Below, one piece after another: positions 1 through 64,000 of a DNA stretch of 64,000 bases; position 1 is the stretch's first letter, and each line of letters opens with the position of its first letter. The stretch is taken from contig NC_091941.1 of assembly GCF_041260155.1 (NCBI RefSeq), positions 39,256,747 to 39,320,746 on the forward strand. The letters run 5' to 3'. The notes under the pieces are model-generated. The model made no database searches and was not told the DNA's origin. It saw only the letters and a program-made list of their open reading frames with translations. A program made the position numbers and the translations under genes. The DNA is from Ptychodera flava. Lineage: Eukaryota; Hemichordata; Enteropneusta; Ptychoderidae.

Positions 1-2183
1 ATGAGGAAAATTCACTAGTGAAGATACTGTGACCATTTATTGCAAGTCTATAATAATTACAAGAGGCTGAACAACTTTCATCATGTTTATGGCAGTATAT
101 TGACAAATAAATAAGTTTTTACGAAAAATTCAATCATGATTTTGTTCAGTCATATTTTCTTCTCATATTCCAGACTTAAATGTTTGCGTTTTCTTTAACA
201 GTAATTCATATGTTGTCACTCAAGATGTGTACAGTATTTACAGAAGTGTGGAAATGCTTCTACCTTAAGACCTACATCAGTTACTAATCAATGAGCACTA
301 TTGGTTTCTAATTTATGAACATTTATGACAGAATTGTAATTGCAAATATTTTTCACTTTTCAATTATTTTGTGCTTTTGTAAAACCATAAGAATAATTTC
401 ACCTGAACCATAGACCCTCCAGGGTATCTATGCCTGAACTTATCAATAGTGGCTCCATTTATTGAAATTACAACTATTTAAGGCAATGATAATTTCCTAG
501 AGGTATAAAACAAATGTGACAATTGCTTCCTAATCTTGCATCAGTATCAAACTAAATAGCAGAATAAATTTTTTTAAAGTCTCACAGCGCCTCAATGTCA
601 ATACAAACACCAACCATTAGTGCCCTCTAAACAGTTGATCTGAGCAGAGTCTCGCTCAGCAGGCTTATGAGGGGCTATTTCTTCTATTGGCTATAAAAAC
701 TCCATAGATAATTTTCCAATAGCCTGGCTGACCCAGTGAACCTCGTTTGCCAGGAAGACCATTTTGGTTGCATCATCATATGGTAGAAGATCAGAGCTGG
801 CTAGCATACAAGGGGCTGTGAGAGTCTAGATTTGTTATGCTTTTGCTGCCTCTAAGACTGTCACAAACACCAAGGATCAAGCTATAAGTTGCTTTGAGGG
901 AAAACTTATATGAGCAAATACTTAGTGCTCAATCTCTAAGGCCATCTCAAGTATATTTGAAAGCTGGATTTTAAGACTGCCACATGTTCATTGTTGGCTT
1001 CTCCTGGAAAACACAAGTTCCAAAGCCCCCAGTCTCGGTGAGTAATGCCAACCAAGTCTTACAGAGCTTAGAATCTTGTTCAAGTTAGATATTTGCAACT
1101 ACTGGTAAAATGTCGTATTTCATAATGCTTTGAGATCTGACCGTGCCATGGAATTGATCCATGAATGATCCGTAAAGCGAACAAATGGAAAGGATAATGC
1201 AGAGAGAAAGCAACTCATTTGATGGTACATTACTTTCAGAATAATCTTGATTGGTGAATACATACAGGACATGAAAGAGAAACATGCATCTTACTTTCTT
1301 GACTACTAGCTACTCCATGTGTCACAAATAAGAATTCAAATATGGTATAAATGAAAGTTGGCAAAGTGAAAAATCCGAGAAAAAAAGCACGACACAACTG
1401 TAAAAAAAATCAGAATCAATTAAGATGCCATTATGGAAACAAAGGGGTTTCCAGTAGATTCAGTCCTCTTTCCCGTATATCTTTCCATTCATGCAAACAG
1501 TTTTATGTGGGTACAGCTGGCAGATGGCTAAGAGGCTATTTATCCCATAGGATGTACACTAATAATCGGCCCTCCAACACAATGAAGTTGTCCAGTGGTC
1601 TAGAGCAGCAACACAATTTGTCCAATTTCCTAAGTCTGATTGAAAAATAAAACTTTTGCCTCCATATTTTTTGCCTTTGTTGATTTTTAATTTTCATTTA
1701 ATTTACAGTCTCAGAAAATGTTCTGGAGAAAACCCAGGTAAGATGTCGAGTGTGAAAGTGTAGTCTTCTCATGACAAGCAGACAGGCCTAGGTAATGCCA
1801 TTAGTTTTCTATGGCTGTGTTTTGCGCTACAACAATACAAACACAAATAGTTCAAATAGACAAGCAGAGCAGTCACTTCTTCCTGATCTATGGTTCAAAT
1901 CATTTTTTGTAGAGGAACTGGCAAATGAAAATACAGGAAGCAGGTACTTTTCTTCAGACACAAAATATTCCAAAATATTAATCATTAACAAACAAAAAAA
2001 ATAACAAAGTAAAAAAAATTGTATCAGCTCAGCAAACATGACAATCTTAGAGCAAAGTACCAGTGCTAATGCCCAATGAAAGGTAAAAACTTACAAGTGT
2101 CCCATGTTTTTTATTTTTCTCATAGGTCATATTAGGCAATGTGTTTATATGTAAACCTTGATATTGACAAAGACTTGATCAGT
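1..2183. other. Region without a recognised gene, downstream of sororin
   Basis: This AT-rich stretch lies 3' of the sororin stop codon. The open frames are short (99 aa at most), have low-complexity composition and resemble no family I know. The end next to sororin probably holds its 3' UTR: a minus-strand AATAAA (TTTATT at 2109-2114) lies about 70 nt past the stop. Non-coding or 3' UTR sequence is the best reading. Confidence 0.5.
2109..2114 (-). promoter_or_regulatory. Candidate polyadenylation signal of sororin
   Basis: TTTATT on the plus strand reads AATAAA on the minus strand, about 70 nt past the sororin stop codon. The call rests on position and hexamer only. Confidence 0.4.
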
Positions 2184-5100
2184 TCATTCAACAAGAAGTT
2201 CATGCATTTCAATATCATCAAACTGTGCATTAATCTTGGCAGTCCAGTCTTCAATGTCAACTTTCTGAAATTAAAAACAGAGAATGAAACATCATTCTAA
2301 GAACTATGACAGTTCAAGTCACACCATAATAATACTTGAATTTGAAAATTCTGTCTGGATTTAAATGCTAACATAACTAGCAACTTGTGTACACTGATGA
2401 AAAATTTACTTTTGACAAATGTTAATATGTAAAGTACTACATGTACAGATATCATATCACTTTTATCCTAATTTCTATATGATCATCCATCAAAATCTAA
2501 ATATTGCTAACATACAGCTTTCCAAGCAGTAGATCCATATCAGAAAATTAAAAACAGAAGGATTAATGATCAGTCCTTAGCAGAGATTTCTGCTGTGAAA
2601 AGAAACAAAGACTCACCTGTTTGGCACTTATCTTTTTCTTTCTAATTCTCTTTGCTGGCCTTTCAATGGGAATATCAAACACTCCTTGCCCTGACTTGCG
2701 TTTGACTGGGGACATGCTGGGGTTAGAGAAGCCTGTCGTTGAATTCTGTGTCATGCTGTATACACCAGATGATGATGCTGTTGACAATGATGTGAAAGAT
2801 GTTGGGGAGGTAGGATGTACAGGAGAGAATGGCAGTGGTTCTGGAGTCATCAGACTTTCAAATCCAAATAATGATTCTTCAACTGGTTTTTCTTTGACTG
2901 TGCTACTTGGTGTTGATGCATCTGAGGCACAAAGTCTCATAATTCTTTGTACATCAGGTGACATGAACATTCCACTGTCATTTTGGCTTGGTTGTTGGCT
3001 GATAGAGCTGTTACTTGATTTCCTTGATGATGAATAGGTCTTCTTATATTTCTGTTTTCCTGTGCTTGAAGATTCTGAGTTGGAAAACAGAGAAACAAAT
3101 GTTACAATTCTACAGTGATAAAAGATGTAACTGCTTTTTCATAGGATGCATAAAAAGGACCCAGCTTACACTATCACTATTTGAGTTAGAAACTTTGATA
3201 CAGAATAATACCTTGCCAAGTTGCAATGCCCAGTAACTTTTCCATGAATGACAGTATAAACAGGATTGCATAGAATCAACTCCATGCCTCTTCAGAAAAT
3301 TTCAAAAAAATTTAATATTATCAGCAAATAAAAGTCAGCATGTCTACCTTTATTACTTTTGAAACTTTGTCCTCTAGTTGGCGAAAGGATCTTTCTTCTG
3401 TCATGATCCATTTCCTGTGATGACGGTGATGACAATGACGACTGTGACAGGGATCTCATTCCATCTGATTGACTGTATACTTCACTACTATTTTCCATGT
3501 CCCCATCATATGGATCAGTGCTCTGATATAGCAATCATGCATTGTAACAAAACAGAGTAATTCAAATTCTTATGTAAGAGGTGATTAGTACCTTGTTCAT
3601 AATTCAACAGATTTCTTGATCCAGTCATATTCATTATGTCTGTACATGACTCAATGGCACACATTGTTGCAATACTCAGTATTTTCCTCAGAGAAACTTG
3701 GGTAAAATGACTTAAACTGACTATAGCAGGCAGGTATTTTATGTTTTTTTAAAAGAGATACCATAGAAATTGTTTATTTCAATGAAGAATCATGGTACAA
3801 GTATGATAAATAGTGAGCACCTTGCTTTGCCAGGTGTTCAATACTATTCCTTGCATAGTTTATCACAGGCCTGGTCTGTCAAGTGTGATTAGTTGTGCAC
3901 GTATCTCACTAATATGTATTGACAGTGTTTATCTGTGAAAGGATTATTGCAATACTGATAGCAACATCCAAAGTAATAAATACAGTATCATCACAAAAAA
4001 GAAACAGGATAAACACAAACTTGTCACTATCATAACAATCACTGAAAAGTAAAAATGACACACTTGCTATGTTGTTCTTCTACGACTTGGTTTGAAACTT
4101 TTAAGTGGGCCAGTCCCCGTTGTCAAAGGTTACAATGATTATACACTTTGTCAGTGTCAGTGAATGTTTATGGTAATTAGACCAGAATAACATGCTTTCA
4201 TACTGAGATACAGTTTTCTGCAAATTGATCACTGATTAACACTCAATAAACTCACAATTATGTCTAATTTTTTTTAAAACAGCTTTGCCATGAATCTGTG
4301 ATGAGGATACGGGAAATGAGAGAAAAATGCAGTGGATTAGCCTGCTAGAAGTTACAAATTTCATTCATTTTTCATAAAAGATTCATCATCGTGACATTTG
4401 AAAAGTGCTTTCATATAATTGAAGAAAAGTAACACTGTAATGAAATACAACGTACCAGGTATTTATCATTCTCTTTGAAGTCATAGACATCAACCTCTGT
4501 ATCTGTACTGGATTTCTGTTCATGTATAAAAATAAAAGTATATTTTAGAAGTCTGAAGCAAAGATCCAATACAATGCTCAATCATTTAATAATGCAAGAT
4601 GCTCAACTGTAATATTAATGATTATGGATATGAGATAGGAGCGTATATGTTTCATCAGCAGAGAATATAAGCAGTCAGTCATCCAGCTGCAAGGAATTCA
4701 ATCATATCACTGTAGTTGATGTTCCTTTGAATTAATCAGGTTCCTCATATTTGCATAACACTTAAGGAGTTGCTAGTTCAGACAAACGATTGTTGTCTCA
4801 TCATTTTATTTTCATCTTTCAGTGTTTCCTAGGATTTTCTGGTAGAGTGATGGCTAATTTACATAATAATAAATATAATTGTTATGGTAATGAATTTCTA
4901 TTGTTTACCAAAAATGAAAGAGTGGCGGCCACCACTCTATAATTGCTGTGGGTAGAACATTGATCTTTGTTTACATGCTTTCCCATGAAAAAACTCAGAA
5001 AATTCTCGCTGCAAATTTGAAAAGTTTAAAGACTGCATTGTTTGGAGCAAGAGACTTACCACAGAAAAGCGTTTACTTGATAATCTGTGCAACACAACTT

Positions 5101-8100
5101 TAGCAGAATAAGGATCCTTTTCGTCGGATGAGGATTCTGAAATAAAGAATATGATCATAAACCCCTTCTGAGTTCATAATGTTCAATTGTATTGAGAGAT
5201 GAATCTCGCGAAACCTTTTATGACTATTGTTTTTATCTATTTTTACACTGTTATCAGGCAAACTGAAAGTGTATTTAATTGTCCGAGGTAAACATCCTCT
5301 TTCTCTCAGTAGTCAAGCTAAACAGGAGGGAAAGTGATGGATCTTGGAAAGAAACATATAAAATCTTTTGTGTTATATATTGGTACCCTTTCTTATTTAC
5401 AACCGTTTCCATGGGACAAAGAACGTCTACATATTTATTGGGATCATGATGTACTGAAGCGTCAAATTGGTACAATGTTTTATGCTTGTCAGTATTTGAA
5501 TTTCCATACAACATTCACAAGTGTGTCACATTTTCTCTAAACGACAAATTTCCAAATGAAAAATGAAATATATAACACACAGAGTATGAAGAAGTAATCA
5601 ATAATGACAAATGGTCTGCACTATTGTCATGTACTATCTGGAATCCTAAATCAGAACCTATGAATTTGGCAAGTGAAAGATAAACACTAGAAGCAGTCTT
5701 GCAACCTCATTTAAGATTGACATTACTTTACCATACAATTTCATGTGGTGACACCATAAAAGTTTATTGCCAGCTGTTTACTGACATTACAGAACACTTT
5801 GGAAAGTGCAGTCTAACAAGTATAAATAACTGAATACAATATCAATTTATCATCATCATCATCGATGGTGTAGATGATGTAATTTAAAAATGTTCAGTTG
5901 TAACTGTTGGCTACTCTAGCACTAAACAACAACAATAACAAAGTAATAATAATAATAAGAGACAGACACACAGTGTTGAGTCAAAGCTAACAATGGATAC
6001 TCAAGGGTAGCCTCGTTCCCACGATATCCAACACAGCCTCGAATCTGCCCCATTTAAATTACAATAAAACAAGTATTATTGCACACGAATAAAGGCCTGC
6101 AACCACTGCTGTTACATGTTGGGGAGGCCACATAGCAGTAGTGGTTATTTTGCAAGTGAAAACTTGTCATCCGTACTCAAAATGTATGAAAATTTCTCTC
6201 TCTAAACTAGAACTATACATGTCCTACAGATATAATTCTTGATGTCAAGTAGGCATTCAAGTAATTCTCAAAAATCAGAACTTAAAATTCATAATTATAA
6301 TCCAAATTATTATTTTTCCCCATACAATGGGATGTTCTATCATCATGTAAATCGGTCAAACATGAACAATTATTATTGCTTTGATATCAGTGATACGATG
6401 CAAGTTATCCTGGACTTTTGTCTGTAAGATTGATAATGACAAATACATGTAGCAGAGAAAATATTTCTGTTATTGAAGCATTCAATATGAACTCATTCAG
6501 GTCAGAGCGAATACTAATTTGTTGAATAACGGTCCCTGGAATTGTAATTGTTTTCATAACTACTGTGAATAAAATCTCACAATCCTGAAAAGCAACTTTG
6601 TAGTTAGTGTATTTCATCCAGTTGCAATAGTGTTGATCGCGATTTCAGGTTTGTTACTCAATATAGCTGCCTAAATTTCAGACAGATTTTGTTGTTGTAT
6701 GTGGCTGTTATTGCATCTTGCAGTCTTAGCCATAAATTGACTTTTAGTAGCCATTGTAACACTAGCAGGTTTTAATTTCATCGTTTATGCGGAAAATGCA
6801 GACAAATATTATTCATGTCTGCAGGAAAGGTTTCTACGCACTATCTGGAATTGGCAAGATCTGCCCATTACTGGACAAAACTACAACGGAAAAGATGGTT
6901 CATGCATTCATTACGTCTCAGCTTGATTATTGTAATAGTCTCCTGTATGGTGTTACTAAGACTCAGCTGGATGGCCTACAATCATTTCAAAATGCTGCGG
7001 CTCATCTCGTCTCCCGGACTCGTAAATTCAATCACATCACACCTGTCACTTCTTGATATTATTCCACTGTTCGGCCATTCCACTTCAACAAGGGAGGGTG
7101 TATGGCACACTTTCAATTTAAAAATAAAGAAGCTGGCGCAGGTTTTCACGATTTGAAGAAAGTTCATGTTTAAGTTAAGTATGGTGGTTGATGTAAAACA
7201 TAGGCTTGAGTGTGTAAAATGGGTGTGTTTTTGTGTTTTAAAACATAACCTCATCCCTTTGCGAAAGTTATGGGACCCGCCAAAAAATCAGGTCAAAATA
7301 CTCGTGCTGCGCCAGCATTTGATTTCAAATCGATCGAGTATGAACAGTTGAGAGCATTAAGCAAGCAGCTCTGCAACAGCTATGAATGCAAAATGGGTAT
7401 AGCAACCATGCCTGTCTGTTTATATCCTTTATAGCATGTATGATAATACATATACCACGGTATCATACTGATGGCGCAAATGCAGTGATCTAATTGGTTG
7501 AGACGTCAAAAGAACCATGGTATATTGGCTATAGACCATGGTTGGCACACGCGCAAACTCTCAGCAAGTGCAATTTATCATCTTTTGACATTTCATCCCA
7601 GAATTTCAATATACTGTCTGTTATGATACAATAGTAATAAAGTATACCCAGCAACCGTATGCCACGAGATTTTGACCAGCTCGCACTCACTATTGCTCGT
7701 GCATATATGTCGTGAACTGGTCAAAATCTTGTGGTATACCATTGCTTGGTGTGCTTTATTGCTTAAATATTACATTAGAGAGGCCAGAGTCAAGATAAGT
7801 GGACACAAACCTACAAAGTTATCGTGGGAGCAATATGACTGATACAACTGCAACATGTACATCCTAACGTTGCTGCAGTTCCGCTGAAAACAACTTTCCG
7901 CCGGTAGTCTACAAGTCGGGTACAGAACTGCAGCAAATATAATGAATTACGGTAAACTCATTCACTCTGTCCCTTATAAAGTGTCAACGACTCTATATCA
8001 GGACACCAGTGAACAGTAGCTGCAGCTGTATAGCTCGAGGTTTTACCCACAGGCCCACGGAACGTTTCGTAGATCGTCGTCGGATGGGAAGTGACTGACA

Positions 8101-8745
8101 CTTGACTGTGAGGCCGAAGGCCGAACCTCAGTACTGTATAAGGTAATCTTATACAGTACCGAGGTTCGGCCTTCGGCCTCACAGTCAGTGTCAGTCACTT
8201 CCCATCCGACGACGATTTCCGAAACGTTCCGTGGGCCTGTGGTTTTACCCGGGTAAGTTGGTCGGACGGCAAACCCAGAGCCGTCGTCCTACCCACATAC
8301 TCTAGCAAAATTTGCTACAGCACTGCATCTGTGCGAAACGCTGCAGGCATCTATCCATTTGCCCCATTCTAGCCCTGCGTACAGGTCTGTGTGTTCCCGG
8401 CGTTATACGGCCTCCACCACAGCCCTGCAACGGTCCATAGAGCCCCATTCTTGCATACCTTGCGCCACAACGAAACACTTACGGCAACGTATATCAGTAT
8501 CATGTAACTGGTATTTCAAAATGTTGTTTGCTAGAATATTGCTGAAGGGGCAATAATGATGAACAGTGTTAACTTTTTAAACTGAATTTACAAAAGGCTA
8601 CCGTGGGAGATGTGCATTGATTTCTAAATTCTATAAACAACAACACTTTCGCGTTACATGATTGTCACTCACCGTGGCCACGAGGTGTTTTCATGCCCGC
8701 ATTTCTCTTGGAAGACTTCACCTTACTCCGTGCTTTTGGTGGCAT
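2184..8745 (-). CDS. CDCA5: Sororin (CDCA5), cohesin protector
   Basis: Sororin binds PDS5 on acetylated cohesin and opposes WAPL, holding sister chromatids together until mitosis. Six exons read on the minus strand: 8673-8745, 5060-5136, 4456-4515, 3348-3522, 2617-3074 and 2184-2264. All junctions are GT-AG and in phase, giving 307 aa (human 252). Three hallmarks are visible: a KEN box (APC/C degron) at residues 64-66, an FGF motif in LFGFESL at 198-200 (human CFGFEGL), and a C-terminal sororin motif at about 282-307, DIEDWTAKINAQFDDIE then LLVE, close to human ELDEWAAAMNAEFE...LLVE. The first 25 residues are basic, and many Ser/Thr-Pro sites (for example MSPVKRK, LSPTRG) fit Cdk control. 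I chose the ATG at 8745 because it is followed by a basic N-terminus and a good donor. A further small exon in the 3.5-kb first intron cannot be excluded. The gene is head-to-head with TRPT1. Confidence 0.93.
6787..7056 (+). mobile_element. LINE reverse-transcriptase 3' fragment (CR1/Jockey group)
   Basis: An 89-codon frame in sororin intron 1 contains TTEKMVHAFITSQLDYCNSL, then LYGVTKTQLDGLQ and QNAAAHLVSRTRKFNHITPV. This is the conserved segment after the catalytic core of CR1/L2/Jockey-type non-LTR reverse transcriptases (usual form: LVHAFITSRLDYCNSLL...QNAAARLV...HITPVL). Only this piece is left; both ends of the ORF are missing and the following LHWLP motif is not in frame. It lies antisense to sororin. 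It is a dead fragment with no host role inferred. Confidence 0.85.
7633..7763. repeat. Hairpin MITE-like inverted repeat
   Basis: Two arms of about 47 nt (7633-7679 and 7717-7763) are imperfect reverse complements. The inner parts are CCACGAGATTTTGACCAG and CTGGTCAAAATCTTGTGG, around a spacer of about 37 nt. A diverged relative with the same CTGGTCAAAAT core is at about 17878-18005. No ORF. It looks like a small non-autonomous DNA element. Confidence 0.7.
8048..8242. repeat. Long near-perfect palindrome (about 92-nt arms)
   Basis: The left arm runs from CACAGGCCCACGGAACGTTT through CGACGACGATC-like sequence and GGCCGAAGGCCGAACCTC to GTACTGTATAA. The right arm is its reverse complement with only a few mismatches and a spacer of about 6 nt. 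Shorter palindromes (GGCCGAAGGCC) nest inside each arm. It sits in sororin intron 1, about 430 bp from the first exon. The flank TAGCTCGAGGTTTT also occurs in the palindrome at 53514, suggesting one family of foldback elements. Confidence 0.85.
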
Positions 8746-9122
8746 TCTTTTAAAAGTCACGTCTTTGGTTTTATAGCGGTATGAGTTTAGTTTTAGGCTA
8801 ATTGGACACACGAAAGTCAAATTTTCCCTGACAAAAACCCAAAACGCGGACTTCGAACCAAAATGGCTGCCTAGTTTGAATAAACCGCGCATCGAACGTA
8901 ACACTCCTATGACGTCATGGAGCGCCATCAATGTCGCGCTGGTGCGTTCAAAGGCTGGGTCAAAGGTTATTCTGATTTCGCCAGAGCTTGAAATAATTCA
9001 AGTAAATAAATGTGAAACCGAAAGGGCTCACACATGCAGCTATACTTGGATTAACCTGGCTTACTGCCTGAAAGAGTTCATAAGTGACATCCAAATTTCA
9101 ATCTTTCGACGTTTTTTTAACG
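8746..9122. promoter_or_regulatory. Bidirectional promoter, sororin / TRPT1
   Basis: Only 377 bp separate the two divergent start codons, so both genes probably share this promoter. The interval is richer in GC and CpG than its surroundings. It holds a perfect CRE palindrome TGACGTCA (8910-8917), a YY1-like AAAATGGCTGC near 8870, E2F-like AAAACGCGGA near 8841, and TTTGAA at 8875-8880, which matches the CHR element of G2/M genes and would suit sororin. Motif roles are inferred from known consensus sites. Confidence 0.6.
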
Positions 9123-10394
9123 ATGGCGTCACGTTTCGAACAAACAACTGACAGACAACGCGGAGACAGATCTTACCAACGTCATCGCGGTGGCAGTGCA
9201 CATTCACATAGTTCGGCAGCAGATGACGGATGGTCAAAACGCAGAGGTGGCAGAGGTCACACTGCTAAAGAAGGAAGGGTGAGAATCTGGATAGACTAAA
9301 CTCGTCAAAGGATCGACTTTCTAAAATAATTTTGTTGGAGCACGGAGTTATTAATTCCTGACTTGCTGCAGTCGTGGCAGGAGGCTATTAATAATAATTG
9401 ATTTTGACAGCACTGTCTTCATCATTAGTTGAGACATTGTAAGGGAAAAAGAGTTAGAAGATGAACTGATGTGAAATAGAGGAAAATTGGTAAAGAAAAC
9501 ATATTAATTCTTCATTACTTTTTACATCCAAGGGTTTCCGTGATGGCCGTGATGTTAACTCAGCAAATCTCTGTCCTGGCTCTTCAGACAAGGTGCAGAA
9601 AAAGAAGGTCTTCAATTTGATAAAGGTATGAACTACATTTTCAAGGTGAAATGGCATTCATTGCATTGTGTGCCATATCAAAATTCTCAGTTATCAAACG
9701 AGAATCACGACGAAAGCTGTTTAGTCATGACAAAAGATGTTAATCATACAATTTATATACCATTTACACTGTTATATGAAAGACTGTTCAGTATTTTGTT
9801 TTTCTATCAGAAACCTCATGTTCCTATACTTTCATGTTCACTCTTGGATTGGTTTGTGTAAGCAAACCACCTATCCATGATTTATTTCTGTACTTTTGTT
9901 ATCATTCTCAAATGGCTATGCCATGTGATCAGTCTTAAAGACAAGATAACATGGATTCACCAGGCTATCAAAGAACTTAACACTAAATTCCGGTTTCTTT
10001 GTCTTCATAACAGGAGGATATCTCAACGTGGAAGATATCCTAGCTGTACGTGGATTCAACATATACACAGCTGCAGATATAGAAAGACATGTGAAAAATT
10101 ATGACAGCCAGAGATTTAGTTGGAGAAATCACCCCGAGAATAACAAACTGCAGATTTGTGCAAATCAGGACTATACCCCAAAAGTAAGTCTCAGAAAACA
10201 TTTATCGTCAGGGAAATCCCAGCATATGTCTTATTGGTAAAATGTACTGTACACTACGTTGAGTCGGATTGATTCAGTGTTGGACAGAACAGTGTCATTC
10301 TACATTGTCTTGTTATAATGTGTTGACCTGGATGGATTCTATAGTCACATACAGTAAATGGTAACCCCGCCATCCACAGTAACATGTTACCAAC
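9059..10394 (+). repeat. Tandem segmental duplication, unit A
   Basis: This unit (about 1.34 kb) and unit B (10430-12357 with a later 617-bp insertion) are collinear and nearly identical through exons, introns and flanks. They start near TACTGCCTGA and end at CAGTAACATGTTACCAA. Only about 36 bp separate the units. High intron identity means a fairly recent duplication, far younger than the split from the third exon 2-3 version at 12427-12978, whose introns no longer align. Confidence 0.9.
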
Positions 10395-13300
10395 ATAGCT
10401 TTTCTTCGATAAACGAGGCTTTAATATATACTGCCTGAGAGAACTCATAAGTGACATCTAAATTTCAATCTTTGGGCGTTTTATGGCGTCACGTTTCGAA
10501 CAAACAACTGACAGACGACGTGGAGACAGATCTTACCAATGTCATTGCATTGGCAACTTGCACATTCACATAGTTCGGCAGCAGATGACGGATGGTCAAA
10601 ACGCAGAGGTGGCAGAGGTCACACGGCTAAAGAAGGAAGGGTGAGAATCTGGATAGACTAAACTCGCCCAAGGATCGACTTTCTAAAATAATTTTGTTCC
10701 AAGCACGGAGTTAATTCCTGACTTGCTGCAGTCGTGGCAGGAGGCTATTAATAATAAACTGATTTTGACAGCACTGTCTTCATCATTAGTTGAGACATTG
10801 TAAGGGAAAAAGAGTTAGAAGATGAACTGATGTGAAATAGAGGAAAATTGGTAACGAAAACATATTAATTCTTCATTACTTTTTACATCCAAGGGTTTTC
10901 GTGATGGCCGTGATGTTAAACTCAGCAAATCTCTGTCCTGGCTCTTCAGACAAGGTGCAGAAAAAGAAGGTCTTCAATTTGATGAAGGTATAAACTACAT
11001 TTTCAAGGTGAAATGGCATTTATTGCATTGTGTGCCTTATCAATAATTCTCAGTTATCAAACGAGAATCATGACAACAGTTGTATGATGATATAATTTAG
11101 ATATCATTAAAACTGTTATGTAAAAGACTGTTCAGTATTTTGTTTTTCTATCAGAAACCTCATGTTCCTATACTTTCATGTTCACTCTTGGATTGGTTTG
11201 TGTAAGCAAACCACCTATCCATGATTTATTTCTGTACTTTTGTTATCATTCTCAAATGGCTATGCCATGTGATCAGTCTTAAAGACAAGATAACATGGAT
11301 TCACCAGGCTATCAAAGAACTTAACACTAAATTCCGGTTTCTTTGTCGTCATAACAGGAGGATATCTCAATGTGGAAGATATCCTCGCTGTACGTGGATT
11401 CAACATATACACAGCTGCAGATATAGAAAGACTTGTGAAAAATTATGACAGCCAGAGATTTAGTTTGAGAAATCAACCCGAGAATAACAGACTGCAGATT
11501 TGTGCAAATCAGAACTATACCCCAAAAGTAAGTCTCAGAAAACATTTATCGTCAGGGAAATCCCAGCATGTGTTATTGGTTGTACGTACTGTACACTACG
11601 ATGAGTCGGATTGATTCAGTGCTGGACAGAACAGTGTCATTCAGCTTTTTCTTGTTATGATGTGTTGACCTGGATGGATTCTATAGTCACATACACACAG
11701 TAAGTGAGACCACCCACAATTCTCCATGATCTGTACACACAGAGATCACTCACTGAACTGAAGCAAATTTCATCTGTATACAGAACAGCTTGGTCCATAT
11801 TTCGAAATTCTGGGACCATAGTTTTGATAATCATAATTCTCTAATTTCTCACTGTGAATAATGAGAAGATCAACCCCTTTTCTGCGGAGGAGATAGCAAT
11901 TTTGTGATTTTGTCAACATAGTTTTTTGACAGCCATATGCAATATTTTCAAGGAAACTAAGGGAATAAGTTGCATCTATATTGGCAAAAGAAAGGGTATT
12001 GATTTTTTTGAATGTTAGTAACAAAGGAAATTTGCATGTCTGACAGGTGGTATGATGAGACCATCTTAGTTGCTGATAACTTTACCTTGACAAGTGTACA
12101 ATTTTTAGCACCTTCAAACGTGAAATTCTTATTCAATTTACTCCTGAACTTTAAACATAATCAATAATTTTGGACCATAGTTTAACCAATAATTCTAAAA
12201 TCAAATTTTAAGTTTCAAATTGTTCAGAAACTGATAAAATTGAAGAAGCCTTTAGCAAATAATGTCTGATCACACAAATCAAGGGGAATTGTGGGTAGTC
12301 TCACTTACTGTGATACAGTAAATGGTAACCCCGCCATCCACAGTAACATGTTACCAAAGATACAGATTGTCATTTGATCAATATCATTGATTCATGATCA
12401 TGCACTTTTTACATTGTTCTTTGCAGACGTTTCATAGCTCTCATGATAATGACGTTAAGCTTAGCAAGTCATTGTCATGGCTTTTAAGACATGGTGCTGA
12501 AAAAGAAGGGTTTACATTTGACGAAGGTTTGTATATATCAATATTATCATGAGAGTCTCATTTGAATGAATACTACATTTCATTTCATGTGAAAAATTAT
12601 GAGTTTTATCTGCAAGGTGATTTTGTTAAGATTTTTGTCAACATAACCTGTATTTGAGTAGATTTCTGCAGTCCTTCAGACTTCAGGTATTTACTGCCAT
12701 CTTCAAATACTGCATGCAATTCTTTCAGTAATCCTAAATCAGAGATTGTAATGCACTTGTTCTATCTCAAATACTTAAGTGTAAAGTATTTTTTCATTTA
12801 TATTACAGGAGGTTACATTAATGTTGATGATATCCTGGCCCTTCAGAGATTCAAAGTACACACAACTGAAGATATCGAAAGAATTGTCAAAAATAATGAC
12901 AAACAAAGATTTTGTCTCCGAAATCACCCAGAAAGTAACAAATTACAGATTTGTGCCAATCAGGGCCACACCATAAAAGTAAGCAACTTGAAACACTAGT
13001 GTTTATTGATCTTATTGACAAGGTCAATGATGTACAGACACATTGTCAATGGTGGTGGTTACTACTGTTTTTCTGTTGCTTATAGTAGTGTTCACATTTT
13101 CTTAGACTGCCCCCAGTCGCTTGGCTTGTCTTGTCAGAGCAGTTACTCTCTGGCTAAGCAACTGGTGTACCTTGCAAATGCCCTCTAGTGTCACAAGCGA
13201 TCTGGCCGTTTGCTGACATAGGCGTAGTACGTAAGCAAATGATTGACAATGACTTCGACTTCCGTAGCAAACTGTTTACCACAAGAAGTAATCTTAATTA

Positions 13301-16300
13301 GTACCTGATAGTTATCTAAACTTGATAAGGGATGTTTTCTGGTCTTTGCATGATTATAGATGAGCATAGGCATGCAGAAAATGATCAGGAAATTAGGCTT
13401 GACATAGCACTCATACTACACAGTGCAGTAGTAATGGGCCTCCGTGTTCCATACATGCATGGTTGTCAGTCTGACTTAGACAAGTTGATAATGTACCCGA
13501 TTTGAGAAACAGAAGTCAAAAAATTACCGCATTGAACATTCTTGAAATAAAACTTACCATAATGAGAGTAATAAAGAAACATCATGTAATTCAATGGTTG
13601 CTACACTATTCCAAACCCAAATCCTGCAAGGTTCACAAGTCTGTGGGGCAAGGTGTTCACCCCACGATCTAAGCACCAGCCTACCACCTAGCCTGACAGT
13701 CTGCCGAAGTTCATCCCTTCAATTTATTGTGTCTTGATATTGACAGACTTGGAGCAAATCTAACATTTTCTGTAAGAATATGATTTACTTCAGACGTGCT
13801 GTGTGTATGAGACAGACAGAATAACATAAATGATTTGTGAAATAATGTTGATTGCTATCAACATCAACTGAAAAATGATAAATTTCTTCTACATGAAATG
13901 TCATCATGAATATACAAAAGCTCCTTTACAAAGGTTCCATACAAGGAATGGTTCCTTTTAACAAAGTACATATAGACTGAGCAGCAATTATCTATACAGC
14001 TTGTGTTATTAATGCTCATTCATTTATTGATGTACTGGTGTATATTTTGGTGTGAGTGTTTAGACAAGGATCACTTGATAGACGTCAAACATTCTATATA
14101 ATTTGGCGTTTCCATCAATGGAATAGGATTATTATTTCTAGATGAAATATGCATGATAGAAAGCTGTTTATAAATTATGAAAAGTATAAAGCTAATATTC
14201 AAGTGTGCCATCAATCTATTTCATAGTATCTTTCTTGTTGAAATTTGAGTTAGAATAGCATTAGAAATTTCAGATGTTTTCAAATACACCAAACACTCAA
14301 GTGTAACTTAACTGTTTAATCTCTCAGTAGTGTTACAGGATATTTTAGTAAATGTTGTGATATTTCAACTGGATTCCTACATTCTCAAGGCTTAGTGACA
14401 ATTTATTTGTTTCAGTAGAGGTTAGTGATTATTGTTAATGTGGAAGATCATTTGAAAGGAATTGTTATTGTCCTGAAAGTGATGCAAGCACAAGTTTTTG
14501 TCATCCTAATCCAAAATAACAAGTATCAACCAATTGAATATTTTGGATCTCTATGAAGTTAGAAACCTTCACAAATAAAATATAACAATTTTCAGTCTCT
14601 AACGATAAATTGCACCAATTCAATAAAATGTTAATATCGCAAACAGAATGTTACTTTGCAAATTGAGTTCATTAATGCTGAGCTGTAAGTTTTTCCAAAT
14701 ATTTCAGGTTGAAGGCTTGCAGTTGACACCAATCACTGATCCAGCCCAGTACCCAACAGTCACCCATGGAACATATTGGAAGGCATGGGAAATAATCAGG
14801 GAACAGGTAGTTTTCCTTCACATTTCCTTGTTATCGGATAGGACTTGTTTTGAATATAGGAGTCTACATATGTAGCAAAGACTGTCTCTTTTGAGTTCAG
14901 GATCAGACCTCTGTATTCAATCGATGTAGGAGTTCAAAGATTTCAATGCATTCTATAAGAACCTTTATAAACCTTTATATGTGTACAGACAATGAGATTA
15001 TCTGTGTACAGATAATGAGATTATCTAAAAGTTTGCAATATTGCATTTCTTTGTTACATTGATCCATGAATGGGAAAAGTGAATTATTTACATAACTATG
15101 ATATTTTTCTTGTCTGGGCACGTACCTCAGTCTTGCGATGAAGTGGACTTACTCATGTCAAAAGCCTGTTCCAAAGACTTGTACTGATTCCAAAGCTTTT
15201 TGAACAGTAATTCCACTGTCCAATGAGTTCTGTTCAAAATCAGAATTATGCCAGCAATTGACCCACATTGCAAAAACAGTGTGTTTCATCATGTTATAGT
15301 ATAGTGCAAGCATCTTTTTCAATTTCTAACTAAAAAGCAAAAAATGATGTCATCATTACTCACTGCAGTGTATCTGTTCTCATTGATTTCATACTTACAC
15401 AGGGATTGTCCAAAATGAGGAGAAATCACATTCACTTTGCACCAGGAGTACCAGGAGATGAGGGTGTCATTAGTGGTAAGAATGTACAATGAGATAGTCT
15501 TGTTGGGCAAAACTCTTTGCAATTTAGTGCTTGGTTGGGACGACTGCATGTGATTTTACTTTTTGTGATCTCATAAATAATGACATTATTCATATCCTGG
15601 GATTAGATATTATGCAGTGTAACACATATTATTATACATCTACAATCGAGAACAAAAGAATTTTGCGTGCGTTAAAAAAGCCGTATGGAATTTTCTGTAA
15701 CACGTACGGTTTCAAGGCACCCCATCCCCCGCGGCTGTATCTGCACGTTCACTGTTGAACGGTTTCAAAAGACTCATTGGACGAGTGCCAGAACATGTCT
15801 CGCACGCTCTGTACGTACGTGTGTAGTGCACACACACAATCCAGAACTTGCAGAAGCGCGTCCGAGATAGCGTTCCACACTTGCGCTGTAAATTGGAAGA
15901 AAAATTGTTGACATTGTACGAAAACAGCTACTATTCTGACAATTTGATGCCCCAGTCACCAATGTAAGATGTATAATAATAAGGTTATTACGAAAATACC
16001 TTAAAGGGTGCACGAGGACATTGGCGCAGCGTATCGCCCGACGTGAAGCGGAGGGCGGTATGCGGCGCCAATGTCCAAGTGCATCCTTTACGGTATCTTC
16101 GTAATAACCTCATAGGATAGTATTTGTCACAATGTCATGAAACAAATATGACTGATGTAACATCGCTTTCCAAATACATCCCATAGAAATCCCATGTGGT
16201 TACCCTTGAAATCAATAATCTCTCATGAGATACCATTGGGGTTTCTGTAAGACGATAGGGTGCATACCATGCGGTGCTATCTTAAAATTACACTCTGAAA

Positions 16301-17156
16301 GCCACTAAATGTACAGGGATTCCAACGTTCCTCTCTTGTGTTTGGTGGTATTCATTTTTGAAAAAATGCTGTCAAAACTGGTGACAGTGAAAAATTGAGT
16401 TCACACAGCTTAAGGCTAGGAACAGTTACTTTCTGCTTTATTTTACTTTCACTTTTATCTTCATAAGTATTTTCCATGTCTAAATTTATGGTCATTTATG
16501 TTTTTCTTTAGGAATGAGGAATAGCTGTGAAGTACTTATTTTTTTGGATATGGAGAAAGCCCTTGAAGGTGGGTTTACTTTTGACATGTAGATTACATTT
16601 GTGAGCGTAGTCACATAGAATTGTAACAATTACACATCAAGGTAATGATAAATGTATACTCCTATCAGCAATGGAATTTGCATGTAGAATCTTGTATATT
16701 CCCGTGGCTGCTATTACAATTTTCTTCACACCTTATTCATCAACTACCATAGATAACATTTAAAATCTTTCTCTAACACAAGTTCGTGAGCAAAATTTTC
16801 AATACATTTTGTTCTAGATGGCCTGGAATTCTTCATATCTGCAAACAATGTGATCCTTTCAAGTGGCAATGTAGATGGATTAATTTTACCAAAATACATC
16901 AAAGATGCCATACAGTTACATCCACGTACGTATCTTTACTGTAGTAGCATTATGATGACAAGTGAATGTTTTATGTGTCCAAGATACCAAATGTGAAACA
17001 TTTACAGTGATTTTGATGCACATGACAAGAATGCACTAGGTCTTGAAAAATGGTATATCATTTTCTCACAAATGATACTTCCAGTATTTTATCACGTAAT
17101 AGTTTATCCTTTGTCTCTCTACAGGAAGAAAACTTCCTCTTGGAGCAACATCATAG
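9123..17156 (+). CDS. TRPT1: tRNA 2'-phosphotransferase (Tpt1/KptA family)
   Basis: Tpt1 removes the 2'-phosphate left at the splice junction of ligated tRNAs and transfers it to NAD+. The best full-length model uses exon 1 at 9123-9278, then 12427-12526, 12809-12978, 14708-14806, 15403-15475, 16512-16568, 16818-16925 and 17125-17156. All are GT-AG with matching phases, giving 264 aa (human 253). The four essential residues of the family are present: Arg-His in [12 protein letters not shown], Arg in NDKQRF, and Arg in [27 protein letters not shown] and [14 protein letters not shown] also match. The N-terminus is Arg/Gly-rich (SKRRGGRGH). Between exon 1 and the used exon 2 lie duplicated versions of exons 2-3 and of exon 1, listed separately. 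No ATG exon or separate promoter was seen for the third cassette, so exon 1 at 9123 probably serves it. Confidence 0.9.
9533..10183 (+). pseudogene. TRPT1 duplicated exons 2-3, copy A
   Basis: Exon 2A (9533-9625, 93 nt) and exon 3A (10014-10183, 170 nt) match the functional TRPT1 exons 2-3 in junctions and protein ([24 protein letters not shown]). Exon 2A is one base shorter than copy B: it reads GTTAACTC where B has GTTAAACTC. It therefore leaves the family frame, and joining 1A-2A-3A hits a stop within ten codons of exon 3A. Even in the family frame the catalytic Arg-His would be Arg-Gln (AGACAA), and GH of NQGH is DY. Copy A is probably skipped or gives non-productive transcripts. Confidence 0.8.
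10483..11527 (+). pseudogene. TRPT1 duplicated exons 1-3, copy B (exons 2-3 still open)
   Basis: Exon 1B (10483-10640, 158 nt) has two extra bases relative to exon 1A near 10537-10548. It ends out of phase and would run into a stop at the start of exon 2. Exons 2B (10894-10987, 94 nt) and 3B (11358-11527, 170 nt) are intact and splice-compatible: phase 0 in, phase 0 out. They encode [20 protein letters not shown] and [14 protein letters not shown] then [11 protein letters not shown]. The catalytic His is Gln and the GH of the NQGH motif is NY. A transcript 1A-2B-3B-exon 4 would be in frame, as would 1A-2B-3B-2C-3C with two N-terminal domains. Whether B is expressed cannot be told from sequence. 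Confidence 0.75.
11691..12317. mobile_element. 617-bp non-autonomous DNA transposon, Transib/RAG-like ends
   Basis: The element spans 11696-12312. Its terminal inverted repeats begin CACAGTAAGTGAGAC and match over 27 nt with one mismatch. It is flanked by 5-bp target duplications ATACA (11691-11695 and 12313-12317). Unit A of the host duplication carries the empty site with a single ATACA (TCACATACAGTAAATGG), so ends and target duplication are certain to the base. A 5-bp duplication with CAC-starting ends is the signature of the Transib/ProtoRAG superfamily (the RAG heptamer is CACAGTG). No transposase is seen; an 84-codon frame inside matches nothing I know. Confidence 0.88.
15980..16114. 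repeat. Hairpin MITE-like inverted repeat in TRPT1 intron 5
   Basis: Arms of about 60 nt: the left starts AAGGTTATTACGAAAATACC and continues AAGGGTGCACGAGGACATTGG, and the right is its reverse complement with several mismatches. A GC-rich spacer (CGACGTGAAGCGGAG) separates them. No coding potential. It resembles a palindromic MITE. Confidence 0.8.
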
Positions 17157-17328
17157 CTTGATGACAACAGACACTCACGTTCACCTATACAATAGCCTTA
17201 ATGGAAACTGTCTATTCTGTAAAGTAAATTGACGCTAGACATGATGCACTCTTCTACTGTTTATTTTGCATACTAGTATCTGACATATCGAGTTTTTTGA
17301 TACAATATGCAAAGTTATCAGATAATGG

Positions 17329-17338
17329 AATAAATAAA
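17329..17338 (+). promoter_or_regulatory. Candidate polyadenylation signals of TRPT1
   Basis: Two overlapping AATAAA hexamers (AATAAATAAA) lie about 173 nt after the TRPT1 stop. Position and sequence suit the 3' end of this gene. Confidence 0.5.
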
Positions 17339-18424
17339 GGACATGCAGGTGTTCGACTCACTACGCCCCAGAGATCACATGATAGTGAAACATACAAACC
17401 CACATGTACAATCTTGTATGGAAATGTGCATTTCTAATTGCATTTGTGCACATGGTTTTATTTTTTACCATGGTCCATTCAAATTCTGGGTTTAATCTAT
17501 TTTACAAATGCATTCAACATCACAAACCTTAGCCATTGTTTGTATTTTCTCCGATTAGTAAGCTTTGAGGTAGGGTGCGCCTCAGGAACAGATATTAAGA
17601 CTCAAACTTTTATGATACAGTTTTAGTGCACCACCTGTGGGACTTTGTTTTGAAGCTCAAGGTTGTGAACAAAAATTTCACAGACTTATTTTTGTGGAAA
17701 TCGAACATTGTGCTTCACGCTACAGAGTTAACACAAGGATCGCAGAGGCCAATTTGAATTTCAAATATTGGAAAAAATTGTTTCTTTTGTACCTATTTTG
17801 CACATTGACTCATGATTTTTATTCTTGATTTCAAGAGAGTATGATTTAAAGTTTCTCTAATGAATGTTCAAGCAACAAGTATACCACAAAATTATAACCA
17901 GTTCAAGACATGAATGAGCGATAGCAAGTGCATGTATGGAGTAAACTGGTCAAAATTGAGCTATGTGCCAGTTGCTGAGGTCGTTTATTGCTATTTTATC
18001 ATAACACTATATTAAAACTCCTGTGCATTGTTAGAAAAGGGATCTTTTTCTGACTGGGCGCTTTCACATGTTCCACATGTGCTACCATCACGAAAATAGC
18101 ACAGTTGTTTTCACATCTCAACCAATCACTGAGATTGCAGTATTTCCACCACCAATATACTGGTATGATATAATACAGAATATCTAGACAATATAGTTTA
18201 TCTCAAACAAATGTTCTGTCACTTCCAAATATATCAAATACGTAAATGTCACTCTCCTGTGACCTACACTTTATCCTGTCGTGTAATCCTTGGTTTCTAT
18301 GCTTTCTTGTTCATCATGTAACCAGTCATTTTAGAATTTTCCTACCAACACCGAGAAACAGCAACCAAATATCAATGAGCCTAGGCTATTGAGTTTGTTG
18401 ATCTTAATGCTTATATAGTTCTAC

Positions 18425-19395
18425 TAGTCCTGTTTCATAATTCAGGTCCATGACATATGTACCGACATCAGTGATTGGTTCATCTGGTAATTTAAGGTCC
18501 ATTTGCGTTACGCTGATTGGTGAGACCTCATGCGTTAGGTCTCATTACTATGTATTATTCAGGTTACAGCGCCCTGATTGGTTAATGTGTAGGTCCGGTC
18601 CTCCAGTGTTCACTGCCTCATCATGCAATGTCCCACGTGCTTCCTGGTTACCGCTGAAGTAATACGTTATTGTGATGTTTACCGATCGGCCGACAGTTAC
18701 AACGAAAAATGCCCGACAAACCTTTATGCGTTAAATTTCCATGTTTTTACTTATCCCTGTCCCTTTATGCATTACAGGCATGTTGGCTCGTTGTTAACAA
18801 TTGTTGGTTACGTGCAAAGTTCACGCTTTTCATTTTCATTTTGATTTGACGGGGGGCATTGGCCGCATCGACAACAGTGAGGCCTGTGAATGACAAGAGG
18901 AAACAATAGAGCTTCAAGGCATTACGTAACAAAAATTACGTAACGGTTTCAGGCGTCAGTAGCTAATTTCAACCATCTACCGCAGGGAAAAGGACAAAAT
19001 TTCTCCTGACAATATTTAATTCATGTATAATTCACAGTATCACATAAAATGCCATGAATAGTGAAGGAACTCAGGAACAAGGTCAAATCTAACTATATAT
19101 TTTGACAAATACTCTGCATGAGTACCTTTCTTCATATAATGGGATCGAGATGCGATCATCAGTAAGTACATGGGACATTGCATAATGAGGCAGTGAACAC
19201 TGGAGGACCGGACCTACACATTGACCAATCAGGAAGCTGTAAATTGAATAATACATAATGATGAGACCTAACACATGAGGTCCCTCCAATGACTGCTCCG
19301 AAAGTGGACCTTAGAGAAGCGGATTAACCAATCAGAGCATGCAGTACATGTGTGCAGGACGTGTAATGTAGGTCATTTTGAAACAGGACTACTCT
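18425..19395. mobile_element. Non-autonomous TIR element (~1 kb, ~230-nt TIRs)
   Basis: The sequence at 18425-18650 returns as a reverse complement at about 19165-19395. Shared blocks include AGTCCTGTTTCA at the outer ends, then TGATTGGTTAAT, TATGTATTATTCA, and GTAGGTCCGGTCCTCCAGTG with TTCACTGCCTCAT. Identity is about 80-85 % with indels. The middle (~500 bp) has no recognisable transposase. Flanking target duplications are not clear, so the superfamily is unknown. Confidence 0.75.
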
Positions 19396-20294
19396 ACCTG
19401 TACCTGCCAGAGAAACAACATAATAAAATGTGAAAGTCATAAATATGAAACTTTTCAGGTTGATTGTGTCCACCTTAATTGCCTGTGTACAAATCAGAAG
19501 TTTTTCAAAATAGACTATCATTTCATCACAATTCCAGAGACTATTATGTAGCCGTTGCAGTTTATCTTTGGGTCAAACAATCACATGAATACGTACGTAC
19601 AAAGCAAGCATTCATGCATTTCCACATCCACTCCAAAAACTTGTGTATCGTGTCTCCTTTCAATATCAATACCATTCCCTGTACAAGTTACATGTAAGTT
19701 CACCAGCAGTGCTCAACACAAGAATTTGAGCTTCTATATTTGAGCATTTTTTCTCAATTATTGTTTTAAGTATTGCTGTTTCTGATTCAAAATTGTAAAA
19801 AATGCAGACTTTTTTATCAAAGTATTTCTTTTGTCACATTTATACTTTTTTCTCCTTCTGTACCACATGCACTCAACCAGACTCACAATAAACAACACAC
19901 CGACCCCACAATAACGCCAGTATTAAGAAATTCTAATCATATATCAAGTCAGACAGTAATTAAAATAAATATGCATACTTTATTAATTCATGCATCTTGG
20001 AATGAGATCTACCATCTGCCATAGATTCCATGTCATCATACAGTTCTTGTAATTCTACAGATCACCTTTATCAGGACTAATACCGGTGAATGCTGATGGT
20101 CTGAAGGATGTCAATTTCACTTTGTGCTTAACAGATTGCATCTGACATTGTGATAAAATCATTTACAGTGAACAAATTAAAATGTATTTGTTAAAACATG
20201 ACTGTAAATTATGTAATGTACTATGTTGTGATACAATGACTGGTAACCAAGCAACTTATGTAGATCTTGGGTTGAGGAATGGAATATTATATAT

Positions 20295-20409
20295 TATTGC
20301 CTGAATACATGGGTTTATGTGCCCGAGAGCAGGTGACAATTTACCCGACATGAGGAGGAAAAATAGTCATCTGCTGCGAGCGCACATAAACCCATGTATT
20401 CAGGCAATA
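20295..20409. repeat. Hairpin MITE with perfect 28-nt arms
   Basis: TATTGCCTGAATACATGGGT plus TTATGTGC (20295-20322) is repeated as an exact reverse complement at 20382-20409, around a spacer of about 59 bp. Perfect arms suggest a recent insertion. No ORF. Confidence 0.85.
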
Positions 20410-21081
20410 ACATATTTATTACATGCCTCTTCACAGTTAATGCGTTATGACATTTAGCAACATGCGGGGCATTTTCAAATAATTTTACCATTATCAACCA
20501 GCATCAAACAGATTTTAACAAAAATCAAAATAGAAGTGTGTGCATGGATATTTTACATCTAAGGTTAAGCGTCTACTTTGATGTCGAAAACGTCAAAGGG
20601 CTTCAATGGACCAGGTAACCATGGAAACCGGTCAGTACATCGTTAACTGGCCGCTAACTCCCCGGATGTTCCTATTCAAATCAATGCACTGATTTGCACT
20701 CACATCGAGGCATGTAATAAACACTGTTGTGTTGTGCAACGCTGATGTCGCAATTATGTCACAGTTTGGTAGAAAGGGAAATAGCAGACATAAAGCTAAG
20801 ATTGTCCAGGTTCCGTATGTCCCCATATTAAATGTATATAAGGGGATGATAAAAAAACTGTGACACAATGCACCTTAATGTTTGATTGATGGAGTTTCAA
20901 CCGATGGATTTTGTTTTGATGACAAAGTCTCTTGGGTGAATAACATTGCCGCCTGAAAACTGACAAATTGACAAGACAGGAAGCACAATGACAGTAGTTT
21001 CTTTGACTGTCATAGATTGAAATATTACTGAGATAGCAGATATTCAGTGACATCAAAATAACAACTACTGAGTTGTTCATA

Positions 21082-24000
21082 TCACTGTGAAACAGTGTCC
21101 TCGGTTTTAATCTTTGGAGTATCACCACATTCTTGTTTCCATACAAACTCGGGATGATATACAGGACCAGTGTCACAGTTCTTTGAACAAGTATAGATTG
21201 CCAATGTTCCCCAATCAATGCTTGCTCCCAAACTATCAACATGCAGATAATTCAGTAGTTGAGGTAGGATCTACAATGAAAAGGAAAGGCTATGGTTAGT
21301 GTGTGCAGCATTCAACTTGTAAAGGTGATCATGATTTAAAATGTTTTTTTCTACAGAATGTCACCCTGTACATTCATGGTTAAAACTCTGTCAGAATATC
21401 AATAAACATATCATCACAGACAAAAAGCAGTAAAAAGTTTCCAGCAGTTTGAAACTCACTATGTGATTTGAAACTTACCACCCAACATAATTTTTTGTTT
21501 TATGATAAATGTACCATCAGTTCATGACTAGGAGGCAAAAGAATTTTGTGAAACGTCCTGAACCAAACCCCAGTATGATATGTTTTATTGCTAGAAATGC
21601 ACCACTTTGCATGAAAGTTTATTTTAGTTTTTGCCCTGAAATGATCTTTTGATAAAATGCCTGTTTTTTTGTTACTTTTATGAAGGGTAACAATGACCTA
21701 AATCATGAAAACATGATGACACTGAATGCGTGTACGTAGCGTCCAACCAATTTATTGAAAATTGAAAATTGAAATCACCTTCAAAATGCAATTTTCATTT
21801 GAATGAAATAACAACCAATTTTTAATATTCGTTTTTGCAAACAAAATTTTTATTTTACCGATTTTTTGGTACGGTTTTCGCGGCCAATCAATTCTCAAAA
21901 ATATTAAAGTGCATTTTAGCACAAAAAGCGTCATTTTAATTATTGAAATAGAATTTTATTTTCCATATTCATCTTAATTGAAAATACCATTGACAGACCA
22001 TTTTAATAAAGCTTCTATTATTTGGTTATTAATGAAACATAACTCTGTTTCGCCTTGTTCATATTTTGAATCCGAAATGCAATTATCAGTGAAAACAAAA
22101 TGAAATTTAATCTATTAATTCTATTTTATTTCTTAAATTTCAAAATCATGTGTTCTGGATTATCAGGAAAGTTGCTTGTTTTCAACATATTATAATTTGT
22201 ATCCTAAAATGATGTTTTCATTTTCAACAAAACAAAAAAAATCATTACCAGTATCAAAATATTACCTAATCTTAAAATAAAAAATAGTACTATTTTCAAG
22301 ATTCGTAAAATTTATTACGGGACATTGTACGTATTTTATGAAAAACGAAATGAAGAGAAAGGAAACTCGTTGAAATAAAATCATGTCGTACAGATTTAAG
22401 AGGAATTTGCAATTTTACTTTGGTGCGTGCGAAAATTAGAAATTGAAAATTGAAAATTGTAAGTTTCAACCTTTTTCATTTTTTTGAAAATGGTCGAAAG
22501 ACGACTCATTTGAATTGCTGTTCCCGGCCCTCTACCGGCTAGTGGGTGAGCAGCATCAATGCATACGAGACTTCCAGTTTCCACAACGCATACTTGTTCC
22601 CGCGCTCACTGCATGTGCTGCGGAAGACTGGCCACCGAAGACGATATAAAGGGAATTGAGGGCAACTCTAAACATTGGCCCTACGAGTATGGCGAGAGTG
22701 TCCGGCTTTGGCTACGCCGCCTCCCACGGCGTAGCCAAAGCCAGACACTCTCGCCATACTCGTAGGACTACTCCACACATCGGCTCTACCAAGATTGTTT
22801 AGTATTACGATGTGGTGAATGAAAGGATCATTGCATTTATTTTGTGTGGAATACATGGCGAGACACCGGTGAATCGGGGTAAGCCTAATTCACGTGCCAC
22901 GTGCCGCGAGCCAGAAGTATAGGTGAATTTTCACTCCAATTTAATTCATTGATTCATTTTCATGAACAAATCAACATTCGGGCTTCAACGCCGCCTTCTA
23001 AATGCATGAACTGGGGACCAGCGAATGACCAGCGTGCATATGCAGAAAGGGACTCAAGAGAAATTATAGGGAGGGAGGCCAGTAGTTTTCAAAATCACAC
23101 TGCACGTAAATTTGTAACATTAAAAATTGATCAATCAAAATTCCGTACTTTGATTTTGTAGACCGTATGTTAAGGTTGCTATATTGCAAATATCTAGGTC
23201 CTATGGTGTCTATCGAACTGTGACTGGTATGGGCGTAAGCCTATTGACAGTATCAATAAAAACGTTGCAAACAGGTTTATTTTGTGGACAAGTCCACCAT
23301 CCTGCCAACTTGTATCAATCAAAATGTTACCAAAACGCTGTATTTCGCAGGCGTGCAAGTAAACCACAGTCCCACCACAACACATAAGCTGTGGGCAGGC
23401 CTACCATGAACGCGATAGGCATACTCGTGTCAGGCCAGGTCAAAATTGATTTTCGAAACACGATACAGTCTTGGCCAGTCTTGGTGTCCTAATCACGGGC
23501 AAAAGACGACTCTCAATTTATACCTCCATGCGTAAACAAATGTATTTCCAGTAAACCACTGTGACGCTTACCAGAGACTCTGCATGTAGAGGTGTCGAAA
23601 TTGGTCAAACTCTAAAGACTTTATTCCATCTAATCAATTTCAATCCCCGACTTATGTAAGTTTGGCGCAACAAAGGTAGTGTTGAGATGGGTATTGTGGT
23701 GTTGCCTCAATATACTACGGGCATGTATAAACTAACGCAATTCCTAGATTCCGTATACTCTTTTTAATTAGGCCCTCCCTCCCTACAATTTCTCACGAGT
23801 CCCTGGCACGCGGCACGTGAATTTGACCCTAGTCATGTAATCTGGGTTCCCGGTAAACCGGTTTGTTGATTGAGTGATTCGTCTTAACGGTGTTTCGGAA
23901 CCAAAACTGGGGTTCCTTCATCAGTCGCTCTCTTGTTTTGTATCCCCTCCGCTTGGTTGTGTGATGAAGTCATCTTCGTCCTCGAGGAGGAGAAGCCAAA

Positions 24001-27000
24001 TTCGTTATTGAGAGAGTTCAGAGAGTTAGCCACTCTATTGACTGACTATAGTGAGCGATCCGGTGTGTGGTGTCATATTGTAATTAATATGACCCAGCAT
24101 CGACCGGAGTTTCTAGACGCTTATAAGGATTTTTGTTTTAGGGCATATTTTGAGCGTTGCTAGTGCTCGTTATGTTAACAGTAGCCCCCCCCCCCCCTAT
24201 ATGTTGTACTAATCATTGGTCATTGTTTGGCGTGTGGCGCGGCGTCGCTTAATTTCATGTATTTCACAAAATCTGCGCACTGATCTCTCGCTTAATCCTG
24301 ACAGATTATGATCAGGAAACAAGTCTTTCAAAGTACATGCTATCTCGCGGTGTGTTTTACCTTCAAAAACAACCATTTGCCGCATAAACTCTTCAGAGAC
24401 TAAGGAAGACAACTCCATTTTAATTTACTGCAGTTCTTGCGTTGACGGAGCCGAAAATCTCGCACGCATCGCTGCTCGCCCACTGGCCGGTAGAGGGCCA
24501 GGAACAGCAAAGAAATTGAAATAACATGTAAGTCGTTTTTCGACCATTTTCAAAAAAATGAAAATGGTTGAAACTTACCATTTTCAATTTTCAATTTTCG
24601 CAAGTAACAAAATGAACAGCGAATTCATTTTAAATTAGTTGTACATGATTTAGTATTAACAAGTTTCGATTCTCATCATTTTTGTTCTCCTTCAAATGTC
24701 AAAATTATCCTATATTTTATATTTTACAAAATCGGAAGAAATACCATTTTTGTTATGTTAAGATAGAATAAAGTTGAAGACTTGAAGTTATTTTTATGCT
24801 TTGTTGAGAATGGCAACATCATTTTTAAAAAATGAATTAAATTCAAAATATGAAACAAGGAACGTTCAATAAAAGTAAACCCGAACTTGTGTCTTCAAAT
24901 CTTATGAATGAAATACAATTAATTGATTAAAGCTTAATTTGTGTTTACTGAAAATTGCTTTTCGGATTCAAAATATAAAGAAGGCGAAACAGAATTATGT
25001 TTCATTAATAATGAAATAGCAGAAGCTTTATTTAAAACGGGCCGTCAATCGTTTTTTTTTAACGAAGATAAAAATGAAAAATAATTTTCGATTTGAAACA
25101 TTTCCAATGTTGTTTTCTATGCCAAAAGGCTGTTAATATTTTTGGGAATTGATTGGCCGCGAAAACCGTACCAAAAAATCGGTAAAATAAAATTTTGTTT
25201 GCAAAAACGAATATTAAAAATTGGTTGTTATTTCATTCAAATGAAAATTGCATTTTGAAGGTGATTTCAATTTTCAATTTTCAATAAATTGGTTGGACGC
25301 TACGTACACGCATGACACTGTACTCTGATGGCAGGACTTGTCATACAATGATTATGAATACCTCAAAGTATTATCAAAATGAACTTCATATACATGTAAT
25401 TGCTTGCTTGGAAATATACCTTGCTACGTAATCTATAGCTGGGATGAATGAATCAAAAATAAACAGGCCAATGTTGAATCATATTTACATTATTAATATC
25501 ATACTTATAGAGTTGAACGAAACTTTACGATGATCAAACTCAGTCTCCTGAAATAACTGCTGTAAGCCTCATATTAGCAGTGTTTCTGAGGTGGTCTTTT
25601 AACTTTTGTTGTGTCCATGTGACTAACATTAAAGAGAAGCAAGAGTTAAAGCCTTACTTGGAATTCAAAAATCCTTGGTGCCCCACACTGACACAAAGGA
25701 ATATCATTACTTTTTGGGATGTGTTTACTTGATATCCACAGTGGTTCACCACCTCTGTCATACCGCAATATCTGCAAGACAAAATGAATTAGCAGATATT
25801 GATTGCACTTCCTCATACGCAACTGATAAAGAATCATTGTAACCTCTTCATATTTTCATCAAAAAAAACTAAGTCCAACTTTAGTTACAATATTTAAGTT
25901 AAATACTGGTGTTCTTCCACATCCAGAAACAGTGACTTGCCAATGAAACAATGATAGTTGTGATTACATGCTCTAGATCTATTCAGTAATTAAATATATC
26001 CAACACAGAGGTAGCGTATCAACACATAGGTAGTCTTCCCACCTGCTCTGGTTCATGATTGATTCTCTCCCTGAACTTTTTAAACTGTACATCTTCTTCA
26101 TGTAGAGCCATCTTTTCCAAGTCTTCCTGTGTCATGTCTTCATTCCTCAGCATTGATTTCCCTTGTTCAGATTTCATGAATTCTGAATAATCTCTCATCT
26201 TGTCTTCTTCACTTTTGTCTGTTTCTTCTGCTGTGTTTAATTCTTCTGTTTCTATGACTACCTCATATTCTGGGAACAGTACGTTTTTGTATTCAGGTGT
26301 TCTTCCTGTGGTTGAAGAATTGCTGAAATTAGTCATTTATCCTCAATTTCCCCCCAAATTTTTCTCGGCAGGATTAGAATACAAATCATTATTAAAAATC
26401 CACAGAAATATTGTTCAGCTAATACACTTATTGTGAAGCGCCTATAGGCAAGAAAATCCCACTTGACAAATTGGCACAAATTCATACAGATGTTTCTTAC
26501 TGTATATTTCATTGGAGTCACAAATCTTAAATATTACTTGAAGACTAGTTAATTTGCATGATTATCACATCACTTGACAACCAATTTCTTGAATATTTTC
26601 AGCTTTGATTTCAACCATACAACTGTGACTTTATAATTATGACGATCATTAAAGTACTGAATTTCCTTGAATAAAGGAGCCTAGATTCCATCATATTTTG
26701 GTGCTGCTGCTGCCTGACATTGAATGAACCACTTTTTCAGTATATGATATGTCTTACCAAGGTCCTATGGTGTAGGCAGACCAGTTTTTATGAACTGTAT
26801 GAACAGTTTCATTTTTAGATGGTAGATGTATTTAAAATGTGGAGAGTGTAGTTGTCAATTTACCAGTTTCAAACAAAAAACCCTGTAATTTGCAATTTAG
26901 TGATGATTCCGATGATTCTTTATTCCCAATGCTGCCAGACAATATTACTTGCCCATGTGCTGAATCAGTAAAATGTGGTATTGTGCAAAATCTTTATGTA

Positions 27001-28251
27001 TTTTCACCTATTTGGTTGGGTATGTTATGCCAGGTTTTGTCAGTGAAAATTATATTTACAGTTACATAAGTATTCATGGGCCTTCAAATATTCAATGTAT
27101 GGGACCTGTTATGCCTTTTTTACTAGTTCTATATGGAATTCTCTTACATTAGATGGAATTGGTTATTGTTGTAAAAACACAAAAAAATGAACAAAATTCC
27201 CGAAATAGGGTGTCACATTGTTCATCATGTAGCAATTTACAGCAATATCAGTAATACTTGAAAGTTCTCAGTGAAAAGAATTCGGAACCGAAATTCGGAA
27301 CTATGCCTGACCTTATTTCGATCCATTTGATTTCTCGGGTGCGTAAGCTAATCACACTGATCGTTATACACCCCATGGAGGTTTTTTCACATCCATGTAC
27401 ACCATGGTACAATATTCGCGAGCGTAGCTCTATGGTGAGGCGGTCGGTGAGTTTTTGATTTTTGGGACCTCACTCACCAGTAGCGCTACAATACAGATGA
27501 TGAAATTTTTGTCATCTTAAAAGGGGGGTCATCAATTTTTTGGTACAATGGGTAGGGGGGGTTCACTCATTTTGACTGATGCGCAGGAAGAATTTGCAGG
27601 CCCACCCGGCCATAATAACTGAACGCTCCCTTACCCAGCTCACGCCTTTGAAAAATGTGCAACGCACACAAACTTTATTACAAAACACACAGTTGCGGAT
27701 AAAACATTTTCCAAAGTACCTTCATCTTTACCACAACTGAATTTATGCCCTTCTTTCCAATCAATCATTTGATGGTTACGACTGCAGTAGTTCGTTTCGT
27801 GGCATTTACCACACCTCTTGGGTCCCAGACATCCACACACTTCACACATGCGCTGTTCGAAATCGACAGGATTGACTGGTTTGCTGTCTTCGCTCTCTGT
27901 GGGAGGATGATAGCTGTAATAATCGTTTTTTCGGGGTAACTGACTCCTAAAAGCGGCAAACGGTAAGTTGCTGTTTGGTTTATAGCATTCGGCACTGCGA
28001 CAGCAGAACACGAAAACTGTCCTGTGAAAACAAGTTTTCAGTTCATTGATAGGTGCATAGATTTGGAGAAGAAATGTGTACGGATTCTTGCAACAGCTAC
28101 ATTGTAGAGATTCTGGCAACGGTAGATTTTTAAGATGCAGCCATGACGGTTTTCCACCGAACTTACATGGGAAATATTTACTGTTCAAGCGCCAACCGTG
28201 AGTTTTTTCGGCAAAACCGAGCTCAACATCACTCTTACTGGACGCAGCCAT
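21082..28251 (-). CDS. PDCD2: Programmed cell death protein 2 (PDCD2), MYND zinc finger
   Basis: PDCD2 is a conserved protein that acts as a co-translational chaperone for ribosomal protein uS5 (RPS2) in 40S biogenesis. Four exons: 27720-28251, 26043-26305, 25658-25771 and 21082-21270, in phase, 365 aa (human 344). The N-terminal half begins [13 protein letters not shown] and KFGGKPSWL, with paired cysteines [10 protein letters not shown] and [14 protein letters not shown] finger spans about residues 136-173 ([20 protein letters not shown], then [18 protein letters not shown]). The C-terminal PDCD2_C domain shows [40 protein letters not shown] and [20 protein letters not shown]. The acidic linker around 180-230 is lineage-specific. 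The last intron (4.4 kb) contains the long-TIR element. The start is the first ATG of the PDCD2 N-terminus and lies head-to-head with the gene at 28408. Confidence 0.95.
22680..22766. repeat. Palindrome with 40-nt arms inside the long-TIR element
   Basis: CCTACGAGTATGGCGAGAGT and the following 20 nt (22680-22719) return as a reverse complement at 22727-22766 with one mismatch and a 7-nt loop. GC-rich against an AT-rich host, it is probably a small element nested in the larger one. Confidence 0.85.
23892..23924 (-). ncRNA. Hammerhead-ribozyme-like core, minus strand
   Basis: The minus strand reads CTGATGA (23924-23918), then A, a 6-bp stem GGAACC / GGTTCC with an 8-nt loop, and GAAAC (23896-23892). 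This is the conserved hammerhead core around stem II. The extra A after CTGATGA is shared with the motif at 44111. Stem III is very short or missing, and stem I and the cleavage site are not certain. Self-cleavage is unproven. Confidence 0.5.
23933..24163 (+). CDS. Small open frame inside the long-TIR element
   Basis: A 76-codon frame ([20 protein letters not shown], then [20 protein letters not shown]) with ordinary amino-acid composition lies next to the inner edge of the right arm. I do not recognise it. It could be one exon of an element-encoded gene or a chance frame. A 12-C tract follows at 24185-24196. Confidence 0.3.
   Translation: MFCIPSAWLCDEVIFVLEEEKPNSLLREFRELATLLTDYSERSGVWCHIVINMTQHRPEFLDAYKDFCFRAYFERC
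24209..24418 (-). CDS. Helix-turn-helix-like small protein or first exon in the long-TIR element
   Basis: This 69-codon frame starts just inside the right terminal inverted repeat, as a transposon gene's first exon would. It reads [20 protein letters not shown], then [16 protein letters not shown] and [20 protein letters not shown]. The spacing of charged and hydrophobic residues suits a helix-turn-helix DNA-binding segment (first helices of an integrase- or transposase-like protein). No catalytic domain follows in the core, so the element looks non-autonomous. Family unknown. Confidence 0.4.
   Translation of the reverse strand: MELSSLVSEEFMRQMVVFEGKTHREIACTLKDLFPDHNLSGLSERSVRRFCEIHEIKRRRATRQTMTND
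27505..27630. mobile_element. Solo end of the PIF/Harbinger-like element seen at 37502
   Basis: In reverse complement this starts GGGAGCGTTCAGTTATTATG and runs through TTCCTGCGCATCAGTCAAAA in step with the left end of the 37.5-kb element. Only about 125 bp of one end remain, in PDCD2 intron 1. TTA follows the outer end, as expected for that family's target site. Confidence 0.8.
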
Positions 28252-28407
28252 TTTTGTTTGAAGGTCCGCAATATCTTTCCTCCGGAGAAACTAGGCGTTT
28301 ATTGGATAAAATGAGTCACGTTACTGCTAATGACCCAGTGCCTTCTTGAGTGCTGCACATAGGAAAACATAGTACTCACTAGGAAGAGACAACCACCACT
28401 GGTCATC
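28252..28407. promoter_or_regulatory. Bidirectional promoter, PDCD2 / 102-aa gene
   Basis: Only 156 bp separate the divergent start codons, so the pair must share core promoter sequence and both 5' UTRs must be short or overlap. It contains TGAGTCA (AP-1-like, about 28313) and TCCTCCGGAG near 28278. No TATA box is obvious. Confidence 0.55.
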
Positions 28408-30531
28408 ATGGAAAAACTAAGTAGTCCCGACTGGAGACTTGGAACAGGTGACTTAATACAACAGGTAAGTTCAACCTCAATGTCTCCGAATAGATTGCAT
28501 AAAAATCCGTACGTAATAGCACATTCAGTGTCGACTGAGGAGCTCGAAATACTGGCACTGTTAGAAAAACGTAACTCTACGACCCTGTGATTCACACTCA
28601 CAGGGCCGTACATAGACCGAGCCGAGTGACTGTGATCCACTTAAGTTGATTATCGTAACTTTCGATTACATCAGATTGTCAGCTCTAGACTTCTGTTAAA
28701 TCTAAACTTCAATACGAATTGGCTCTAGTATGCAAAGGATCCACCCCATTTGCCTTTTTCAGAGATACATAGGTCGATCATTAAGCATATTATGATTATG
28801 AATTATGATGATCATGATCAGCTTTTGCTACTTTTCTGCACTGCAATACTTAGAAAATAACAGATAGGGTCAGACAAGAATTGATATAATCGTCTACAGC
28901 ATGTCCTATATATGGTGCACTATATAGCCTGTTACATGTTTGTAAAACCCTTTGGTTTTCCTCACTCTTCCAATCGACTATTTGCCATACAACAAGAGTT
29001 CAAGAGCAATATAACCTAATATATGGGCCAAACAATGAAGGTAGAGTTTATGGCCGTGATATCAGTCTTGATCATTCTTTTCTACTGCCAATATGGCCTT
29101 GTAGTGGAGATCTGATGAGTGAGATTATGAGAGTGAAGGAAATAGGTTTTCACATCTATACAATGAGGACTGCAAGGGGAGTTTGCCACTTTCCCTTTGT
29201 ATTAATGCCATATACCGGTACCAAAATATCTTACCATGGAGGTAAACCTCTGTAACTGGACACATTGCAGAGTATTATACCCTGGTAATATGTCAAGGCT
29301 AGCCTGACCCATGCAGTAAGTTTTGAATTATTGCTTTGCAGAAAAGAAGTGTAACCCTGATGATATACTAAAATGATTAATAATATTTCATATTCAATGA
29401 TATGCTAAATTAACCTATGTGATATGCCTTTTGCATAAGATTATATATATTAATAGGAGCTGCATTTGCACAGTTGCAATTTCCAAACATGCTCGCCACA
29501 TTGACTCCAGTTGTTGGTTTTTTGCCACTATCAGATAGCAGTATTAGCATGGTTGAACAAAGAAGAGGATGGCGAAAGATTCTACAAGGCTGTTACTACC
29601 TGCAGAGTAGCTTCTGAGTTATGGCATAGACTCACTGGTGAAGACAAAATGGAGGCACTCAGGGTAAGGCAACACTCTTATTTTCATTTTTAAAACCATT
29701 AATACTGTGAACATGTACAATGGACTCTCTAGTTAGTCCTCCACAGTCTTGCTAAACAAGGCCCAAGGCCAATACTTAGCAAAACCAGGCTACACCAGCT
29801 CACTCAGTCGGCTACCCTGAACTTAACTTGTCAAGAGAGTGACCCATCGTGTAGCCAAGGAGGAGCTGTTAGGTATCATACAGACATATTCAGGAGTGAT
29901 TTTATCTTCTATGGGGCTCCTGGATAAACTATTGAGTTAACCAAGTAGCCAGTAGATTGTCCTGGGTACGTCCAATGCATTCAAACTACGGTTTTGTTCC
30001 TTCTGTTTTAAATGTTTCAAATTACCTTATTGAATATTGTTTTGAAGAAGGCAATTGAGATGATGCACCAAAGTGCTATAACTATGATAATGGACCTAAA
30101 CTAAAATCTACATCAGAGTCAATATGCCATTTGAAAAAAATAATTATTGTAAAAGATGTATTTTCATTCAGATGATGATATTCAGCAGATAGAGCTTGCA
30201 CATTTTTACTGTTCATACAAAATGTCTAAGGAAAACTAAGATTGTAGATAAGTCTTCAAGGAGGTTAACCAAGTCATATTATTCTTGAATTCCTCAGTTG
30301 TTTATACTAAATTAAATCAAACTTTTGGGGTTTTTTCTAGAGTTTTTTCTTCATCAAACATTTTAGTGGTAACGTAACTTTGTAAACATACTGTACTTGA
30401 TTTTACAGGCAGAAGCAATTTTAGGAATTACTAACTACATCAAGGACCATCCTAATGCCTCAAAAGAACAAATCAGCAAGGAAGTGGAAAAACATATCCT
30501 GATATTTGCAGCTAAGGTTGAAGCTTTGTAG
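28408..30531 (+). CDS. Unrecognised 102-aa helical protein
   Basis: Three exons, 28408-28464, 29535-29663 and 30409-30531, all phase 0 with good GT-AG junctions, give a 102-residue protein. It starts MEKLSSPDWRLGTGDLIQQ, continues VLAWLNKEEDGERFYKAVTT and ELWHRLTGEDKMEALRAEAI, and ends EVEKHILIFAAKVEAL. Predicted by eye it is mostly alpha-helical with amphipathic heptad-like stretches, and has no signal peptide or membrane segment. I do not recognise the family. Three consistent splices, a clean reading frame and a promoter shared with PDCD2 argue for a real gene. A candidate AATAAA lies at 30860-30865. Confidence 0.75.
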
Positions 30532-31803
30532 AGACTATCAGAAAAGTCAAACAAGCTATCATTGTTGTTTGTAATTGTCATGACTACTTGATGTGACATT
30601 TGTTTTAGTCACATACTTTAGATTGTGATCATTGCAATGATGAGACTGTCTTTGTAGTAAGCTGAGTAAGTTGTCATGACTATTGGTTGATGAATTTCAG
30701 AAATGATATTAGTTTCTCTGAAGAATCCTCCTTTTCAAGCAAACTCATGATTTGAGAGTTTTTATAAATTATCATAAAAGAACAGAAGCATGTTTGAGCA
30801 TGCAGCTGTTTATCATAAAGTATTACTACATTCTCTCTCACAGTAGAAAGTGATGTCATAATAAAATATGTATTTGTTATCTTTCATAGCCTAACTTTTT
30901 TATTTACTTGTCATTGAAGAGGCTCCCAACAAATTGTAATAAGGAGGTAAGATTTACTTGCAAGCCTGTTACAAGTTTTAATTATCTTTCGTATTGTCCT
31001 TTTTTCAATCACTATTTGAATAATTATGCATAAGTTTCTGTGAAACTGTGACACTTACTTGAAAACATTCTGGATGAACTTTTTGTAATCTTCTGTACAG
31101 TTTGTGTATGTTCTTCATGCATTTCTGATAATGAGAACAGTATCTCAGTAGAGGAAAAATCAGTCATTGCTGTATCTTGGGTTACAATCAACGGAATTGG
31201 ATACACTTGCTACTCTCATAATTTTACTGTAGTAAAATAATTTAACTCTTGAAGAGGCCATCAGATATGATTTCTTTAGAAGTTCTGATAGTAATAGAAG
31301 TGTTTAAGATCATTTCTCATTGCATTGTGTATTTGTTGTTGTCACTTGATATGATTGGTCTTTGTTGCCTTTGGTGATACACTTGACAAACGTTGTTTGC
31401 CAGTCTATTCAGTGCAGAAATTGCCTATAATAAATCCAGTAATCTTTATTTGTCACAATCACTGTCAGGTCATTTTTGTAAAATAGTAGAGCATAACTTG
31501 GTTGACTTGACCTGTAATTTAACAGATTGGACCATTTTAAGAGCCCCCAAAGTGTACAGAAAAATGAGGACTTTATCCCCTTATCTTGCAAAGACATACA
31601 TAAACTGGTAGCATGTGGAACAAGTGATGTTCTTGGTACAATGATCTTTAAGCTGATTTGCAGTGTGATGTTCTTGGTGCATTGAGTTGATCTGCATTGA
31701 CTTGTAGTTGAAGAGAGTCGACAAGAATCAATCAAGTTTGCATAATTTTGTGTCAGTGAGGGTGTTCAAATGTTGATGACATCTATGTCTCATTGTGGTA
31801 TAG

Positions 31804-31886
31804 ACTGGAAGATCCGTCACTCAAGGGCGCCCTCTACACTAGAGGGGGGAGCCTAGAGAGCACCCTTAAGTGACCGATCTTTCAGT
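31804..31886. repeat. Small palindromic element
   Basis: ACTGGAAGATCCGTCACTCA with AGGGCGC returns in reverse complement as GCACCCTTAAGTGACCGATC with TTTCAGT. The central part is a shorter purine/pyrimidine palindrome (CCTCTACACTAGAGG). Arms about 28 nt, imperfect. Confidence 0.7.
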
Positions 31887-32859
31887 TGTTTTTGTGGTAG
31901 TGATGTTGCAAGAATTTACCACAGCATAACTCTTTAATGACCATTTAGGGAGACCGTTGTATCATATTTTGCTAGGTGTATGCCTTTTGCTTTTACTGAA
32001 AGAGTCATGTAATACTCAGAATGAGGCCACCATGTGTATGTTCATTTGTATTATATTTATTGTCAGCAAATATTCTCCATGCACTTTAATGTGATTTTGT
32101 ATCATTAGTCTACTTCATCAGTGTGCAATGCAATGTACAATACTGTAGATGTTATGGTGTAAATAAACATGGCTGTATTATGACAGTTGTAATGTCACAT
32201 ATCCCATCCCTGTTTTTCTCTTTATATACAGTGTTAGTGTATTTCAAAATTTGATACTGGATGGGTATTGTTCCTATCACTCACTAATTAAGACTTATCT
32301 AGCGTCTATTGCTGTGTGCATGATACTACTCGCATGATTCCTATGTACTGTTTTCAGAGTTGCTGGAATGATAAGATTTTACTCTTACAGATATGGTCAG
32401 CTGATTTTCAACCAATGAAACCATTGATATGATGAAATTAGACACATGTTCATTGTCTTGTGTATGGTAGCCAGCATGTAGATATCTTATCATTGCAAAT
32501 TTCAGTTCCGACACACAATCAACAAGGGTTAGTGACTGCACACACACATGAATGTATTTAGTCTCATAGTACATACCGCAGTTGGCAGGAAGTAATCAAA
32601 TGTGTATTTACAATTTCAAAGTAATCTGACATGTTTTCAAGTATATAATAATATATGAACGTTGCTGTGATTGATGGTCAAAATTTTCAAAAAACATCCC
32701 CAATATTTCTCAATTTGACACTATCGTTTCCATGCAGAGCAATAGTAATATCTATCATAATTATCGACTGACGAAATATTGTCTTGGTATGTTGATCTTT
32801 ACATGAACTTTACTCAGAGCGCTATTTTTTACAACTGGTCTTTCGTGTTTTGTTTTTAG

Positions 32860-34390
32860 CTACTATATACTATAGTCTATAGAAGCTATTGGGATGGGTA
32901 TCCGTCCGTCGTCAGTCTGTATGTATGTATGTATGTATGTATGTATGTCCGTTTGTGAGGCGTCCGTCCACTCAAATATCTTGAGAACCGCAGTACTTAC
33001 TGATTTGATATTTGTTGTGTAGATGAAAAATATGATTTTGAGAAACCATTTTTTTTAATTTTTTGATATTGTTGAAAATAGGCAAATTAATGCCAAAAAA
33101 GGTGTTTTTGGTAAAAAATCTTCTTCTTAATAACCGCTGGTCAGACAGCTTTGTTATTTGGTATGCAGGTCCCTAGGGATAACCCAACTTAGATTTGTTC
33201 AAATTGTGATGAAATATGCAAATGTGTATTTTCCAGGAATTTTTTTTTGTCATTTTTGGTCAAAGTTTGACTTACATTGTATGTAATTCTTGTACTGTAT
33301 AACCCTATCAATTCACCCAGAAAAAAATAATTGATATGATTTTAGATAATTGAATTAATTAGGAAATCATCAAAGCCAAAATAATTTTAGTGTGGAATTA
33401 TCAGAAAGTTCAACTTTTTTTGACAGTTCATAGTGAAATGCTTACCATCTTTGAGGATTAAAACATGTAAAAGGCATCTTATTTCCTGAATCCCAACTTT
33501 GATATATTCTGAACCACCATTTATGTTATCTAAAAGAAATTGCTCATAATAGTTTGTCATGATAGGGTGGTCAAATAAATAGAGGTAGAGAAAGTTCTAA
33601 TTTCCATTTATGGTTGACTTGGTACTTTTTGTGGAAAAAAATAGAGTGGTCAATTAAAAGAGTGGTCAAAGTGATAGGGTTTTTATGGTAAATCTGGGCT
33701 GTAAGATTCCTCATCTGCTATTTATAGCACTTATGCAATCTGTGTAAACAGTGCAATGAAAGTGTAACATGATTCCTTATAATGCTTTTGATGACCTTGA
33801 ACTTCTTAAGTTTCAAACATTTGTCTCTTCAGTGTGCTTTCTCTGAGTACGCACAGTCTCAACTTATTTAACAGAACTTACTTACAATTTTAATTTGAAA
33901 GTTAAAATGTGCTTGGTTAGTAGGATGAAAATACTGATATTAAAAGATAACCAGCTCAAGATTCTTTATAACCTGACAGATATGCTGTTTTTTATGACGT
34001 AAATCTTGATTTAAGCAAGTCTTGTTTACTCTAATTAGAATGTAATTAACTCTCGTTTATTTGCTATTATAGACTAATATAGTCTGATGAAATATGCAAA
34101 TCTGTATTTTTACAGAATTTTTTTCCATTTTTGGTCAGGCCATCCTGAAATGAGCTATCAAAGATATCCACCTTCTTCATCAATACATGTGTCACAAAAG
34201 GTTATTCTCTACATAACACAGCAGAGCTCTGTCAACTGTTGAGTCGCTTGTTTTTTCAAAACCGCTGGTCAGACAGCTTTAATATTTGGTTTACATGTCC
34301 CTAGGATGACCTTAGTGAGATCATTTCATACACTCAGGAAATACTTAATTTTGTATCCATGTCTATAGTAGCTTCAGGGACTTTGGCCCT
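32860..34390. repeat. Dispersed repeat with CTATAG ends and internal duplicated modules
   Basis: It begins CTATAGTCTATAGAAGCTAT, followed by GGTATCCGTCCGTCGTC and a (TATG)n tract. Two modules recur: ACCGCTGGTCAGACAGCTTT with GTCCCTAGG at 33127-33180 and 34260-34305, and GATGAAATATGCAAAT with CATTTTTGGTCA at 33208-33260 and 34087-34137. A CTATAGTAGCTTCAGGGACT motif at about 34361 may mark the far end. No ORF. It looks like a composite, non-coding interspersed repeat of unknown class. Confidence 0.6.
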
Positions 34391-35079
34391 ATGTTTATTG
34401 TACTAGTGCAAGTAATTTAATCACAAATAACTGGCTTTTCAAAAGACAACGAAAATACTGGCAAAATGCAAATAGTACCAATACTCATCATTGCAGCATA
34501 AAAATCTCTAAAATCATCATAGAAAAATCGCATTCTATTTTTATTTGTATTGTTAATGACATTTACATCACCAACACCATCATGCCAACATCATTCAGTG
34601 GACGGCTGAATTTAACACTATTCGAGTTGCTCTTTGCATTTCAACAACGGAAACTACGCTTAGAGTTTCAGAAATGCATTTCAGCATTCTTATTTCGAAG
34701 ATCATGTGTAAACTGCTGAAAAGGTGCAGACTGCATTTATGTGCACTAAAAACGCAGCCCTATACAGTGAGAAAGATGGCAGCCAAGGCAACGCTTTATA
34801 ATTACAGAAACACAATGTCGGCAAATTTCAGTCGTTAGCTCCGATACAAAGCAAAAAAGAGTTGTCAACCAGAGTAAAACGACTCAGGTATGAAAAAAAA
34901 GTTTTTCGGTGGTTTTTCGACACTCCATAGACAACAGTAAAAAATAATGGAAGCTCTGAAATAAACGAACTTACAAAGATGCCTTTGTTTGTTTTCTATC
35001 AAATGTTACGAGCATTGAAACTTGCATAGTAGGGTCACCGTATACTTAATAAATCAAAATGAAAACGTATAACGTTTCA

Positions 35080-38000
35080 TCACGACATTCTCAATTTATT
35101 ATTGATTATCCATTTCTGTTTTGGATTATTCTCGTCGCATTTCAGCATTTGAATTCTAAAGCGTCCCGTGTCCAACTCTAAGCACATCTTCTTGTCTTCC
35201 AGATATATCCATCTTTTTTCCTGCAAGATGAAACAATAACAAAGCTATTTAGTTACTGTTGATGTTCTGATAATAGACGTGGACATGTACTACGATGTCA
35301 AGAACTGAGCGTTCTGTGATTCGGAACCACATGACAAAGGAAAAACAATCTCAGAAACGAATTTCTCGATTTGTGCGATTTTTTCTTTTTTTGAACTATA
35401 GGCCCTAAATGGTTGGTTCGTACCTTTAGTTAACTATTTATCTCCTTTATTAAAGACCATAAACGAATGAACAACCTTTAAAATAGTTATTTTTGAAATT
35501 TACTTGTTTCCTAAAAAGTTAAACATACCTTGTCAAAATTCCAAGTGTACTTTGTATGCCCATCACAACGACGCAATTTGATTTCCTGGTGAATCTCATA
35601 CAAACACATTTCGTTTACTCTGAATTCACGATCAGCTGTTATTCGGAAGAGTTGATTTCCACCCTGACCATGACATCCAGAGACACCAACACGACCACCT
35701 TCCCTGCTTCCCATTGTGTCCACGCACAGACTACGAACCTCGGATTTTATCTGTGAACGTGAGAGAAACATCAGAGAAATACAAAGTATTCAGCAATAGG
35801 CCGCACGAACATTGCAATTTCAAGTGGACTTCTCTGACTTGAGACGTTTTACATGTAAGCCTGTGGACCCGGAGAGTTTCAACATCCTGTATCGCTCTTA
35901 ATTTCTCTTTTTGACGTTACATGAAACTGTATTTAAAAGTTATTAATGTAGCTGAAACAGCCTAGTAGACCAGTCAGTAAAATACACGACATAATTGTTT
36001 TATGACATGGAAACACGAAATTGCCATCCGATAGATCAATATCGCAAGAAGACTTTGACTTTGTTTCCGTAGCAACCGGTGATCCAACAAGTTGCAATAT
36101 TTCTAGCTCAACTCAAAAAAGAGAAACCGGCAGCGATACGAATGATTCGATTGACGCGAAAAACGACGATGTCACTTTTTGTTAAAATATCTATGACTCT
36201 TACTTCACCCCATCCAAGATTAGCTCCTGGGAATGGATACGTATCCAGCAGATCTGGTGCTACCTCAGTCATAAACCAGTGGAAATTTTTACACTTGTGT
36301 TTTTCCTTGAATTCCAACTGTGCACTGATGTCGCCGTATGTTAAAAGCTGGGATTCTGGTTTACTCCTGTAAAAGTACTCCTTGTAATCATCCATCCACA
36401 CTTCGACTACACGTCTGTAATTCTACGAGTCAAGAAAATGATTTAGAGATATTTCTCATGAACAATATGTGCCAGACGTCATTTGAATGGACACGTTATC
36501 AACTGCGATATGATGCCGAAATTACTATCCCCCAAACTTGTAGGAGATGCTATTATTATTCGACTGACCATGACGAACTTGAATGTGCTTGAACGCTCGT
36601 GTGGAATTGCACAAATTACAGGGGACTGATGTTATTTATTCGATTCATATTCAATAAAATGCATTGCAGGTATGGTTAAACATTACGTCATATATTTAAA
36701 ACTTACCCTAATTGACCATTGTGTCATGGTAGCGTTTGGAGCTCGATAGGGCACTTTACCAAGTATTCGGTACACATGACCAACTCTTGAACAGGGAACC
36801 CATAGCATAGACCCGCCACATTGCCAAATCTGGTGTGAAAAATGAAAATCGTGAGACATTCCCTTCGGATTATTTGCAGTGTCCCATTATCTATATGTCA
36901 ACTGAAAGTTGGGAGTTTCAATCAAAGTGAAAACTGCAACGAAACATTGTTGACAGAGAAAACCTTACGAGACGCGTAATAATCATGTTTTATTTCATTT
37001 CACAGCGAGACTCTAGAACAATGTTATCCCAAGTTTACGACATCAACGGCTCTCGATTATACTTTTTAAGAATGAAATGACATCCCTTAAACCATAAACG
37101 CGGCGGAGAATTACATGTACCTTGAAAGATAGTTCGAAATTTTCTCCTCCCCAGACTTCAAGTCCAGGATCATAGGCACCGAGTTCAAAGAAGTAGTCCC
37201 TTGCCATCGCAAACAAACCGCCGGCCATTGCTGGAGACCTGTATTCAACAATGGAAATCAATTACTACATGCTGATTAGAAGCAATAAGGGAAAGTATCC
37301 CACTTTCAGTTACAGTAACATTTAAAAACAAAGATGAAAAGAAGAAAGTTTAGAAACTCGTCCTGCAATATTTCTTCTATGGATGGAAAATCTCGAGTTC
37401 TAAAATTAGTAATGCGGTCAATCCAGCTCTATACCTCAATGAAATTACGTTGCGGATAAATACAGCGGTTTAAAACTAAGCAGAAAAGGTCGCAAAACTT
37501 AGGGAGCGTTCAGTTGTTATGGCCGGGGGTGGGCCGGCAAATTCTTCCTGCGCATCAGTCAAAATAAGTGACCCCCTACCTATTGCACCAAAAATTGCTG
37601 ACTCCCCCTCTTAAGATGAAAAAAATTTCATGACCCTCCCCCCAATAGCTTGAGTATTAAGCTGCACACACAAACACCTCGGGGGATACAATCCCAAAAA
37701 AACTAGATTCTAAGATTTTTTTAAATGACTCTCCTTACAAACTCACAAGGTGTTAATGTTCAAATTTCCCCTTCTGATTTGCTATAATGTTGAAATTACC
37801 CCTCAAAGGGATTGGACAGAAGTTACAGGTGGTTCGCAATATTTTTGCGCAAGCTTGTGTGTACAAAATTTGATATTTGGACTTAATTGATAATCAGCTG
37901 TTGATAATGTTGATTCACTATACAAGGTAGTGTATGAGAAAACTGTGTAATACTTTTTCAATACAAAACTATACCTATGCATTATAGATATTTGATGATT

Positions 38001-41000
38001 GACATAAATGTACTTAATTGGACTAGGGTTGTTACAACAGGTATGTGGACAAAAAATTTGACTTAGAATTTCACCAAAAATGTCTATCCATTATACATGG
38101 AAGTCTATGATAAAATTTTGAATATTTTTTCAATGAAAAACTTGCTATACTTGTGCATATACAGACGTTGAATAATTTACATAATGGTACTTTATTAGAA
38201 TATGATGGTAAAAGGTGCATATCATGTGTACAAGAAATCTGATTTTGGAATTTCACTGAAAATGTTCGTCCACTATACATTGGAATCTTTGAGGAAACCG
38301 AATAATTTTTTTCCAATACAAAAATAGGTAAACCTGTGTATTTATGTATTCTTGATTATTAATATTAATGTACTTGATTAGACTTGGGTGGTAACAAATG
38401 GATGTGTTCGCCAGAAATTTGATTTTGGAATTTCACCGAAATGTAGATTCACTGTACATGGGAGTCTATGAGGAAACTATGAATAATTTTTTTCCAGTTC
38501 AAAAATAGGTAAATCTGTGTATTTATGTACTCCCGATTATTAATATTAATGTACTCGATTAGACTAGGGTGGTTACAAATGGATATGTGTGCAAGAAATT
38601 GGATTCTAGAATTTCACCGAAATGTTGATTCGCTATACATGGTAGTCTATGTGGAAACTATGAATAATTTTTTTCCAATACAAAACTCTAAATCTGTGTA
38701 TTTATAGACATTTGATAATTCGTTTTAAAGTACTTAGTTAAACTAGCATGGTTAAAGGTTGATATGTGTGCAAGAAATTGGATCTTGGAATTTCAACGAA
38801 ATTCTGATTCACTTTACATTGGAGACTATGAGAAAACTATGAATAATGTTTTTACAATGCTATACTAAATTAACTTGTGCTTTTATAGATGTTGATAATT
38901 GATACAAATGTACTTGATTCAAATAGGGTATTTGAAAGTTCAGATGTTAACAACAATAATGATATTGGAATTTCACCTAAAAGTATTATTTAACTTTTCA
39001 TGGTACTAGTAGTATACAGGTAACTGTTAAACAATTTCCCCGACAAAACTTGTTATATCTCTAATATGTAAGAAATAGGAATTGTTCATTGCCCTCGGTG
39101 AGCTCAATTTACAATAAGACAAGCCTCAGAGTTGCCAAGTAAAGATGTGACAGATAATTATACTTTTTGTTCAGATTTATAGTTACGTGACTTCAGAGAA
39201 TGAAATCATGCAGCGAATCATTTCATCCCCAAGAATATTTCTGAACACTGAAACTGCTTTTTGACGGGACGGATACTTTTGAAAATTAAGTGACTCCCTC
39301 TGAGCTGTTTAAAAAATACATGCCCCCCTTTGCAGTTTCCAAATTTAAGGTGACCCCCCTGGATTTTGCCGGCCCACCCCGGCCGTAATAACTGAACGCT
39401 CCCTTACGACAAAATAATTTAAAATTGAAATTGTGGTCAGGTAAGTGCAATGAGAAGAAAAGTCAGAAATAACGATCTATCGCCTATAGAGTACCTGTGG
39501 ATCTATCGCCTATAGAGTTTACCTGTGGATCTATCGCCTATAGAGTTTACCCGTGGATCTATCGCCTATAGAGTTTACCTGTGCATCTATCGCCTATAGA
39601 GTTTACCTGTGGATCTATCGCCATAGAGTTTACCTGTAGGGCTCACTTGAACGAGACCTTCGTCGTTTCTCTGCGTCATTCATCGGTAAATGTTTCCAGT
39701 ACAAACTCCAATCAAAGCCTCCTCTTGAAAGTTCACCAGATCCCTGTGGCCGCATGGAATAGTCCATGTTATCGATAACGTCGACAAGTGGTACCGTCAC
39801 GACAGTCCTATATAAGATTATTGAAAATGTGGATAAGTCAAACAGACAAACAATCAAATGACTTAACGATAAATAGAACAAAAGTTTGACTTAAATTGTA
39901 TTATTGCGCTCTACTTCCGTCATGGTAAGACTGGTTACATTACGGTGCACTTATTACGGCGGAAAAAGCAATCACTTTAGAAAACGTAATCATGGTTGCT
40001 CGCCTTTGCTTTTTCTACATCAATCTACGCCAATCACATGATTTAAAGAGGGGGCGGGGGTCGTTGGCCATGAGTGCGACTTTCTTGTTTACAAACAGTA
40101 TATTTCATGCATGATATCTACATCACGTCAACATAGCTGCAACATTGAAATTTTTACGATATTCATTGTTAACAACGTGTTTTAACTTTCACCAATCGCA
40201 TTGTACCCTAGATACAGTGTTTACATCGGTCGTAGGGGTCCCTGGCAACCTTTAAACAGGGTCGGACAACCCCCCTCCCTTTAAACTCTCTTACCTATTG
40301 TTTGCAATTGGTGTCAGCAATGGTGGAAGCCAGTTGTTTCCAACTTCACAATGTGCATCCAACCATACCAACACATCGGCCGTGGCATGCATAGCACCGA
40401 CTGTACGCGTACGTATCAATCCTTCCCGTTTACGGTTCCGAACTAGTCTAAGTTTACCAAGAAACCGAGGCTTTGTTATGTATTCTTCTAACTGCTTTTG
40501 TAAATGTTCTGTGCAAAGAAAGTTTAGAATAACGAAACCCGATAAGCAAGCAACACTCTTAAATTTGGATTTTTCGAGAGATAGTCAGTGAGTATGACTT
40601 TCAAATTTTGACAAATTGTCCGAGGTTGCATTCAATCATATCGCAGAATGGTAATTTCATCATGTGGAAGAGGAAGCTTGCACTTCGATTGTAACGAGTA
40701 ATCTTTCAAAAGTGCCTGATGCAATGAAATTAAGTCAGACAGCAGCGTGGTGGCGAACCGCCTTTCTGGCAATTTGTATGTTTAGTGTTTGTAGAAATTC
40801 ACCATAATAACAGTAGTAAGCTTAAAGATAGCTTGAATTACTAGTGTTTGGTGAATTGTTAAAATACGTCACCTTTATTACTAAAATCGTCGACCAAGAT
40901 GACTTCATGTAGAAGCCTAGGTGGTGTTCTGTTGAAAACACTGTGTACTGTCCTAAGTAGGGTTGACCAACCCTCGTTATGAAAAACTAAAATCACACCA

Positions 41001-44000
41001 ACCGACGGCAATGAATTGGGATAGTGCCAATATCTACATCTGTTGAAAAAATAAACACAGATAAAGGTTATGTATGAGTAAAAAACATGTAATAATTATA
41101 GTAAGAAGTCGTTAATTTGCCTTCTTGAATTCAATATTTACTCATTGATTGCAGGTGTCAAACAACATTTTGTTCCGATGTATCTTGAACGAATGATGCC
41201 GGTACGTGGGTGAGGCAAAATCATAATGGCTTCCGCATTTCTAATATTCGAGCACCGCAATCATTGGCGTTGTCTTCACGGGACAACGTCGTTTGACATT
41301 GCTTTTGAAATGTTTTGACTGCTTAGCTGTCGATTGACATGTTAAAACATGCTGAAAAAGTGGTCGGCAGGCAACGCATATTACCCACTTCAGATAGAGT
41401 GGATGAAGAAAACGATAGTATAGCCTTCAGATAGAGTGGATGAAGAAAACGATAGTATAGCCTTACAGAAATAGTCACCTTTTGTTCCAACGAGCTAAAA
41501 ACCTCAACGAGCAGTACAGCTAGGTACGGTCCCTCCACAAAGGAGGGACCGTGAGCTAGGTTACACCTGACACTTATCACATCATGCACATATGCACCAT
41601 ACTTTGACTTCATTGCTGCATCGTTTTTATTAAAAGAAAGCATTTAATTTTCTTGACATGCACATTACAACGACCTTGTCCTCTCGTGGTTCTTCCAGAC
41701 AACTTTGATACCCTGCGTGCCGGGACGGTGTTGATTCTATAAAACACTGTATGAAAGTCCGATTGAAACAAACTGGAAAGACTTACTCATCAACCCTCAT
41801 CAACTTCAAGACAACTTTGATACCCTGCGTGCCGGGACGGTGTTGGTTCTATAAAACACTGTATGAATTTTCAAAGTTCGAAACTAGAACGACTTACTCA
41901 TCGACCCGTAAATCACGAATGCCTCTGTCCAGGGATATTTTATTGCTGACGTATTGATTAAATCCGTATTCATTTATAAGTCTATCAATATCTTTTTGTT
42001 CTTGGGCAGTTGTCTTCACCGGCTCGGCATATTCACCCGGGCCAACTCTATTCTTTTCTTCTGATGGTTGGTCTTCATAGTTACCGATTATCCCTCTCTT
42101 GAACTGTGCAGGCTGTTTGACTGTTCCCGGTTTCGGATTTTTTATGTCATCCCAGACATTCTCCTGGTCAACTTTGTTAAGGTCCTGCGATGTAAAAAAA
42201 TAAAACTTATGTATTTAATGATGGCAGCGGAGTGTGTTCGGAGATTCAAACGCAAAACTGTAGCATGGGCAATTATTGTTTACGAAGATGACGATATCAA
42301 TGATAGTGTTTTCTAATCCTACTTTTTCAGTTCTCATAATTTTTCATCACAGGCGCGATAGCGTCCCCTTGAGCTGTCGAATATTCCCAGTCTTTGATGT
42401 ATAAATACCCCAGTCTGGCTGAAGTCCGGAACACTATCAGCTGTATATCTCTCCGTCTTCAAATGTCGATTGATCATGAACAGATCAGAAATTCGTGTGA
42501 ACCTGACATAAAAATATCGAGACGTCTGACATCTTTGAGTAGGTGCGTCCGTCCAATATCTCCATGGTGTATCTAACGAGATGGATGCTTGGTAGGGCAG
42601 AGAACCGTAAACAAGTTGTCCCCTCTCTCCCATAGCTAGATATATCAATAGAATATAAGTTGGTTTATTCTAATAAACCACTTATATATATATATAATAC
42701 ATATCCATGGATAGAGTGGTTTGGGTCAACGACTTCAATCCTATGCGACCTGACGTCAGACAACTAGCCAAAAGACACCATAAAATCCTGCAGCTCTCTG
42801 AAAGAATGTCTATGGTTTCCCCTACACCTCCCCTCATTTCGGACAGAGTTTGTGCCAATCTTGGCCAGTTGATTGTAAGACACAGATTACAACAACACAA
42901 CAACACAACAACAACAACAGAATAAATGGAGCTCACGGCCATGTAATGATACTAGATGCAGAGTAATGTGCTCACAGATGGTCACCACGGACAGCATAAC
43001 AAGTCATAGCAACGGTAAACTTTCAAAATAAAGGGACAGTACAACTGTAATACTGAAAATGCCATTTATTGTGTATTTTGTGATATTTGCTTATGTCAGT
43101 ATGTTGGCCAAACTAAAAACAAAATAAGGTACAGAATGGCCGGTCACAGAAGCATGATAAAATGTAAAAACAATGATCTCGATAATCCAGCACTATTTGT
43201 AAGTCAGCATTTTAACCTTCCCAACCATTCAGTAAAGAATATGAAAGTCATTATCTTGGAAACGGTTCATAACAGTGATCACAATGGTAAAAATTCTAGG
43301 GACATTGTTGAAACAAAGTGGATATTTTTACTTAACACCATGTATCCAAAGGGACTCAATAGAGAGTCACCCATTCCTGCTATAGTGTAGCTTTTTATTC
43401 AATCATTGACTTTCGGGTATTTTTCACCCTCCCTGTCAGTTTGACTACATACGGGTGATACCTTTATTTTTATCACATTTTTTATCACATTTGTTTTTCA
43501 ACACATTTACATCTTTAAGTCTTGACATTGAATTTTACCCTGTATTTTTACCACTTTTTTATTTTGATGGTGATCATTATTATTTAAAACTTTTACATCT
43601 TTTTTAGAATATTGACATTGAATTTTACCCTGTACTTTTACTAGTTTTTTATTTTGATGGTGAAATTTTCACTTCAGTAGAGTTCTATTTTCTCCTGGCT
43701 TAAATATTTCAGTACCGGTTGGTTTTCCTACAGCTGTCTCTCCACTTTCTAAGACATTGTTGGTTCATTTGTATTGTACACCGTATTGCACATTTCTTAC
43801 GTCTGCATGTGATGTACATCGCATTAATATATGCAAATCAGCTTGTAGGTGTCAATCACCCAATGCATTTCAACCTCTGCTCTGGTTGGTTCAGTGTCAT
43901 TTCCATCTTGACAGTCAACAAGTGAGTACAGTCTTGCGTTGTTCCACAACTCTTTGTGTAGTATAGATCCTCGTGTTGAGTCCGAGGTCCAGTTACCAGT

Positions 44001-44221
44001 AAAGTACTTTTTTTAGAGTTTCGCTTTTCGAGTTCGTTTCAATTTTTTAGCTTCCTGTATTTTCTTTCACATGCTTATAGTCTGTTATCCGTTTATTTCA
44101 GTTTTTAACCCTGATGAAGTGGGATTAAGCCCACGAAACGTCGGACAATAAAATTTAGTTTGTAGTGAAGAACACTGTGTCCTAGAGTTGGTGCTGCTTG
44201 ACCTATCCTGTCAATATATAT

Positions 44222-44306
<85 letters not shown>

Positions 44307-44530
44307 GCTTTTGTCATTTGAACATTAGTGTTTGGTATGTGACAAAGTACTGTGGCAATTAGAGCATTGTCTTTCAAAGTGTGGCCAGGTATTCTAAAGT
44401 GAGGAACAGCGTAGGGAGATCTGTCTGATTTGTTTGTTTTAATATTTGAGCGATGTCCATCGAGGCGTTTATGAAATGGTTGTGTAGTTTTACCAATGTA
44501 TTGAATACCACAAGTTTTGCAAGTAAGAGC

Positions 44531-44579
<49 letters not shown>

Positions 44580-45929
44580 CAATAGATTGATCTGCTGTCT
44601 TTGTAGATAGTCTTCAGATAAAGCAATTTCCCAACAGTGCAACAATCTCGAACTCAGTGTTGAGCTTCAGCACGGTCCCGGCTTCAGGCACCCATGGTGA
44701 TAATAAACTATTACCGTCTAAACGGCAACTAAACGCCACAACATATCCCAAACCCGTTCGATCGACCTCTCAAGTCATAGCTACAACAGAACGTGCAAAT
44801 ATCGGTACACTTATCTTTTTGCCATATTCACAAGATAATGGATGACTAGATAACTTCCCATCCCAGATTTTTTTTAGTCTATTCACGGTCCCTCCACCGT
44901 GGAGGGACCGTGGTTTATTCAATGTCGACAGCGACCTTACGTCGACAGTAGCCGAAAAAGTCCGTCAGAGATGTCAGAAAGTTCAAATCTTACTTACAAA
45001 TGTGGGAGAATGAGGGAAATAAAACGACTAAAATGTCACTCAAATAATGAGGGCTTGTCAAGCAAAAACCAAAGGCTGTGCATCTTCTTAGCCTTTTTTA
45101 CATTTGATCAAACTTTCAACGAAAAGCTAACACATTGTAAAGAAGAAATGCCAACAAGATAATAGTGTTACAACAATGTGATATCGCACTCGTAGACTGT
45201 AAATAAAGACGTAATCCTTCGAAGGCATTATCGAACACCAGCGACCCTAATCCGCACCGACAAAATGTGGCACATATATGTGCGTGTGCAGAGCACGACA
45301 ATTGCGTAGAAAGTGACTTTTCTTAACAGGATTCAACTCGAACCTTCAGCCTTTGCAGGACTATAGCACTACCTGGAAAATGAACTCATAAAAGCAACAT
45401 GCCTTTTACTATATAATAGTGAACGCTGCAGAATATGTGAACCCTGGCGATATCGTATACCCTCTTATCATCAGGATACAGCTTGGTGATCTTCTTTGTT
45501 TGTTTATGCATTGCTAAATGGTTTAATGTATAGGTCGAGATCGACTGTGGGTCGGTTGGCTACTACTGATCAACAATAGGGTTTTCTTTTTGTGCCTTTT
45601 GATTACAACGATACGTGAGAGATTGTAACCACACTGCATAAAATGTATAGTGCACATAAGCATGTGCGTGTACAACAGAACATTAATGTCTCCCGTGAAC
45701 TATTCATAAAGCCTGAATATATCTTAATGTTTTCATGGCATGTGTGTCGCCATTTTGAATACGTTTAGGCATACAGCTTAATGCTTACCTGGCCGTGATT
45801 TCTTTCATACCTGTGACCAGTTTCCTCCGGTGTCACGTCGTTAACAAGAAGCAGACTTCTAAGCATGAAGAACACGCAAAGGATCAGCGTCACTGTTACG
45901 ATGAACTTCCGGGGTTTAAAACGCACCAT
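35080..45929 (-). CDS. Polypeptide N-acetylgalactosaminyltransferase, GALNT1/13-like
   Basis: A Golgi type II membrane enzyme that starts mucin-type O-glycosylation by moving GalNAc from UDP-GalNAc to Ser/Thr. Ten exons: 45789-45929, 41898-42184, 40873-41039, 40295-40508, 39634-39807, 37121-37238, 36707-36829, 36204-36422, 35529-35750 and 35080-35220. All GT-AG and in phase; 601 aa (human GALNT1 559). Residues 1-8 are basic cytosolic and about 9-29 form the membrane anchor. The GT-A domain has [20 protein letters not shown], the Mn-binding DxH in WLDAHCEV (Asp249, His251), [20 protein letters not shown] at 357-361 and CSRVGHVY (His385). The stem motif VGPGEY resembles GALNT1 VGPGEMGKPV. A ricin-type lectin domain (482-601) follows, with [12 protein letters not shown] and KQKWII. 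Closest by eye to GALNT1/13; paralogue not fixed. An upstream in-frame ATG at 46046 exists, but the ATG at 45929 gives the usual short tail. Confidence 0.94.
37499..39406. mobile_element. 1.9-kb PIF/Harbinger-like non-autonomous element
   Basis: Ends GGGAGCGTTCAGTTGTTATG (37502) and its reverse complement (to 39403) match over about 47 nt, including GGCCGGGG(G)TGGGCCGGCAAA. TTA sits on each side (37499-37501 and 39404-39406), the TWA target duplication of the PIF/Harbinger superfamily. No transposase. The interior is mostly a degenerate tandem array. It lies in a GALNT intron; a solo end is at 27505-27630. Confidence 0.8.
37905..39000. repeat. Degenerate ~178-bp tandem array inside the Harbinger-like element
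   Basis: A unit with GATTCACTATACATGG, AGTCTATGAGGAAACT, AATAATTTTTTTCCAATACA and GTACTTGATTAGACTAGGGT recurs about six times. Copies of the TTCACTATACA-type block start near 37912, 38090, 38268, 38447, 38626 and 38807. Neighbouring copies differ by roughly 10-25 %, so this is an old, decaying satellite. Confidence 0.8.
39470..39642. repeat. 28-bp minisatellite carrying a splice donor
   Basis: Six units of GATCTATCGCCTATAGAGTT plus TACCTGTG abut the 3' edge of the GALNT exon at 39634-39807. On the minus strand each full unit contains CAGGTAAAC, the donor that ends this exon (cut after 39634). The donor-proximal unit has GTAG in place of GTG. Units 1 and 3 carry CAGGTAC and CGGGTAAAC variants. 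Up to three intact decoy donors therefore follow the true one within 170 nt. Confidence 0.85.
41389..41464. repeat. 37-bp direct tandem duplication
   Basis: CTTCAGATAGAGTGGATGAA plus GAAAACGATAGTATAGC is present twice in a row without mismatch, in a GALNT intron. It is a recent slippage-type duplication with no coding role. Confidence 0.85.
41526..41552. repeat. Short palindrome family, copy 1
   Basis: ACGGTCCCTCC-ACAAA-GGAGGGACCGT: perfect 11-nt arms. Same family as 44884-44912, 53060-53091 and 60307-60335. Confidence 0.8.
41698..41909. repeat. 112-bp tandem duplication spanning a GALNT splice donor
   Basis: GACAACTTTGATACCCTGCG starts at 41698 and again at 41810. Both copies run through GTGCCGGGACGGTGTTG, CTATAAAACACTGTATGAA and on to GACTTACTCATC. 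In the second copy this is the donor of the GALNT exon 41898-42184 (minus strand GATGA|GTAAGTC). The first copy holds the same donor and about ten exon bases about 112 bp downstream, as a decoy. Confidence 0.85.
42700..44228 (+). mobile_element. Penelope-like retroelement, 5'-truncated, plus strand
   Basis: Frames on the plus strand hold [40 protein letters not shown] (the linker after the reverse transcriptase in Penelope-like elements) and then a GIY-YIG endonuclease: [31 protein letters not shown] and HFNLPNHSV. The reverse transcriptase proper is absent. A hammerhead-like motif lies at 44111-44139, as described for Penelope-like terminal repeats, and an (AT)n tract follows. It sits in GALNT intron 1, antisense to the gene. 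A non-functional fragment. Confidence 0.82.
44111..44139 (+). ncRNA. Hammerhead-ribozyme-like core in the Penelope-like element
   Basis: CTGATGA (44111-44117), A, stem GTGGG / CCCAC (44119-44123 with 44130-44134), loop ATTAAG and GAAAC (44135-44139) form the hammerhead core around stem II. Hammerhead ribozymes are known from Penelope-like elements. Stem III is minimal here, and the stem I partner and cleavage site remain unassigned. Confidence 0.65.
44232..44303. repeat. (AT)n microsatellite
   Basis: About 36 uninterrupted AT repeats directly after the 3' end of the plus-strand Penelope-like fragment, preceded by a short (AC)n. Confidence 0.95.
44304..44531 (-). mobile_element. Second Penelope-like fragment, minus strand (GIY-YIG domain)
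   Basis: The minus strand reads [58 protein letters not shown]. This is the CxxC...YIGxT...R..GHR...H pattern of a Penelope-like GIY-YIG endonuclease, from a different lineage than the neighbour (YVGQT / YIGKT). Only this domain is left, bounded by (AT)n on both sides. Confidence 0.85.
44531..44575. repeat. (AT)n microsatellite, second tract
   Basis: About 22 AT repeats at the other border of the minus-strand Penelope-like fragment. Confidence 0.95.
44884..44912. repeat. Short palindrome family, copy 2
   Basis: CACGGTCCCTCCA-CCG-TGGAGGGACCGTG: perfect 13-nt arms with a 3-nt loop, in GALNT intron 1. A half-site (CACGGTCCCTCCAC) is at 46404-46417. Confidence 0.85.
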
Positions 45930-47756
45930 CGTATATTCATGCTGTTTACGTGCATAAAGCACGCCGCATCGGTGTGTATACTCATCAACCAGACAACACG
46001 GAAGCGACCCACCCCTATTCATATGCAAATACACTGCACGTGTCATAATGCTTACATCAGTGCCATAGGTAAAATTAAAGGAATGTTCTTCGGAGTCACC
46101 TGTGCTACTCTTGCCAGTTCTAATATTTTTCTTTTCGAAAGTGCCTCAAAATTGCCCGCAAGTACTTCCACAACGCTGTTTTAGAGTTGCCCAGTAAATC
46201 AGATATTAATGAATAAGTTATCATAGGCATATATACAGTAACTGTGTCGTTAATTAATAAATTATAAATTTGGCAACAAAATGTAGTGTTCGTTAATATC
46301 TTCTCAGATGTACCTGCAATCAGGAGGTTTTCAATGTAATGAATTCGTCACAGAACTGCATAGTTGGCTAACGAAAACAAAATCGTTTGTCCTTTATGCG
46401 AATCACGGTCCCTCCACAAAACGTCACAGTATGTTATCTTCGACATCTTTGGCAGTCTTTCACTTTAAAATTCGTGTCATTTCCAAAGCTTATGGCTTTA
46501 TGGTTGTATGCCGTGCTATCAGCGGTTTTACTTTACTTTGTTTTGTTTTGTCTCAAATTTAATTTCAAAAGAAAGCTAATCCAACCAAGAAAACAAAACT
46601 TTTATATAAACAAATAAATAATCCAAGAAAAAAAATCTTGCAGGAAAGCGCACTGCTAAATTGCTAAAAATATACAGTCTACAGGCTAAACTCAGGAAAC
46701 TGCTGCGAAAGACGGATGTAAAATAGAGAACTGGTTTGTCAAGCAGGTTCCCCTGGATTTGAAGGTATATCGTAACATGGCATTGATGGATAACAGGTAT
46801 ACACCTCCATGGTAATATGCACAAATGACACGACAAATGTGTCTCACAATGAACAGTAGCTGTAACTTTTCCTGGTTTTTTTTTCAACATCTTTGTTCTA
46901 TCGAATCGCAGGTGGAGGGGCTGTGGTCAAATATATGTTGTCTTTTAATCTATTCCCTAAGTATGTTAAATACAAACAATATATTTGACAACACAGCATA
47001 TTGTGTACATGTACTTCTACTGTTGACAAATTCTTCGTTTGTCAACTGTAACACGAACATTATACCTACACACATGTGCTACAGCGGTAATTCATCCCTT
47101 CAAGATATTTCACGTCAATTGTGTCACATACTAGCGGTGGCTGACTCCATATTGACGGATCACCGAATGTGGCACGGACAATTAAGCTATTCACAGGCGA
47201 TCCCGGCACAGATCCACAATTGCTATGGATTATGAGTCTTTCAACCCATGACAATTTAGAACGAGGATAGACAATGCAAAATAAAATATTTCTTTTTTCC
47301 CACATATTCTTCTTTCAAGTGAAATATTACTTTTCAAAAAATAGCGTCAAGATTTTGACTTAAATTAATTTTTATCGTTAATGCCAAAATTGAGGTTTTT
47401 TACCCCAAATATACACTCACTTCATCCTTCGAGTAAACAACTACTACCAAACTAAACTTTGAAGTCTCAGCTTTTTGAAAATATAAAGTATGAGGGTGTT
47501 TTCTTGTCATCTTTGATGAGAAATATTGCTTTGAAAAAAAACTTTGTTGGCAACATGCAGCTCAACCTTAAAGTATTAGTATATTGGATATAAGACATGT
47601 AAAGTGTTGCTGGTATGATCCCTTCGAGAGCTGTATTTATATTTATAATGGGATGAATATTTTACTCTTGAATTCATATCTTTAGTATGATTGCAGTCAT
47701 AATTGTTTCATATCCTACGCTTCGACGATACCTCCTGTACGTTCTCGCAACCTCCC

Positions 47757-47816
<60 letters not shown>

Positions 47817-50800
47817 CAAAACACCAGGACTAGAAAACATTACACAAGCTGTATCTTGGCGATGGCGTTTCTAAAAGCCGATGTGGTTGCAATGAACTTT
47901 ACATATCTCGAGAGATGATAAGTTACTTTTTAGAATCTAGATACTCCTAGATCATCTGCAGCCAAACGAGTATTCTCCTAGACGATGGAAAGTCACATGC
48001 TTTTCCCCTTCCATAACAATTGTTATAAAGTGGTGCAAGAATCCATGGTCTACAGCAAGGCCTGGTCTACAGCAGCAATTTTGAAAAAGGAGAAATATAA
48101 CGCTGGCTTTGTTAACTAGAACGCCTGGAATCTTGACACGATTTTCAGAGGAGAACATGAAACAGTGTTTTACAGACAGAGCAAAAATCCTTGAAAGTAC
48201 TTCAAACGTTACCATCAACGAAGCTTTAACAAAACCCGCAGATTAAAGCCTGTCAATACTACAATGTAGCTTTTTTTGCTGCTATCATCTACAAATTACA
48301 AAATTTGGTATCTGATGCCCTTATACTGACATTCTGCAAAAAGACAACTAAACTATATTGTTGCTCTCGTCATGATGATTTTATGTGCAAATTCACGTAG
48401 TCTACATTTATGAAGCTGATGAAGGTGATTTAGTGGATTGTGACATTGAATTATTCCAACAACATCAACTTGAATGTTGACCTACCGGGGCCGCTAGCTT
48501 ATCAATGCTGCTTGAATCCTAAAAAGACTGGTTAAGTTGTCATCACACCGCAATGTCGGCGTTTTCCTTCGCCCTCTCCCTCGATCTCCCTCCGTGAAGG
48601 GACAGCGCCATTGGATACTACACTCTGCGGTGTTGGATACTTTACAATCCCCTTGAAATCGTGGGCTGTAGGGCATGTATTCGTTTCCTTCAAAGAAAAC
48701 ATTCACGAACTTGAGAGACGAGTTTGTAATTCTAAAATCTTCATTATTTTTCGAAAAGAGCGAAAAGGAATGAGATTGAGACAAAAACTCAACACGGGCA
48801 TCATTTTTTTAAGAATTTCGACGGGGCTTTTCAAATGGCTGAAGTGTGTCATTATTGTCAGTATTGAGACAAATGTATGTCCTTTATGTCACAGGTAATC
48901 ATTCTCTAGGATTGCGGAATAATTTACTTTCATCTGTTCATAAAATAAATACTATGCTGTCACTATACTGGCACTCAAAAATCCGTGTGCACATTAGCAA
49001 CCGGAGTGTACCAGATCAAAATGGATGTGTCAAAAACTGTTTTTCTCGATAAATAGAGTTTTCATAGTAAAATTTCTTCAAATGACATGCACGTGACTCT
49101 TTCGTTTGAGATCTTGTTTATAGCATTCATCCATTCCCGCAATTAAGCCAGAGTTCTATTTCTGCTCCATGAACCAATCCAATTAGACTTGGTTCAATCA
49201 CATCCGGCAGAAACTAACTCACTACTGCGCAGGCTCAAAGGTAACGCGTTCGATCATTAGGAAAACCTGACCTGGGCTGCCAAACTTCAAATAGGTTTGT
49301 CTTTATAAATAGAAGAGACACAAGAGAAACTGTTGCAAATGATTTTTTTAAATTCACCGACTTGAACCAAGTCTACTACCCAATGTGTTGCTGTTTCCAG
49401 GGAGGCCCGCTGTATACGACAATCAATGCATTCATTATTCAACGTGAGAAACTAAATGTGATAATCAAAATCGACATTTTGAGACAACTTAGTTATTGCA
49501 GTTTGACCAGCGAAGTTACTCTTTACACAAAATACAGTCCTGTTTATGGTGTAAATATATTTTCTCGTGGGTTTTTATTCATACCCTTAGTTCTAGGATA
49601 TTTTCAACAGCAATAACTGATAGACGTGGCTCAGACTATCAATTCGTTTCATGATATATGAATGTTACCATATCTGGGTAAAGTAGATACGTTACAGTAG
49701 CTCTAAAATCCTTCACCTGTATTCCTTAAGATTAGCAAAAACCAGCATCTTTCGCCAAATATTGGCAGGTTCTACCCTTCCACATGCTGAAGTTTACTTC
49801 TGTTTGCCATTGAATTTATGGCGTCTGCGGGATATTTTCGCTCACGTTACCTGCAGTTCCTAAAATGACGCCATTGGAGGGACAATAGCTTTCCAAGAGT
49901 GAATACTCTGCAAGGTACTCTCTCTCCAAGGTTATCAGACACTTCAAACCAAAACGACGTCGCACCATACCATTTCCGTTCCATACCAGTTCGCATCAAA
50001 ACAACTTCGTACCAAATCCTAAGAGTTACGTCACGCAAACCCATATCGCACCCCTTCCCCTCAGTTCACCTCAAACAATCGCCATCCGGTAAAGCTGGAA
50101 ATAACCAACCTATGTCCTCTAAGTTTTTTATAATCCATCTATCATTCCGCAACTAAAGTCTTGAAAGTGTACACAGTCAAATAAAATAACACCATGCGAT
50201 TTCGAGCAAAGCACCAGTTGTATTGTATGTGTAGGGAGACGACCTGCCATAAGGGCGCCACATTCATGAGTCGATGACTATTACGTAGTTTCGTAGGCAC
50301 ATTTGCATTTTTCCCTAGTTCTACGGTTTATGGTTTTGTGTAGGAATTAATGGTTCATGGTAGCCAAAATGTCTTGTCACAGTAATGCTTCCAAGTTGAA
50401 TGTAACAAAAACGCTGTGATACATCGTCGTTTAATTACAAAGTGGTTTTGGGGACGAAGTTCTGTGGGGCGACCTGGTTTTGGTGCGAAGTGTCTGGACC
50501 CTATCAGAGGGACAGTACCTTCTCCAGAGTGAATCCAATAATGAAATAAATCAGTGTACAATGTACGACATAGTGTCCTGTCCTGATACAAAGTTTGAAA
50601 AAAATCGGTCAAGGCATGTCCGAGAAATGGCTTCAGATGGATTGACAGAACCCAATCCATAATTACCCGTTCCAGATTTTGTCAGGCAAGGACGAAAATG
50701 AGTATATACGGTCTAGAATAATAAACTTGCATGTAAATACAAGGTTTTGCACAGCACAGTCCAAAGTTGTTTTTATTACAAAATTTCAAAAATCACTTCC

Positions 50801-51774
50801 GTATTCAATATTTTCAACATTTGGAATAAAATACGCATACACTACGAGAAATTACTGTAGAATTGAAATTTAGTGTCCATACTGACACAAGTTCATTTGA
50901 TGTACTGTCAATGCACAGTATCACTGATACGTATGCTTCAATTCATGAAAATCTTTGGCATGTCTCATGACTGTCATACATTTTTGCAGTAAACAAAACT
51001 AACTAGTTGGCTGTGTGTTACAGGTGTTAGGTGACACACAGTAAACAGCTTTTAGAAGACAGTAACATAAAAATTATAGCACTACAACCTCTCAATTTAG
51101 TGAATGGCAAGCTGACTCATAACATTTCAAGAGTATCATGTTATTTACATACTGGGAATTTCGCTAACTGGTTTTGTAAAAGATCAAGTTCGCATTTTTG
51201 TGTGTGAAAACTGCTAACTTCCATAGAGGGTATGATGAGAAGTGATTATGAAAAATGCTGGATCAAAATCTGTTACCATCATATACCAGTAAAACTCTGT
51301 AAGAAACTTGTGTATTTACTTTTATTGACACCTTCAAAAGATAAAGTATGGGTACTCAGTCAACCCACATCCTACGGAGGAAGATGTTTGGACACCTAGA
51401 CATGACTGGGTCTTTCAGTCAACAAAAAGATATGTGTATTGTAAAACGAACGGTGCAGTATGTTCCAGTTGGTGACTTGAGGCAATACACATCCAAGGTA
51501 GACTCACACCTTATTCAGTATATTGAACCAAATATGATACAAGTTTGTGAGCATGCTCATTGGTATGCATATACACTTTGGCTGTTCCTCAGAATATGAC
51601 GAATGTGACATAACATCATAAAATCTGCCATTTAACTTAAATCTCCTTGTCTACACCACTAACACAATGCAAATACCCTCTATTGCTCATATGTTTAGAA
51701 GATCTTATCAGCAAGTAATACCTATATGATTCATAGAAAATCATTTGTAAAGTCCGCCAAAGCCTGACACATAA
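45930..51774. other. Intergenic region between GALNT and GLRX5
   Basis: About 5.8 kb. The first part should hold the GALNT promoter and the last part the GLRX5 3' UTR (minus-strand AATAAA as TTTATT at 51321-51326). A (TC)n tract lies at 47761-47814 and a palindrome half-site at 46404-46417. No exon of a known family was recognised. Confidence 0.6.
47761..47814. repeat. (TC)27 microsatellite
   Basis: An uninterrupted run of TC dinucleotides in intergenic DNA. Confidence 0.97.
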
Positions 51775-53976
51775 TCAGTCTTTCTTTTCATGCTCAGATT
51801 GTTCTTCAACAGCCTTTTCAAGAAGTGCAGATTTGATGCCTATTTTCTGAAGCTCTTCAATAAGTTCTCCTTCTTGATGCATTTGGATCATGATGTCACA
51901 GCCTCCGACAAACTCACCCTTGATGTAAAGTTGAGGTATGGTTGGCCAGTTGGAGTATTCTTTTATTCCTGCAGATGTTACAATTACAGAAATTTTAGTA
52001 TCTGCAGCATTAATGATACCAGAGATCTTTATTCAATGCTGAACTTTTAGATGCCTCGTATGGGGCCATTGTCACTGAGTTGAACCATAGACCTTCAAGA
52101 AAGGCAGAGGATCAGGGCTGTACAGACAAGTCTCAACACAGCACAGTGGGCTTGCTATGTAATTATTGTTCCAAGTTAAGGTAAAGGGCGACGAATTCGG
52201 ACGCGCACACGCTTTAGAACGTTTCTGCGCAGATTTAACTCCAGCCTGCCGCAAATGGGTTATTTTGTAGCGCATGTATTTAACATCACCTATCATTGTT
52301 AAATTGCGCTTTTACCTAATTTTTTTACCCAGTGTCTTAGAAATACATGTGACCTATAACCTTGTCATATTTTGACCCCCTAGGAAGCTGGTTTTTATTC
52401 AATATGACAGAAAAATTAACATTTCTCTCTCCATTTATTATGGCGCAAATTACCCATTCACCTGGAGATATTGTAAAAAGTAGCGTGGTGACACCCTTTT
52501 ATTAAAAGTGTAAACTAAATGGTATTATGTCAGGAGTTAATTCGCCAAGTTTGGTCAAAATGACACCATTCAAAGCGACAGGAAGAAAGTTCGAAAATTG
52601 TGTAGTGATATAATTTCGATATCGTCATTTTGTAATCGATACTTATGTTAAAATTTCTCACAAACATCATGAAAACTATACCTTCGACAGATATGGATCT
52701 TAAGTCTTGGTATTTATTAAATTAACTCATTTGCTAAGCGTTTTATAATTGCTTTCTTTAGTTTAAGTGAATTATATCATTTTTATTTATTTCTAACGAC
52801 GCCATTTTAACGTCCGTTTCCATGGAAACAAGCGTGGTGACCCCCATTTTTTATTTCATTTTTGCACTTGCACAACTTCCAAGAATATTTGTGCAAAGTT
52901 TGAAGAAAATTACACCACAACTTAATTTTGACGTAATTCGTAGTACTTCACCTTAACAAACACTAAAAATTTACAAAAGATGATTGTGAAGCATTTTAAG
53001 GCAGTTTGTTCACATTTCTAGTTTGAAATACTCCTATTCATCACATAAAATTGGTCTGCCCACAGTCCCCTCAAACACTTGAGGGACTATGGACTGTCTT
53101 CCATCGATTGTATGAAAATTGTTGATCTTATTCTCAAGGTGGTGGTGTATGACAGAGCAGACATTTTTAAAGGTTATGAAACTGACCGAAGTTGGGCAGA
53201 TGCACACGGCAGCTTATTCAACCACCTTATAGCATGTTTGAGAGAGATTTCACGGGCAAACTTGGTGTGTGATTATTCTTTTATTAAATAGGATATTCGT
53301 ATTCGTATTCGTGTGTCATAATAATGAAATCAGCTAATGTGCTTGCCATCAAGATCATATACATGTCACTTGACAATGATAATTAATGTTATTCCTTTTG
53401 AACATTTCATAAAATAATCACACACCTGATTCGCAAGTGTGTATCTTTGATCGTTTAACATTGAGAAACGTTTCTAGCTCCATGTGGGTAGTAATTTGAA
53501 GGACCACTGTTCTTAGCTGCAGTACAGTAGCTCGAGGTTTTGCCTGGGTATTTGGGCAAAACCTCGAGCTACTGTACTGCAGCTACACTGTTCTATGCTT
53601 CAATGCATTTGATTTGAAAAAATCAGTGCATATTAAATCTCCATGATGAGGTAGAAGCGTCTACTTCCATCATCTCATGAACTTTAAATTACACATGTAC
53701 TTGAGCCTCACCTTGCCTAAGTTCTTCATCTTCTAACACATTGTAACTTGCAAATCTGTCAACACCGTGCATTCTAAGAATCTGTACTACAGCATTACTA
53801 AAACCACACATAGGTTGTTCGGGAACTCCCTTCATAAAAACAACCAAATCGTCCTTTTTGACCATCTTGTCGATGCGTTCTTTGATGCTTTGAGCCGCTG
53901 CACAGTAGCTTTGCGATAAAATTCGAGTCACCTGAGGGCTCTTCAGGCTACGAGGTAATCTTAATATCACATTCAT
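51775..53976 (-). CDS. GLRX5: Mitochondrial monothiol glutaredoxin 5
   Basis: GLRX5 carries [2Fe-2S] clusters from the mitochondrial assembly machinery to acceptor proteins. Two exons, 53712-53976 and 51775-51968, give 152 aa (human 157). The N-terminus ([20 protein letters not shown]) is basic and Ser/Arg-rich, like a mitochondrial presequence. The monothiol active site is CGFS at residues 57-60 ([15 protein letters not shown]). KGVPEQP, the [16 protein letters not shown] glutathione-binding segment and [14 protein letters not shown] match the family. The intron (1.74 kb) holds a TTAA-flanked element and two palindromes. A start three codons upstream (53985, MVT) is equally possible. Head-to-head with the ankyrin gene. 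Confidence 0.95.
52176..52956. mobile_element. TTAA-bounded TIR element (~780 bp)
   Basis: TTAAGGTAAAGGGCGACGAA at 52176 and the reverse complement of ACGAATT/CACCTTAA at 52953-52956 form short terminal inverted repeats starting TTAAGGT(A/G)AAG. TTAA at both ends suits the target duplication of piggyBac- or Kolobok-type elements. No ORF. Two internal GTAGCGTGGTGACACCC / AGCGTGGTGACCCCC blocks recur in direct orientation. Superfamily uncertain. Confidence 0.6.
53060..53091. repeat. Short palindrome family, copy 3 (diverged)
   Basis: CCACAGTCCCCTCAA-ACAC-TTGAGGGACTATGG: arms pair with one bulge and one mismatch, in the GLRX5 intron. Confidence 0.7.
53514..53585. repeat. Perfect palindrome, 31-nt arms, in the GLRX5 intron
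   Basis: TAGCTGCAGTACAGTAGCTC plus GAGGTTTTGCC (53514-53544) is followed, after a 10-nt spacer, by its exact reverse complement (53555-53585). TAGCTCGAGGTTTT also borders the palindrome at 8048. Perfect arms mean a young or maintained structure. Confidence 0.9.
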
Positions 53977-54455
53977 AGTTACCAATCAATTGATTTTACT
54001 AATATGAGGGTTGACGACCCGAATATATTCCGAGAAGGCGGCGGCGACAGCTGTTTCGCAACACGTTGTGTTGAGACCTTTTCCCCTTCTGTGACCTAGG
54101 TCGCTATCTTTGGTCGTCACTTCCGGTGGAGTATTCTTAAGGATCATATATTATTTTTTATCGATATTAGATAGAAGGAACATAAAATATTCTCTTTGTG
54201 AATCAAAATCGTCGAAAATTTGTGTTCATGAATATTGATGTAAATGATGTGGCGAAATATCAACTTGAACGTGTGTGGTTTTCTTTGACCTTTGACCGAC
54301 ACATTGCCAACAAGGCATACGTACAGAACTCGAAACTCAACGCTGAATGAACGCAAGTATTTGTTGTCCGCACCATACAATCTTGTCGAAAGTGCAGAAA
54401 CATCGTGTGTTTCGTAAATGATTCGGGAGAGTTCACTCCCTATAAGTAGAAAACC
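53977..54455. promoter_or_regulatory. Bidirectional promoter, GLRX5 / ankyrin gene
   Basis: 479 bp between divergent start codons. CACTTCCGGT at 54118-54127 is an ETS/GABP (NRF-2) consensus, frequent in promoters of mitochondrial proteins and in bidirectional promoters. GTGACCTAGGTC at about 54091-54102 resembles a nuclear-receptor palindrome. Roles inferred from consensus only. Confidence 0.55.
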
Positions 54456-57400
54456 ATGACTATGATTACGGAAGCTGTTGAGAGTTTGCGAGCCGCCGTT
54501 GCCCATGGAAGAACTGACATCGTTCGTTCATTGATATCGGCTGCAACAGAGTGTAAGTACACCAAACCGTAATATAACTAATTTTTGTTGTTGTTAATTT
54601 TGCTTGATATTTGATTCCAACGATGTCAATGGTTGGACCAATATTACTGCTCTGTCTACTGCTCGTCATTGAGTTCTACCATGCTGGTACTCAGTCTTTT
54701 ACAGAAGATCAGACCTTCATGGTTCATAGAGGGACTGTGAAAATTTCAACAAAATACATCAAACCATAGGCAGTGGAAGCGAAACTGTCCATGATCAAAC
54801 AAAACAATACCGATTTTCATAAACATCGAAAAAGTCCTGTTAAATTTAAATGCAAACTGTAAAAAAGGAAGGAACAATTTTCAATTGTTACAAAATGTAA
54901 AAATGTGCCTGGGCATGCCAGGCATGTTACTTAGCGCAATCTGCTGCAAAGTCATGAAATTTGAAGAAACTTATCATGGAGGCCCCTTCCTACCTCCATG
55001 ATGTTATTAACCATGAATGATGAACGTTATATTATTGTGAAAGTTCTTAATCTTTTTGGATGTATTGTAGACCTCATAATTAGGGCAGATTGCATGGATT
55101 TAATATTTAAATAGAAATTCTAAATTTTAGAATTCAAGTAAAATAACATTGACCCATCATCTGAACAAGAAGACGTCCCTGCTTTCAGAATAATACAACA
55201 ATCTGAACAGAGGAAGGTTCCATAGAGGGAGAGGTAAAGAAATCGTCGACAAGTCTTACTGACTGCATACTCATGATATAACATGACAAATTCATCATCT
55301 TTTGACTCTATTCTACCATTTTTTTGGGGCATGATTTATGTTTCTTAAAATAGTTTCAATTTTTGAATGTTCCACGAAAGAAGCAAATTAAATCCAACCT
55401 TGAAGTCAGGTGTGTAAGGGGCTGTATGGAAGTCTTTCCAATTTGTTCAATGCCAAAATTCTATTGACTGACCCCATCATTGATTGGTTATCTGATGTCA
55501 ACTCATGCTCCAATCGCATGTACAATTACTTTTTATGCTATGATGCCTTGGAGACATCAGAACTTACGATGTGTATTTAAGCAAGGAGAGTGATAGCAGG
55601 ATTCCAAAAGCATGTAACTAAAAATTTTTAGGGATCAAAAGGAAATGGCTTGTTTCTTGTCTGATGTAGATTGGGCTAAAAATGACCAAAATACATGCAC
55701 ATCAAACAACGCCATGTTTATCTTTATTGTCAAGTTAAAAAGACAATTTCCCTCACTTTTCCCACATAATGAATCTACCATCAACAAAAAGAGAATTCTA
55801 TCCATAATATGTAGGCTGTTTCATGTTAGTCAGTAAGTTTAAGTAATGGAATTTGGAAGGCTTGGGTCTCTAACTTTACATAAATTTCCATAACAATAGT
55901 TGGGGAAGTTTTCTTGAGGGAAGTTACTGTTTCCTAATACTATCAAAGGTAAAGATTGATTACAGTATTTCTTCTCTCATGTGGTCATTTTTCAGGTGAA
56001 GAAAAAGACAGAGGAGAAATCAATGTATTAGATGTGTTGAACCATGTCAATACTGACTATGGAACAGTATTGCACTTGGCATCCAAGGTAAATGTTTCAA
56101 TGGTATACTCTCTGTATACCCTTTTAAGTTTGACAAAAAGACCTGACACCCCTAGAATACAAGTTTGTGGTTACATTTTAACACGAATTGATAGAAATTT
56201 GAATAGTACATCAATTTTTGTATAAGTTTTTGTAATATGACCGTATCTACCCCAAGAACATAAAGAATTCTATCATTTCGACCAAAAACTGAAGCCTTTT
56301 CAAAAACCATATCTTGACATCACTTTTTGATATAATAGCATTTGACGATAAAAGGATAAAACATGAAATTTTATCTTCATGCTTCCCATACTGTTGAGAT
56401 TTTCAGTTGCAGAGGTATCATTTTATCAGAAACTCAAACGAATTCAGTAAATTGTCTCTTTCCTTAATTCATCCATACGTTGTTTATCAGTACTTTTCCT
56501 GTCAGGCTCATTTATTGCTATCAGATAATGTTTTGTGAAAACCAGTAAAACAGAAACCACCCCTTATATTACAGTTTAACAGACAAAACCATCTGAAACT
56601 CAAAAAAATGTACATTAATAGATTTTAACCATTTGATCTTGCTAAGATTGGCCAAACATGGTGATTTTATTGCCTTGACCTGATAGTGATAGTGATAGTG
56701 TATAGCACAGATGTATGTATCAGATGTCAATGATCTCCCATAAAGTATCTTGATTTTTACCCATATTTTGACTGATTACCTAAATAAGACTTGCTTTCAT
56801 CATAGACCCTAGAAAAAAAGATTTTAAGGGTCTCTGATTTCAAACAAAAACATTGAGTAAATAGTGTCAGCAAGACTGAAATCATTTAACTAATTCTTGT
56901 TTTGATTCTTGTGACGATGAATATCATTCTTCAGAGGTATACTTGTATCCATGTAGAAATTTAGCATAGGAAATTCTCCCCTGATTTTCTTCAATTTATT
57001 CCCAATCTTACCATCACAAGGGTGAGCTTCAATTAAAGTTATTGTTGTAACTTGTTGTGGCTTTTGACAAGTTAATATCAATTTTACCATGAAAATTACA
57101 CTTTTAAATCAGGTTATCTTTATTTTTGTAGTAATCCAACCATAAATTGCTAGTGAGTAAATGTTAATATTTTCAAAACCAGTGAAACATTTAAATTTAC
57201 AAATTGCTTTTCATAAATCTGATATCATCCATCAAAGATTCCTGCATAGATCTAAACACAATGACTTTACAAGTCTGAATAGAGACAATTCATTGATAGT
57301 TTTCTTCTCTCAAATAATGCTGTGTTGTAGCAAGGACATGCTGATGTGGCCAGAACATTACTTGCAGCAGGTGCAGATCCTAGTATCAAAGACAGCCAGG

Positions 57401-60400
57401 GAGACACAGCCTATGATGTTGCTGAGAGCATGCAAGTGATCAGTGTCTACCATGATGTACTGCTGCAAGCTGTTGCCAAATCAGAGTAAGCTCATTTATT
57501 TATGCGGACACATCAAACAAATCTCATGTTACTCATATGCTGTTATTTCATTTTTCCTACAAATAAGCTGAATCAGAGAATTTTGGTTTATTAAAGTTGA
57601 TATAAAGTATTGACAGAATTTTGACAGAATTCATACTTTTACCAAAAAGCTTAAAGCTGAGTACATTGTGCACCTTGCCATCTATTTTAATAGTTTCATA
57701 TTCCTATAATATTGGCAGTTACATGTTGTGTGCCCAGAGGGGAAAATGAGACTTAGAAATTTCTAAACAAAGGAAGCTGTTTTGACTACCTTTTTGTCTC
57801 TTTATATTTTTATATTGTGCTACGTTGTCATTATCAAAGTAAAGAGGAGCGTGGCAAAGAAACAAAGGAAAATACTTGTGTGTATCCAACACACAATACA
57901 GGAATGAAACACATGTCACTGAAAAACAGATAATAATAAGGTCATTACACATACTCTGAATATCTCTCAAAGTATATAGATGATATTGACACCATCCCAA
58001 AGACAAGTTAGAATGAAGTAGTGTATAGGACTGAAGACTTAGCAGTTTTGGACAAAAATTACACTCAAGCACTTTATTCTCCTGTGAACGAAGTCGGGGG
58101 AACTTATAGATTTGGCTCTGTCCGCATGTCGCTCCATCTGTCCATCTATCTATCCACACAGATATCTCAGACATGCCTGAGCAAATTCCTTTCAGACTTA
58201 GTACAAGAATAATACACTATGGCATACATATGCGCATTGTATATTGGAATAGTTGTCGTGATTATGGTGGCAGGCCAGATTGGTTTACTTCATTAGAATA
58301 TATCCATATCTTGTAAAGTTGAAAAATCAAGTACAGTTTGTCTTATGTGTTTCACTTTAAGATTATTCACGCCTCGAAAGTGAAAGGTTTAAACTTTTGC
58401 TTCAGCTTTCCTAAGTGAAACTTTCAATCATTCTCTTACCAAATCAACAAAAAAAATCACAGTGCAAAGTTTAGAACTTGCGAAACAAATTACTCAACAA
58501 TTTGCGATGTTTGAAATTCAACATGGTCGCCATTCCTGTGTTTGAAGAAATTTTGAGAGTCCGAATATCTGTCCCCGAGGCGCATTCTACCTTAATTAAT
58601 ACTTGCAGCTGCATTTTTGTCATCATAAACGACAAACTCTTACAGTGCTATAATTATCATGTCTCTTTGATCTTTTTATAATACAGCATCAATGCAGTGA
58701 ATCAGATGATGACAGCTGGTGTTACCGTGAATGTCAAAGATGGTGCACAGACAAGCAATACACCACTTCATTGGGCAGCTTCATATGGAAACAAAGAAAT
58801 TACAAAGTGTTTGCTAGGTATGTGACCTCAAACTTTACTCTCAGTGTCATACAGATATTTTATAAATGACAGGTAATTGTTTAGCCAGAACAATAATGTT
58901 TGACACAAGTCAACCAACCTACACTGTAAATCCACTTGGAACAACAATCTTTTCTGTTGTTCAAACACTCCTGAAACGCATGTTTCAAAATGTGTTCCCT
59001 ATACGACCATTTGACCCCTCTTTGCATATGTCATGAAAGTGCCCATCATGATTATTCAAATTTATCATATGGTCAAAGCAATGCTATGAGAATTCAAAAA
59101 CTCCCGCCCAGTGTATGCTAATCGCTGTGTCATCAGTAATCCCCCTATTGTGCACCCATGGTGACGTCCTGTAATTTCCCGTTTAAACATTTCTTTACAT
59201 GCATTATGTACAACCACTCCCAGACCCTTGAATCACGTCCAAGGGGTTTAAGACTTTCAGCTGTGTAACTCTGCATGGTATGTGTTGTTTCCAGAAGCTG
59301 TAATGTCCAACTGATGATATATTATATAACAGATTCATTAAAAAGTTTGATATACAACGATCCTCTTTGAAAACCTGCCTAATGTGTACTATTGAGTTTA
59401 CAACGTGGAATATTTTCCCATTGTTAGGATTTTTCCTGTTGTTAAACATAACCAAACAATAGTTCAATAAAAACGTTATCTTGCTGCTGTACATAATATT
59501 GACACAATGCAACAGATGTTGAGATGATGATATGTGTTTATTCCATAGAAAATGGTGCCTTAGTTAATGAAGCCAATGCTGATGGTGTTACACCTCTCCA
59601 TGATGCGGTGCAAAGAGGTGACAAAGATATTGTACAGCTATTTTTACAGTACAAGGCAAATGTTGACATCAAAGCTTCTAAAGGGTGAGAATAATATGTC
59701 AAATTTGGCTTGTTTTACAAATGTTAGAATTTGTTTTGCATTCTTGTTAAAAAGCAAGGAAATGAAAAGACTTTATGAAATCAAAATTATTTGCAAATAT
59801 TCTCTGACAGGTAACCTTGATATTGTAGACAAAAGATTACATGACAGATATCAGAATAGAAGAATTATGCTTTTTGTTGAAAAAAAAGGAATTCAAATTT
59901 ATTCATAGTGTTATAACCTGTTCACCCCAAAGTCCCTGTAAACAGTGCCACGACCGCCTTTGATAATAATGGATTTGGGCTAAACTATGGTGATGGAAGA
60001 GATAAATTTAACTGTCCATCACATTCCACAGCATGATTTTGCTTCATAATGATAGAAAATACTTAGACCAATCTGAAATCAGTTTTATGTCACTGTTCTC
60101 CTCAGGAGTTTTGCTGGTAAGTCACCAACAGACTTGGCAATGAACAAGATAGAGATACTTCAAGTTCTTGAACAAATGCCATTATCAGTAGAAACACACC
60201 TAATGGTGATACCCCTGAAGATAAACCAAAACAAGGTGAGATGTACAAAGATACAGTAGTCTAGAAGACATGTTCACTGGCAACAGTGAACATAAAACTT
60301 GCTTTAAGCACAGTCCCCATAGAGGGACTGTGCTTTAAGTTAACCTTGTCTTATGCCATCATAGGCCCTTGGGTGTATAATGGCATTGAGCTTTCTATCA

Positions 60401-63400
60401 ACATTATGGCCAACAGCAATAGTATAACATTATAAAATCTTTTTCCTTCTAATCCTGAAGATACCGTGACATTAGCACTTAAGCATTATTGGATAATATT
60501 GTCTAAGTTCTCTAACTTAGAGTTTTGATATTAGAAGGGTTAGGAAGTGGCATATGTCCTATATGCTGTTTTATGGGATAATATCAGATAGAAATGATTA
60601 TATTGTCTAACTTCAAAGTTATAGTGTAATAGTAGAATGGGTTGGGAAGTGGCATATGCCGTACATGGTGTTTTATCAGAAAATATCGTATAAAATTGAA
60701 AGTATCGTGTAACTTATAAGTTGAAGTCTAACTTAAAAGGGGTTGGCAAGTTGCTGATGCCTGACCTGCAGTTTCATTGGATAATATGGGATAAAATAGA
60801 TAATATCATCTAACCTCTAAGTATGAGTCTAATATTAGAAGGTTTTGGTTGTGCTGGGTAAGATTGATAATATCAATTCATCTGTGTTAGAACAATCTGA
60901 GCTCATGCTCCTGGCACTCTATCTTAGCCGGACATCTTAGATGAAATCATCCAATGGTGAATCAAAGGTCAATATTGTGCCTTCATGTAAATCCTAGTAC
61001 AAATATCTCAAGTGCAAATGAAATTTACTAGATTCAGACTGTAGAGGGCACAGTGTAGATTCATTTTCACCAATATTGCAAACTTGAAAGGAATGATAAG
61101 GAAAGATGTGGAATCAATGAGGTGCTGCTGTGACTGAACCATGTTATAGTTGCAAAGGACAAATAAAAACACTGTGAAAGGATCATGTTACACTTTAGTC
61201 CTACGAATTGTATAGTCTATATTTTGGAAGACATTCAACTTGCTGTATTCAGTGATGCAAAGTAGCAGGAACACTACATGTGGTCAGTACCAGGATGTAT
61301 GAAAACTTATCACAATGCAAAGTCCATACCAACAATTGACAAATCAGACCATTGAGTTCAGATAGCTTTTTCATGTCCAGGACTATACTTCAGACAGGCC
61401 TTGATTGATTCCTTTCAACAGCATGAGTCACCCTTCAGTTGTAGATCAAATAGCAAATCACTTTGTAGGAAAGTGTCCATGACTTGTTGCATTCTGAAGT
61501 TGCAGCCTTTCTCAGAGGTGACATAATCAAAAATCTGCATTCTGATTGCCTGGCTATTGTCCACTTGATTAGTTTAACAAAACATACTTGTTATCATAGC
61601 AGTGAATGGTAATGCAGACGGACTTAGTGAGTCAGTTAAAATGCCTGCAAACCACATTGGTGTACAAGATGCTGCAAGTACTGGTAGTCCGACAGCACCT
61701 CTCTCTCCTACAGGATCTGATCTGGTGTCTGGAAAGGTAAACATTATTGTAGTGTACAAATAAATGGTCCTTCAGATGCATTCAAGTTTCATTTGAAATA
61801 CAGTACAATGCATATGTGCAACAATAAAACATTTAAATGTATTAAAATGTAAATAGAGATATGCAATGACTATCAACTACAGGTAGGCTATGATTCTGAA
61901 TATCTAATTTTCTGTACTCAGCGCTTCTAAATGTTTAAAGTTGTATTTCCCTCAGAAATCCCTTCATATTCCTTTGTATCCTCACCAGTTATCATTCATA
62001 TCACTTGAACCACTCTCACAAAGGCTCTCCTGGCTGACCTTTCTTCCTTTTTAAATGTAAGCAAATCAGTAGTTAGGTGTGTCTATGTAAAATAGTTTAT
62101 TGTACTTGTAACAAACTCATCTGCCATTTTGCCAAGTTATATTTATACTACATTTTGCAATGGATATGGAAAGTCCAAGTAATCAAACAAGACACATTAC
62201 AAAAACAAAATTAAGTAATTAATGAATTGTTCTTCATTTTAGATAACCCTAGGACATTGTCCCAATGTATCAATTAACTAAATGTCTTCAGTTTATCAAA
62301 GAAATTGTTGATTTTTTTCATTTATAGTGAAAAGTCAGTGTCATGTATTCCTGGTTGTTGCAGTGGCCTCAAGTATGAGCTTATCTGTTGATTTTATCAT
62401 AGACAGTAGTAGTGAATGTCTATGAGCGAAACCATATTCATCACTTTAAGATGTGTCTGAACTATTGTTTTTTCGGTCAAAGGTCGTGGTCTAGTCCGAT
62501 ATGTGTAGCTATTAATAGTAAAGTATCAAAGTACCAAACTTAACCGTATCAGCAGTGAAATACTGTTTGTATTGATGTTGTTTATTTGTTTGTTTGACAA
62601 TAAGATCATGTAATAATCTAATGGCTACTTTATCTCAGAGATTGTAGCTAAGGTATAACTCTGTTATGTTGAAGGCTGAAATATATAATTGGCATAATGC
62701 ATTTCTGTGTTACAGTTGAGTGAAATGTTGACAAATACCAATATAAGACAACCACCACCAACTCTGGTGACTGATAATCGACTACACATGTTATGGCCAC
62801 AACCACAGAAGATTGTACAAACACAGGGCAATGCACATTATCCAAATCAGTTACTTAGAATACAGATTGCTACAGGACCTGATCAAGGTAAGGTCAAAGG
62901 TCAGGACTGGTAATAGCTTAGATCATGCCATCACAAAGAATATATCTGATGGCAAAGCTACAGTCTCAGTAATACGTACCATAATGTATTCAAGGTGTGC
63001 ATACTTTGAGATACATGATTGTAGATATAACCATACATAGTAAAATAGAATGATGTCAGGAAATCAGCCATATGAATTCATGTACCTGTTTTAATCAATT
63101 AGATGTAGTACAAAGATGATTAGAGTTGGTGAAAATATGCAGCAGTCTTAACTTTGTGTTTTAACACCATTTTGACACCTTTAGATGAATGCAATAGATC
63201 CCTTTCATGCTGTTTTCAATATTTTTTTCAATATGACATATTCTCACAGTCCCAGTATATCACTATCAAGCAAGTGTATTTGATATAATTATAACAATGA
63301 ATACAATGCAAGACTTTTATAACTTTTAATAATATTACTGGACAGGTAGGAATTTCATAAAACATCAAAAGATTTGTATGTGATACATGTAAATTTGTAC

Positions 63401-63618
63401 TTCAATATCTTTATCTTGTTTTATTCACAGTGTCCATACAAGATATTCTTGATATTTGGAGTAGTCATGGTGATATCTTAGAAGATATGGAATACCAGTA
63501 CCACATAGAAACTGCCAGTGTCATCTCTGCTCAGCAATCACCAGACATTGTCTGTCAAGTTAACAGTCAGCTGTTTCCGCACAATGGAAGTTATAAAATC
63601 ACAGTGTCAGATAAAAAG
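54456..63618 (+). CDS. Ankyrin-repeat protein, N-terminal part (continues past window)
   Basis: Nine exons are visible: 54456-54552, 55996-56087, 57331-57485, 58687-58817, 59549-59684, 60106-60235, 61600-61736, 62716-62887 and 63431-63618; no stop follows, so the gene runs off the window. The first 240 or so residues form four or five ankyrin repeats: GTVLHLASKQGHADVARTLL, NTPLHWAASYGNKEITKCLL, GVTPLHDAVQRGDKDIVQLF and GKSPTDLA. A Ser/Pro-rich linker follows (TGSPTAPLSPTGSD), then LHMLWPQPQKI and an Asp/Glu-rich segment (DILDIWSSHGDILEDMEYQY). All phases agree except exon 6 to 7: exon 6 read in the ankyrin frame ends in phase 0, while exon 7 needs phase 1. I do not recognise the orthologue. 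Ankyrin repeats bind proteins, so a scaffold role is the most that can be said. Confidence 0.85.
60307..60335. repeat. Short palindrome family, copy 4
   Basis: AAGCACAGTCCC-CATAG-AGGGACTGTGCTT: 12-nt arms, in an ankyrin-gene intron. A half-site AGAGGGACTGTGA is at about 54727-54739. Confidence 0.8.
60460..60855. repeat. Degenerate ~102-bp tandem repeat in an ankyrin-gene intron
   Basis: Units begin near 60529, 60631, 60731 and 60832 with (T)TAGAAGGGTTAGGAAGTGGC-like sequence. They continue ATATG(T)CCTA...GTTTTAT...GATAATAT and ATTGTCTAAC. A partial unit precedes at 60463. Copies are about 70-80 % alike. No coding potential. Confidence 0.75.
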
Positions 63619-64000
63619 GTATGAACTGGCAAAGAAAAGTATGATTTCTATATAAATTTGTCTCCTGTTACTTGTAAACATAGAAAAATCTTGGAATGCA
63701 ATGACACTACACAAGATAGTAAAGTAGTAATTTGACTATTTCTACACACTTCAGCAACTTGATCAGAACTCGGCACTATTCTTACAATATCATTGTCTCA
63801 CAACAGATGGTAAAATGTGACCTGCATAAATTTAAATTATGTCAAATTAATTTCTTGGGATTTTGTCAAACTTTAAAACTTATAATGACAAACATTTTGA
63901 TAAACTTGTGTCACAATACGTAGTAATACTTGATTTTACATAAGTTGTCCAGGTCAATGAGATGTGAATGTCAGATTTGATGTGGTGTAATAAAAGTTTA

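Follow-up and report, generated by a model that had tools for sequence, protein, structure and literature searches.

What are the extra copies of exons, unit A and a tandem unit B, that sit in the first-intron region of the TRPT1 gene found in the window (the whole stretch of DNA analyzed here, 64,000 nucleotides long, with positions counted from its first letter)? According to the available text of PMC6333775, tRNA ligation in animals leaves no 2'-phosphate, and the ablation of TRPT1 in the mouse was without phenotype. The reason why animals retain TRPT1 is an open question, on which this locus bears. The reading that we favor, with a probability of about 0.5, is that A and B descend from an old alternative RNA lobe, which was kept as code while its grip on the RNA phosphate was lost and which is now at least partly decaying. 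This lobe would have been used through splicing and would have bound RNA, presumably with reduced catalysis.

The Canonical TRPT1 Gene and Its Product

The gene lies on the + strand, and its canonical path (1A-2C-3C-4-5-6-7, positions 9123-16996) encodes a Tpt1/KptA protein of 277 residues with an intact active site. The product matches the Pfam family PF01885 with 222.4 bits, from position 2 to 177 of the 177 positions of the profile, covering both the RNA and the NAD lobes, and its best match by sequence in the PDB is 7yw3 (tRNA 2'-phosphotransferase 1; E 2e-61). In the Tpt1 of Clostridium, as described in the available text of PMC6333775, the RNA lobe comprises residues 1-85 and the NAD lobe residues 86-182, with the boundary at 85/86. 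The essential tetrad of that enzyme consists of Arg18, His19, Arg68 and Arg121, the transferred phosphate is also contacted by Lys66 and Tyr80, and the base is held by Ser10, Lys11 and Arg68. According to the alignment with this protein, the RNA lobe is contained in full in exons 2-3 and the NAD lobe in exons 4-7, and the Arg-His-Arg-Arg tetrad is complete in the canonical path (R13, H14, R59 and R122 of the aligned segment). The features of the locus are collected in Table 1.

Table 1. Exons, tandem units and inserted element of the TRPT1 locus (positions in the window).
Feature	Position	Strand	Remarks
Tandem unit A (5' flank, exons 1A, 2A, 3A)	9033..10393	+	Defined by alignment to unit B
Exon 1A	9123..9278	+	Start codon and N-terminal tail, intact; reading frame, donor GTGAGA, phase 0
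Exon 2A	9533..9625	+	1 base shorter than 2B, frameshifted; R-Q in register
Exon 3A	10014..10183	+	Open, NQDY
Tandem unit B, split by inserted element	10394..12357	+	Defined by alignment to unit A
Exon 1B	10483..10640	+	2-base insertion breaks the frame
Exon 2B	10894..10987	+	Open, R-Q; acceptor ends AAG
Exon 3B	11358..11527	+	Open, NQNY
617-base element, terminal inverted repeats beginning CACAGTAAGTGAGAC	11696..12312	.	ATACA on each side; unit A lacks the element
Exon 2C	12427..12526	+	Canonical, R-H
Exon 3C	12809..12978	+	Canonical, KQRF and NQGH
Exon 4	14708..14806	+	NAD lobe begins here, HGT motif
Exon 5	15403..15475	+	Contains the fourth tetrad Arg
Exon 6	16512..16568	+	
Exon 7 with stop	16818..16996	+	An additional 3' exon may exist

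Origin of Units A and B

Units A and B match at 93% across about 1.3 kb. This alignment, together with the 73.2 bits that exons 2B-3B score by themselves against PF01885 (101.7 bits for the equivalent lobe of C), indicates that the occurrence of these cassettes is not due to chance. At the left edge, positions 10394-10420 of B align with positions 9033-9061 of A (21 of 27 bases equal, with one 2-base gap), with a score reached by 3 of 300 shuffles. At the right edge, positions 10349-10393 and 12313-12357 are identical across 45 bases. Both alignments argue that unit B starts directly at the end of unit A, most likely as the result of a head-to-tail duplication. The alternative of a non-homologous filler between the two units was discarded, since the region aligns to the left flank of A. 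Unit A has a single ATACA where unit B carries the 617-base element between two; judging from this comparison, the element was inserted later than the A/B duplication. The relationship with C is more distant: its exons 2 and 3 can still be aligned at the DNA level with those of A, at 78% (82 positions) and 76% (182 positions), respectively, and the introns show short matches only, apart from the 45-base segment.

The divergence between both units, of around 5%, and the presence of the element in one copy only could also fit two alleles. It is thus conceivable, albeit improbable, that the assembler placed both haplotypes of one heterozygous individual in tandem as A and B, in which case there would be a single alternative cassette. 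In addition, the 1-base difference in exon 2A falls in a short stretch of A bases, a kind of sequence prone to read errors. However, the edges of the units resemble a simple head-to-tail junction, and the 5' flank and exon 1 of B diverge more (6 of 54 and 8 of 156 positions, respectively) than intron 1 (6 of 251), although intron 3 shows a high value too (12 of 155) and the numbers are small. Furthermore, for four of the eight changes in exon 1, A has CpG where B has TpG or CpA, and for one of the eight the reverse holds, as for an unused promoter copy. The promoter copy of B therefore looks as if it were idle, which weakly argues in favor of a real duplication rather than of two alleles in tandem.

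Reading Frames and Combinations of Cassettes

A preliminary description of this DNA, made from its letters, had proposed that three versions of exons 2-3 stand in tandem and are compatible for splicing. This was borne out: the donors at 9278, 11527 and 12978 and the acceptors at 10894, 12427 and 14708 have GT and AG, respectively, and their phases agree. Its coordinates and reading frames proved correct upon translation in three frames, inspection of the splice borders and enumeration of the paths. The translations also agree with the residues that it had given for the two motifs in A, B and C, and with exons 2 and 3 of B being free of stops, whereas the alignment of the units agrees with the lesions that it had located in exon 1 of B and in exon 2 of A.

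Of the eight possible arrangements of A, B and C between exons 1A and 4, those that lack A (none, C, B, and B plus C) stay open as far as the final stop, and all four that use 2A-3A encounter a premature stop at codon 93. Among the open ones are the two paths already reported as in frame. The first, 1A-2B-3B-4-7, yields 275 residues and 191.6 bits against PF01885, and the second, 1A-2B-3B-2C-3C-4-7, would contain two RNA lobes; for an open two-lobe message, A must be skipped. The premature stop that appears in all four enumerated 2A-3A paths might suggest that the inclusion of cassette A acts as a regulated off-switch, its frameshift leading to the decay of the message. This is highly improbable, since any broken exon would have the same effect and nothing shows a regulated inclusion or its conservation.

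Adjacent homologous exons with compatible phases, as found here, also occur in the tandem duplicated exon substitutions (mutually exclusive homologous exons) of human genes, in which, according to the available text of PMC9741552, the side-by-side arrangement goes with an old, constrained divergence; for the TRPT1 cassettes, constraint is supported on the stem between A/B and C. In contrast to these, the unit in TRPT1 comprises two exons encoding a whole lobe, and its exclusive use is putative.

The Active-Site Residues of the A/B Lobe

Both A and B retain the residues equivalent to Ser10, Lys11, Arg18 and Arg68 (Clostridium numbering) and share the loss of five near-invariant ones: His19 is changed to Gln, Lys66 to Ser, the Gly-His that follows the Tyr80 position to Asp-Tyr in A and Asn-Tyr in B, and a Leu to Phe. 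The histidine of the tetrad is, therefore, absent from the A/B lobe, and the Gln common to both copies sustains the earlier proposal that it was lost before A and B separated.

The degree of conservation of these positions was evaluated in prokaryotes, where PF01885 gave a match in 12 of 148 genomes and in 12 of 150 genomes of a second set, plus 13 loci from a further search. The 41 prokaryotic loci reduce to 37 unique rows, and only those with a residue at the site in question were counted. The tetrad His is present in 32 of 34 rows, and the two that lack it are the weakest matches of their genome set (28.5 and 34.4 bits). The Lys replaced by Ser in A and B is found in 33 of 35 rows, and the Leu at the position of the A/B Phe in 34 of 34. 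Of the Gly-His pair, 35 of 36 rows have the Gly and 34 of 36 the His.

The consequences that such replacements would have can be envisaged from mutagenesis of other members of the family. The change of the equivalent His to Ala in human TRPT1 (H41A) abolished the ADP-ribosylation of 5'-phosphate RNA, as stated in the available text of PMC6582358. For the Runella Tpt1, the available text of PMC6333775 describes that the same change of the equivalent His slowed step 2 only threefold, and that the loss of the Lys was tolerated, save for a lower activity at low NAD. Because the human and Runella enzymes differ in this way, the catalytic capacity of the A/B lobe was likely, but not certainly, lost. 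The match to PF01885 suggests a homologous fold in which the active-site residues have been replaced. Compared with the Tpt1/KptA/TRPT1 family as a whole, the order of the two lobes is the same; unlike in the family, there are two additional RNA-lobe cassettes, which lack the active-site His and Lys and the Gly-His of the QGH motif.

Selection on the Stem Between A/B and C

Comparison of B with C yielded a dS of 1.05 and a dN of 0.17 (omega 0.16; Nei-Gojobori, 82 codons), and no stop or frameshift is common to A and B. A codon likelihood analysis of A, B and C gave an omega of 0.087 for the stem, a value that mixes the A/B branch with that of C itself and derives from a lobe of 82 codons with dS near saturation, and of 0.69 for the tips (log likelihood -538.60). 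A single omega for all branches was 2.9 log units worse (-541.53), and fixing the tips at an omega of 1 fitted as well as the best value (-538.69). These results imply that the stem between A/B and C is constrained and that the tips A and B, taken together, are relaxed.

The polarity of the changes was derived from outgroups. At 22 positions both A and B differ from C. Agreement with one of three eukaryotic outgroups is seen for C at 15 of these, for A/B at 2, and for neither at the remaining 5. Likewise, out of 16 positions of the lobe that are invariant in five outgroups, five were lost by A/B alone and one by C alone, and two changed in all three. Since most of the amino-acid change falls on the A/B side, this side evolved faster than C but clearly more slowly than expected under neutrality. 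A decay that would have begun at the first duplication was rejected by simulation, as a non-synonymous difference as low as that observed was reached in none of 400 runs at each of three divergences.

The low omega of the stem could be explained without any special splicing if the A/B cassette were the remnant of a separate tandem TRPT1 paralogue, selected as a whole gene, that lost exons 4-7 and was fused to the next copy by one deletion, from its intron 3 into the intron 1 of that copy, and whose cassette then decayed. Such a deletion yields the same exon order as a duplication of exons 2-3. We nevertheless consider this origin unlikely, given that it still requires the loss of active-site residues in a constrained paralogue, or else a late neutral phase. 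No second set of exons 4-7 was found in the window by tblastn, which returned the four known exons and 10 further matches (E 3.3 to 47), although a complete deletion would leave none. A match that runs past exon 3C was rejected as a remnant of a second set, as its tail is a weak alignment through the intron and contains a stop.

Change After the Separation of A and B

Between A and B, dS is 0.054 and dN 0.030 (87 codons). The two units show differences at 9 of the 263 sites of exons 2-3 and at 36 of the 775 intron sites (Fisher p = 0.49), so nothing shows present selection, and the change that followed the split looks neutral in these exons. Tip-by-tip omegas were obtained as profiles with equal tip lengths. 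With the length left free, an omega of 0.09 in both tips is 3.5 log units worse than an omega of 1 in both, and assigning that value only to B, with A kept at 1, costs 1.7 log units; for B alone, no value from 0.09 to 2 is more than 1.7 log units worse than the best. With the length fixed at 0.024, the best omega for B is 0.5, and values of 0.09 and 2 cost 1.6 and 2.9 log units, respectively. The preliminary description had left a choice between a decaying duplication with a shadow of function and a second isoform. The data suggest both, one after the other: constraint on the stem between A/B and C, which goes beyond that description, and then neutral-looking change after the A/B split.

A simpler account would be that A and B are plain pseudo-exons, derived from a cassette that was active until fairly recently and then drifted neutrally; active-site residues would have been lost by chance ahead of the A/B duplication, and the decay would have continued afterwards. 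We regard this as equally unlikely as the paralogue origin. It agrees with the presence of a disabling change in each unit, with the equal divergence of A/B exons and introns, and with tips that fit an omega of 1 as well as the best value. It also agrees with the acceptors of 2A and 2B, which end in AAG while the remaining TRPT1 acceptors end in CAG or TAG (the strength of these sites was assessed by eye). However, decay since the first duplication is rejected as described above, the splice sites are intact as well, and an open frame together with the five invariant losses is jointly rare in simulations of a late neutral phase. With 0.05, 0.10 and 0.15 indels per substitution, no more than 1.4%, 0.4% and 0.15% of the runs, respectively (20,000 runs per setting), ended with an open frame in which 5 or more of the 13 invariant residues had been lost. 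In this test the residues were picked after the losses had been noticed, and C was among the sequences from which the 13 invariant ones were defined. For comparison, the introns of A and B have accumulated 6 indel events and 36 substitutions.

A Model for the Evolution of a Proposed Alternative RNA Lobe

In the favored reading, that of an old alternative lobe now in decay, the ancestral gene would have had one exon 1, an alternative RNA-lobe cassette (the ancestor of 2A-3A and 2B-3B), the canonical 2C-3C, and the shared NAD-lobe exons 4-7. Both cassettes are in phase 0 at either end and could, therefore, be exchanged or added, so that one or both might enter the message. The alternative lobe would have remained long under coding constraint while it lost the grip on the RNA phosphates, through the replacement of His19 by Gln and of Lys66 by Ser, as well as the neighboring Gly-His, and would have kept Arg18 and the residues that hold the nucleobase (Ser10, Lys11 and Arg68). 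Its most likely role would be to bind RNA, with the phosphate chemistry unsupported or weakly supported, either in place of the active lobe or as an additional lobe preceding it. A segment of 1.36 kb containing exon 1 and the alternative cassette would subsequently have been duplicated in tandem, and exons 1B and 2A would then have broken, 2B-3B remaining open. Of this scenario, the sequence itself shows the arrangement of the locus, its frames, the lost residues and the constraint on the stem, and the use in splicing, the RNA binding and the reduction of catalysis are inferred from these.

The two modes of use differ in what they demand. Plain splicing of every exon would set the lobes in series, so that the extra lobe would no longer have to take part in catalysis and its losses would be explained without regulation, whereas exchange would need a regulated choice and would fit known exon-substitution systems. 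A two-exon exclusive cassette is an unusual splicing unit. More tentatively, we consider it possible that this lineage evolved and long kept a version of TRPT1 in which the exchanged or added RNA lobe binds the nucleobase without holding the phosphates. Such a form, made by splicing from the gene of the enzyme itself, would be a decoy or a regulatory reader of RNA ends or of ADP-ribosylated RNA, and 2B-3B may still produce it.

If a lineage indeed kept a lobe without the phosphate grip beside an active one, this would suggest that selection acted on RNA recognition itself, and the locus would provide a natural construct to separate binding from ADP-ribosylation. It would also represent a case in which active-site residues disappeared along with an exon duplication, a combination seldom seen in the human survey, as far as the available text of PMC9741552 goes. 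For human TRPT1, the available texts of PMC8153164 and PMC4797308 describe alternative splicing that involves a skipped exon, alternative splice sites and exon 7. A duplicated TRPT1 RNA lobe was not found in the titles and abstract openings among the matches listed, most subscription literature lying outside the scope of this search; two of these matches, PMC12856215 and PMC6999693, mention both TRPT1 and mutually exclusive exons. As in pseudoenzyme isoforms and paralogues, similarity to the family is kept while active-site residues are replaced; unlike in these, what is replaced is one lobe of a two-lobe enzyme, within one gene, and known from its DNA.

Repeats and the inserted element in TRPT1

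Unit B, the tandem copy of unit A (exons 1A-3A of TRPT1, the Tpt1/KptA-family gene), carries an insertion with terminal inverted repeats, whose ends are reminiscent of repeats of the Transib/RAG type. The last 45 bases of the two units (10349-10393 in A and 12313-12357 in B) are identical, whereas in the adjoining part of intron 3, which follows exon 3A or 3B, 12 of the 155 sites differ between them; this end segment contains an inverted GGTAAC/GTTACC pair. Intron 5 of TRPT1 harbors an imperfect palindrome (15979-16113), with 61-nt arms, 85% complementary, and a 13-nt spacer.

A putative neighboring gene and open reading frames

Upstream of TRPT1, a putative divergent gene would start, at a codon read by eye, about 380 bases from the start codon of TRPT1, and the ORF containing SLFGFESLMTPEP, which lies farther along, perhaps belongs to the same gene. 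This sequence is reminiscent of the sororin FGF motif, and a Pfam search with the ORF gave no match. Elsewhere in the window, the two GIY-YIG ORFs are perhaps retroelement fragments, the Ricin_B_lectin and Glycos_transf_2 ORFs (together spanning 35514-41095) recall a polypeptide GalNAc-transferase gene, and the MYND finger ORF recalls PDCD2.

Features located in the window
Feature	Positions	Strand	Remarks
Inserted element, 617 bases	11696-12312		Starts CACAGT, ends ACTGTG; ATACA on both sides
Region of putative divergent gene	2566-8745	-	Putative start codon plus ORF perhaps belonging to it
ORF	2566-3138	-	Contains the motif-like sequence
ORF, MYND finger	27643-28290	-	
ORF, Ricin_B_lectin match	35514-35789	-	
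ORF, Glycos_transf_2 match	40862-41095	-	Separate from Ricin_B_lectin ORF
ORF, GIY-YIG similarity	43019-43387	+	Scores under Pfam's cut-off
ORF, GIY-YIG similarity	44108-44578	-	
ORF, glutaredoxin match	51778-52032	-	
ORF, glutaredoxin match	53692-53985	-
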